From assembly GCF_004027225.2 (NCBI RefSeq), contig NC_044279.2:30420705-30484704 (forward strand): a stretch of DNA of 64,000 nt, written 5' to 3'. The notes below the pieces were generated by a model, which had not been told where the DNA came from, ran no database searches, and saw only the letters and a program-made list of their open reading frames with translations. The position numbers were made by a program, and so were the translations under genes. Source of the DNA: Strigops habroptila. Taxonomy: Eukaryota; Chordata; Aves; Psittaciformes; Psittacidae. Shown here piece after piece: positions 1 to 64,000 of the stretch. The number at the start of each line of letters is the position of its first letter. Positions within the stretch are counted from its first letter, which is position 1.

Positions 1-278
1 AGCAATATAGTATGTGCGCAGATTTTGCAAAGTAGTTGCAAAGCTTAAACGTTGGCAGAATTGTTATATACTCAAAAGTAAGTTCTATGCACATGTACTT
101 GGAAACATTTTGAATAATGAAAAAGTTCACAAAATACAGTGTCACTATTTTTCTTAATACTGATTTTCCTGGTGAATGTTATTCTTTAATGAACAATGTA
201 TACTGGCTATTATTTGTCTGAATTAGTGTAGCATTTAAATGCCGCAAAACATCTCATTTTTCTTCTTTTATTCTCTAG
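1..278 (+). other. NRCAM: NRCAM intron, 3' part (upstream of the transmembrane exon)
   Basis: This is AT-rich intronic sequence that ends in a T/C-rich tract and the acceptor ttctctag (AG at 277-278). No exon is visible in it. The Ig and fibronectin-III exons of the gene must lie to the left of the window. Confidence 0.85.
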
Positions 279-410
279 CAATGGCAAGTCGGCAGGTAGA
301 CATCGCTACTCAAGGATGGTTCATTGGTCTTATGTGTGCTGTTGCTCTTCTGATCTTGATATTGCTAATTGTTTGCTTCATAAGGAGGAATAAAGGTGGC
401 AAATATCCAG
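279..410 (+). CDS. NRCAM: NRCAM transmembrane exon (partial gene)
   Basis: NRCAM is a single-pass L1-family adhesion molecule of neurons and glia, acting in axon guidance and in node of Ranvier and axon initial segment assembly. This 132-nt exon starts with two bases that complete a codon and then reads [17 protein letters not shown], the end of the ectodomain. A hydrophobic segment of about 21 residues follows (WFIGLMCAV to LLIVCF, roughly codons 13-33), and then the basic stop-transfer sequence [10 protein letters not shown]. The transmembrane and juxtamembrane residues match vertebrate NRCAM as I know it, almost without change. The acceptor is ttctctag (277-278) and the donor is gtaaga (411-416). 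The exon ends one base into a codon, which fits the next exon at 3293. The ATG at 281 is internal and is not a start codon. Confidence 0.96.
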
Positions 411-3292
411 GTAAGATATATAACTATGAGCGTAAAGCTTGTCTACTGGTAATCCATTAAGGCATCTCAGGTATACTGGAGAAATTAAATTTGCTGCTGG
501 TTTACATTTATGCTCTGTATATATGATAAATCAGTCTTATCATTTGGTAGGCTTGTCAGGAGCAATCTGCTATTGGTAAAAAACTGAAATCCATTTAAGT
601 GTAAGAAAAGTAGCTCTCTAGAGAGGTTTGAGCTTTGTTTGAGATATGTGGTCCTCCCACCAATATTGCACACTCCACTTTCTGAAGTCTAATGAAGATG
701 GATTTGACTCAATAAAATGAGCTGAGTTAGAATTTATTTGGTCAGAAAGTGTGGAAACGTATACCAGATCATAGCCACATTGTTACTTTAAAGTACTGGG
801 AATGCATTTCATAGGACAAATCCCTTCATACGTTATTTTGTCTTAAATACGTTACCCTCCTTAGAATCTGTGTTGTCTTCAGCCTCTGCATTTTTGCAGC
901 TAAATTTGAAGTTACTGTCCTGCAGTTAGGCTGTTTTTTCTTCTGGAAGTTTCTTCTTTATAAAAGTTTCTCAGGTTTGTTTGGGTTTGGTTTTGTTTTT
1001 TTTTTTTAGTATTAGGCCTAGGAATGGCCAAGTATAGTTTACGAATTATAATTAAAATTAGAACTACACAATGTACATCTTTTATCAAAACTCTCATTTC
1101 TCCAGGTGTACATATTGTAACAGGCATGTATGTGTGTATGTGTGCATATATGTATCTTACATACATCTTTCACCAGTCTTACAGTTCTGTTTATGTAGTA
1201 GGTCCATCGACTAAAGCTTTCTTGAAAAGGATAGTAACAACCAGTTTGCCTAGTACTGACTGATAGGATCTCAGAACAGCCATTGAAGTATGAGTGTAAA
1301 TGAATAAACTTGTAGGGGGCATCAGAGAGTAATTTGATTTTTCTTTTTCCTCTCCTAACTACAGTAGAAAGCAAAATAGCTAAATTTAATGTAAAATATT
1401 GATTTCATTAAAAAAATCTGTTCTGTATTACGACTCCAAAGGTTTAGAAATTATATAATTATCCAGACTCTAGAATGTTTATTTAAAGTCAACTCAAACT
1501 TCTTGGAAGTTTGTATTGTCAATTTGGACATGAAAAAGATGGAAGCACTTACAAAAGTACAAGAAGCAAAAATAGTCCATACTGTGCTTTAATTTCTCTC
1601 ACTTGTTTTGACCAGTGCACTTCTGAAAACTAATGTCTAAACTAGTGTCTAAACTAAAAACTTCTCATAGGCAGATCTTTACAGCTGAACCTAATATAGC
1701 AAATTATTTTTATAAGAAGATAAGATCACCTTATTAAATACAAGAATCTTACTCTGCCAAATCTGTTTGTTCTATGGAGAGAGCAAAAATTTGTAGTCAC
1801 AGCAAAAATTAAGAGAAGCTTCTGTCCCAACCACCTATGCCCATGAAGACACACTGTTACATGGTGTCGAATGATGGGCTGAAGACATCATCTTTGGTTT
1901 TTTCCAAATATTTAAATTTTTTAAAGAGAAAATGAGATTACAAAGGATGTAGGAAAAATTACTCTTTGTGGAGAGAATTGAGAAAGCAGAAGAAAAATTA
2001 GGAGAATTAAACAAGTAAAGTGATGTAAAGTGATGAAACTGAAAAGAGTAGGGAGGACTTGGAGTGAGCCACCACCTAGGAGACCATAAAACACCATTTG
2101 AGTAAAAGTGTAGAAGACAGTTGCATGCCAAGGTTGTCATTACTTTGTGAACATCCCTGCTATGCCCTTCTGTTTTTCTGCTTCTACATAATTACTAGAT
2201 GTAAGGTATTCATTTTTTAATGCACACATACGTATGTATATACACACATGTCATTGAAAATGTATTGTTGCACAGATAGTGACAAATACAAAGCACAGTT
2301 GTTAAGTCTTTTCCATAGAAATTTTAGCATGTCATCTTGAGATTGCCTATGGTTTGAATAAAGTAATAAATTATGTTAGTGTGAAATTCTAGCAGCCAGA
2401 TACATTTCAAGGTGTTATGACTTATAGCAATTATAGAGTTAGAAAATACTGTCAGGAGTGATTCATATCATCTGAAGTAACAGCACATAAGCTGATGATG
2501 TACAAATTAAGTGTGGAAATTACCAGAGAAAAAGATAAGAGACTGTATATTGGATTATATAACTGTGTCTGCTAAACAAGGGAAGGATTTGAGTAGTTGC
2601 CAGAAAAACAGAAATGAAAAGGCAAAGGGAAGCACTGCAAAGATAATTCTGGAAGTCAGTATATTATTTTACTCTGTCAAAAATCTTAACTTACAGAAAT
2701 ACATGTATTCTATAAAAAGTCTGAATTCTCAGGTGGGACCAGTTTTCTGTGTCAAAAGGCACAGTGCTACACAGGTTTTTTATAGGAACAAGTTACATGC
2801 ATGGATATATTCCCGCCAGTGAACTATGACTAAACCTATAACAAGGACATGCAAGAGGTACAATTGTGTTAAATTTAGGTTCCAGTGTAGGTGGTTTTGC
2901 TTTGCTTAACAGACCGTGCATATTTTTTGCAATGTTAGTAATTCTTAAAGAAAGCATTAAAATTCTTGGAGTCTTCATGCATGAAAAAAACCCAGAAAAT
3001 GCACAAATTGACAGTGAAAACAAGTGAATCTGGTTCAGTTTTAGCAATCAGTATGAAAGGAATATCAAGAGGAAATATGAAGCATGGACAAGTAAAACTG
3101 ATTATTCAGATTTCAATAAACAGTACCTCTATTACTACATAAGTGAAGAAATTATTCTAGTAGGAGTTTACCAACGCTTTCTCTTTAGTTCTAGAAATGA
3201 AAGGAAGAAGTTTTACTAATGCAGAATGACACATAGTATTTTGTGCTTGAATTATATAATTAATTAACACATCTTTTTCTTCAATATTTTAG
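411..3292 (+). other. NRCAM: NRCAM intron between the transmembrane and juxtamembrane exons
   Basis: This intron runs from gtaaga to tattttag. It is AT-rich non-coding DNA. A T/G-rich tract lies at about 974-1009, and alternating purine-pyrimidine (GT/AT) stretches lie near 1118-1160 and 2220-2250. Open frames here are short and match no family I recognise. Confidence 0.85.
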
Positions 3293-3371
3293 TGAAGGAA
3301 AAGGAGGATGCACATGCTGATCCAGAAATACAACCTATGAAGGAAGATGATGGAACATTTGGTGAATACAG
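3293..3371 (+). CDS. NRCAM: NRCAM juxtamembrane cytoplasmic exon
   Basis: This 79-nt exon encodes the first part of the cytoplasmic tail: V-KEKEDAHADPEIQPM, then KEDDGTFGEY. The first codon is completed with the G left by the transmembrane exon. The acceptor is caatattttag (AG 3291-3292) and the donor is gtgaga (3372 on). The exon ends with the two bases AG of a split codon. That phase-2 end sets which downstream exons can follow in frame: the microexon at 12528 (AG+G = Arg), the last exon at 13121 (AG+T = Ser), and the Gag-like exon at 5146 (AG+G = Arg). The peptide matches the conserved NRCAM tail. Confidence 0.96.
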
Positions 3372-4925
3372 GTGAGAAACTGATGTGGTTTGTCATGTTC
3401 ACTGTTCATATCACACGTACTGTACATAATATCACACTTAATAATTCAGAACTAACTTTTTTTGTGTGTTTACAAAGATTCTGTATCCAGTGTTGTATAG
3501 ATATCATTTCAACCACACCATTAGAAAAAAAAATAAATCCAAGCTTAGAATAAGCCGTTCACTAGGTGAAATCAAAGATGCAAACACAATGCTCTCAAAG
3601 TGAGTAATCTTTATTTACAGACCCATTTTCAGATAGTTAGAATACCAGATACAGTGTCTTTTCAGTTAAGGCACATTTAGCATTATGGTTTTTGAAAATA
3701 CATTTCTAACAGAAGCCTAATAAAGACAATTTTGTGTTACATGACTGGAAAACAAATGCATTTAAAATGGCTGCCGGTACTAACCCCTAATCCAGTAACA
3801 AGCAATTATATACACAGAGGTGAAGGAATGTCATACTAGAAAAGTAAACCTCCCTTTCATGTATTTCAGTACAAGATACATAGCAAGCAGCTTCAAAGCA
3901 TGCAACACAGCACTTATTCCTGGCTCCCTTTATTGTAAATGTGGTCTAGCTGAATCCAGTGGCATCAGAAAAAGCATGCCTTGGCAATCTGTTCATATAA
4001 CAATTATGAGTGTACCTTATTAAATAAGCATTATTTTAGTTGTCATTTTTTCATTAGTACAGGAAATAATGTTATTATTTTATAAATATGTCAATGCCAT
4101 TATATTTTACATGGGTGTTATAATTTTATAGTGTATTCCTGTGTCAAAAGCATTGTAAAAGCCCTTTGTTATTTTGAAGATGTGACATTTACAAATGTAT
4201 ATAGAAAAATTAGTTTTTTTTTCAAGAAGGATCTACTCTGTTGCCATAGCTTCTTCATATAAGGGAACTGTGCGTCTTGATCTGACCGCAATAGATTTAC
4301 AGTTCTGAATGCCAGAGAGCAATTTCTGTTCATTCTTCTTTAATTAAAAAAAAAAACCACAAAAAAACAAAACTCTGTTCTTAGCTTAATGAATTCAGAA
4401 TAGTATTTTATTACAGCGTTAAGTGCATATGGATTAATTAAATTCAGCTCATAAAAAGGGAAGTGTGAAGCATTATTTGGAAGCAGAGGTAAATAAGTAC
4501 TGTATAAGTTCTCCTAGGCAGTCCACTTTGTATTCTCCTTTTTTGCTCCACTGTTTTTTGGTACGTGGAACCTTCAGCAGCAGAAACTGACCTTCATACA
4601 GAACTGTACAAATAATATGACACATTTTCTCAGGCCTAGAAAAAGATTATTCAAGTCTGCTGTCATGTGTAACCTGTAGCAAGGTTTGAATGTATGTCTC
4701 CATATTTAAGTAGCTTGTGTTAATCTATAGAATCATTTAATACTTTATTAAATGTTTTTATAATGTCTTTACCCACCTCATATCTGGTGAATATGGACAG
4801 ATGCATGCCGAGCTTTCATACTTGTTCACATAAAAGAGCTCATCCTATTTAATATGCAAAAACTCCTTTCTAAAATGTATGTCTGTGTAATTAGTCTATA
4901 TTGGGCTTTCCTCTTTTTTCCTTAG
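3372..4925 (+). other. NRCAM: NRCAM intron upstream of the Gag-like insertion
   Basis: This is AT-rich non-coding intron with an A-rich run at about 4346-4372. Near its right end lies a strong pyrimidine tract, cctcttttttccttag (ending 4925). It is a possible splice acceptor and also roughly marks the left edge of the retroelement-derived block. No recognised exon was found between 3372 and 4925. Confidence 0.7.
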
Positions 4926-4926
4926 A
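4905..4926 (+). promoter_or_regulatory. Strong candidate splice acceptor upstream of the Gag-like ORF
   Basis: A long pyrimidine tract (ctttcctcttttttccttag) ends in AG at 4924-4925. Joined to the phase-2 end of the exon at 3371, it stays open for an Arg codon plus 57 codons and stops at TGA 5098-5100. It does not enter the gag frame, which is offset by one base across the A9 run at 5081-5089. Use of this site would give a short alternative tail. Confidence 0.45.
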
Positions 4927-5128
4927 GACAGGGCAGCAGCAGCAACCAGTCAGATTACAGAAGATATCTCTCTGCAGCCCAGCATCACTGCAGCCACTCA
5001 GTTCCCAGTTTGTCTGCCTCACATGGAACTGGTCATGATGCAGTGCTTCTTTCAGGAAAAAGGGTATAGGGTTTCCCTTGAAAAAAAAAGTAATTTTTGA
5101 AAGATCTAGGAATTCGAGTATTTTGAAC

Positions 5129-5146
5129 TTTTTTCATCACTTCAGG
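5129..5146 (+). promoter_or_regulatory. Candidate splice acceptor in frame with the Gag-like ORF
   Basis: A pyrimidine-rich stretch followed by cacttcag ends in AG at 5144-5145, and the exon would start at 5146 with GTCCATG. After the AG left by the NRCAM exon ending at 3371 the reading is Arg-Ser-Met, with no stop until 6986. The tract is shorter than that of the 4925 site, but it is the one that preserves the frame. Confidence 0.55.
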
Positions 5147-6988
5147 TCCATGTCTACTTGGACAGGAAAGAAACTGGACAAGGAAAAGAAAAGAAAAGGT
5201 AGCTGTGCCAGTTCTCCTGAAGCAGACCCTGTATTTACCAAAGCAAAGTCTGTGAGATCTGACAGATCCAACTTCTTCAGAAGGTCAGGGGATCAATACT
5301 CCAGCACCAGATCAGAGACCTCCTACACCAGGAGGAGGGCTAGGCAGTCTTCAGAGCTTGCAAGGGTTAGTTCTGTCTCTGCTTCCCTCTGCCGAGAGGA
5401 AAAGAGGTCAGACGAATGGAAGTACAGGCATGGCTCTAGACATCATGCTTCTGAGCAACAGATAATGGGGTTGGAGGAGGGCTCAGATTCTCAGGCAGGA
5501 CAGCCATCTCCTTTCCAGCAACCCCTCAGCTGCAACTCAATTCGTGGCTCACTGGCAAGGCAGCATTCTTCTCTCCAACACTGGTCCAGCCAGACCCCAG
5601 ACTACAGTTCAGATTCAGAAGACAATCAGAGCTCCTACCACAGGAAGGTAAGACCTTCTACTACTACTCACTTCTCTGAATCTGACAAGAATTCATTAAT
5701 GAAATCTGTAATTTTGCCTGAGTTAGCTGCTGTCTTAAAGGATGCTTTGACAGCAGCCAGACAAAGTATAACTTCTGTGGCACAGGCTAGGTCCCATTCA
5801 GTAAAACATCCCAGGGTACCAATTACAGAAGTTCCAGTGATTCCTCTAGAAGCTAGTGGGAGCAGTTCCCAAACTTTTGAGTCTGACCATATGGACAGTT
5901 TAAAAGATCAAACAGCTTCTGGGAAGGGAAAATCTGAGTCTGTCAAGGCCTTGGAGATTGAGTCATCCCCTGAAGATGGGGAAGTGTCATCTGAGTCTCC
6001 TACAGAAGACCAACAAGTACCAGATGTGCTGCGTAAATTTGACATAGAAAACCAGAATTATCTGTTCAAGCACATAAAGAGAGTGTTAATGCTAAAATCT
6101 TCCAAATCTGAATGTGCTTCAGAAGAACTGTTTCTCCCATCTGAAGAAGGCAAGGTAAATAATGCACTTCCTATCCATTCAACAGTGGAAGACCTTGTCT
6201 GTAAGATTTGGGGTAATCCTGAGGCAAAGCATGAAGCCCCAGCAGTCCTACATAAGCTCTATCCTTTTCCAGTGGATAAAGCTGCTTTGTGGGGGACCTT
6301 GCCTCAAGTAGACAGAGCATTGGTTACTGGTGGTTCTGTACTATCAATACCTGCTAATACTGATGCTTTCCCTAAAGATCTTACTGATAGAAAGGTTGAG
6401 GAAGCAATTAAAAGATCTTTCAAGCTTGTTGCAGCCCAGCTTGCAGTATCTATCTACAGCACTTATGCTTCTAGAGCGTTACTAATATGGTTGGAGGAAG
6501 AACAAGCCAGATTCAGAAAGAAATGGGTCCCATCTGGTGCCATGCAGAGGAAACACAGACTGTGTAAAATTGCAGCTAATTTTATCCATGATGCAGCTGA
6601 GGATTCTCTTAGACTCACTGTCAAAAATATGGCATGCCTCACTGTAGCCTGGAGAGCTATATGGCTACGTCCTTGGGCCTCATTGCTAGATCTAAAATGT
6701 AAACTGCTGTCTTTACCATACACAGGTGGCAAGCTATTTGGTGAATCCTTGGTCCAGATCATAAAGGATTTCTCAGAACACAAACACTTCTTACATCAGC
6801 TGAAAAAAAAGAGCTCCCTTGGAAGCTCTTCATTTTCTTATTCTCACAAGTGTCTGAGCAACTTGCGTTCTCCTCCCAAGTTTAAAGGAGGGAAGGGAAA
6901 GTATAACGTCTCACAGTCATTTCATGCCAAGTACAAAAGGACATCTCACTTTCAGAGAGACACCAGACCATCAAGAGGAACTTTCTAA
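5146..6988 (+). CDS. LAP2-alpha/DIRS Gag-like open reading frame; candidate alternative 3'-terminal exon of NRCAM
   Basis: Open for 613 codons from TCC at 5147 to TAA at 6986-6988; the frame is open back to 5039. The first ATG is at 5150 (numbering below starts there), in a weak start context. Seen: a basic cluster KKLDKEKKRK (7-16); a Ser/Arg-rich, probably disordered region to about 180; an acidic Ser-rich linker (about 265-290); then a helical C-terminal domain (about 295-545) with the DIRS Gag hallmarks YPFPVDK (371-377), LTDRKVEEAIKR (411-422), RAIWLRPW (502-509) and LPYTGGKLFG (522-531); and a basic Arg/Lys/Ser tail. There is no zinc knuckle. Known: the alpha-specific exon of TMPO (LAP2-alpha) and an isoform exon of ZNF451 in mammals derive from DIRS gag. 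Inferred: an acceptor at 5129-5145 (cttttttcatcacttcag) is phase-matched to the NRCAM exon ending at 3371, giving FGEY-R-SMSTW. A stand-alone LAP2-alpha-like gene starting at 5150 is the alternative. Homology is confident; the splicing is not shown. Confidence 0.8.
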
Positions 6989-7120
6989 GATTTGCGTCCT
7001 CCTTTCTCAGAAACTGGTCAGGGTGAAAGACTTGGAAATTTATACTGAATAGCCTTCAATATTTCTGACAAGAAAGTTCATTGCTTAGAAAATTAGTTGT
7101 TTTAAAATAAGATTGAAATT

Positions 7121-7126
7121 ATTAAA
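7121..7126 (+). terminator. Variant poly(A) signal ATTAAA downstream of the Gag-like ORF
   Basis: ATTAAA lies 133 bases after the gag stop codon. A G/T-containing stretch (ggggaggtttctgtc) follows about 60 bases later. Another ATTAAA is at 7592-7597. No AATAAA occurs between the stop codon and about 10 kb. Either variant signal could end a transcript that uses the Gag-like terminal exon; neither is proven. Confidence 0.3.
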
Positions 7127-7213
7127 ATACTTAAATCTTAATGACTAATTAAGATGTTCTAGAGAAGTCATAGCTCTCAATTTTAGGGGAGGTTTCTGTC
7201 ACATTCAATTTCT

Positions 7214-7438
7214 ATGCTTCTCAGTGTTGTTGGGATGGCTTGGACTTGTTTTGCAGTTTTGCGCTCTTCAACGTCATCAAAGAGCATACTTTCTGCAGAA
7301 CCAGCCAACATCAGATTTTCCTGCCATATCGATCTAACAAAGGAATTAATGCTTAAGGAAATGCAGGTGCTTCAGGAACCACAGAATGAACGGGTACACT
7401 ATGTCCCTGTGACTGGAGGAATACGCACTTTTACATAA
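7214..7438 (+). pseudogene. Possible decayed start of a DIRS reverse-transcriptase frame
   Basis: A 74-codon open frame lies about 225 bases after the gag stop codon, where the RT gene of a DIRS element would be expected. Its end (LTKELMLKEMQVLQ, later VPVTGG) recalls the segment before the first RT motif in DIRS elements, which runs like L-x-x-E-x-Q-x-L-L then A-I-x-x-V-P. The match is weak. No RT motif follows and the neighbouring frames are closed. It may be chance similarity. Confidence 0.25.
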
Positions 7439-7440
7439 TG

Positions 7441-10400
7441 AGGGAAAACAGCACCTCTGTAGCTAACTGCAGTACAATCCCAGTGGTTTCCTGAGTTGTA
7501 GAAGACTGAGATAGCAAATTGTGGACAGTCAATGCTTATACCAAGAAACTGCAAGAAATACAAGAAGTACCACAAGTGTGTGTTTATTTAAATTAAAATT
7601 AAAGATTATCTAGAGCTCCAGTTCAGGTCAGTGTATAAAACAGCCTAGATTTTCACGCTGGGCCCTAAATCAAGAGAAATTAAGAAATTTCTGTAGAAGA
7701 CCTGTAGATTCGTGGGTAGGGAGTGACTGCGAGCATTCATTTCTTAGTTAACTTCACAGGAAGTATGAAAGTCTGGCATCTCATTGCAGTCTGCAAAATG
7801 TTCTCAAGAAGATCAATCAGGGCAAGGCAACTGCAGTAGTAGGACTGCTAGTGCAGTAACACAGTATGTTTGCATATTGTGTTGAATTATTTTGCCTTTT
7901 TCCTTCAACATTCTGACACAATATTTTTCCTATAAATTTTTGGATATGCTATGAGAAACTTTCTGGAAATGGTTGGTGAAGAGTTCTGTGATTGCTGGAT
8001 AATCTATTACTCTTCCTTCTTATTCTGGGTTGATTAACAATGAAAATATAATTAGTAACTACAATAGTATTTTTTTTCCTCTTGTAGTTATTCAAGTTCT
8101 ATTGCGGCTTAGGTGTGTTTCCAGGGGGACGTCGCAATGTTTTGTGCCTCAGCACTGTAAATCTGAGCTTGGTCCCCTCTCATGCAAGAGATTATGTCAG
8201 TGAACTGCGTTAAGAATTCTTGTATCTGAATAGTCCGATTGATCTGGCAGTGTTGTTATTGTTTCCTCATTTACACACACATGCTTTCTTTAACACTTAT
8301 TTTAATTGTTGAACATGTGTCACTACTTTTTAAATAAGTGCTTTGATTTTCCTTTGTATATATTCTAGCAGAAATAGCAAATGTGGAAAGTTGGTTGAAT
8401 TTCTCTAAAGCAGATTTTTCTTTAAAATTTTCACAAGGAGTTGGTCAGATTTTTTGACTAACAACAGCTTTTTCAACCCATTGCTATTTAAAGCCAGAGC
8501 TTAATCTCCCAGTTTTTCCGTCTTCTGCCAGGATTGAAGATAGAGTTTTACAGATGCTGAAGAAAAAAAGAGTCAGAAAACTAGTATAGATGTGCCTATG
8601 GTTTAGCTAGATGAGAAATAGTAAAATGTGTTGAAGTCTGGATTGATTCGGGAAAGCATTTTTCACCTGCACAATCCTGTCAATTTAGGAGCATGAGCAG
8701 AAACCTGTTAGGTGTTAGGGCAGAGGTTCTCCTGGATCATGCAGGGCAGCCCTGGTATAAGGTACTTCTGTGGCTTTATGTGACTGCTTATACTTAAACA
8801 TTTCTGGGCTGTTCACCTGAGGGCACAGAAGAAGGAATTTACTGCCAACAGTTTTCATCTTCTGCATCCTCCTGCGTCCAATAGCCGAGAATGCTTTAGC
8901 CATTTTGTTTGGTTTATGCTGCCTTTCTTCTGACAGTTGTGTTATAAGGAAAAGTAGTATATTGCTAACCATATATTGAGTCTTTTTGCATGTCCATGAA
9001 TGTGGCAAAGTTTGGTGGGAACTAGTTGCCTGCTGGACTGCAGAGCCATCGTAAAACTGTCCTCCCCATTCTGACTGGTTGCTGCATGTACCCATATCTA
9101 AGGAAGAAAAATTGAAAGGTTGAAAGAAGAAAGGACATTTCAAGGTACATATTTTTTCAATAACTGATGAGCTTGTGAAATGGAATTACTTTTTTAAAAA
9201 AATAAGTTTGTACTTTGCACTTACACATTATTGTCACGTCCGTACTTTCATCTCTTAACCATTAGCTGTAAGCTTGATATGTTTCATTAAACTAAGAAGA
9301 AAAAGAAACACATATTCACGCATTAGCAATTGTTCATTTAAAATACTTTAATCATGCTTTTAGAATATGCTTTGACATTAAATCTGTTCTTACTAAAAGG
9401 GCAAGAAATGTGTGTGGTATCTACGAGTACTTACCAAAATGACTTCTACGTGTCAGTCTTCATTGAGAAACTTTCATCCTTAAAAAGCTACTAGTATGGA
9501 ATTTATTTGTAAGACAACAAATAGTAAAAGTATCACTACACTTAACTTTCATGGCTGTCTAATCTAAATATAGAACCTATACCCATTCTCACTTCTTGTT
9601 TTGTTTCCTGCCACTACTTGTTGTTTCACTATTAATTCTATGTACTGCATACATGACACTTTTCAAAAACTTCAGTTTTCCACTATAATCTTAGTCAACC
9701 CAATTTGTACTCTATTTTTTATTTCATGATATTACACTAAGTAAGTATAAAAGTCAGCAAGCAAAACCACAAACAAAAACTGAAAGTAATTGCAATCTAT
9801 CCTGGTTGCATTTTGGAATAGTTTTATGAACAATTGTAAGCAAGATTAGCAAATCTTGCAGATACTGTGTCAAAATTTATGGCTTTGACATGTTTTTGTA
9901 ATATAGTATTATATATTCTACAGCCTAAAGTGTTCAATAGTTCTTTAGGCATCCATATTAATAATGCAATTTGGCTTTTGCAGTTTGCTTCTTGGCAGCA
10001 AACAGAAAATATATTCATTTCCCTAGAGTCCTTTCTCAATTTTGCACCTCCAGGGTAAGAAAGTGCTGTCCAAAACATTGATATCTTTACTTTTTTTCTC
10101 TCTCTCCTGCTTGTTTTCTGTTGGGTTTGTTTTTTGTTTTTTTTCTTTCTTCCTTGATTTCTTTCCCTTCCACCCAAAACATTGTATTCATCTAATACAA
10201 GAGTCATAAGCCAGTTTGATAAAGAATAAATAGTACCACGGCGTATGTTTCCTTTGCCTGAACAAGGAGGGGAAAGCACCCTGGATAATCCCACTTGTTC
10301 TTCCACTGCCAGAGGTTTGGCAGAACTTCTTTCTGGACTTGAATAATGCAAAAAGGGAGGGAATCCCGAGGTTCAGATTTGATTTTGTATCTGCTGTAAT

Positions 10401-12527
10401 GGTGCTCTCACACCAGCACTCACCTCTGTGCAGGTACACTCCTGGGTAAATCTACAGGTTGGTTTGTTTGGTTTTAATTATGCAGACAGTAGAATCTGCA
10501 TCCTTACTAAAATGTAGGAAAATCACGGACACAATGCAACTGTGTAAGTATTTCTTCTTTGTTTGCCCTATAAATAAACTTTGTTTACAAAAATTTCAAA
10601 CAAGAAAACCCTAAGAGCAACACAAAGCAGAAGTTCCTGTACCCAGATTTATCTAAGTTAGAAATTAAAATCAAGATTTTTATTGGATTAAACACAAAAA
10701 TGTGGACATTTTTAATACAGTGGTGGTGTATTATTTGTATACTGTATTATCCAGACTAGTGAATTACACTGGGTAGGGTCACACTTTAGAATATTTGCAC
10801 AGTTTCTTGACCAGTTGGAATGTGGTACAAATGTAATTTGAATTTATTTGGCATAAGCAATTATGAAGTTGTTTGCCTAAAATGAAACAGCAAACCATAT
10901 GTGCAGTGTTCTTTACTTCATGGGATTACCCAGAAAGTATTAACCATTGCAGGTCATTCTTTATTTGGGGAGTACATCCACTTACTATTTCGAAGTGAGG
11001 GTCTGATCTTCATTTGGCTTGAATAACCTGTCTTCATGGCTCTAATGTCCTCTGATGAGGGCAGTGGAGTAACTGCATTGTGTGTGATTTTTACATACTC
11101 AATTCTATCTTCAGCCTTTTAAATATAGAGTCCTTCTGAAATGAACTTTCTTCAGTAATGTCTCTGTAATCTGCTTGTGTTTGCAGTGTTCTAACATTTT
11201 CACTTTGCTGCTGGATGCTTGACATTTTGGAGTAGTGTTCTTTTAAATGTTACTAGCCTATATGTTTACAGTATCAGTGAGCACAGAAGATCAATGATAT
11301 GATATTTATCCTTGTGCCATGTACACAGCAATAACTAAAAACAAAGTCAAGACCGATGCAGTCAAGTTTAGAATTTTTGCCTTTGTGTATTTTGAACAAG
11401 AAGGTTTTCTTACTTGTTAAAAAGATAGTCCTACCACTTCTTTCTTGTGTATGCATAGAGGGATAAAATTTCTGGTATGCTTTTTCTGTAAGTTTATGCA
11501 TATTAGAGGTATACTTCTTTTAGAGTATAGAGGTATACTTCTTTTAGTGGTAACTTCAAAAGCCAGAAACGGTGATGAGATGAGGAGAAGCAACTTGATG
11601 GAAAATTGGTGTGATGGTTTTCTAGCAATGGTGAAATGTTTCTCAACAGGGCACGATATAATCCGTGTGACCTTCTGTATGCCGTATAGATATGATTCCT
11701 CCAGGTGTTCAAAGATATTAATTAGAAAAAATAGAAAATACATTGTTGGAAGAGCTAAGATATTTGGGTTTAGGAATTAGGTAAAATAATTTGCTGAATA
11801 TATATTCAGTCTTAGTATTGTGGATATTGTAAAATATGTTTTAATTTCTTTGCTATTCTATGCATGTGTCTTTATATTTTCTGTAAACTGGGAGTCTTTA
11901 AATAAAAACCAAAAATCACTAACTCATTTGTACCCTATATGCAAATGAAGTTATATGTTCTATTTAAGAAAAGGTAAATAATTGCACAAAGAAGTGCAGC
12001 TGGCAATAGTGGGGTTTAATTCAAAATGCTTTGGAGCTGCTGCTGAGATCTGTATCTTGAAACTGAAGTAAAGGATTCCAAAAAGAGCCCAACTACATCT
12101 GTTTCAAGAAATGCAAGCCTACCACAACTGCAGATTTATGTGAGGATGCTGGTTGTGCTTGCAGCTTTTCCACTGGCAAGAGAAAGACCACAGTACTTTG
12201 CTATGGGGATCTCTCCTCCCTTTCTTTCCATTTCCTTTTGTCCTCCAAATCTCCAACATCACCGTCAGAACATGTTACCAGTTATGGATTAGGATAGGGA
12301 GGTCGATCTGATAAATAATGAAAAAACGCTAAGCATGCTCTCAATTCCTCGGCTCTAGCTACTGTAAGCTAAATTGTTGCTTTACCTGTAATACAGTAAA
12401 TGTTTTAGCAATTTTAAGAGCAACTTATTATTGATAAAATACTGATCACTATCAGGATATGGACTTTGCTTTTCTTCTTAGGCTATTTTCATTTGTTTCT
12501 TCTGCACCCTTTTAATGGAATATGTAG
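7441..12527 (+). other. NRCAM: NRCAM intron downstream of the Gag-like block
   Basis: This is AT-rich intron with no recognised exon before the microexon. It holds T-rich/G-T-rich runs (about 10105-10160 and 10457-10478) and a 24-bp tandem duplication (11505-11548). Open frames on the minus strand at 8715-9143 and 9824-10351 match nothing I know and have no exon-like borders. Confidence 0.75.
11505..11548. repeat. 24-bp tandem duplication
   Basis: The unit agaggtatacttcttttag plus agtat occurs twice head to tail. The second copy starts at 11529 and diverges after about 19 bases. It is a local slippage duplication inside the NRCAM intron. Confidence 0.85.
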
Positions 12528-12539
12528 GTCTCTTGAAAG
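12528..12539 (+). CDS. NRCAM: NRCAM 12-nt microexon encoding RSLE
   Basis: The exon GTCTCTTGAAAG is flanked by tatgtag (acceptor AG 12526-12527) and gtaaggt (donor at 12540). Between the AG from 3371 and the T of 13121 it reads R-S-L-E-S, inserting RSLE after FGEY with the frame preserved. L1-family members are known to have a neuron-specific 12-nt RSLE exon. Together with the preceding Tyr it makes YRSLE, a tyrosine-based signal for AP-2 and clathrin endocytosis. The upstream region has a pyrimidine-rich tract containing UGC (tttcttctgcaccc, TGC at 12503-12505, 22 bases before the exon border), the arrangement bound by the neural splicing factor SRRM4. The site matches what the family predicts in size, phase and sequence. 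Confidence 0.94.
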
Positions 12540-13120
12540 GTAAGGTTGAAAATTGCAAGTCTGGCCTGCATTTTGTAACAAATTATTTGAAATGCAGCAC
12601 TTTTATTTTCTTTATACTAGTAAAAAAAAAAAAAAAAAAATCAGTATATTTCATTTAACCAGATTCATTCTTCATTCATGTTCAAGGAGTCAGAGAAATT
12701 AAGAAGTTTAACAGACTAACTTTGCGGCACATCATAAGCTCGTTACTTTGGAGAACAAATAATTAATTTATTTCTTTAACTTTACAACCCACTTTTTAAT
12801 GCTTGCAGTTGCATCTAAATTGCTTCCAAGCCAAGGGCACAGGTCTTATCATTGAAAAGTCATGCACGATGGGGGAATAAAAAAAAAAAGAAACCGCAAC
12901 ACCCCCGCCTCCACTGAAGACATTCTCTGTTTAAACCATTCCTACACCATGCATTCATGTCAACTGCATCATATTGATTTGTTCTACAATGTGATGTGGG
13001 TTTACTAAAGGATTATAGGGCTGCACACATGCTTTTTATAAATTCTGCATGCATGGCTGATTTTGTCCTAGTATATTATACATCAGTTAATTCCTTTTGT
13101 TTGTTTGTTTTTGTCTCCAG
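12540..13120 (+). other. NRCAM: Last NRCAM intron
   Basis: This 581-bp intron runs from gtaaggt to ttgtctccag. It contains a poly(A) run at about 12621-12639, a shorter one near 12880, and a T/G-rich polypyrimidine region before the acceptor. Confidence 0.9.
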
Positions 13121-13358
13121 TGATGCAGAGGACCATAAACCTCTAAAAAAAGGAAGCCGGACACCTTCAGACAGAACTGTGAAAAAAGAAGATAGTGATG
13201 ATAGTTTAGTTGACTATGGAGAAGGTGTAAATGGTCAGTTCAATGAGGATGGCTCCTTTATTGGACAATATAGTGGCAAAAAAGAGAAAGAACCTGCAGA
13301 AGGAAATGAAAGCTCTGAGGCTCCTTCTCCTGTAAATGCCATGAATTCATTCGTGTAA
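13121..13358 (+). CDS. NRCAM: NRCAM last coding exon (ankyrin-binding and PDZ-binding tail)
   Basis: The exon starts with TG, completing Ser (AG+T), and reads [18 protein letters not shown] and onward to the C-terminus NSFV, with TAA at 13356-13358. It contains the L1-family ankyrin-binding motif FIGQY within the sequence [11 protein letters not shown]. Tyr phosphorylation of that motif releases ankyrin G. The final SFV is a class I-like PDZ ligand used for SAP-type scaffolds. Ser/Thr-rich acidic stretches ([15 protein letters not shown]) are typical phosphorylation regions. The acceptor is ttgtctccag (AG 13119-13120). All residues agree with the conserved NRCAM tail, and I see no break. Confidence 0.97.
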
Positions 13359-14890
13359 CCACAGAACTTGATCCCCTTGTATCTTCCATTTGTTTAAAGC
13401 ACTTGTACATCCTCCTCCTCATACTATGAACATGCAGGTAACGGAGCTCCTCACCACAAGATATTAATGCTGTGAGAATATGCAGGTCAATACAGGTTTA
13501 CAGCATAATGACACATTAAGTGGTATGTTACTATGAATCAAAAGACAAAATTCGAATTTTGTTCAGAACTTGAGTATTTTTACTTTTTTTAAAAGGAACT
13601 GACACAAACAATAACATCAACTTGTAATTTTGTTTCCTGTTGAAAATACAGTAAAATGCATGATAAAAAAAAGAAAAAAAAAAAGCTACACAATTCACAG
13701 ATAAACTCACATACACTATAAAAACATGGTTTGACAATTTGTTATGCAGTCCTCAGCTGAATCCCTGGATATGAATTCCGTTTTCATTGTCAGAGTGTTA
13801 TAGTAGTATTATATAGAACTTCAATGTCTTTGTGGACATTGTTGTGAAATTGGTGACTTAATGTCTAGCTATCATATGTCTTTTTTGCAAGACAGTTAGG
13901 AACAGTATGTACAGTATATAATTGCTAAATGATTTAAGTATGACACTTGCATTTGCTGATGCTTAATGAGACCCTATTATCTGCTCTTCGCTCCTATTAC
14001 TTTATAGCCTTTTTAATCTATCAAGTATTACAGCAGTACAGTGTTCTATTTTTACATCAAAATACATTGAATTGATTTTAGGGCATAAAAGATACGCATT
14101 GCAATGCATTTTGGAATTTGTACAGTCACGGGGAAAAAAAAAAAAATATAAAAATGAGAGAAAATATTCCAGAAAACACAGGGCAAAATACATTCAGTGC
14201 CTTTATACAATATGCATTCCATAATGTGCTGTACTACTAAATCAGTTGGTGCAGTAAACTGTGATTAGCGGACTACTATCATTGCCAAATAAAGTAAAAA
14301 TGTGAAGAAGACAAGTGTTATGAAACTGTTGTGCTAAAAATTGAAGGTTTTAAATATTTTAAACTACACAGAAGAGAGTATGATTTTTTTTTTCCCCTTT
14401 AAAAATAAAATCAGTGCTTTCTAGACAGTTCCAGCACAACATGTTTTCATGGCCTTAGAAAATTATAAATGAAATAAAACAAAAACAAATCCAGAATTAA
14501 ATTATTTACTAACACAGCAAGGTACAAGCTCTTGTAAAATAAATTGTTAAACACCCAAACCAGCTGACTACACCAGTGAGAGTGCATTTCCCTCTGTGTC
14601 CTGGCCTGATCAGTGTGGCAGCTTTGTAATTATCTACACCCTGAAGCAGTGTCGGGGTTACTGCTGGGAACCACAGATCTCAATCTGACAAGTGCTAATA
14701 TGGTTTAGTGGTAAAGGGTTACCATGATTGGTTACAAAATCATTTTCTCGCATACTATATCAATCAAATGTTTACCTCCAAATATAAATTTTTATAACAA
14801 CCTATGGTTGAAGGAATGCTCAGTTTCATTTGCCAATAAATTGGTTTTTCATAACTTGCATCAAGTTTAATTTTAAGTAAGCTTTTTATA

Positions 14891-15183
14891 TGTAGATATT
14901 TTGTTGAATTTGTAAATACACTTAAAGCGTAGATGCTATATGCTTCTAGGTGTTACAGACAAATAAACCAAGAAAGCTTACGTTGTACTGTGTAAGAAGT
15001 ACTATAGCCAATGGTGTGCATGGTATTTTAAAGCATCTACTTAAATATATTATTTTTTTTTTTGCTGTGAAAACAAAATAGTGAACTGTTCTGCTTCTTT
15101 ACTGCAGATTCCTAATTGAACCATTCAGAGCTTTTGCCAGTGCATTGCGTTAGACCGTACACCTCGCAGCTTTCATGTATATA
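14891..15183 (+). promoter_or_regulatory. NRCAM: Cluster of Pumilio-type elements in the NRCAM 3'UTR
   Basis: TGTAGATA (14891-14898), TGTAAATA (14911-14918) and TGTATATA (15176-15183) all fit the PUM consensus UGUANAUA. The first two are 20 bases apart start to start. Binding is inferred; the sequence matches are direct. Confidence 0.4.
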
Positions 15184-15464
15184 TTGTAGGTAAAGCACAA
15201 CTGAAGTAAGCTAGCTGCATTAAGATGCTTGTGCACCTTTGAGCTTTCCGTTGATCAGTTTTCTTAATGGGAACCGAAATAATAAATTAATTCTACAAAC
15301 ATTGATCACAAAGCACAAAGAGAACATTTCTTAATAAGATTTGCTAATGGTTTTGGTAAAAGAGAAATACAATTTTATTTAATTGTAGATGCTGAATTAT
15401 CTGTGCATGTGAGGGTAAACATACAGGCTCACTTCTGTAATAGTGCAACAGATTTTGTATTAAA

Positions 15465-15470
15465 AATAAA
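15465..15470 (+). terminator. NRCAM: Distal NRCAM poly(A) signal AATAAA
   Basis: AATAAA is followed directly by tgtggtttt and then by ggtttgttctgttt, a G/U-rich downstream element. It is the last and best-supported candidate in this 3' region. Proximal alternatives are AATAAA at 14288, 14473 and 14962. Confidence 0.55.
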
Positions 15471-15490
15471 TGTGGTTTTAAAATTTTACG

Positions 15491-18400
15491 GTTTGTTCTG
15501 TTTACACTAGCAGTAAAAATGACATCTGATTCACCGTGTAATTAAGAATTCAAACTGGACAAAAGCATGGAACGACTCTGGCAGAAGTTGTTCCCATGAT
15601 GCTATGGGACTTTAGGCACTGCAGCCAAATTATTTACAGAAAGTTGCATATCTTTACACGCTACCATTTGAAAAAATGTGAATTTGTCTGACCATTTCCC
15701 ATTGAAAACTCCTGCTATTTACATTTTACTTCCATGGATGCTTTATTTAGTCATATTTCTGCAAAGAAGAAAACCAGACCTGCAAGAGTGAATAAGAGAA
15801 AATAAGAATGTTAATTCAAAGTTAAGAGCCCTCAGGTAGGATCCCAAATCAGGATTTTGTGTCGTAAAGGAATTGTCTGACATGGAGAGTTCTGGGTGCC
15901 TGTTTTTAAAAGGTACATGAAGTGAGGAAATTTTAAGTAACATCTTTTACAGTGCACAAAATCCATTGCAATGCTTTTTTTCAGATTTTGTCTATTCTGT
16001 GTATGAATGGAAACAGACTGGGCAGGACGGCAGCTGCTCTGCAGGGAAGACTGCAGGAAGGCCATGGATTCCAAGAGGTCCAGATGTGCCAGGAAATACA
16101 TCAGTGTTGACATTTGGCCATGATGCTGGAAAGAGGAATTTTATCACTGAATCAGAAGCCATTCTGTCAGCCCTTCTGTGTGTCATTGGAAAACCATGGC
16201 TATTCCAGCCCTTGTCATCTGCATAGTCTCAGTTCTGGCACCTTCAGAAACTGGGCTGCCTGTTTCTCTGTACAGGTATCTGTTGATTTTTCCAGCAATG
16301 TGCATTGACTGGGAGATATGAAATACAGCTGTTTGTGTTTTGATTAAAGACTAATTCCTGAAAAGAGGGGTCTGAGCTCCCTGGGCTTTGTTGGGACAAA
16401 AGATTTCATACAATAACCATTTTTGGAGACACACATACGTTCCTTGTGCATGTTCCCCAGAGTGTACTGACTAATACGTATAGTTGCTACATTTTCCTTA
16501 TAGTGAACCTTTGCTTTTGGTTTTCTTCTCACTGAAGTGATTGTGTAAATCCAGAGGGAATTAAAGAGGATACCCCAATTGTAATTTTTCTTGTAATCTA
16601 TTCTCACATTGATCCTAGGAAAATACAGTTTCCTTCATGTGGCAGAGGCAAAGTGGCAGAAGCTTTGCGTACCATATTCTCTTCATATTCTGCCTGGCCT
16701 ATTTTAAGACAGAACCTATATAAATAATATACAAAGAAATATTATCTACAGTATGGAATTGTTTTCTTCTCTGAAAGAAGAACTAGGGAGAAAAGAAGGA
16801 AGAGGATGAGATTTCAATAATTCCTGAAAAGTAATTGTTGTGTTTCTGTCCCACTCCCTCTCTCAGTCTTCCCCCTTCCTTAGGAAAGAGCATTTCAGAA
16901 GGCTGGCAGAAGCAGCAACTGGTATCATGAGAAGATGGAAATAACTGAATGTCCTACTTGTAGGAATCTGCCCCCAAATGATGCCCCCTGAGGTGCAAAT
17001 ACACCTGATGGGCCATCATTTTTTAATCTCTGAAGGGATGTCTTGCTGCAATTTGTGCACATGAAGTAGAAACTTTAGACCAGACTGTCAAGATAAATAC
17101 ATGTCAACAGGACTTTGACAGACAGTAGATGTGATCCATCGTGACTGTAAGTAAGGAGGAAGATTGTGATCCTTGTGATCTCATGACTTTTGGCAACAAA
17201 AATATACACAAAGTTCCTTACCATGCTCGCATTCAGATGAGCTGATAAAACATTCATATCATGTTTAATATCCAAAAGATGGATTCTTCATTTGGGATTG
17301 GAGAAGTTTGCCCAACTGTGAGTTAGTTTGGCAGCACTGGCGTTGTCCCCCATGGGATAGAATTGAAGCCAGCTTCCAAGTACTAGATATGCATGTTACA
17401 AGTTGGAGAGTGAGGCAGGGCAAGAGACAGCCCCTGTCAGTGGGACCTGGCCACGTTTTGACCTGTTCCACTTATCCTGAGGAGCTCAGGTGGAATAAAG
17501 AAGTTTAGAAGATAGTGTGGTTTCCCTGACAGCTGAATAAAACCCATGGCATCATGTCAAAAATCTAAGCTGCTGCTGTAAATCAGATTTAATTCTGCCT
17601 GGCTTTCTATTATATTTTGGATATTGGTGAAGAGGAGAAAGAATACCTGGTCCCCAGCCTGCCATGTTGCACAAATATGTGTGCCCAGGGTTTTAAACTT
17701 GAGCCTTCCAACAGGGAAAGTTTAGGCAGTCTAATTCTGGTGCCTAACTTCTTAAAACTTGCTAGGTCTTGTTCTGCCTCTAGGAATGAACTGCATTTAC
17801 CTCTGATAATAAACTGTACATGGTATGTCTTCCAGAGGGTACTGCCCTATTTCCCATTCCAGAGGCTTCTGAAGAGGAATGCTTTGGTCTTGAAACCCAG
17901 CACCTTACCTGACACAGGATAGCAGCCCCATTCATACATTTTTCTCTGCCTTGTGTTTGCAAAGGTCTAGAGGGCTTCAAGACTTCATAGACCAAAGGGG
18001 ACTAATTAAGTTTTGTCAATGACAGTATTCAGAATATATTCCAATTAAATGGTCTGCAATATATGTGCTGTTATATATGGAGGGAGAGGCCTCACGGGCA
18101 TGCTGGCATGAAAAGTTAGCCTGTTTGGTGTGTTAAGTAGAGAAGGAAGCAAAACTGAAACTGGTGGGACAGAGAAAATGAAAAAATCAAAGGTATAATA
18201 TTGCAGGTTTCTTGTAAAAGAAACTTTTAGGTGGGAGAGGCAGCAGAAGCCCTTACCAGCCTAGAGCAGCACAACCTGCTGGGTGTAGACTGGACTATCT
18301 GTTGCTGATGAACAGCATATAACAGATTAATAGTGCGTCATTCTCCTTCTAGAGAGAATTATGTGTTTCAGTTTGGGTTGGGTTTTTTTTTCTATTCATC

Positions 18401-21400
18401 CAGATTTTGTTTCAAGAAGCTCAGAAGGACTTACTAATCTTAGAAACTTCTGTCATACGTAATTGAAAACTGGCAGTAAGTTTGTAGGTTTGAGGTAGGA
18501 GGAATACTCAAGCAGATGGACTGACAAACACACAAAGCAGTTGCTTTAATTGCCTTATTTTTTGAAGCGAGTTAAAGCTATCTCCTGGGAAGCAACTGTG
18601 TTCTGTAAGCACAGAGCAAGGCCAGCTGAAGAGAGGCTTTTTCCCTTTGCTTGGGAATTTGACTAGTGGCGGTCCAGTAATTTGGGGCAAGTGGACGTTT
18701 TCCAAGCTGTTGAGATAAGATACAAGGGAGCCATACAAACTGTTTGGTAAATGCATAACCTCCATGATGAGGACTCCAAACTGGGAATATCAAAATGAAC
18801 GTTTTTGAAGAGCTTCTTCAGGAAAAAGAATCGACCAAAAAAAGAAAAGGCAGCAGATTGAAACAGTTGAAACAGTTTCTGGCCAAGTCAGAGGACAGGT
18901 GAATGAGAAAAAAGCTGGCATGTACTGGCCACACTTTTTGGGCATATTATATAACTTGAACAATTAGTGAGCCAATTAGCCAGCAAGAACTTTTATTAAG
19001 ATGGGGTTATTTTTCTTTCCTGGCTTGTTCCCAACAGATTCTTGCTTCCAAATTTTTGCTTTAATAAGAAAACAGCCTCTTCTGATCTATTAAAATTAGG
19101 CAATGACCCTCAACTTTATGAAAAGGGGAGCTTGTATATATTTTTCTAAACCAAACTGGTTTTTTGTTAATGTGAGAGGCAGCCCAGTTTTCAATCATTA
19201 GCGTTTAAAAATAATTGACCACTAGAGGGAAGTCACAGTTGGTGGTTGGTGGAAGCCTGGGGAAAGCTGCTACCCAAAGCAATGCATCTAAGTTCACGTC
19301 ACATGAGAAAGCATATACATATATATGCACGTATACAAATACATATATGTATATGTATAAAAAACCATTACAAAATAGCGGCTAATGAGAATTAGGCACA
19401 AGTTCATAATGATTTACTTGTTTTGCAAAAAGCAATAATACTATTTGTGTAAGCAGTAATGTTAATGACCTTATTCTAATTCGCCCATGCGTTATTGTGA
19501 TCATAAATTACTGGGACATTTTGGGCAGAACTGCTGTTCCCATGAGAAGCCCAGAAGCCTAGCCTGCACTGGATACTCTGTAGGCCAGTAGTTCATCTCA
19601 CCGTAGTACTGCACTTGATCTGGTTTTGAATTTGTCAGCATTGCCCTTAATCTCTGTGTCAAAGAAGAAAGGCTTTAGGTCCTGACACATGAAGATGGGA
19701 ATAGCTTGTCATGCAGCAGACTGCACTCAGGCGGGGTGGGTGTTGCAGCAGTGAAGCAAAGCTCAGTGCTGCGCTGGCTCTGCCTTCTCTGCCTGCCCTG
19801 CCTGCCCCCCTTGCTCTGACCCTCTTCAAGTCACTCCTTTCAAAGTGTGACCACTATTAATCCTTGTGATCAGGACAGGCACATTTTCAGTATTGCACTG
19901 CCAGAAGCCCTGCTGGTCTGAAATGAGATGAAGAAACACTGAATTGATTCATGTTTTCAGACAGCATCATCTTCAGAGGCACTCGGCCCGCAGGAGCCAT
20001 CTCAGCACATCAGGGCCCATTTGTGTGAGGAGGATGGAGGCTCTGCCCTTCGGGATTGGCATCACATCATCCATGCGGTAGCAGCAACGGGTGGAAGGGG
20101 AAGGCATTTGCAGGGTGTGCATGGCTTCGTAGCAGGAGACTTGTTGCGTGAATCAAGGCTGTAGAATAAAATAAGAGAACTTAAGGTGCTGAGAAAATAA
20201 CAGAAGTTTTCAAAACACTACTGTATTAAAATCACCAAGTATCAGCATCGCACCAAATACACAGGTATGAGATGTTTGAGGTTAGAGATGGAGATGCAGC
20301 TACAGGTTAATGATTAACAAGAAATAAAATTTGGCAAGTTGTTCTTTTTTGCCAGTGGTGAGAGCAGAGATGCTGAAAACCGGATACCAGGACAGCTGTT
20401 TGGATGGAGCGGGCAGTCACTGCCCTGCCAAAGCCATCGAAGCTGCTCATTTACACCAGCTGAGACTTCTGCTCATGGCGTTTGAGGCAGGGCTTCGGGC
20501 AGAGGTTTGCATAATGAATAGGTTTTTAATGAATAACTGTCTAATACAATGTCAGGGTTTCTTCACTAATGACAGCAGCCTGCAGCAGGGCCATCACAGC
20601 CACAGCCAGTTCACATGCTGGAGAAAGCCATGTGGCAGAGCCAAGATCTTTCTCTTCTAAATCACATATTTCAGACCACAGCTGGAAAACACTCTACTAC
20701 AAATATGAAAAAAGCAAAACATTTTAATTCTACATCTAATTTTGGTGAGATTATTGCTCATCAGCTGTTCACTAAAGGTTTGTAGCAATCACAGTAATGT
20801 AGCAGGACATTTCAGGGCACAGTCCATGTTTTCAAGAGGCTTGCTTTCAAAGTGCACCTTTAAATTCTACACATGAAAGCTTGAGGAGAATCATTGCAAC
20901 ATCCTTCTTAATTGTAGATAATATTTTCTAATGTTAATCGCTGTTCTTTATGAAAGATAACAGAAGATGAATTTCCCTGTCACTCCTCTCCAGCTTTTGT
21001 GCCAGTTTGGTCCTGGTTTTGGTTGCCTGTCAGACATTAATTTTTTTTAATACATCTAGTAGGATAGGTTTCAAGAGTGATTTACATCCATTCATCACTG
21101 CATGATGAGGTTTTCAGTAAGGTTTTCAGAGAAAGTTGCTAAATGCCATAAGACTGTATCTGTCAGAAATCAGATGTGACAATCAGTGCAGCCTAGTCCT
21201 GCATTTAGCCATAGTCTTTCCCTGCAAATTAGATTTTAATTGCAAATAAGCTTTCCATGTGCAATTTGAAATGGTATAAAAATACGCAGATATTGAATCT
21301 GAAATGTTCAGCTATTTCAGCTGGCAAAATAAAAGCTGATGTATGAAACATACGGATTACTCTAGTTCAAGATAAATGAAAAGATGGTCCATTCAGGTGT

Positions 21401-21734
21401 GTGGTTCCTATTGAAGATAATAATGTCAAGTGAAACCTATAGGAGCAGAATTGATAGCTTTGATAAAAAATTGTCATTAATTCATGTCTTGGCCTCACAT
21501 CAGAAGATACGTTTCTTTTCCCTGTGTGCAGCCATGAGGATCCAGCTCCACTCTGAGGCTCCCCAGTCTGCAGCAGCATGGGCCCACCCAGGGCCAAATC
21601 CCATCACCATTTCAAAGAGAGAGAGTTGATGTGGGGGGAAGGTCACCCCTGAATGGTGCCACCACCCATTAGTACTCGATATTGACCTCGTGATAAACAC
21701 ATGATTTTACAGCATGTTACATCGTGCTGTTACC
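15491..21734. other. Intergenic region 3' of NRCAM
   Basis: This is AT-rich DNA without recognisable exons, RNA genes or intact mobile elements. An alternating AT/GT stretch lies at about 19310-19362. The open frames are short and overlap on both strands, as expected by chance. Confidence 0.65.
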
Positions 21735-21798
21735 TCCCATGCTGGTCAACAGCACATTCCGACCCTAACCATTCTATGATGCTGTGATTCTATGATTA
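21735..21798 (+). mobile_element. CR1 LINE 3'-end fragment
   Basis: The segment ends with attctatgatgctgtgattctatgatt, which matches the tandem ATTCTRTG terminus of CR1 elements. It is preceded by a short CR1-like stretch (cgaccctaacc). Only the 3' end is recognisable, so the left border is uncertain. Confidence 0.6.
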
Positions 21799-24700
21799 AA
21801 CAGAACTCTTCTGTTGACTTTTGGCTTTTTTGATTCTGACAGAGACACTTGAGGCATACGCTAAGGAACAGGAATTTGGATATTGGCACAGGTTTCTTAA
21901 GCATGTTAACATTATCGTGTACCCTCACCTGCAAAACACTCTTCAGAAATGTGTACACTGTGTGTTACATGAAACAAAAAAGCATGTGGGATTATTTTGC
22001 TCTCACTGCATAAAACACTCCTGGAACTGAATCCTGGAACTGAATCCTGAGAAAGCTGTGTCATACAAAATGAGTATATTCCTCAGATGCTGCAGGTTGG
22101 CCACAGCCGTGTGCTGTGAATCACACAGTGTGGCTTAGGAGTGATCTGTAAATCTCTCCATGTTCCATTGCTACTAACAGCAACAGGCACTTAGAAGTGC
22201 ATCAAGTGCAGCGCTTCTAAACCCAAGATGGTTTTTGTGTAGTTTGGCTGGATAAATATGTTCATTGGAAGGTTATTGTCCAGATTGAATAGCCCCAGGC
22301 ATTCCGCTTCAGTTTTGGTATGGATCCATGTATCATCCTTGCAGGAAGTGTTGTCAACTTCATTAATCTATGCACTACTGATTTTTTCACCTTCTAAGAT
22401 CCTAATGCACTGCACACATGCCTAACCTTGAAGTGATTCCCCAAATCATATTTGAGGAGCTGTGTTCTGGAATAAAACCACACATAAAATTGAAATATAA
22501 ACAGATTAAAATAAATGGCACATAGCCTATCTGCATGTGACTGAGAGTAATGTGATATTGTAATTACCCATTGCACCCCTACCTTTTCAACAGGTGTGCT
22601 CAAACCACATCCAGAATGTATGTATATTTCTGCTGAAATATACACATACCCAGATATTTTCACTCATAATTCATCAGAAAGCTCAAACAATTGCTGAAGC
22701 CTCTCCATGGTTCCTGTCTAAAGCTCAGTGTGACTTTGAAACGTGTTGGTTTACCTTATTCTGCATTTGAGATCATGCACATCTGTGCAGTGATGCTGGG
22801 AATGGGTATTCCAGGGAAACAAAATATTTTCATTTTTAAAGACATGAACTAACAGCAGCAATGAACATGAAAAAGTGCACAGGTCAGAGACCGTGAATGC
22901 GTATGCACAGATGCACAGATGGTGGCTGGTAGATGTGCCAGGTGAAAAGTAAATTTCATGTACGCATTCATTCAAGCACCAACTCATCAACAGAATTCAG
23001 AGGTAAGTGCCAAATAAGAGGGCACAGGAGGAACGAGGATGATGGGTAAACAGGCAAGCAACAGATTTAAGGAAGAAGGCAGAGATAGGAAAGTGTAAGT
23101 GATCAAGACAAGACTTCTACCACAGATGTATTTACTTATAAAGCTTTGAATGAAATGAATATGTAGGATCTTCACACTGGGTTTACATGAATAGGCAAGA
23201 ATAAATCCATCTAGAAGAACTTTATTGCCTCTAAACCATGATGAAAGAAGGATTAACCTTGAGGAAACAAAAAGCAGAGATGAATGGCTGGTTGCCCAAA
23301 CCTGAAAGGAGACTTCCTGCCCACTGCCACATGTGCACTTGTGTGATGCCTTAAAATGTTTTTGTTGGAGGGAAAAAAAAGACAATTTCAGAGCCAAGTA
23401 ATTGCCACTCTTTTATTGAATAGTGGTTAATCAGACATCCGAGGAGAATTGGGTTGATTTGAATACTTTATACTAAAGGGTATTCAGCAATCATGTTCTG
23501 ACTAAATGGATAATCAAATAAGTCACACTCTCCATTTAAAAATGCGGTCATTGTTAATGGACTAATATCTGAGCAAACAGTTTTGTCACTGTATCCAGAC
23601 ACAGGGGCAGCTAAAAAAGCACAGTCCCTCCAGGGGCCCACACCACTCTGAAACTGGCTCCAAGCACCAAAGAAACTGAAAAAAATCTGCTTCAGTTTTG
23701 CATAGTCAAATCACAAGGTGGTAAATTACATGTATGCTATCAGCTTCAAAATGAGTAATATCCCGATAATAAACTTAACAGTAAATTGAAATTTATATAG
23801 CAGAGAACTTAATGGAAAGAATATCAGATTTTCACTCTTTTTACTATATACTTTAGTAATTTGTTTTCCAGTGGGTTCAGCTTCTTATCACGGTGCCTGT
23901 ACCCTTCCAGTAGCAAAAGACAACACACTTGATTTTCAGCTAGTCCATATTAACCTGTTCCCACTGAGCTGAGTAGGACTAAACTGGTTTGAAAAAGCCA
24001 AGCCTAAATACTTTGTTAAAATGAGAAACCTGGACTGTCAGAATCCAGGCAACTTGGAAAAGAGATCTCAACAGAATTAAATATGTTTCTTTTTCCTATT
24101 CTTTTACATCTGTGATTTCCTTCCATGAGATCAAATCCATCACGGGAAGGAATCAGTTGTTGTGGTTGTTATTTATGCTACAGCAGCACAGGACAGCTTT
24201 CAGAGATCCCAATGTGTTAAGCGATAATAAAAATGAGATAGGGCCCATCCCATCTAGGGCCCATCCCATCTAATTTAAGTTGCTTGAAAACCAACTTAGG
24301 TGTTGCCTTTAAGTTCATCTTGATCTTCTCACAGGAGACACTGATCAGACATTATTCCCCTTATTTGTGATGATCCTCTTGAGTGGCAGCCAACCATTAG
24401 ACTCAGGCCCATCTCTTAAATCCTTCCGCCAAGAGTGAAAAGGCACATTACAGACTGGGAGAGGAAATGGAGAGACAGTGGGACCTGTGGGACTTGCAAC
24501 TATCCGCTTACTTGTCTGCTGAGCCCCTGTCAGCAGGAGGAACTGGCTTCACTGTTCTCTAAACTGCCCCAAGAACTGAAAGGTTATTGCTCGCGGGACA
24601 GACTTTTATATAAAAAAATACTCACCTCCAGCTAACAGCAGAAGTTAAGGTAAGGTACACAACTTGCTTCAGTCATGCTGTTATAGACCTCTGAGCAAGC

Positions 24701-27700
24701 TGATGTAGCAACAGAGCTATCATGGCAGGACCGACTTGTCTGTGGGGCTATGGCAGGGTGATGGAGAAGGGGGTCATAGGATGCATTTGGGAAAGGCTCT
24801 CATTTTCTTCTTCTGCTACCATCCTCACACCTCTTCTCCTTCGCAACTCCAAGAAGTCCTGAGCCCTGTCGTAGGTATTGCATTCAGTGGTAAAGCTGAA
24901 AGCTGTTTGAATACTAGTTCATTGCTCCAATTTTACTCCTTAATCTGAAGGGAATTTAATTTGTTAGTTTAGAAATGGGAAGGTCCCTTCACTCTATTTT
25001 GAGCAGACAGCCAAAGTGTTAACTTCGTGAAGGCTGGGTGCAGTACATATTTGTCCTGTGACTACTGGGACTACGCTTGGCCCTTGAAGGTCTAACAATT
25101 TCTTTGTACAACCATAAAGTTCAGGAACTAGATTAGCAAAACTTATTCTATACTGAACATTAGATTTAAAAGCAAATGGATGATTTAAGAGCTCAGGTTA
25201 GGAAACCAAGCGAAGTGACACTCCAGATAATTGGTTCAGGAAAACTGGAATTTAACAACAAATTCTGGGTAGTTTAAGTTTTGAAGAGGAACAGAGATCA
25301 GTGAGATTTACAGGTTGTAAACCCTCATGGATTCTTTCTGTAGGTACCAGTAATTAGCAATTTGGCATCAGGAAACTCAGAATGTGGGCAAGTTCATCAA
25401 AACAGAAGGATAAATGGGAAACTGCACAAAACCCAACACTTGTTTTTAAATCACAGATATAGGAAAGCGAATCTTAGTCCTTGAAGAAAGTGAGACAGGT
25501 ATTTCAGTCTCTTAAATCCTGGCAAGGGCAATTTGAATCAGTCGTGTCAGACGTACAGTCATCCTGTTGGAAGAACTCCAGAAAAGAGATTAGTGGTTGT
25601 TCAAGCAGGAAGTAATAAAAACAATTCAGCCTCCTCCATGGAAAGGTAATACCACAACAATGTGATGTTCCTGGCATAATGGAGCTTTAGGCTGGTAAGT
25701 AAGTTGATGTCATTGATGAAAGATAGACTGGAAACCGTGATTACTGCAGTGAAATAAGTTTCACTCTACGAGAAAGGGCATAAATCATGACATGTACCTG
25801 AAACACAGCCTGACAGTATGCCCAAGAAGATAAAATGGCTACAAACACACCTGGGTATATACAAAAATTGTTAAGATTATATCAATAGTGATATTCCATC
25901 ACCTAGTATTTTAGCATCATGTGAACCTCCAGGTCCCATCCAAAATCAATGAATTCTGGACAACAAATGACATTTCATGAAACGTCTAGTTTTTCCCACA
26001 CAGTTGTGGAACCAAAAGCTGAATCCTGATCTTTTGGCTTCCTCAGAGCCCAGTTGTGTTGTGCATTGACACCCCTGAGAGATGAGGTCCCATGGCTCTC
26101 TCCCACCCTGTGTCCATAGCTGTTAGTGGTATGATTTCATAGCGTTGTACTTTGATGAATGGCTGTAGAATATGAGCAAGTAAGCACCCTCATCTGCAGC
26201 TGGACCTGCCACTTAAAAAACGCAGGATTTCAAACAAATGTGTGATCCATTTTTTAAACATCATTCCTAAAAGAACACAGAACACAAAAAGAAACCGAGC
26301 CAGTGAGAGATGAAGATACTCACTTGAAGCAAACTAAGAGCAAAAGCACTGATGGCAATTTGGCAACATAAGGAGTACTGGAGAGACTGAGGACGCATGA
26401 TAATGAATAGGAATTGTTTTTCCAGGCACTGAATACAGCTACTGTGATTCAGATTTGGAAGCTGTATAAAGGTCTGAGAAAAGTAGGAAAAAAAAAACCC
26501 CAAACATTATTAAGACTCTAGTTCTGAGCAGATCCTACACAACCCCAAGAGTCTGAGCTTAGTGCTCTGATAACACAGCTCACCACTTAACTGGAATGCG
26601 TTCACAGCAATATAAAAAACGATTTCTAGGAAGATGGAGCTGCAGCTGAACCATTTATCACTGTTCATGGCCTGGCTGGGTCCAGACCACGTCTTACGGG
26701 CAAAGGCGCTTCCCATGGCTCTAACTCCAAAGCATACATATTAGCATAGACATCCTTTACTCCATGACTGTAACTCTTTTCTTCTGCATTGGAAACTTAA
26801 CAAGTCTGAACTCTGCAACGGTAAAGGATCCCATAATGCCCTTACTTGTCCAGGATGGTCCCTTTCCAATTTCATGGGTTCTACATTACCAAGTGTGGAC
26901 AATACATGGGCAAAACACCTCTAAAGAACTCCGGTTACTGTGAAAAAGGTAACTTTCCTTTCCCAGGAGACAGAGAGAGACACAGACGGACAGATTTGAC
27001 AGAAGAACTACTAACATTTGGACAGAGAAAAAAATAGAAAGAAAGATGAAATATGACTGCTGAATAATGGAAAAGTTAGGGAGAATACAGTAAAATTTTG
27101 AATTGTGCAAAGAGAAGGAGATCCTGGGGAGAGTTTGGAAAGATGATAGAGACTCTGGAAGGTCTGTAGCTGGAGTTCTGTCCCAGACAAGGAAGAGAGA
27201 CAGGCTGAGGCACAAGCCTGAACAGAGAGAGGCAACAAGCAAAGGGTTAGATCTGGAACGTGCCAGGCTGGAAGCTCAGACTGACTCCAACTAACTCGAT
27301 AAACTAAGCAGGCACATGAAGAAAATGGAGTTGAAGTACAGGGGAGAGGCAGATGAGTCACAAAGGAAAGGGAGATTTTAAAGAGGGATCAGGCAAAAAC
27401 TCACACAGGATGGGATATCAAGAAAAAATATGTTCTCTGCTGTTCTAAAAGAGTCATTGAGCTGGATGACACAATATTTCCTCCTCCAAAAGTGCTGTAA
27501 AAGCTCTGTGCAGAGAAGTTTCAAAAGAAAGCTGAATCAATCCTAACAGAAGCAAGGAAAGAGCTGGGCAGAGTTGCTCTATGCAGCAGCCATAAAGGGC
27601 TCATTTGGTACAAATATAAAGGTATAGATAAAAAGGGGAGATATGCAGTGCAGGGTGAGAATTGCTCTTTTGGAACAGAGAAATTAGATACTAAAATTGC

Positions 27701-30700
27701 ATTTATACCTTAGTATTTCTATTGCATACACATACAATGAAAATTCCTTATGAGTTTATATGATAAGACTGACAAAAAACATTTAAAAATGAAGTAACTA
27801 ATATATTTCTGAATTATTCACTTAATAAGAGTTTCTGCATTTTTCAAGTACAAAGGCTGCAAGGTAATTAAATGGGTATATAAACCGAGCAGATATCATG
27901 GTCAAACAGACATAACCTATTGCAGGGAGATGCAACTGAACTTGCCCCACATAATTAACAAGCAGTCATCAGCTTGCTCAGCCCCTGCAGAGATGTGCTT
28001 TCATTAGCCTGTGCTGGCTATTGATAGCTTCCCGTATTTCCATCATCCCCCGGAGCACGAGGCAGCCCTTCACACGTGCCTGTATGCAGGACTGGTTGGT
28101 CAGATGTGGGGAAAGACTGCTAGGGGTCAGCCGGGATAATGATTTTTAGCACCTGAACTACAGAATCCAAGGTGATTACATACAGTCGGTGAATCCAATT
28201 AAAAATGGTTTAGCACCATGAGGAAGCAAAGGTTTTCACTGCAATTACAGAAATAAGCTTATGCTGAGTATTTTCTTCGCTGGAATGCAAAACAATGTTT
28301 GGGGAATACACTTCTGTACCATCAGCAGTTTACAAATACTGTAGAAGCTGTGCAGGTTTGAAAGATCAGCCCTGGTCAAGTGAGAAATGAAGCAAGTCTG
28401 AGCAAGTTCCCACACAAAGCTAGGAATTGGAGCAGGCTTTTGATTTAATGGCACCAGGAGCTGCCGAAAGTCTGGAGCCAGAGCAATTCTCACAACTGAA
28501 GCAGCAGTTCCTTGTTTCATAATTTTAGGCTGCCCATTTACACTGGCTCGTAGCCACAAGTTCAAAAGTAAATGAGTGCAGCTTTTGTGGGAGTGCGAAG
28601 TAGCTCCCAGTGATTGTGATTACTGGGGTTTCGCATTCATCTGATAAACATCATCAGATATTCTAATCTAGCATGTTAATATTATAAAAATATGATGAAA
28701 TAAGACTGTAGCAGTCCACCGGTGTGATTATTTTTTCTGTTGTTACTGTATGTAATATTGCATATCTCTCATATTATCATGGCACCACAAAGAAAATGAA
28801 TCAAAACCCCTTAAAATAATTTAATTCAAAATTGCTGTGAAATATTCCATTTCCTAAATCCTATATGCCAGTTTACCATCCAAGTACACAGACAACCTCG
28901 TTGATCTCAATTTAGATGTCTTTCTCTTCAATTGTAAGGATAAGGGTTTCAGCATGAGAGATTCCCCAGAAACAAGGTAAGTGTGAGTGATATACACTGG
29001 CATTGACCTGCTTTTTTTGAAGTAAAGGAGTAACTATTCTACCTAGGCAGAAACAGAGATAATAATTGATGTACAGTTGTGCACTTTTCAGTGTTGGGAC
29101 TAATTAGATGATTAAAGATCTGAAAAGATCAGGTAGTCTCTGTGATACTTCACAACCTTTATTCATCTGATGAGATTTCTGGCTCTTGCTGCCTGACTCA
29201 GCACAGCCACAGTTGCTATACACAAGTGGAAGGCCCACACAGAGGTGGTTCCTCATCTTCATTAACTCATCTCTTCTTCCAGATATCTCTCTAGCGCTGA
29301 CCTTGCCATAATCATTCAAAATCTTGTATTACATCTCAATACCTTCCAGGTCTTTTTCGCTGGGTCTTCATAGTCCTTACTAACCTGGACAGCCTTGACC
29401 CAATACTTATCCTATAAGACTCCAACTGCTTCCAGCCAGGGAATACAGAAAATGTTTGGCAAAAGTGTTGCCAAGCACCTGGTACCAGGAAAATTGTAAG
29501 AACCCATAGAAAGGCTGGAGGAATGTGAGTGACACATCTCTGGGAGGTTCATTGCATGGGTTGTGTGTGCATTAATTCTGAAACCTGAAGCAGTCAAACC
29601 TCTGATATTTACTTTTTTACACAGCTGTCTAAGACTGGAACTTGAGGTTAACAGAAAGATTTACTTTTCTCTCAAGTGTTTTCAGAGTATGTTGTGCCCT
29701 CTTGTGCGCAGGAGCCACTAGGGAGCTTTGCCTCTGGGACCCCTGGAGATAGGAGCAGAGCAGATCGAAGGAATTTGAGTGGAGGCTTCGCTTAGCTTTG
29801 TTGGGCTGGGTGAAAACAGTGGTGGCAGCTCAACCCATTCAGATCTGCCTGATTTCAGCCCCACTCTCTTTCCAGTGTGCTGCAGTATCAGACGATGAGA
29901 AAATCTCGGCGAGCCTGCCGACCTGAGCAGCAAGGCTGTGGGGTTCAGACGAGTCTTGGCCATCTCCCAGCGCAGGGCTGTGAGCCCAGACACCAATGAA
30001 TGAACCTCTTCTGCTGCGTAGGTGCAAGACACGCATTTCTTTTGAAGGGAGCTGCTGTGAAGTGAGACATTCACAGTTTCTCAGAAAGGACAGCAATGAA
30101 ACCAGGTGTCCTTGCATTTAGTAAGCTCAGATAATGTCCTCATGCTCTAGGGAAGATGTGCTACGGAGATAGTAGACTTGTATGAGAGGGGTGCTTCTTT
30201 AAAGAGGAGAGGAAATTTTCGGAGCTCAAGGGAAGCAGCACTGTGTATCTCTCCTGTTGAAAGTGAGTTGATAAAACCCTCAAACCCCACAGTTATTTCA
30301 CTTTCCTACCTGTTTACTGCCTGCTAAAAGGCTGCCTTGGCAGCCGTCTTGACAAGCATTTTGCCAATGACAATGAGGGGTCTATGGGAGGCAAGGGGTG
30401 CCCAATTAGTGCCCAAATATCTCCTTCTAAATCATGGAAAATATTCCTCCTACTCCATTCATTTAAATGATGCAGCACTCATGATAGGAGCAACCCAGGG
30501 AGGGATAAACATATGCAAATGAATTGTTGGCTTGATTTGCATTTCCCCACACTTTTTCCTCTACATGGAAATATATACGTATACAGTTATATGTCTGAAA
30601 TATCAAACCTACTGCCATCTACAGTATTTTCTTTGGCTGACAGAGGGTGACAGTGCCAATTGCTTTGAATCTTGGTGTAGACACCTGAGTCTTCCTGGCA

Positions 30701-33700
30701 CTTAGATAGAATCCTATTTCCCTATTTCCCAGATTTGAGAACACAATATAGTCAGTTCTGACACTGGATCCTGGCATCTAAGCACTGTAGCACTGCGTGC
30801 CACCGGCTCCAAAGCCCTGCATTGAATGTTTGTCCTCTTCTGGCTTTATGAAGTGGAAAGCTAAAACTAGGTCAGCCTGGTGAGATAAGGGAATACCTAG
30901 TTATATGTCTCACTGGCATTTAGGGGTTACAGAGGTGGCAAAGAAGCTCATTTATGTAATACACAATTCAATGTGCACCAAGGGGAGATATTTGCTGGAA
31001 AGCACTGCCAAAAATACATGCTTAAAAAATTTAGCAGCTTTGGGGGATAAAAATTGGACTTGAGCAGCTATAAGGATGATTAGCTCCTTAAATCTCTTCT
31101 GAGAATCCTATTAAATTCAACTTCCACAGCCTCAAGAGCTTCTGTCCTCTCCCCCTGCCAACTCCCTAGAGAAAAAGAATGTGTTGTGCTGGACAAAATA
31201 TTACTCTAATAGAAGGCTTCTCTCATAAGAAAAGCTGGAAGAACACTCTCAGATCCCCAAATTACATGGAATTCAGTTCTACGTGCAGAAACCTTTCTTG
31301 ATGCGTCCCTGAGCCAGTTTTGTCTCCCTTTTACTGACCTGCAGAGCTGTTCATGAATACTTGATGGCTATTTACCTTCCCACACAATTTCAGAAGCAAC
31401 CAAGGAGAATGTTTAGAACCAGTCTATTTCCAGATATTCCTTTGGTTTTTTGTCTCTTTGTGTGGAAACAAAGAAATATAGAGCCTAAAATTATTCTCCC
31501 TTTTGGACTTAAAAATATTGCAGTACTGTACAATGGTGCAGATGGTGAGAGACAGGGCCTGTTCCTGGGAATATCTGTTCCATTTCACAAAAGCTGTGAA
31601 CACACTGTGACCCTGTCATCCTGTCTATGTTTAGCTGAGCTGTCTGGACCCAAGAGAGCCTGGAGTCTGGACTGTCTCCAAGATGCCCTGTGCACACTCA
31701 GCTCGTCCTTGTAGGCAACCTGAAATCAGAGATGCAGTTTCTCCCCATCCTCGTACAACCTTAACATGCAGTGTGCATTAACCCTCTGACCTCCCATCAA
31801 TCTGCACCTGACGAGACTTTCCGCAGTCATTTTGTTAAAAAGAATAGACATATAAGATTTTAGGGCCCAGATTTTAAGAGACACTTAGGTGCTTATCCAT
31901 GCACATAAGCAGCTGTGTATGGCCCAGGCCACATCGAAGAGGACAGGGGGAGTTGGGACATGAAGGTTGTGAACAGCACCTGGATAACGGCCTTGTGAAG
32001 TTAAAAAAATCAGTAATCTCCTGGAAAAAAAGACAGAAAAAAATCTCTGTTTTTAATATGAGAAAGACAGTTTAGGGTGGAAAAAAACTAATCACTTTTT
32101 TAATATAGCCATAATTTGTTTGAATGGTTTTCTGTTGTATTACTAATCTCTGATATTTATTGGGAGCATTTCTCAGAAATAAACAGTCATACAAAATCAC
32201 ACTTTGTCTAATTGCTCCCCTAATGAGTGTGTCATCACAGTTAATTTTGAATTTTAATCTTAATTATAGCCATTTTTTTTCCTCATCCTTGAATACTTCC
32301 CAAGCCCAGCACTTGCCCTGTATGAACCCAAGCATCACACACTGCTTGACAGCCTGCCAAACCCGCATTAGTCTGCTATTTCAATCACTACTGACCAACA
32401 GGTCCAAAAGGTTCAAGGAAAATAACGGTCAGGGGTGGGTAGTCGTGTCTGCTAGTGATGTAAATCTGTGTCCTCACAGTGGCGCTGCGATTTCATCACT
32501 GCATCTGGCTCTAAAATACACCAACGGGTGGCGTCATGGAGAATCTACGCTGTGCTCTTGAGAGATAAGGGAATGTCTTTTATGACAAGGGAAGCGTCTG
32601 GATTTGCCTCATAATATGTGCATGGATAATCCATTTCTTATGGAATTGGTCACTTGCATTTTAAGACACTGAAACAATTACCAAACGCCAGATGTGAGAA
32701 AAAAGTAATCATCCTGATTTTGACCCCATTTTAAATCTTGTGTTAGGCTTTTTATTTAACATACACTTCCAATTGAAGCTAAACAATAAGGGGGCTTTAT
32801 ACTGTTGTAACAGAATGAGTAACATATTTTGCCTCCAAATCTCATAACTGCAGTAAGGGATTCTGATGAATAAATAAAATTTAGGTAAGCTCTGTATTAA
32901 AGGTTGTATTCTTTAAGTCTCCCTTGTCTGACCTATTATCTGTGGATATCTCATATGTTCCTGCTGCAAAACAAAGGCTTGATTAAGTAGTTTTACAGTA
33001 CATCTGATTATTAATATTTAAAAGAGGTCCAAATCTCATTTGTATTTTCCGAGCAAGTTAGAGGTCATCACTTGTATTTCCATATGCTAAAACTCTGTGA
33101 AGTTTTGAACTAACACAACTTCCCTATCAAAAAGCAGGGAAGACTGCTGGAGGATGGCCCCCTTTGTGCATAAAACCAACACTGAATTTTCTCAGGTTTG
33201 AAGTTGCACAGGTGCTGATACATAAGCCCAACACAAGAGTTCGAGTAACCTATCTGAAGACAATTCATTACAACTCTAAGCACCCAATAGACCAATGAGT
33301 CCTTAATTCTACCATCAGGACAGACTAGTCAAATTCCTCCACTATACCTGGTAGCAAATATAGAATATCTGCTCTGATTCCTACTGAAGATCAGGTATGT
33401 ACCAGCAGCAATAAGTGTCTTCCTTTGCCCTGCCTGGTCCAATACCCCTTGCTCAGCGCACCAAACCTAGCAGGAGTCAGGCTGCTTCTAGCATAATGCC
33501 AGAACCCCAAGCGAGAAGGGTTTTCTAAGGTGAGGCAAAAGAAGCAGTTTCAAGCAAAGTTTGGTTTGCCACTGGTAATTCTGGGCCAGCATGTATGCTC
33601 TGTGTGTTGCTCATGCAACTCAACCTTGTTTAGGAAAAGGGAGAGTGAAGCATGTTTGTATGTGAGGATGACACAAGGGATTGGGGGCTCTAAAGTCAAA

Positions 33701-36700
33701 GCCGTACTAGTAAACAGCCTCAGGGCTGACATTCTTACTGACACAGAGCATTGTCTGTACTCTTAGGTGACAGCACAGTTTTCACCAGGGCCAACAAGCA
33801 CTCCAACAAGAAATTTACTGGCACCATTTGGAAATTAGCACAGCCAGTGACCTTTCCCAGCAGGCAGTGGCAATGAGACCCCCCTGCTGTATGGAGTGAG
33901 AGAATATAATGATGCCATGGGTGATGCCATGCCAGCTGGTCTCTGTACCACAGGTCAGGCACTTCTAATTTTTTGCCTGAATATACCATGAGAGTCTCAG
34001 TCATGCTTCTTGCATCCTGACTTATTTCACCTTTAACTGTAAAACAGCAGCATTTGGGCAGTCAGTTTGCCTGAGTTTAAGCCAAAATTAAAGAAGTAAG
34101 AGTCAAAATGACAGTCCTTGTCCAAAGGATAAAGCCCTAGGGTTCTGAAGAGAAATATCAGCATCTTAGGAATTCACTAAAGGCTATTATTCTGGGTATT
34201 TGGGCATGGGAAGATGTCAAGACACATGCCTGGGGAAAAAAAAAAAAAAAAGCCAACCTAGTTTGGAAAAAATATATGCCAAGTTGAAAAAAATTCCTAA
34301 TGCAAAGTATAAGGCAACATTGATCATAAAGTCACTCCATTAGCGATACCTGTAAAAAGCTCCTTCACATAAGGAGCTGTAAAGCTGCAGAGACTAGATT
34401 TACTTTTATTAGTTCCACCAGCAAAGCAGTAGTGAACTCATCAGCTTCAGTGATGTTTAACCCATGGAGTGATCAGACTGTGTTCTCTCCAGCAGACTGC
34501 TGGCTAGTAACTTCTCTCTAGGCTACATTAAAGCCTTAAATAGTTTTCAGCATTTTTATCTTCCTCTTGGTCAAGCAGGAAACATTGCATTCCTTCCCCA
34601 GCATCTCTTTTAAAGGTCAGCTCACCAAGCATGGCCTCTGGAAAGCTGCAGGAATAGCATGTGGGCTGTCACATAAGGTGTGCACAGCTGGGGTTTAGCA
34701 GCTGTGAGCTGAAAATCAGTGTAGAGCTCAAAAAAGACTGCTGCCAGACTGCTACCTTGCTGGGTTTATTTATTTTCAATTTGTTTTATTGCCTAACGGT
34801 GGCTTTTTCTGGTCATATATAAAGAAAGCTTTTTGCTTTCCTTATTTATGACATTAAAATTCTTATTTGCTATACAGTTGTTACTGGCAGTTCCATCTTT
34901 TATGCTTTACAGGTGTCAGGTTTGTACACAGAAGGAGCCTTTCTGCAGCATCTTGGCAGAGATTACTGAGTCTGTGGGAAAGTATCACTGAGCAGCATGA
35001 CGGTGGTCACTGCTGACGTCTGAAACCTATCTTTGTGTTTAAAAAGCCTTAATGCACTTGGACTTCACTGGACAGGCTGATTCTGCCTCGAAAACAGAAA
35101 CTGGATGGAAAAATAACATGTGATCTCACTTGGCCACCTCCCAGGGCCACCTGTGGCCCTGATCTATGGCTGCTTTAGGGCCAACCGTGGGGTGTGTTTA
35201 GAGTTCGCCCCCACTTTACTGCTGCCAACGGCCAGACCAGGGCAGCCTGGCTACAGCCAGAAGAGATGTTTCAAGGCAGTCCTTGCTTAGCCACACATAA
35301 GCAATTAGCATGTTGCTCTAACCTAAGCTGGCCACTGAATAAATAAGCAGTGCCTTTGCACTCCCTTCTGATTTTCACTCAATCTGTTCTCTGATATTTT
35401 ATTTGTTTGGTTTGTACTTCTACTGTGTTATGGAATATCCCACAGGTATTGGTTTCTTTAGCTTGGAACACCTGATTCTTTTCAGAAGATAACTTAAATC
35501 ATAGGGGATGCACCATCATTCTCAGTGCTAACTCCAGAGAGCAGTAACCTTGTGACATTCTGGAATCTGCTTATTTACCCACCTGTGCATCTGGCTTTTC
35601 ATGTCTATATTGTTTATTTATAATGCCAATTTCTGACTGCAGTGGACTGCAGCCTGGAACGTACCAGTTATCTGGGGGTCACTGGAAAATAAGTAAATAT
35701 GTACATGAAATATTTATGAGCATTTTTCCTATGGTATTTAAAATTCTAAGCAGTAAACTAAGCGCTTGATCCAGCCAACTTCACCATGTAGGTAAGCTTC
35801 ATTGACCTCATCAGCAGTGGCAGGCCTTTCGTGTGTGAGGGTCTTTTCAATTTTCGTGCATGACCAGTGACATGCAAGTGATTTAGAAATGAATAAATTC
35901 TCTAGGAATGTCTGAATTTCAGTGCTTAGGAGTTTGGGAAAACATAACAGTTTTATTTGTGATGCATTTCAGGGAAGCCACATTCAGTGCATTACTGTTT
36001 AAAATAAGCTGTTGATGTTTAGTGAATACTAGCATGTAATGGTTGAGTCACAACGCAATAGTGTTGCATGCCATATTTACAAACATTCCACACTGCAAAA
36101 AATGTTCACAATTTTTTACTGTTGCCAAAATCTGATGACAGGACCTGGGCCAAAGACTCCCCACTCCTCGAGGCTCGGGTGTCACCTGCCGAGAAATGCT
36201 GAGGCATTTGAAGTGCATATTTCACTGAACTCTAGAGAACGGTCTTTCTCCATCTTGACCGGCTTCTGTGTTCTGGGTCCTCAAGCAATCAAACAACAAT
36301 TAATCCTCTATGAACTTGAGAAAATGTTGTCTCAAGCAGGCCCAGAGCTAAGGTTTTTTTGGTTGTTCTCCTGCAAGTGACTGAGAGTGACTCCAGCACT
36401 GTGCAAAGCAATATTCAGAATGGAACTTGACAATTAAATGCTTCTGCTAACTGGATACAAACACTGTGGCCATTAGCATGGGATCTGACTGTCGTAGGCA
36501 ATCCCAGAACAGAACACTATAATAAATATAAAGAGAGAGAAATATATTGGCAGCAAATGCTGAAGAGAGGAAGGGCAAAGTAGAAGAGCCATGGGTCACG
36601 GAACCAGTCAGGATGCCTGACCCTTCAATGGAGGCACTGGTAAAAAAACTGTATATTTGGCAAGATTTCAATTTTATTTTATTTTATTTAACAGAGTTTT

Positions 36701-37999
36701 TGAGTCCAGAAGAAAAGAAAACTATTTGATCTTGTAGAGGAAGGAAGAATTAAAGACTCAAAGGGTGAGGCTAAAGAAAGCATTCAGCTCTTTTCTCAGT
36801 TAGAAAATAGTGTTTTACTGAAAACACTGAAATAGGGAAGGCAGCCATTTTCCAGCAAAAATCTTAGGGCTAGAAGTGAGGTGAAGTGACCTTCCCTTGT
36901 AATGACTTTTTTTTCTTTTTTTTAATGACTGAAGTATAATAACCTGATAATGAATATATAACTCCAGCTAGAGCAGGAACTGGACCTTCATACTTCATGT
37001 GGGGGGCCAAGGGAAGAAATACTATGCTTTTCAATAGAAGTGGTCATTCTAATTCAAGATAAACAGCAATGCACTGCAGTCATGTACACAGCAGTTTTAG
37101 TCAATAGACTCTTCAGCTGAAAGATATTGGCCCTGATTTTACATATTAATTCTCTGGTTTTAATATAATTTGCATGATCATGCTGCTTTCTTACGGAGTC
37201 AGCCTTTTCAAATTTATTTATAATCTCTTCCTCCTAGCTTTATCTGCTGATAACAGCTGTAGGAGTTAATTGAAAGGTGGAATGAGGTCTTCCCTCTACT
37301 ACCTTCTCTTTCAAACAGTTGCTAGTCAGCGCTGTTACGTATCTAATATTGTGATATGGATACTGTTGGACTCCGAAATTGACACACCGGATAGAATTTC
37401 TCTTAGAAAATGAGGATATTTGCCATGCAGATTTCCCCATCTGAGCTATTCATTTAGTCTGCATGTAGCCAATGGAAGAAAATAAGCACTTCTGTTCATC
37501 TCACCCTAATATAGACATCTAAAATAAGTCCAATGAATTGCATCCGAAAATTGCCTAGTTTTTTGTTCACCATGAATATAAATTAGCATGCGTGGAGGGT
37601 TGTAGACATTTATACCGTAGACATAAGAAGGTAGGTGAGATGAATCTGGCCACTGGGACTTTCAGCAGTTCTCTCTGTTTCATAACTGACAGGCTATGTT
37701 ATGGCTGAGCAGGTCCAGGCAGGGCAGTAAATGAGGTAGCCACTGCCTGTGTTGCCATATCTTCTTATGAAAAACAGCAGGTCTTCCCATCATCATTCAG
37801 TTAATGCAGACTAATATGTGCAAAATAATCTTTTACAGCTTCAGACTACAATATTGCTATGGTCTGGATAAGCTAAAAAATGTACTGAAGATACTCAGGA
37901 CTCAGTTTTACTATTGCTTGAGGGCTTTTGCTGGCCTGAAAACAGTCTAGTTGAGATTTAGACATCAATAAGACATCAATCACAGGGATTAAGGAGCTT
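21799..37999. other. Intergenic region, no genes recognised
   Basis: I see no exon, RNA gene or promoter that I can support in this 16 kb. Small tandem duplications occur at 22019-22049 (13-bp unit ctggaactgaatc) and 24240-24271 (16-bp unit agggcccatcccatct). A purine-rich stretch spans about 26960-27380, and a poly(A) run lies at about 34234-34250. The longest open frames (22987-23397 minus, 32160-32561 plus) show no family resemblance. Heavily decayed repeats could be missed by eye. Confidence 0.6.
24240..24271. repeat. 16-bp perfect tandem duplication
   Basis: The unit agggcccatcccatct is repeated twice without mismatch. It is a simple local duplication with no associated gene. Confidence 0.9.
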
Positions 38000-39130
38000 T
38001 AAAGAGATCACCTAGTATAGCCGAATTCCTTAGGCAAGACCATCTTTAGTTGAGATTGGTTCTTGCTTTTACAAGGTCTCAAGTTGGAGACTTCAAACCA
38101 CTAGTATCTAAACTGATGCCTTACTTGTTGTAATTTACAGTTATTACTTCTTGTCTTCTCTATTATGGGGCTTTGAACAACAGCCTGAATCTCCTTCTCT
38201 TCCACCTTTTACTTAATATACTGCTGTCATGTCACTACCTGGTCCCCGACTCTATAGACTAAATCTCGTTTTGTCCCATTTTTCCATACAGCACAGTGCC
38301 CTCTTCTCAGCATGTCTCAGTTCCGTCCAACCTGCTCCACATCCATTTGCTGTCATGTCCAAAACTGGACTACCATAATAAGGCCTTGCCAGACCTGAGT
38401 AAAGGTGGAAGGACTGGCCCACATGTTTTGCAGCTTCATGTTGCTGTTTATAAGTCCCAGTTTGCTGCTTATAAGTCCCAGTTTGATGTTTGATCTTCTT
38501 GCAGCAATATGATGCTGTTTACCCATGGACAGGAATCATCTCAGACAACCCACAGGTCCTTTCCTACAGTGCACTACTTCTTTCAGATTGAACCTCCACT
38601 CGTCGAGACTACATTTTGAATTAAATCCTCTCCTCTGGCAAGCTTGGTCCTTTCCTAGCTTGATTTCCTAGGTCCATTTCCTAGGATGATCTAGATTGTC
38701 TTTGACTTTAGTAAGCCAGGTAGTCTCTTCTCTCAACAATACAAATATTAAACAGTACCATGCCAGGACAGGCCCTTGACAAACATCTCTCAGCAGATCT
38801 CTCCATTTTGTTAGTAATTAGTTACTACATTTCGTTACTGCATTAGTCAGTGCTAATTACCCTGAATATGTTTTTCCAACTGGTTTTATAGCCAGGCAAT
38901 TGCATTTTTATCTAAACCACCTTCCCCAATTTGCTCAGAGGCTGTTATGAGAAACCTTAAAAAATTCCTGGTATTTGACATCTACTGCCTTTTATCTGTC
39001 CACAGCATTGGTCAGGCTGTTATAAGAGGAGACTGGACTGGTCTGATACAATTTGGTCTTGACATATCTGCAGAGAAGCAGACAGGTAGGCTAACAAAAG
39101 GACTTAAGTGCCACCTAACTGTCATTTCAG
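38000..39130 (-). mobile_element. Old CR1 LINE copy, about 1.1 kb, diverged
   Basis: Read on the plus strand, the block follows the complement of CR1 3' ORF2 and 3' sequence in order: an initial section like atcacctagtatagccgaattcc, then catgtccaaaactggac, then accatgccaggacaggcccttgac, then a late section with gttataagaggagactggac. It is strongly diverged, with many indels and no open frame, so it belongs to an old CR1 layer shared widely among sauropsids. A 21-bp tandem duplication (ataagtcccagtttg units, about 38450-38491) lies inside it. The borders are approximate. Confidence 0.65.
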
Positions 39131-41494
39131 ATATCTAAGACCCGCATCCTTTAAACTCATAGCTTCTAAAAATCTAAATTCCCTGGCTTTTATGGTTCTC
39201 CTAGGAAGTGTGTATTTTCACAAATGCAGTCTGCACCCCAGTAACATTTAGCTCTTAAATCCCAGCAGGATTAAGAGTCTCTAACAGAAGCTATGTGGAA
39301 AATAAATGAAGATTTAATGGGAGACATATGAGAAAGAAGAAATTATGTCATTGATCTAGGACAGAAACCTTCAAGTTCTGGTTTCTGTTCAGAACAGTTT
39401 CTGTGTTTTCCGTTAGAAGGTCACTGGATGAAAAACCAGATGGATGCTATGCTGAACTTAAATTTCTCTTTCTAAACTACCCTTTTAACAGAGGAATTGT
39501 GTGTACTGTAGTGTAATGATGCAGCTTTCTGTGATTACTCACTAAAATGTTAGGAACTACAGAAGCATTAATTGTAAACTGTAATTGTTGGGGCTTTTTT
39601 CCCCCCTGAGGTATAACATCTGCTGAACACAGAAAGCACCAAGCCACCAAGAAACAAATACTAACCTTGCTGGAGCTGTAATTTCTGACTTCACTTACTT
39701 TTATAGCCTTGTTGACATTAAATGAAATGTTACATGAATAATAATGCATTTCTCTTAGAATTTTTATTTCTCTTTTTTCTTCTGAGATGCATTCCAGGCT
39801 TTCAAAGAAGCCACAATAAAGCTTTTATTTTTTATTTATATGCTCAGACATTATTTTCATTTATGTATCTATAACTAGGTAAACATTCTGCAAATTCACA
39901 TGAATTGCATGTGAATAACTGTCACAGTTAACACAGTTAATCAAGAAGAAAAGCATGCAAACATGAACATGCAAGCACATGTAGTGGAGTAGCAAATCTC
40001 AGACACTAATTCAGCATGTTTTATGTACCAAGCAGACTGGACCATCTAAAACTAGGCTGTTTCCCTGTGTTTTACTCAGTAAAAAGTCTCAGTTTTGAAT
40101 TAGTACTGCCACAAATCCTACAGATCGTGAGACAGGTTTTTCTTGTGGATAAGCTTAACAGGTAGTCCTAGAAGCAATTTACATTGAATATGGGACTTCT
40201 ACACTCCATCTTACGAAGATTTTATGATCTTTAATAGAATGCAGCTTTTCCTTAAATCAAGCCAGTAACAAAGTATTTTTACTCTGCCCTGCCTTCACTA
40301 AATGTGTAAGAAATTAGCTCTGAAACTTCAGCATTTCAAATTTGGCCAACAGGTTCAGAGCTCTTCAAATGATCACCTGGACAGTGTGATGGAAACATGT
40401 ACAGTGTAACTACAAAAACAACACTTCTATCAAAAAGGATTAAAAAATTGAGAGGTAGACAAATAAGGCTGACACTGTCATTCCTAGAGCCCCAGGAAAG
40501 ACTCACCTTAAAGGAAGAAATTCTGCCAGTCTGAAATGATAAATACTGACTTTTACTTTGAATCCTAGAGCGGCAGTAAGAAACCACCACACTGAAAACT
40601 CAATGTGACTATAATCCATGTTGCTTACCTTTATGAGATCATTAACCCACATTAATGATCGTCTGTTCAGAAGATGAGACTCACATAGTTTTTACAAATG
40701 TGATATTAGCAGAAAGTAAAGGCTTCTGGAAGGAGCATGAAACTGTAGGAGATCACATGGATCAGCTCCTTCTGAATGGCAGAAAACTATGCATTTTATG
40801 TCTACTTTTAAATGGCCCATACAGCATCCAGTCATGCCATCGTATACAACAAAACACAAAACATTTCCTAATATATACGTTCATTGAACAATGAAAAGAT
40901 TCAAGATATCATGTACTCTGCAAAACAAAAAAGGGGGATGACCAAGAACATGACTAATGCCTAAGCATCTGAAATAGTGTATGTGGTTGTGTGCATAAAT
41001 ATATTATTTTTCTGCTTGCTTCTGAAATTAATTGTGCAGTTTTTATAACTTAGAGTTGCTTGTCATGACATATTCCACTGAGAAAAGAGGGTGTATTTCA
41101 GAGAAGGAGTAAGTAATGCGATCTGTAGAAATATTACAGTATCTGTAATGAATGCATTATAATACCTAAAATGAAATTAAAAACTTCAGTTCTGCAAATA
41201 CTTATGGATGTATTTAACCTATATCAAATCTTTGTTCTTTTTGAAAAATAAGGAATGTCTTTGATGTTTCATTATATTACATATACACACACGTGAACAC
41301 ATCCATATATTTATTTTAAAATGTCAGTGTGTTAGGAAAAGCTTACGTATATTTTTATTGAATGTCCTGTATGAACCACGTCTTGGAATTACGTGGAAAA
41401 GTCTCATGTCCTGAATATGTAGAGACTGCAAAATTGTATTAATTGTATTTTAAAAATTGGAATTTTCTGCATAAAAATGCATACAGGATATACT
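39131..41494. other. Intergenic region between two CR1 copies
   Basis: AT-rich sequence without recognised genes or RNA genes. Short open frames on both strands only. Confidence 0.6.
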
Positions 41495-42118
41495 GATCAC
41501 AGAATCACAGAATGTGTGAGGCTGGAAGGGGTTTCTGGAAATCATCTGATCCAACTGCCATGCTCAAACAGGGTCAGCTAGGGAAGGTTGCTGAGAGACA
41601 TATCCTAGCAGTTTTTAAGTTCCTCCAAGGATGGAGCCTCCACAGCCTCTCAGGTCAACCTGTCCCAGTTGACCACTCCCACACTGAAAAATTACTTGTA
41701 TTTTAATATGTGCCCATTGCTTCTCATAGCGTCACTGGGCACTACTGAGAAGAGGCTGGTTCTGTCTTCCTTACTCAGCTTCCCTCAAATATTTATACAT
41801 ACTTATAAGACTCACCTAAGCTTTCTTTCTCCAGGCTAAAACACCCCAGCCCTCAGAGCTAGAGACAGCAAGCCCTCTCCTAGGTTAGATTCTTCATCCC
41901 TTGTTCATCTTTGTGGTCCTTCACTAGACTTATTCCAGTATGTCCATGTCTCTCTTGTACTGGAGTGCCCAGCACTGCACCCAGCACTCCAGATGTGTCT
42001 CACCAGTGCTTTGGAGAGGGGAAGGATCACCTCCCTTGACCTGCTGACAATGCTCTTCCTAATGTAGCCCTGGATGTCTCTTTGCTGCAAGAGCATATTG
42101 CTGGCTGCTGATAGTTGT
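41495..42118 (-). mobile_element. CR1 LINE copy, about 620 bp, 5'-truncated
   Basis: It starts at the left with gatcacagaatcacagaatg, the complement of the CR1 3' octamer repeats, followed by gaggctggaaggggtttctgg. It continues through typical CR1 complement sequence (ctccaggctaaaacaccccag; cagcactgcacccagcactcc; ctttgctgcaagagcatattg). The copy is inserted in minus orientation and 5'-truncated, as is usual for CR1. It encodes nothing intact. Confidence 0.88.
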
Positions 42119-42819
42119 GGTAGGTTTCCTGGTGGAAACCCTGACAGCTCCATCTTCTACAGCTGGAAATGGGAAAATATTTTAACACATTTTCTAATAA
42201 TAAAACATTTGAAACTTAAAATTTTGGAACACATTATGCAACATACACCATAATAATTACGCCTATAGTCTTGCAAAGAACTTTACGATTATCAATTAAA
42301 CTTTCACATACTCAAAGGTTTAAGAATTATTTTTTTTACAGTATTTTTCTTTTGAGTAATCTCTTCTAATCCACAGCTAACATTCATTAAAATAAATTCA
42401 GCAAAATGAATTATAAAATGTACTAAAACTATTACATTAAAATATATAAAACTTCTAAAGTATGCATTTTGTTACATCTCCCTTTCTTTATTTCTTTACT
42501 TTTGTGTCTTTTTAGAAGGAACACACCTTGCTTGAAAAAGCATGAGTGAAAAAAGTACAGTCTTTTGAAGTGGAAGTTCCTGGTCTTTGTAGTTTAAAGA
42601 TTAGACTTTTATTAGATTATCTCGACTGCTGAACAACCAATTTGTGTCAGTCCCATGAGAATACTTTAAATCAAGTTTACCCATGCATTGCTGAGAAGAT
42701 TAAAGACTTTTTGGAGATCTAAAAGGAAAGACTGTATTATGCAAAAATTCGGTCATAGTCTTCATGATGAAAACTGTTCTAATTTGTACATAAGGGCATG
42801 CATACATCTATGTATGTAT
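42119..42819. other. Intergenic, AT-rich
   Basis: No gene or recognisable repeat, only A- and T-rich runs between the CR1 copy and the hexamer microsatellite. Confidence 0.6.
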
Positions 42820-42970
42820 CTACCTCTACCTTTATCTCTACCTCTACCTCTGTCTCTACCTCTATCTCTACCTTTATCTCTATCTCTATCTCTATCTCTA
42901 TCTCTATCTCTATCTCTATCTCTATCTCTATCTCTATCTCTATCTCTATCTCTATCTCTCCCTCTCTCTT
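42820..42970. repeat. (TCTCTA)n hexanucleotide microsatellite
   Basis: About 150 bases of the hexamer TCTCTA. The right two-thirds (about 42880-42958) is a near-perfect array. The left third is interrupted by variant units (ctacct, ctttat, ctgtct). Because the unit length is a multiple of three, the array gives long open frames on both strands that encode only alternating dipeptides. These are not genes. Confidence 0.95.
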
Positions 42971-45900
42971 TAATCTGCACATGCTGTCAAGGCAGGTAAA
43001 CAAACAGATTTTAGATATGGAGGTTTCAGGGTTTTAGCCTTGTCATTAGCACTAGTAGGTGTGTGATGAATTCCCATGTCACTTGTAGTTGTAGGACTCA
43101 AACATGCCTTGGAGCATGTACATTGCTCACATAAAAGCTCACCATGGGTTCACACAATCTCATCAGGACAGTGGAAAGAAAAACTATATAAATGTAGTAT
43201 GACTGACGAACCTGATAAAGCTAGGGTTTGGCCACCTCAGACAGGATATTAAGAAAACAAAGATGCAGAGACAATGGGATGCTTAAGCAGGGTTGTTCTC
43301 TGAAATAAGAATTAAACTAAAAGTTATGATGATGGTAGTCCTTGGGGATGTATTTTGATGCTGTTCCAAATTCTTTACCGCCAGTATATCATTTTGATAT
43401 ACCTTATCTCCTGTACTGGTGATCATCAGGAAAATGTGTTAGGGATGTGCTAGCAAGCAGCAAACTTGGCCTCACCTTCACCGCCAAGCTGATACTGTGG
43501 TTGTTTTGTTTAAGAAGTTTGAATGGGGAGATCTTCTCACAGAGGCTTTGCAAGCACTGCAGCACTCCAGCCTTGACATAGACATGTCAATAGTCCTGAG
43601 CTAAAGACAATAGCAGTAACAAAGAAATGACCCATTACTGACCTTGATGGCAACTAACAGCACAGATAACAGTAGCCTGACAATTTTTAGCACTAATCTC
43701 TTTCTCCCATTTCTTTCCACAGTCACACAGGGGCTGTATTGGCTTCTGTGCCTTGTCCTGTCAGGCTGATTTCAGATAAGATTTAGGAAACAATAGAGGT
43801 TAAATTTCTATTATATGACAACTAGCAGGCTAGTGAGGGTAAAAATAAATGTGCTAGAAGTCCAAGGCACCTGTCACACCTTAGTGGAAAGTATCCAATA
43901 GATAATGCTAAGTACAGAATACCCAAATACCTACTGTGACTGAGAGTCTTCCATCAGACATGCTCCTTCTAAAAGAGCTTCTGAAAGTATTAAAGAATAG
44001 TTCAATAACCTTCAGAAATCTGGAGCATATTGTAGCCTTGACAGGTATGCTAAACCCTACTGCACAGCAATTCCTCTCCTCTGAAGTAAATTAATACTTT
44101 TTGTATCTCTGTGATGAATATTTTATTTTAAAAAGCATACAAAAAGTGACATACAAATATGCATTATATATTTCCCTCCAAAAATGATGCTGAAAGAACA
44201 GCAAAATCCAAAGGTGACAGTAAAGATTATGTGTGCATTACTGCTGAGGTGTGAATGAAGATATTTTCTTTGAAATCTGGGGATTTTCTTGTGAAAGTCT
44301 TACACTGCATGATTTCAAATAGCAGGAAACGCTTAAAACAAGTTAGCAAGATAGGAGAACTAAGCTCCATGTCTTTCACAGTCTATATGTTACTGTGCAA
44401 GCCACTTCAGTCATTTGTCATTTTTATTTCAAAGACAGTAGATGTGTTTTTTATTCTCCATTCAACCAGCTTGAAGTGCCAGCCTCAGGCCTTATTTTGG
44501 GGAGCTTTCTATGTTCACATTTCCTGTAAAGAATATGGAAAATGTTTAGCATTTCTGAAAAAACACAGGCTGTTAATATTTTGAGTTGGACATCTAGTTG
44601 CTGAGATATTTGCAATTTATTTAGGAATTTCCACATGTTGTTTTGTATCTCAGTTGCATATACTGAAAAGAAGAGACTATAATCTTTTCCCGTCTCTGTT
44701 TTGACAGAAAAAATTCAAAGCCTGGAGCCTTGGAGAACCCTCTGAATCTGCACTCATGAGCATAATGGAAAAAGAATATGAATTTTTATTTAGCACCATT
44801 TAACTGTAAATTACATGTGAATCGATTGATTGGTATGAATATAAGGAAATACTGTAAAGATGCTGTATCATATATATTCACATTTTGTAGTGAATGAGAC
44901 AGGAATTCATAGAGAAAACCACTGAGCTCATGCAAAGGTTCACATAATGCATAAAAGGAGGGTAACAAAACTAACATAACACAAGAATTCTTAAAGACTT
45001 GCAACTGCAGTAAGTACCAGGATCATTTTGCATTGTGTTTATTCAGATTTTCATATATACCTAAGAAAAAACGAAACATCTTCCCAATGTATAGAACTGT
45101 CAGTAAACTGAGACATGTTGTCTTCATGACATGATCATCTCTCACTTGGGTCAAATGAGTAACTGTGGGTTTCAATAGGTATTACCATGTGAGAAATACC
45201 CAATATAGGACCACAAAATTTGCTTTCTAAAAATGTCATTTATCTTGGCTTTCTCCATTGTTTCACTATTGGAAGGCTGTAGCTACATGAGTTTAAGCAC
45301 CTATATGCATCTGGCTATGTGCAACCATGGAATACGGACTGGACTAGTGAGAGATTGCATTTTTGACTCAGGAGAGAATGTGGGCAACTTCTGCTTTTCT
45401 GAAGTGATACTTGAGTCACTGGTCTTGTGGTAGAAACCTGATATCCTGGTAATAGCTGACAGAGGAAACAATATCATGGGAAAGTTAAATGTTTTGATTT
45501 GTGGGACTAGATTAATGGGAAAGTTGAGATCTGCTTACTGAGGGGAACACATGTTTTTATATTCACCCAACCCATGATCTGATGGGTCTACTTCTTAAAC
45601 CCCCAGTTTACCTTAGAGTAACCTAACATCCAAAGTTACAAGCTCTGGAATGGTATCTAGAGCTTCACAGTTCCAGCCAGTGTACCGTGTACACGACAGA
45701 GTGTAAACATACTCTCATGTCACCCTCTTAATTTCTCTCCTGCTCTGGTTCTTTGTCACATATGAATGTTTTTGTTCGGACAGAAAAATCTGAGCTCTAA
45801 GCAACCTTTTTTTGCCGGATCTCATGTTCCTTCTCCCTCCTGTGGAGGAATATAAGGATAGTATTCCCATTAAAAGAATGGTTAGAAAAGTTGTTTCTCA

Positions 45901-47614
45901 TTAAAAGTACCTAATTTTGTCCTCTTACATCCTTAAAAATTTCTGAATTATTTTTTCAGAAACATTTGAGTCATGAAAGAGATCAAACATAGCAAATAAT
46001 AGTCTCAGTGATTAAACTACAAGCTATTGAAAATAGACTTGTGAGATATAGAAGCTAATTTCAATCTTAAGTCTTGCCGTATGCTCTATTTTAAGATCTA
46101 TAATTAAAATTACCTTTCTGACATGTTATATTCACTTTGGAGAGTTTGGAATTCAACAAGAGTGCTGATCAGCTCAGTGGCGTCTGACTCTAAAACTCTT
46201 ACTTTCATTTGGAAATTTTCAATATCATGGGAAATACTTTGCATCATTTGGGAGTAATAAAAAGGAACTTGCATGCATCGACTTTATAGATGGTAGGCTT
46301 GGATACAGTCGGAGGTCAAATTATGCCTGCAAATATCCATCAGGAATTCAAATAACCATGGGTTTTTAAATGGACTGTTAGGGTTGTCAACCTTCTTACA
46401 GCAGCAAATTTTTTCTAAGAAAATACTCTAAGCTATTTTAATGCATTACCCTCAATCACGTAAGACTCCACAGGAGCAGAGTTGAAGGACAAATTGTTCC
46501 TTTTTTGGTTTTAATTCTTTGCTTTTAGCACTATTCCAGGGCAGCAGTGGAGTATGGAGTAACATATGGTCATTTCTGTATGTTTACAAGAAAAGCCATT
46601 TTCCAAATAAACAGCCATTAGCAAAACAATAGGGGCTTCTAATCTTATTAATCCTCTAAAAGATTGCTGAGACTGGGTTTGGGTAAATAAAGCTCATGCT
46701 GGCCTGTGTCTCCATTTTATTATAATAACAGAAAGCTGTTGTCACTGCTTCATATTCCCCTGCCCCCCATGGTGAATGCAATGGGTGTTTGTTGTAGGAA
46801 ATACAAAGTGAGGTCAGTGGTTGCTGCTCCTCCAGGAGTGCTGCAGGCTGTAGCTATGCCTCTTTCATCCTTATGGTCAGATCGTAAATTACTTGTGTCT
46901 GTTTCCAGGGAGCAAATTCCTCGCAGGAATCAAATACCCAGGGACAGATAGTACGAATAGAAACTCATCATAGGAGGATCATTACGGATTACAGAGGCAC
47001 CAGGTGCTGAATGCTCTCTGCTTCTGCTTTTTGCGTGTTTTCTTTTCCTGTTTGGCTTTGCTGACTCGCTGGTTCTAGTGAAGGATGTTCGCATTAAGCA
47101 AAGGGAGAGGCAGGGAGTTCTGTGCAGTGCAGAGACACCCACTGGTATATTTAAGCAAAAAAATACCCTGCCTCAAAATACGTATGACAGCCATCTTAAC
47201 TACTGGCAATGAAATTGGAACTGAAATTACTGAATGTTAGGGAACAACAACCTTCGGAGAGTATCCCAAATATTAAATATGCTGTGGCAGTATACAGCTG
47301 TCTGTGCTGTACATCTCAGGGGACACACCAAGCAGCCTAGCACTCCCTTCAGCAAACCATCCTGAAGTTGACTTTAGTGTTTTTAGTGCTTCTAGCTGCA
47401 AAATGCAGCCTGAGGCCGTTCTGGAACTGAACGCCATTCAGAGCAGCCCTAAGACTGTTCTATACCCTGCCAGGAGCTGAAATGGTTTTGTGGTCCTCAC
47501 GGTAAGAAAGCAGTTAAGGTGTCTGAAAACTGCAGTTCAGGTGAAGTCGGTGCCAGAGTTTCAAAGCTCACTAATATTTCAAATGCCTTCTGTTACTATA
47601 CACCATTTGCCAAC
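42971..47614. other. Intergenic region, no genes recognised
   Basis: AT-rich sequence with short open frames on both strands and no exon-like signal that I can support. Confidence 0.6.
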
Positions 47615-47846
47615 ATCACAGAATCACAGAATGGTTTGAGTTGGAAGGGACCTTAAAGATCATATAGTTATGATCACCCTGCCATGGGCAGGGACACTAG
47701 AGCAGGTTGCTCAAAACCCTGTCCAACCTGGCCTTGAACACTGCCAGGGATGGGGCAGCCACAGCTTCTCTGGGCAACCTGTTCTAGTGTCTCACCACCC
47801 TCATAGTGAAGAATTCCTTCCTAATATCCAATCTAAATCTACCCTG
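47615..47846 (-). mobile_element. CR1 LINE 3' fragment, relatively young
   Basis: It begins with atcacagaatcacagaatgg and continues with the well-conserved avian CR1 complement (gttggaagggaccttaaag; gccatgggcagggacac; caggttgctcaaaaccctg; cacagcttctctgggcaacc; gaattccttcctaatatcc). Divergence from the usual bird consensus looks low. It is in minus orientation and 5'-truncated to about 230 bp. Confidence 0.92.
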
Positions 47847-49089
47847 TATAATCTAACCTGTTTACCTTAATATGCTCTGCTATTCAGTCTTTATTACCCA
47901 TTTTTTCTGCACCTTTGGTATCACTCACTTTTCTCCCTGGCATGCAGCCTCCATCCCTGTTGCTTTGAGAGCGCACCCGCAGTGACAGCTTTTCTCCCTT
48001 TCTGCATGTTTGAGTATGCATACAATGCTCAATATTGGCATAAGACGCAGGAATTAAAGACCCAAGCCTAAATCTCCAACTCTGGTATGATTAAATGAGA
48101 AACTATTGGGTTTTTTTTATGAACTGTCTTTTTTATCCTTGAACAAGCTCCTGACCCATATGCTTGGGAGAGTAAGATCTCACTGTAATCGACATAACGG
48201 TATTTGCTGCAGTCTGCAGACTGTAAAGCCATAAGGTCAGTGGTATCTTGTGTTTTAGAGGAGCAAGTTCAAATCCTTTCAGACATGCAAGAACGACCCG
48301 AGATGACAGCTACAAGTGAAGCACTTCTGACTTCCTTCCGCTCCTCCTTACCTCAACTTGCTGAAAAAACCCCAGTCCTCCAGATGCCTCCTACTGCAGA
48401 GACCTGATTTCTCATATGGGAAAATCTATGTGCTTTGGTGTTACTCCCAACATAAAGAATTGATCACGGTGCAACAAGGGGCCTCAAGCCATCAGGCTGA
48501 GGGCCTCAGACTAGCTGACTTTCCACTCTCTGGTCCTTACTGCCGTGCAGGTGGCATAACCTAGTCAAGTGTGCTCTGCCAGCTAGTGACCACGTGTCAT
48601 CTGTCACTCTCTGTAAATACAGTGTCATGGTTGCAGCCCCTGCTCCCCCCAGAAGTTGTGTTTCACGTACAGTGGGAACTCATGTCTCAGAGTTTTGCAG
48701 GATCCCTGTTTCATCCCTCGTGAGACCTTCCTGCAGCTCCTGACTCCTCAGTGGGTCATTTCTCCACTCTGGCCCTGTTTGCTTTCCTCCAAGCAGGTAT
48801 GCAGCAAGCCCCATACTTACTTTGGGACAGGGCACCTTCCTGCCTGTGCACTCACACAGCCCTTTTGCCTTCTTTTCCTCTGGGAGTTTTGACTTTTGCA
48901 GCAATTTACAAAGTGGAAAATGCACAGGACTTGGCTGATGCTTTGAAAATAAATATCTAGCCTTTGCGGTAATGAGGAAGAATTAAGAAATATGATCCTG
49001 CATAGAAGATGCAAAGTCCAGAAAATAAATCGAGGCTTAAGAAGAATCCTATAATTTCAAAATTATTCTCCTCACTTGGAAGGAGGGTA
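47847..49089. other. Intergenic flank upstream of the CpG island
   Basis: GC content rises towards the right. No exon is recognised; overlapping open frames on both strands show no family resemblance. Confidence 0.6.
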
Positions 49090-49653
49090 CCAATTGAGAG
49101 TTTGGACCCGGCGTTACTTGGCACACCTCCCGAGGGTCCCGAGCACAGCTGCACCCTGAGCTCCTCTCGCCTGCGCCTCTTGTTCTGCGGTCAGTGGGTG
49201 CGGGAGCAGTTGAGGGACACGGCCGGGGTACGAGCAGCAGCTTCGTTTTGGGCTTACCCCACTTTGGGCCATGTGCAGGGCGCACCGTGCCTGTGGGAGT
49301 ACGTGTGTGACAGCCGCGCTGCACATGCTCCCTGGACAGCGCCGGGTGCTGTTCCAACTGCGGTCTGTCAGGGAGCGGGACAGCCGCGGCTAGGGGTGCC
49401 GAAACGCCCTCACTGCTCACCTCGCTCTGTGGTCTGACGGGGCGGCCCTCCCGCTGCCTCTCAGACGCCCGTCCCGCACCCCCACCCCCGAGACCGCGCA
49501 CGGCACGCAGCCAGGGCTGCCGGCGGCGGCTCCCCTTCGCCCGCAGGGGCCCCGCAAGCGCCTCGCTCGCTGTCCGCGCAGCGCTGCCCCCACCTGCTCC
49601 CGCCGACCCCTCCTCACCTCTCCCCGTCACGATTCCCCTCGCGGCCGCGCTCG

Positions 49654-49800
49654 CTCGCGCGCGCGCGCACGAGTGACATCACCCTGTCCAATCAGCCGCC
49701 GCCGCCGCTCCCCGCGCCCCGCTCGGCCCGGCGGCCCGCGCGCGCGGCGGGGAGGAAGAGGAGGAAGGGGGTGGGCGCGCCGTGCGCGGCCGGCTGTCAG
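49654..49800 (+). promoter_or_regulatory. Core promoter elements: CRE-like site, CCAAT box, GC boxes
   Basis: TGACATCA at 49674-49681 is CRE/ATF-like. A CCAAT box (CCAAT 49688-49692, in tccaatcag) lies 7 bases after it. GC-rich sequence follows (ggcggggagg and gggggtgggcg). An alternating CG run (about 49656-49668), which could form Z-DNA, lies just upstream. There is no clear TATA box. The order of elements suggests transcription to the right, starting around 49.75-49.80 kb, though CpG-island promoters are often bidirectional. Confidence 0.5.
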
Positions 49801-49891
49801 GCAGCGCGCGGTGCCGAGCCCAGCCCAGGTGTGCGCGGCCGAGGCGGGGGCGGCGCGGGGTGACAGCCGGCTGCGCAGCACCACTGCACAG
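49780..49891 (+). other. Possible non-coding first exon
   Basis: The GC-rich segment ending cactgcacag/gtacgg offers a consensus-like donor (exon end 49891, GT at 49892-49893). Another potential donor is cagcccag/gtgtgcg near 49828. No ATG with a coding frame of recognised type lies before the donor, so the exon would be 5' untranslated. The start coordinate is a guess. Confidence 0.3.
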
Positions 49892-49930
49892 GTACGGTAC
49901 GGTACGGTACGGCACGGCTCGGCTCGGCTC
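49891..49930. repeat. GGTAC/GGCTC pentanucleotide repeat at a predicted donor site
   Basis: Four GGTAC units are followed by one GGCAC and three GGCTC units, 40 bases in all, without interruption. The array begins exactly at the putative exon 1 donor, so it offers four successive GTACG donor-like sequences spaced 5 bases apart. Confidence 0.9.
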
Positions 49931-50640
49931 GCTCCGCAGCGGCGTGTCCCCTCCACCCGCTTTACAAGCGCGAGTTAAAGAGCCGCCGCTGCGGCGCTGC
50001 CTCCTCCTGTGAGGAGAGAGGGCAGCCCCCCCCCGGCAGCCGGTGGTCCCGGGGAGGGGGCACCGCCGCGGCAGGGAGTCAACTTTGCTGGTGCGGCCGG
50101 GGCAGCTCGGGCAGGTGGCGGTGATGGGGGGCTGCGGGCGACGCGGCCCCTCGCCCCGCGGGTGGGCGCGGGAGGGCCCCGAGCTCCCCACCCACGGCGC
50201 GCGGGCGTACTGGGCCTGGGTTGGCGGGGCCCGCTCCGGTGAGGCGGCGGGGGCGGCTGTTACACGGCGGCGGTGGGGGGGAGCTGCCCCCTCCCGGGGC
50301 GCCTGCACGCTGCGGTCGGGATTAATCGTGTCGTGTCCTTCCCCCCGCCCCGGGCTGCCGAAAGTGGGACGCCTTCCGTGGGTAATCCTCTCGCGAATGC
50401 GGTCCCCTCGCCGCCGCGGGCATGGCGGGGGGAGCCGCGGCTGCTGAGCTCCGCCGGCCGCCGGGAGGGGCCGCAGAGAAAACCGTGTTCCCGGTGTCTT
50501 TGGTTGCTGCTGGCGCACCTCTGGATTTTGGCAGCATGTGGAAAGATGTATCGGTACCGCGTTTCTCCAGCGCATCGTTTCGGGAGCGCTGTTGCTGCGC
50601 GGCTTGTCTTCCAGAGCAGCATGCACGCCAGGGCAGCTAG

Positions 50641-53600
50641 GCTCATTGACTTGTTCACGTTTGGGGTGTATCTAATCAGCTAGAAAGGGATTGGGTTTTT
50701 TTTTTTTCATTACAACCTTCTTGCAGTAGAAATAACAGCGTTTCGCTTTGTTTTCCCCTTGTAAAATGCTAGTTTTACTTCTTTTCTGTGTCACTTTCCC
50801 GTAAATGGCAGTAATTCAGGGCGGCTGTAGTAACACCTGCTGGTGAGAACAGAAATACCGCTTGCGGACATTGCCGAGGCTGAGCTCTGCTAGAAAAGTC
50901 ACCTGAAGGGGCTGGGCGAGCCGTGATCCTGTGCCTCAGCTGCGAGCTGAGTGAGGGGTTCTTCAGCAATTCCATCCGCTCTGTGAAGCGCTATTTAATT
51001 CTGCTTATAAAACCTACCGGAGATTATCTATGTAGTTGATCAACTATGGTCCATTTAGTAATGGAAGTAAACTATGACCTGTGAGCTACCGATGTTTTCA
51101 GTGGTTATTACATTAAAGCACATGAAAAAGTATTTAAAAAGGTTCTTCAGGGATTTAAAAATAAACCATTATGTAATTACTGGGTGTGTACAATTTAGCC
51201 AAAAATTGCCTAAACTACAGCCACCTGTGCAGAGGTGGTTGTATCAAAGGAGGTGTTAACAAATAACTTTACTTAGGATCAGTCTTTTGTATAAAATTAC
51301 TTTTAAATCAGTAAAAAATAATGAACACAACTTGAAATTGTGTAAGAGCGGGGGAGAGCTTTCTGAAATAACCTAAAGTTATAAAAATTCTCAGTTTCTT
51401 TTCTGCTAGTAACTTTTACATGTAATTCTCATAATGCAAATACTATACCAATCCCTATGAAAGGATCGTCTTTTGTCCATGCTGTATAAAACTAATAATT
51501 GACCAAATTTTCTTAAATAACTTTTGGTAATGTTGCAGGAGCCTATTGGTAGTATGGAGCTTTTGTTTGTTTCTTTACATTTGAATGTGTATCATCAGCA
51601 TCAGTTGCTTAGTTTTTTGTATTTGTGCTTGGAGATAGTTGACATTGCATCAAAATATACCTTATCCATGCTTAAATTTTGCAAAAAGTAAAATAAGCAG
51701 TTAAGCAAAAACATTCCTGTATTGTCTACAGTGCTGTTCTAAACCAAGAAGAGATTTCCAGTTTTACTTCTGACAGACACCAAAATGTAATGCAACCTCA
51801 ACTCAGCTGCATGATAATGCAAAGAACTTACTTGATGTAAGATTCTGTTAAATCAAGTACCTTAAACACCTTCTGTAGAAGAAATCCACATTATTAAGGT
51901 TATGGAACAAAGAGTTTCTAAATGACCTTTTAAGCATGTTTTTCTGATACTGATACTTAACTACATGATCACATAATATCTTTTTTCTACAGGAACCCTG
52001 TCTCATTCAGTGCATGGGATGGATGGAGCTCACTTAACACAATTCAGTAGTTTTCATTGATCACTGTGTGAGCCCATGATTTATTTACACCACATCACTC
52101 AGCTCTGCTTTGAAGATAGAACTGATAACATTTGTATGGACTTGGCTAAAGTGCTTATCATCATGGGATTGGAATGCCTTGCAAATAATCATTAGTTTAC
52201 CAAACACTATCTAAGATGAGACAAGACTTTTACAGATAGTGAATAGAGGCACAAAGAGGGTTAGGTTAAAAGTATTAATTCATTTTTGGCATCCAGTTTG
52301 AAATTTCTACAATTCTTGTAAATATGATTGCTCAAATTACAACTGCCACTGCTTTTAGTAAGTCCTGAGTGCTTCACACATCTGTGAATGTATCTGCAGA
52401 GTAGATGGGAGAAAGAGGAATTCACAGTTAATTCATAGTTAAACTAGGGAAATTTTGGGTTAAATGCTGTGCATGACAGTAAGAGGAATGGGGGGAAACC
52501 ACAAAAGGGAGGGCTTTAATCGTTAAAGTCTTTGTGGCATATTACAGAGCCCCTGTCCCTTTTTCCTTCTGCAAGCCCTGCCTCATTCACTGCACATATT
52601 CCTATTTGTCAGTAGGCAAGACAGGAGTCCTACCTGCATTAGGCTCTGTATCATCTTCTGTGCATTCTCATCATGTGCACTAAATGAGGAGAGATAAGTT
52701 TGAAGAAGCAGTGCATGCTTTTATTTAAATATTGTATAAAAATGTACGCACTCAAGGGAAGTGAATTATGGTTACACAGACAACAGTGTTTGTCATTTTA
52801 CGACTTTTGAGTGGTTAATTTAGTAACTTTAATAATATTCTTTCATGTTGCCTGTGGGGTAAAATGTGTGTACATGTCCCTATGTATTTTATTAAAACCT
52901 AGAAAACTAAACTTACGGAAATATAAAAAAAACTCCAAACCCAAACAAAACAAGAAAACAGAAAATTTTCAACTCTCAAAGTAAATTTCTTCTTGTGTTA
53001 CTGTATTGGACCCACAATGGCTATCAACAGGATTGGAAAAGCTGAATCTTTTGCAGAAGCTCTTGAACTCCTAGCTTCATTATGAGTGGTGGCATTACGA
53101 GAGTGCAGTCCCTTTTATACACCAGTGGTAGAGCAGAATGGCATGGTTTGTAGTGCATTTGCACAGGTACTTCTAATAGTGGAAAATGGCAAAAGACTCA
53201 AGTCCTTTCTACTCTCTAGGCTTTAGAGAAAATATATCATGGTGGATGAGGGCTCATTTGTCACTCTTCTGCAAGCACAGTCCTTTTCACTTCATCCTTT
53301 ATATGTATCCTGAGAACAGCCTCCTTATCTTCCTGTAGCCAGTCTCAGTCTTCATTTTTTTAGATATTCATGGTCTTGACTATTCCAAATTTGTCTTAGT
53401 CTCTTGTCTCAGCCAGTCCTATTTGTCCTTGCTTTTTGCCTGTCAGCATCATTCCTTCCATTTATTTTTCTTTATTCCCAGGAGTTTTCTTGTCTTCATT
53501 TACCACATCAGTCCAGTCTACTCTCCTTCCAGTCTCTAGTCACTTTTACTGTGCTTTTACCTGACACTGGTCTCGCTCTTCGTAGACTGTAAAGTGGCTT

Positions 53601-54879
53601 TTGTTCTTCTGCACTGAAGCAACACAGTAGTTTTCTTCTAAGAAGTTGGTTAGGTTTTTGGTACATTTTTAGAGGTACAGTAAAGAGTGTAGTGTTAACT
53701 CAAAGCTTGGCTATATTAATGGTTTCAAACCATAGTCACTGAAGTTTTTTGAAGTAAAAAGATGCTTTTGAGGAAAGAAGAAAAAAATTGATGTGTTTTT
53801 CCTCCATTGTTCCTTTTAAAAAAATTGAATTCTGGAATTAATTTTTCAACAAGACATGTAACAATGTGTTTCTATAGAGGCATTGGCAGAAAGCAAGGAC
53901 AGACAGGACACTTACTTTACCAAAGTTGTAAGTAGTGATAAACATTAGAAATGCTGAGCAAATTAAATAGTTCTAATTATGAAGAGACATCAGTAATTTG
54001 TTTAGCTCTGCTTAGTTTTGGAGGGTTCTGGGCTGGCAAATAAAATAACTGATGATTTGGGTTTGCTTTGGGTTTATAGTTTGGGGTGTTGGTTTTTTGT
54101 TGTTTGGTTTTTTGTTTGTTTGTTTCCATTTTAGTTAAGGTTTTGTCACAGCTGCTTTAGAGAAATACTTACAAAAAGAAGATGTAAGCCTCTCACTGAA
54201 TTGAGATCTGAATGAAACTGTGACTGTTGGTGTTACCACTGCACATAGTATTTTGTTTGTATAAAGTAGTCCTTTTGATGTGATAAAAATACTATCTGCA
54301 ATAACTTAGTAGCTCTCATGTCTGAAATGGGAGTCATGGACGAGTTATGGTTTGCACCACAGACTGAATATTAAAATTAATGTGAGACTGTGTAAAAACA
54401 TTTTCATATCTGTGGAATCTTCTTAAGATGTCATGTGAGCAGTGCAGTTTGAAATGAAGAAATATAAATACACATATTTGACAAGTTCTTTGCTTTTATT
54501 TATGTACCTGCTTTCATAATTGACACATAGTGGCCAGATTATGTGTTGTTACCATACAAAGGGTTAACTTGTAGCAAAGAGATAATGATTTAGTCATAGG
54601 ATGCATGTTCTTTTTATAGTTTTATTGGAAACATCCTGCTTTACCATAGACAATTCAATTTTCTGCAGTTTAGCAAAGTAGTCGAACACAAGTGTAACTG
54701 TAAGTTGCTGTTGATTCCTGGTCAAGCCAGTGTTCAAAGCTTGTATTAGTTTTTGCAGGAAATTGTTCTTCTTACCCTTAAAATCTGAGTAATGCACTTC
54801 AGCTTAACAACTGCTAAATTTAATTTGTAAAAATCAAGGAAAGATGTTGATATATCCAGTTCAAAGCATCAGAAACTGA
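50641..54879. other. Probable first intron or flank of the CpG-island gene
   Basis: AT-rich sequence with no recognised coding exon. A good acceptor (atcttttttctacag, AG 51991-51992) lies before a 60-base stretch with only a very short open frame from an ATG, so a second untranslated exon is possible but unsupported. G/T-rich low-complexity sequence lies at about 54055-54128, and C/A-rich sequence at about 52921-52965. Confidence 0.5.
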
Positions 54880-55052
54880 TTACTCAGAGAATTGTGCAGT
54901 CTCCCTTTCTTTGAAGTGTTCAGGGCTCAAATCGATAAAAACCCCTGGCCCACCTGATCCGATGTCTTAGCTGACCCTGTTTTAAAGCAGGAGATTGGAC
55001 TGCAAAACCTGCCTGACATCGCTTACAACATGGATTATCCTATGACTTTGTC
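54880..55052 (+). mobile_element. CR1 LINE 3' fragment
   Basis: It matches the CR1 3' end in plus orientation: gagaattgtgcagtctccc, ctgaccctgttttaaagcag, gagattggactgcaaaacc, and a degenerate ATTCTATG-type end (atcctatgactttg). It is moderately diverged and 5'-truncated. Confidence 0.75.
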
Positions 55053-57136
55053 CTATCATTTTCTAAAAGGGAGAAACATCAATATACAGTCTGAACAGTA
55101 CTTCCTGAAAGGGGAAGGATAGCCTGTGCCAACAGTCAAATATTTTAGTGTCTGAATGAAATACTTAACGTTACAGACTGAATTTGGGTTGTCTTTTTTT
55201 TTTTTTTGTAGTTTTCATTGGTAATTGTATTTAAATGCACCACTAGATCTGCTGTGTGCATTAGGTAGGCTTGATGTTGTATTATAAGTCTGTTTTATGG
55301 GAGATAATAGCAGGATTCAGTAGCTTGGTCAGTTAATGTGGGTATGTTGTAATGTGTTGTAGTACTTCAGTAATGATACCTCTTCAGTTTCGTCAGAAGA
55401 CAGGATCCCTTCTGTTAATACAGCTGGTTTATATTATGTAGCATATTTTTCAAACAAATCTCACACACTTTAATCTGAATGTAAATATTTAAAACATACA
55501 CTGGGATGTTGATAAGTGAACAGGCTGTTAACGTTGTCTCAATGTTGTACCTAGTTAAGGTGCTAATCTTTCTGGGAATGATCAGTGCTTGCTAAATGAG
55601 GGAGATAAGTAGGTGTCCTGTCTCAAGCAGGGTGATGGGACAACAGAAGAGTGATGGTTCTGACATGTCAGCTGCAGTGAGATGGGGAATTTTGAATTTA
55701 CCACAATGGGGAAATAAGTCCTCATCGTTTTAAATTTCTGTGTTATTTAAACCCAATGATTTTTGGGAGTGCCTGTTTATAATTCAGGTTATAGCTGATG
55801 CAGTGATGGACACATCACTTTTTTGAAAGCTATCTTGATTCTATGGATGTCATAAATTCACCTTTCACATATAGTTTTGTTTTTTACTCTTGTTCTTCAG
55901 GCTTTCCATGTTCAAGCCTAATCGCAGCTTAGGAGAAGTAAAATAATTTACTTTGCTTCTTGCGTGAGAAAATAGAAGCAGCCTTTATCCTAAATATTTC
56001 TTATTGAAGACTTCCTTCTGGATAGCTGGATTTCCAACTAGTATGCTTTCTTTGAAACCTGAAATAAAGCTGACTTTGTTTCGATAAAGGCGGTCAGTTG
56101 TCTTGCCAGCTACTCACTGGTAAGACTTGAAATGATGTTGAAAAGCAATTAAATATCTCTATGTTGAAGATCAAACCTGTATCTTCCTTTACCAACCATT
56201 ATTAGTGAACTTCTAAAAGTGCCTGGTAGAATAACTACCTGTTAATAAGGCTTGCTGTTTCTAGAAGGCAGAAGACTGACTGCTGTTGCCAGTAATACTT
56301 TTAGCTAAAGTACTGCATTTTTCACTATGAACATTTTTGATCAAAGCGAGAATCATGAAGATTAAGATAAATGGGAGCAGATAGAAATATACATTTTCTG
56401 TTTTCTATATTTCTTGTGAAGAATAAGGCCATCACTCTTTTGTACTATTGCCAGAAGCCCAGCTCTCCTTTCATCAGCTGTCTACAGTTTAGGTCTTTCA
56501 TAAAAATGAACTTCAGAATATTGAACAGTTTCCACTTCAGATTTTCATTATAAAGGAGCTCCAAGGGACACCAGCTGCTGTTGAAATAGATCTTGGGAAG
56601 TCAGAAATTCTGAAATGCTTCTTTTTCCCTGCTTCTTTTCCCTTTCTTAACTCTCTTTGCTCTTGATTTTTATTATGTTTTTTCCCCTCTAACTTTTCCT
56701 GACTGTAATTTTTCAAATTTTTTTAAACATATTAATGTTTCGAGAAAGTATCCAGTTCTGCCACTTATACTAGATGCAGCAATGATATTCCTGGAAAAGG
56801 CAAGAATCAGGCCATCACAATGGGAAATTAGACTACAGCTTGACTGTCTTGGGTTGTTCTGGAAAGTCATGAACTAAAGACAGATTAATGTGAAAGTTCA
56901 GCATTATCTGAGCTTAAAAAGTTATGTATGGATTTCTTTTGGATTGCTTTAATTTCTTTCTTGACTCTTTCTATGCAACACCTAAGAACTGTGCCAGCTA
57001 TTGAAAAAAAACCCCAACGATTAAGGAATAGTGGAATAGCGCTAATACTGGCTTGGGTTCTGAGCAACTGGGGTGATGGCTCTGTTATGCTTGCTTTGAA
57101 CATCTTCCATTTTAGTTTTGCATTAGGTCTTGTCAG
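55053..57136. other. Non-coding, AT-rich
   Basis: No exon, RNA gene or recognised repeat except a T run at about 55194-55208. Confidence 0.55.
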
Positions 57137-57282
57137 ATGGATACTTTGGTTTTGTGGTGGTTGGGGTTTTTTAGTTTTGGGGTTTTTTTTTTTGTTTGTT
57201 TGGTTTTTTGGGGTTTTTTGTGTGTGTGTTTTTTGTTGTGTTTTGGTTTGGTTTTTGGTTTTGTTTTTTTTTTTTGGTCAGT
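57137..57282. repeat. G/T-only low-complexity tract
   Basis: About 145 bases almost free of A and C on the plus strand, made of TTTTG, TTTGG and GGTTTTTT blocks with a (GT)n core. The open frames through it on both strands are artefacts of this composition. Similar but shorter tracts occur near 970, 10110, 10457, 18370, 54055 and 62757. Confidence 0.9.
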
Positions 57283-60200
57283 GTTGGAGAAAAGGCTTAT
57301 CCTCAGAATTATGGAGGGAATGCTGAATGAGATCCTCAGGGGTTTTGGCTCATCAACATGGTTCATTGCCTCTTTCATAATGTTGATCTGCCCCATTGAA
57401 AAGTAGATTTTTGCAAAATTTACTGATATATTAAGTAAGTGAAAAATTACAGTATATGGTGAATAATTCCTATCACAACCAATTTACCTTGTCTTTTTAT
57501 AAACAGTTTATCTGTGTAAGTATAGTATTAGGAGCTGGTATTTACAAAATCAGAATCTGGAAATCATCAATAAAACCTAATTAAAATAGTAAAAAATACA
57601 TAATGGAAAAAAAATCTGACACATTGATCTGGCCTAACCCAGTCACCATTACATTAATTTATATTTGTGTACATACACAAACGTACCTATATGCATGGTC
57701 TTTTATTTTTCTCCATTGCATTTATATTTGTCTGAAGAGTGAGGTCTGAAAAAGAAAGTTGTCTCTAATAAACACCCCAAAAATAATGAAAGAGAAGTAG
57801 ATAATCTAAAGTACGGAGATTTTTAAGAAATGAGTTTAGGAGTTACTAATTGCATGATTAAAATGTCAGTGTAAACAGTACTCTGAGTTACTTGCATGGT
57901 GTTAATGACAGTAACAAGAAAAATAAAGTGGTAATGGATGCTTTTTATTCTTCTGGAGACCTTCCACCAATATGTGCAAAAATGAGTCATTACTTGAGGT
58001 ATTTTCTTGAACTGAAGTATCTCTTCTTCTTTCTCCTATGATTTTGGATAAAATCGTATTGAATATGAATCAGGAGCAAAACCGGTGTAAACTCTCCCTC
58101 TGGGATAGTGGAGTGGATAATTGTTTAAAAAATATTAAATGCCTTTTTCTTTTTAACGCGATGGCTATCTGTGTGTTAACTAAGAATATTTGAGATGACT
58201 GAAGGGTTTTGAATGAAAAAGACTCAATTGCATTTTCATTACCAGCAACTTGCAGATTCATTTATTAGGCTGTGTGATTACAGAATGTGATTTTGGGGCA
58301 TGTAGGAAAGTGGTATGTCTGAAGAAGAAAGATTAATTTGCACTTAGATATATAGGTGAGATGCAGAAAAAGATAAATCCGACTAAACCAAGTATTTTGG
58401 TTTTGTGGAAATGGGAGTTTTGAATCTGCTGCTCAGAATGGCAGAGTCCTACAGAAACTTAAAGGCATAAAGGAAGTTTTGTAGTTAGAACAGCCCCAGG
58501 TTTGTAATAAAGCACAGCTGTTCCCATTTCCGCTCACATTCTTTTATTGTAATATGTTCTGTGGGTTCTGTACAGACCAGCTGACCCAGTATTAAATGGG
58601 GCTGAACCATAAAACCTGTTTTGTCTCATTTTGTGAGATCTTATTTGAAGCGTTCAAAAGATATAAAGACTTTTTTTCTTCAGAGTGATTAACTCCAGTC
58701 CAATGTGACATTTGTGTCTGAAGTCACAGCAGCTTCATAAAATTCAGGCTGCCTGTGCATACACTGGAAGGAAGCAGGGAGGCTTAGGCTCTTTTTTTAA
58801 CTAGGACAACTCTGAAAGAACCATACTTCACTGTATTGCCATGTACTTACATATTGCCTCAATTTTATTTACAACCATATAGCAAGCTTTTGTTGCCTAC
58901 TGAGTATTTTTTAGCTGTTTTTTAGCTGACCTTATCCTTGGCAATGTTGCTAACTCTCAGTATTTAAATTGACAACGATTAGATAAAGCCTGCAAATAGT
59001 CACTAAGGTGTCCCATGTGGTTTTTTTTTTTTTATGTTTGTTTTTGTTAAAAAAAACCCCAAACACACAAAAAAGCCACAGCAAACCCCACATCACACCA
59101 AGCACTCTTTTTCCACATCTATGCTAATGTTTACTGGTACTGGTGTGATGAGAGAAGAAAGGAAAATGTGGAAGGAATGTATGTGCCTTTTTGGCCACTG
59201 TCAAAAATTCTAATATACCAATGGGAACATGTCACAATTTACTGTTGTGTTATTATTTAATACATGCAAAGCACAGAAACACAGAACGCAAAATTCAGTA
59301 AGGTCTTTTCAGAGTTAAATATAGGTGGATTTAAATGAGAGGACTTTTTATTAGCTGTTAGCATGAGGCTTCAACCTTTATCATCCAAATGCAAGTTTTG
59401 GGCTGGACTGAGCACTCTCTGGCCGAAGACATTTACCAATAGTATAGAATAACGATATTTAGCTGTTTGGAGTAACCTCACAGAACACAGGCACTTGTGC
59501 TTCTAGGAAAAGTCCTTCAGGATGTTGCTGGGCACTTACATAAAAAGTGTATTTATGTTTGTGGCTTTATGTCTGTTAATCTACAGCAGGTTTCTTTTTT
59601 ATTCTGACTTCATTATTTCTCTTCTATGGGACCTTTGCCTGGGAATCTGTTTAGTACACATGAAAAATGCCAGTGTGTGCATTTGGGTTATATTTTTAAA
59701 TGTTCTTTACTCTTCCTGGCAAAATTTTGTGTTGCTGAATGTATTAGTATTGTTTGTGCTCATACTTGTCTCTGAATTCATGGCCCATTAAAAAGTGGAA
59801 GCCTGGCTTTCATCCTGGGTTATTCTCTTGCCTTCCCTGGAAGTTCTCTTGGTGACCTGTGGAGAACCACCTGAGTAAACCTGATCTCACTTCTAGGGGT
59901 AGGCAGTGGTGAGAAGCTGGGTCAGGGGAGGATAATAGTTAATGAGTGTGAACACACATATCTTAATTTGCCTAGCCTGTTCTGTACAGTCTAAAGTTGT
60001 CTACATGAGCTTAAATTCACATGAATGATTTAAAATACTCTGATTTTGCCCTAGTCTGCATTAGGACTGCTAATAAGTTTACTGACTGTCTCAAAAACAA
60101 AGTCATCTTAAACAGATTCCAATAAGTAGCTGGAGTGCAGCCAATTCTTATGTTCCTGCAGTTGTTAGGCCCTTCAAGATTCTTCCAATTTGGAACAGAA

Positions 60201-63200
60201 TTACCTGTGAAATTATCTGTCTACTTAGAGGTAGTCGTCTTTCAGATTTTGCTCTCATCAAAGGCACTCAAGAACTGGAGGAACTGACGAGGTCTGTGAA
60301 CATGTTTGCTGTTAATTGAATAGTAGCTTTAGAACAGCAGCATCTCTAAAGGCTTGCCAGGCCAGAATTATGGGTCCAACTGATCCCAGGACATAATATG
60401 GAAACCTGATACGTAATTAATAATTTAATCTGTAAGCCTGCTGTCTCTAAAAAAGCCTAAAAAAAATACAGAAAGATGAAGATGACTGTGATACCAGAAA
60501 AGGACATGTTTTCCCGTAGGAAGTACAGGAGCATATAATCAGTTTAAAGATGCAAATTAGTATAGGAGAATTATTATTTTTAATCATTATGTAAAGATTT
60601 ATTAGAGAAAAAATCTGAAAATTTAATTCAAGCCAAACAATTCCAGAAACTGCTTGATGATTGAAGGTACTCAAACTATGGACCATGTTTTTAAAAACTT
60701 TCACTTTTGCATGCACAAACCACCCAGTTTTAAAAGTATTTGTAGTTGAGTTGTTGCTGTTATATTTTAAACAATATACTTCTACGTTATAAATGTTTCA
60801 AATAAAGATAATATTTCTTATTTGGCATACTACACACTTTTTTGCTTGCATTTGTGACTTACTGTGTATAATTGGACCACTTTGGAGGGATGAACCATAG
60901 TCTGTCAATTAATTTTGATTTATATTTCAGTTAGTTTGTAGGAAGACAGGGACACTTATAAGGGTGGGCTTTTTAGTTGCGAAGTTTTGCATTATTGCAA
61001 GTAGATGAGTAGGAACATCTATATTCTTGCTTTTAATTTAGTCAAACCTAGAAGGCTGCCTTAGAAGATAGCTGAAAGCAATGAAGGAATCCTTTATAGA
61101 TTGATTTCTTAAATTGCTCATCTAGAGGTTTGGGTTTAAATATTTTCTCAGTTCAATGTGATATAAAAGCAGACATATTTTTTGCAGACTTCTAGAAATA
61201 TTCTCTTATGTTTTTATAGACAGTTGCAAATAGTGGGGGTTTTGTTTGTTAATCCTGACTGCAGAAGTGTGTATAAACATTACTGTGTCTCTTTTTTCTC
61301 TTGGTCTAGTGACAGTTGGCAGGTGCTAGCTTCCAATAAGTGAGAGCTGTAAGCTGCACAGCTTGGTAATTGGCATAGAAGTTGGGTAAGGAAATTGCCT
61401 CCTTCTCTTCTGCTACAATACAGTCTTTTTAAGAGAAGTTCTTTTTCTTTTCCTTTTCCAGAGAAAATCAGCCATTACTCATTTTTTCCAAGAAAGAATG
61501 CATACATGTAGGCAGCAGGAGGAAAAAGTACTTGTCCTCAGAATGGCTTGTGTTTTGCTGAACCAACTAGGAGTTGACAGCTCAACTGTCATTTTGAAAA
61601 CCAGTCTAACAATGTTTGAAAGTTAAAATGGTGCCAGCGGGGAAAAACTTTAGGGGTACCTGTGTGAAATGAATGATAAATGATAATCCTGTACAAGGAA
61701 AAAAAGTCAGTTTGAAATTATACAGAGAATGGCTCATTTTTTTCCCCTCTATTAAAAATAACATTTCTATGCCGTGCTTCTGAAAATATGAATCTTTGCT
61801 CCTTTTTTCTTCCTGCTTACTGGAAAGTAAGGAAGAAATGTTCTCTTTCTGCTAATTAGAGGAGAAAACATTATTCTGAGATACTATTGCAAATTGTTTC
61901 TATCGCTGAGATGATTCATTAGGAATATGTGAATATGCTACAAATTAATTTTAATTGAAGGAGCACTCTGTGTGTCACTCAGGACCAGACTGCTGTACAA
62001 ACTTACTTTGTATGAATAGCAATCATAAGGTCCATTAAACAGGTAGAGAAACCTGGTGAGAGACTGGAAAGTGAAAATGGTACAGTTAAAAACATTAAGG
62101 CATGTGTGGAAAGCATAGGAATATCTTGGTGTCTTCCTCATTGGACACCCCAGTGCCTCCTTTAAATGCATGGTGCAAGGAATTTTCTTTCAAGAAATAC
62201 GTGATTCTTATGGCAGATGAATAACTGTTCTTTATATAGTATTTCTATTTGAAACCATTTAGGAATTTCTGATAGATACAACTTCTGTCTTTACTTTTTG
62301 TTTAAACCAATGTAATTATGCATGTTGCTGACTGCAAAGGATTAATCTTGAAAATGGTACCAGCAAATGCTGCCTTCTCTTTGTAATGCTCTCTGACTTG
62401 ATGTGTGTCTCGTGCTTTAACTCTATACAACTTTGGTGTCAATACTTTATTCCCTCCTCTTAAGCCTATATGACACTTGCTACTTTGAGTTAGAGAATCA
62501 TAGCGTTATTCAGCTGAAAGAAGACACCCGCCCCCCTTTTAGCAATAAAACATTGATACAGCAATTAAGCAACTTATTTTGTTTATATTTTGTATATAGT
62601 TATGTAAATATACTGTATAGTACAGCTATGTTTTAATAGCACTTGAAGGTTGTTAATTACTTAAAAAGTAATGTATTGACAAATACAATTCTTATGAGTG
62701 TTGCCAGTTCAGCCTTCACAGATGATTTAGCAATGAGGCTTATGTAATACAAGTTACTTTGGTTGGTTGTTTAATTTGTTTTTGTTTTTTTGTTTTTTTT
62801 TTTTTTTTAAATGGAGCAACAGTGGAATTCACAGTGAGTTGTTTTGCAGGATTTTACTGCTGAAGGACATTTAAAAGTATATTTTGCTTCTAACAGTTAT
62901 TTAAGATTTTGGCAGTGTGTATGGGTACAAATTGCATTGCACTTCAAGTCAGAATTACAGAATTCACAGAAATCTGGCATTCAGTGAGCCTAGAGGAGTC
63001 CCTTCATGCATCAGATACAAGATCTGAGCTGATAACGTCTTGGAGTTTGTAGTACCTTTCCTTCTTAATAAAGGTCTTAATTAAACATTTATTTGGGTAT
63101 ATTTTCAAATACAACAGAAATCGTATGAAGAACAAAACCACATGTGGAAGAAAAATACGTTATTCAGCAGCTATTGTAATGCATGTCAGGGTGTGTAGGA

Positions 63201-63975
63201 GTTCTCATTTAGAGCATCTAAAAGTGCTTGTAAATTCTCTTTTCCTGGAGTTAGGGAGTGAGTTAGGGAGAGACAGATCCCAATGAAAACTTACTGGAAC
63301 ATCTTCTATTAATTAAGCTTTTATTATGAATAGAATCAAGCCAGTGTTATTAAAGCAGATAACTGTTAGGACAGGCCATTTGCTTATTCCGTCCGATTGT
63401 TCTCACATCCACAGGTACACACTGTCACATGCAGTCACTCACAGTCACCTGAGTGGAGGACAGCCCAGCTCTTTAGTCACAGGGGAGATCTGCAGTGGCG
63501 TGACAGTGCCTTCCAGGCAGGCATGCAGAGTCCCTCACAGGATCCCTGATTTCCTCAGCAGCACAGGCAGTGCTGGTGCCTCTGCCAGCACGCAGCTGCC
63601 ACTGCCACCTCGGATGTGGTCTGAGTTGCACAGCCCTTCATTGACATTAGCATGGCCTGATGGTCCTATGCATGCTCAGCAGACGCTGTGTCTTCCTTCA
63701 TGTCTTAAATGCAACGGGATGACAAATCTCCGTAGCTTATTAGCATTTGGGTAGACTTTTACACCCTTTTTCTTGGCATGTACATTTGCACTTTCTAGCC
63801 TGTTGGTTTCTGGTGGCTGTTACTCACCTGCACCTGTAGTGTCCATTTACAGAAACACTCAGGGGCAGGGTTTTTGTGACAACACAACTCTTGGACAACT
63901 GGTACTTCAGTGTGAAACTGCAATGGGAAGACACTGACCTGTGAAACATTTTTCTCAACTTTCTTTCAATCCTAG
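57283..63975. other. Non-coding sequence, no recognised exon
   Basis: AT-rich sequence. A T run followed closely by an A run (about 59022-59058) could fold as a weak hairpin. A T-rich tract lies at about 62757-62809. A short stretch at about 62491-62525 (gagaatcatag then cagctgaaagaagac) weakly resembles the complement of a CR1 3' end. The frame at 63326-63754 (plus) is open for 142 codons but resembles no known family. Confidence 0.5.
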
Positions 63976-64000
63976 CTTTACATTTGGAATGGAACTGTAA
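63976..64000 (+). other. Possible exon start at the window edge
   Basis: A good acceptor (ttctcaactttctttcaatcctag, AG 63974-63975) precedes the last 25 bases, which are open in at least one frame (reading LYIWNGTV). Too little is visible to assign it to any gene. Confidence 0.2.

Follow-up and report, generated by a model that had tools for sequence, protein, structure and literature searches.

The window, a 64-kb stretch of DNA from the bird Strigops habroptila, holds part of NRCAM. An exon for a transmembrane helix, the RSLE mini-exon and a last coding exon with the FIGQY and SFV motifs are found in that order (Table 1), and we take these motifs to be marks of the gene. The exon ending at 3371, called here the FGEY exon, has a good donor (CAG/GTGAG) and leaves AG over for the next exon. 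Rfam gave no matches within the window at the gathering threshold, and a six-frame Pfam scan of 50001–63999 for neighbouring genes gave no match above cut-off (one TMEM247, E 0.07). A NUMT with COX1 showed only the tRNA genes Gln, Cys and Ser alongside, too few to tell whether the gene order is that of birds.

Table 1 Coordinates of NRCAM exons, the gag ORF and associated features in the window.
Feature	Position	Strand	Basis or details
NRCAM transmembrane exon, ends leaving G	279..410	+	translated hydrophobic helix; acceptor CTCTAG, donor CAG/GTAAG
NRCAM cytoplasmic exon VKEKEDAHADPEIQPMKEDDGTFGEY + AG, donor of proposed junction	3293..3371	+	sequence
Inverted repeat left arm, probable decayed DIRS left ITR	4906..5007	+	69/101 identical to 9118-9016 reversed
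Candidate 3' splice acceptor TTTTTTCATCACTTCAG/G	5144..5145	+	weight matrix rank 8th of 681 intron AGs
Candidate alternative last exon, coding part a DIRS gag ORF	5146..6988	+	ATG 5150, TAA 6986-6988
LAP2alpha domain, PF11560 positions 31-230 of 234	6161..6769	+	residues 339-541 of the ORF product (P0001)
Candidate poly(A) signal ATTAAA for gag exon	7121..7126	+	sequence only
Inverted repeat right arm, probable decayed DIRS right ITR	9016..9118	-	pairs with left arm
NRCAM mini-exon, 12 nt, GTCTCTTGAAAG (RSLE), giving FGEYRSLESDAE	12528..12539	+	translation
NRCAM canonical last coding exon, SDAEDHKP...FIGQY...NAMNSFV, stop	13121..13358	+	Pfam Bravo_FIGEY positions 35-86, E 5.8e-15

The original prediction had named NRCAM as the host gene, and had placed in its intron an intact sense-strand frame of LAP2-alpha/DIRS gag origin. 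The transmembrane, RSLE and Bravo_FIGEY exons agree with the first point, and the coordinates given for the frame were right: it is open from 5147 to its TAA and comprises one Ser codon followed by 612 codons from the ATG. The stop-free run starts at 5039 and spans 649 codons, more than any other run on the two strands of the window. The ORF matches Pfam LAP2alpha (PF11560) with E 2.3e-12 and 47.3 bits (cut-off 25 bits), and PDB 2v0x with E 8.5e-12, so it is not a product of chance and the proposed origin is borne out. In a genome-wide PF11560 search this domain lies at C3:30426865-30427473. The ORF is close in size to ORF1 of Xenopus DIRS, with 612 aa from the ATG compared to the ~650 aa given in the available text of PMC9210276, and by its sequence we identify the ORF as a near full-length DIRS gag. 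A single-sequence structure model of 220 residues from 6131–6790 was all helical and, with a mean pLDDT of 41.6, useless. The ORF had 19 pattern matches among IMG/VR contigs and 116 among GTDB contigs, with 0 confirmed relatives, which is expected for a vertebrate gene.

The gag ORF is flanked by one pair of inverted repeats (104 alignment columns, 3 gaps), for which the raw score is 28, while none of 200 dinucleotide shuffles exceeded 22. These arms are probably the decayed terminal repeats of a DIRS element. The left arm also holds a strong, frame-incompatible acceptor at AG 4924–4925. A search of the assembly with the DNA of 4880–5146 found no further copy, and neither the left arm nor the downstream stretch matched L009–L011 at E 0.01. 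A complete DIRS would have RT/RNaseH and a tyrosine recombinase downstream. A stop-masked Pfam search in six frames of 4501–13370 found none of these domains, returning LAP2alpha, Bravo_FIGEY and a sub-cut-off DUF2515, and the plus-strand frames of 6989–9118 and 9119–13118, scanned alone, gave no Pfam trace of them.

In the rest of this genome, DIRS looks extinct. Among the candidates that a loose first look passed on for scoring (9 and 2 in the assembly-wide domain searches), the gag ORF is the only PF11560 match found above cut-off in the 1.149-Gb assembly (89 contigs), and there is no PF00589 recombinase at cut-off. The other LAP2alpha trace in the assembly is one fossil of ~59 residues with 18/59 identities. 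Of two weak PF00589 matches, the first is interrupted by 4 stops and the second belongs to a DUF3504 gene. The available text of PMC5753468 and PMC9210276 reports DIRS as not detected in birds, and that of PMC5006616 as not detected in chicken.

An unselected and unused DIRS copy might have an intact gag because it is young or recently arrived, and in a neutral simulation 101/400 ORFs were indeed without a stop at 0.02 substitutions/site (indels apart). At each rate of at least 0.10 substitutions/site, the count was 0/400. The repeat arms are 32% different, suggesting about 0.21 substitutions/site per arm, and the ORF is probably old because it is CpG-poor (CpG o/e 0.09). If the arms were non-identical at insertion, which is possible, the inferred age would drop, and this counts against capture. 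An unselected copy is nonetheless very unlikely in our view, given the divergence of the arms, the unrecognisable remainder of the element, the CpG depletion, the reports on birds and chicken, and assembly searches that gave neither a second intact copy nor a recombinase over the cut-off. The frame had been predicted to be unbroken, and it is so in a genome where DIRS otherwise looks extinct. Judged by single-genome proxies, the unbroken state of this ORF despite its probable age is evidence for its domestication.

Directly before the gag frame we see the predicted pyrimidine–AG acceptor, in phase with the FGEY exon. An exon starting at G5146 would complete AG + G as an Arg codon, and the fusion would read ...FGEYRSMSTWTGKK... 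and stay open to 6986–6988. Acceptors were scored using a simple weight matrix, applied to the 681 AGs of the 9.7-kb intron. The 5145 acceptor scores 6.0 compared to 5.8 for the acceptor of the canonical last exon, and it alone among the top 8 AGs opens a long frame, of 614 codons (the next has 58). The matrix discriminates weakly, because 172/681 and 361/681 AGs score equal to or higher than the real NRCAM acceptors 3292 and 12527, respectively. Several observations count against capture. Seven intron AGs outscore 5145, including 4925 upstream, 5518 within the gag and 7010 just past it; a branch point matching YTNAY was sought at −20 to −50 of the acceptor and no match was found; and the ATTAAA present at 7121 is a weaker signal than AATAAA, which first occurs downstream at 10225.

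Two details of the original prediction did not hold. The alternative junction at 4926 follows a good acceptor sequence, and leads to a 58-residue tail ending at TGA 5098 without reaching the gag frame. The peptide across the junction is not diagnostic after tryptic digestion, as trypsin cuts after the junction Arg and leaves a peptide that the RSLE isoform has too. The Lys-C peptide EDDGTFGEYRSMSTWTGK would span the junction, and an NLS-like KKLDKEKKRK lies just after it. The region might instead serve a truncated receptor made via 4925, or an internal gag exon using a donor at 5647. The 4925 acceptor does outscore 5145, and the 5647 donor scores 6.3, but neither route keeps all 612 codons of the gag, and the length of an exon from 5146 to 5647 would put it out of phase with the NRCAM exons that follow. 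We consider such uses even less likely than an unselected copy.

A selected ORF could also be explained if the domesticated gag forms a separate gene, nested within the NRCAM intron and driven by a promoter of its own, perhaps the former left terminal repeat. Translation would then start at ATG 5150, and the phase match would be due to chance. Many domesticated gag genes stand alone, and this ORF has an ATG of its own. The phase match by itself is expected 1 in 3 times by chance, which counts against capture, and the chance that the 111-bp open stretch holds an acceptor of this quality in the right phase is about 3%, a figure that is suggestive, not strong, support for the 5145 acceptor. Against a nested gene, there is no CpG island nearby (o/e 0.18 in 3372–5145), and the weak context of ATG 5150, with T at both −3 and +4, favours last-exon use instead. 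Both of the closest precedents are also last-exon captures (PMC4495291). We regard a nested gene as unlikely, while taking it seriously.

The reading that we favour, with some confidence, is that a DIRS1-like insert in the NRCAM intron had its gag kept by selection, and that this gag is most likely used as an alternative last exon. The retrotransposon would have inserted in sense orientation in the intron that separates the FGEY exon from the RSLE mini-exon, after which the RT/recombinase part and terminal repeats decayed and selection retained the gag ORF. Splicing of 3371 to 5146, with cleavage after ATTAAA 7121, would skip the exon at 13121–13358. The product would be a transmembrane NRCAM that keeps the juxtamembrane part of its tail and carries the 612-residue gag, with its LAP2alpha-type domain, at the end. 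The gag would thereby take the place of the FIGQY part, which binds ankyrin, and of the SFV part at the C terminus, and a YRSM signal (YxxPhi, AP-2 type) would be created at the junction. The LAP2alpha-type domain is dimeric in LAP2alpha, and our guess is that the fusion would be an ankyrin-free, self-associating and readily endocytosed form of the receptor. We offer only as a tentative and rather doubtful proposal that birds make a neural receptor in which the NRCAM ectodomain and transmembrane segment precede the YRSM signal and a near-complete, self-associating gag with a basic tail, acting either by clustering without ankyrin or in the nucleus. In the nuclear variant, shedding and intramembrane cleavage would release the tail, which would act like LAP2alpha and link adhesion to the chromatin or lamina. 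If capture is true, this would be the third time that a retrotransposon gag of this kind has come to serve as an alternative last exon, with no earlier case described, in the literature searched, from a bird or on a membrane receptor. It would suggest that a DIRS gag is predisposed to capture by an acceptor just 5' of its ATG, a nearby poly(A) signal and a foldable domain.

Xenopus DIRS, in the available text of PMC9210276, has an ORF1 with a LAP2alpha domain followed by RT/RH and a tyrosine recombinase, all flanked by inverted terminal repeats. The ORF described here resembles that ORF1 in length and domain, whereas its RT and recombinase are unrecognisable and the searches returned no second intact copy. 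The TMPO LAP2alpha isoform of mammals arose when TMPO captured a DIRS gag that became its alternative terminal exon (Abascal et al. 2015, PMC4495291), and the ZNF451-LAP2alpha isoform of eutherians is a separate capture with a 497-residue exon product and reported peptide evidence; both consist of a single large 3' exon with a poly(A) signal (PMC4495291). The NRCAM candidate would, like the ZNF451 isoform, have arisen when such a gag was separately captured as a last exon, in another host gene and lineage. With TMPO it would share a DIRS ORF1-derived domain, one large 3' exon, an in-phase acceptor, sense orientation and skipped downstream host exons; by its sequence, the ATTAAA is a candidate for a poly(A) signal of its own. 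It differs in that the host is a membrane adhesion receptor, whereas LAP2alpha is nuclear and has no membrane segment; in its gag of 612 aa compared to a 506-residue exon product; and in being known from sequence, in a bird and not a mammal, with probable remnants of terminal repeats still visible. The YRSL of L1 binds AP-2 (PMC4810158). Like the RSLE mini-exon of L1-family adhesion molecules, the gag exon would make Y-R-S-hydrophobic after the same upstream exon, but as YRSM leading into a new tail, with no return to the ankyrin-binding one.

The gag open reading frame lies on the sense strand, between the FGEY exon and the RSLE mini-exon of its host gene, NRCAM, a name assigned from characteristic motifs plus a Pfam Bravo_FIGEY match. 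The original prediction described this frame together with a splice acceptor directly before it and a phase that continues from the FGEY exon, and re-reading of the sequence bears out all three as written. The product from ATG 5150 comprises 612 residues. It matches the Pfam LAP2alpha profile from position 31 to 230 of 234 (E 2.3e-12) and also the sequence of PDB 2v0x, which is LAP2 isoforms alpha/zeta (E 8.5e-12). Across both strands of the window, the longest stop-free stretch is the gag frame, with 649 codons from 5039. The gag part is Ser-rich, with KKLDKEKKRK directly past the junction, then the LAP2alpha domain and a basic tail. A CpG island (49000-51000; GC 0.67, CpG o/e 0.93) is seen about 36 kb downstream of NRCAM, and a Pfam search over 50-64 kb of the window gave nothing above cut-off for a neighbouring gene.

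NRCAM exons around the gag insertion (window positions)
Feature	Position	Pfam match
Transmembrane exon	279-410	
Exon ending FGEY	3293-3371	
RSLE mini-exon, 12-nt	12528-12539	
Last coding exon with FIGQY and C-terminal SFV	13121-13358	Bravo_FIGEY positions 35-86, E 5.8e-15

A sensitive comparison of the left flank of gag with the reversed right flank gave one clear inverted pair, 4906-5007 versus 9118-9016, whose arms share 69 of their 101 aligned bases and need 3 gaps. The pair has a raw score of 28, whereas the best of 200 dinucleotide shuffles of the right side reached 22. The arms stand either side of gag, 4.2 kb apart, as inverted terminal repeats would in a DIRS element that has shrunk; judged by this placement, they are probably such repeats. 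A strong acceptor, 4925, falls inside the left arm. When 4501-13370 was scanned against Pfam with stops masked, in three frames per strand, no reverse transcriptase, RNaseH or recombinase emerged; the scans did recover LAP2alpha and Bravo_FIGEY, which shows the method to be working. One DUF2515 match (13.7 bits) was below the cut-off of 24.3. Just upstream of the gag acceptor there is also a 22-nt A/T-rich inverted pair (4205-4226 / 5077-5098, 95%), which could be chance or a piece of the old element's end structure. One of four CR1-tail patterns is present in the window, twice, and the other three are absent.

The gag frame contains 8 CpGs in 1842 bases; its o/e of 0.09 is below that of the surrounding non-coding stretches (0.18-0.25), so CpG decay has probably acted on it for a long time. 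On the assumption that the two arms started out alike at insertion, the divergence between them corresponds to about 0.21 substitutions per site per arm. Neutral change was simulated in sets of 400 runs: at 0.02 substitutions per site the frame stayed free of stops in 101 of them, at 0.05 in 14, and at each of 0.10, 0.15, 0.20 and 0.23 in none. If indels that break the frame are taken to make up 8% of substitutions, the probability of an intact frame at 0.2 substitutions per site is about 2e-18; the exact value hangs on this assumption and on the arms, the direction does not. From the CpG depletion, arm divergence and simulations together, we infer that selection has kept the frame; domestication of gag, as judged from one genome, is well supported.

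Searches of the whole assembly (1,148,577,936 bases, 89 contigs) scored only candidates from a loose first look, which strongly decayed copies can escape. A protein search with gag matched the NRCAM locus only (9 candidates, 9 scored). The LAP2alpha profile (2 candidates, 2 scored) hit this locus and, below threshold, L009 (C2:4449508-4449681, minus strand; 20.1 bits, E 0.24), with a 113-codon open frame, a Pfam score of 21.1 bits (cut-off 25), and a tblastn E of 1e-4 with its 3.2-kb piece alone as the database. As 18 of 59 residues are identical to the gag frame and the same GG-LFG motif stands at the end, L009 is most likely the decayed gag of another DIRS copy and probably a fossil of this element class. 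The PF00589 tyrosine-recombinase search gave nothing above cut-off in the assembly and two weak places. The first (C6:46711487-46711771) has four in-frame stops and is possibly a decayed YR transposon. The second (C3:78471164-78471361 region) holds a DUF3504 gene (E 2.1e-15, 521-codon open frame) with a weak phage-integrase match; DUF3504 genes are of the Crypton-derived kind, and this is probably a known host gene of that origin. A DNA search of the assembly with the left arm turned up no further copy of it. Separately, a stretch of mitochondrial origin in the nuclear genome (L003/L004, C25 ~23.97 Mb) includes COX1, with 12 TGA and 1 TAA in frame by the standard code. With the reserve on strongly decayed copies, DIRS looks extinct in this genome, in agreement with reports that did not detect it in birds (PMC5753468; PMC9210276, citing others) or found none in chicken (PMC5006616). 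A further report describes decayed DIRS protein fossils in the human genome that predate amniotes (PMC9004415), so relics as such are unsurprising; the unbroken frame is what surprises.

Acceptor 5145 ranks 8th of 681 in the intron (6.0, versus 5.8 for the canonical last-exon acceptor) by a simple weight matrix, by which seven other AGs outscore it and two real NRCAM acceptors score poorly. Among the top eight, only 5145 opens a long frame, and the chance of such an in-phase site within the 111-bp open stretch is about 3%. The stretch from -20 to -50 of this acceptor has no consensus branch point, and ATTAAA at 7121 is the sole poly(A) signal nearby. Gag might instead be translated on its own from ATG 5150; this codon has neither of the usual start-context bases, which mildly favours the fusion. 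Use of gag as a last exon of NRCAM is likely but unproven.

Such a fusion would lose Bravo_FIGEY positions 35-86 with the ankyrin-binding FIGQY, as well as the C-terminal SFV. The junction of FGEY with RSM would create Y-R-S-M. In YxxPhi signals, M can stand in for L. In L1, according to one report, the RSLE mini-exon and the preceding tyrosine form YRSL, which binds the AP-2 mu2 subunit and drives clathrin endocytosis (PMC4810158). What the fusion might do beyond these sequence features is speculative. The open-licence literature, whose scope probably does not extend to the 1990s Nr-CAM cDNA papers, yielded no paper describing an NRCAM-DIRS gag isoform. On the known captures of a DIRS gag, Abascal et al. 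proposed that the inserted sequence came with an acceptor and a poly(A) signal already in it (PMC4495291), and the NRCAM gag fits that picture.
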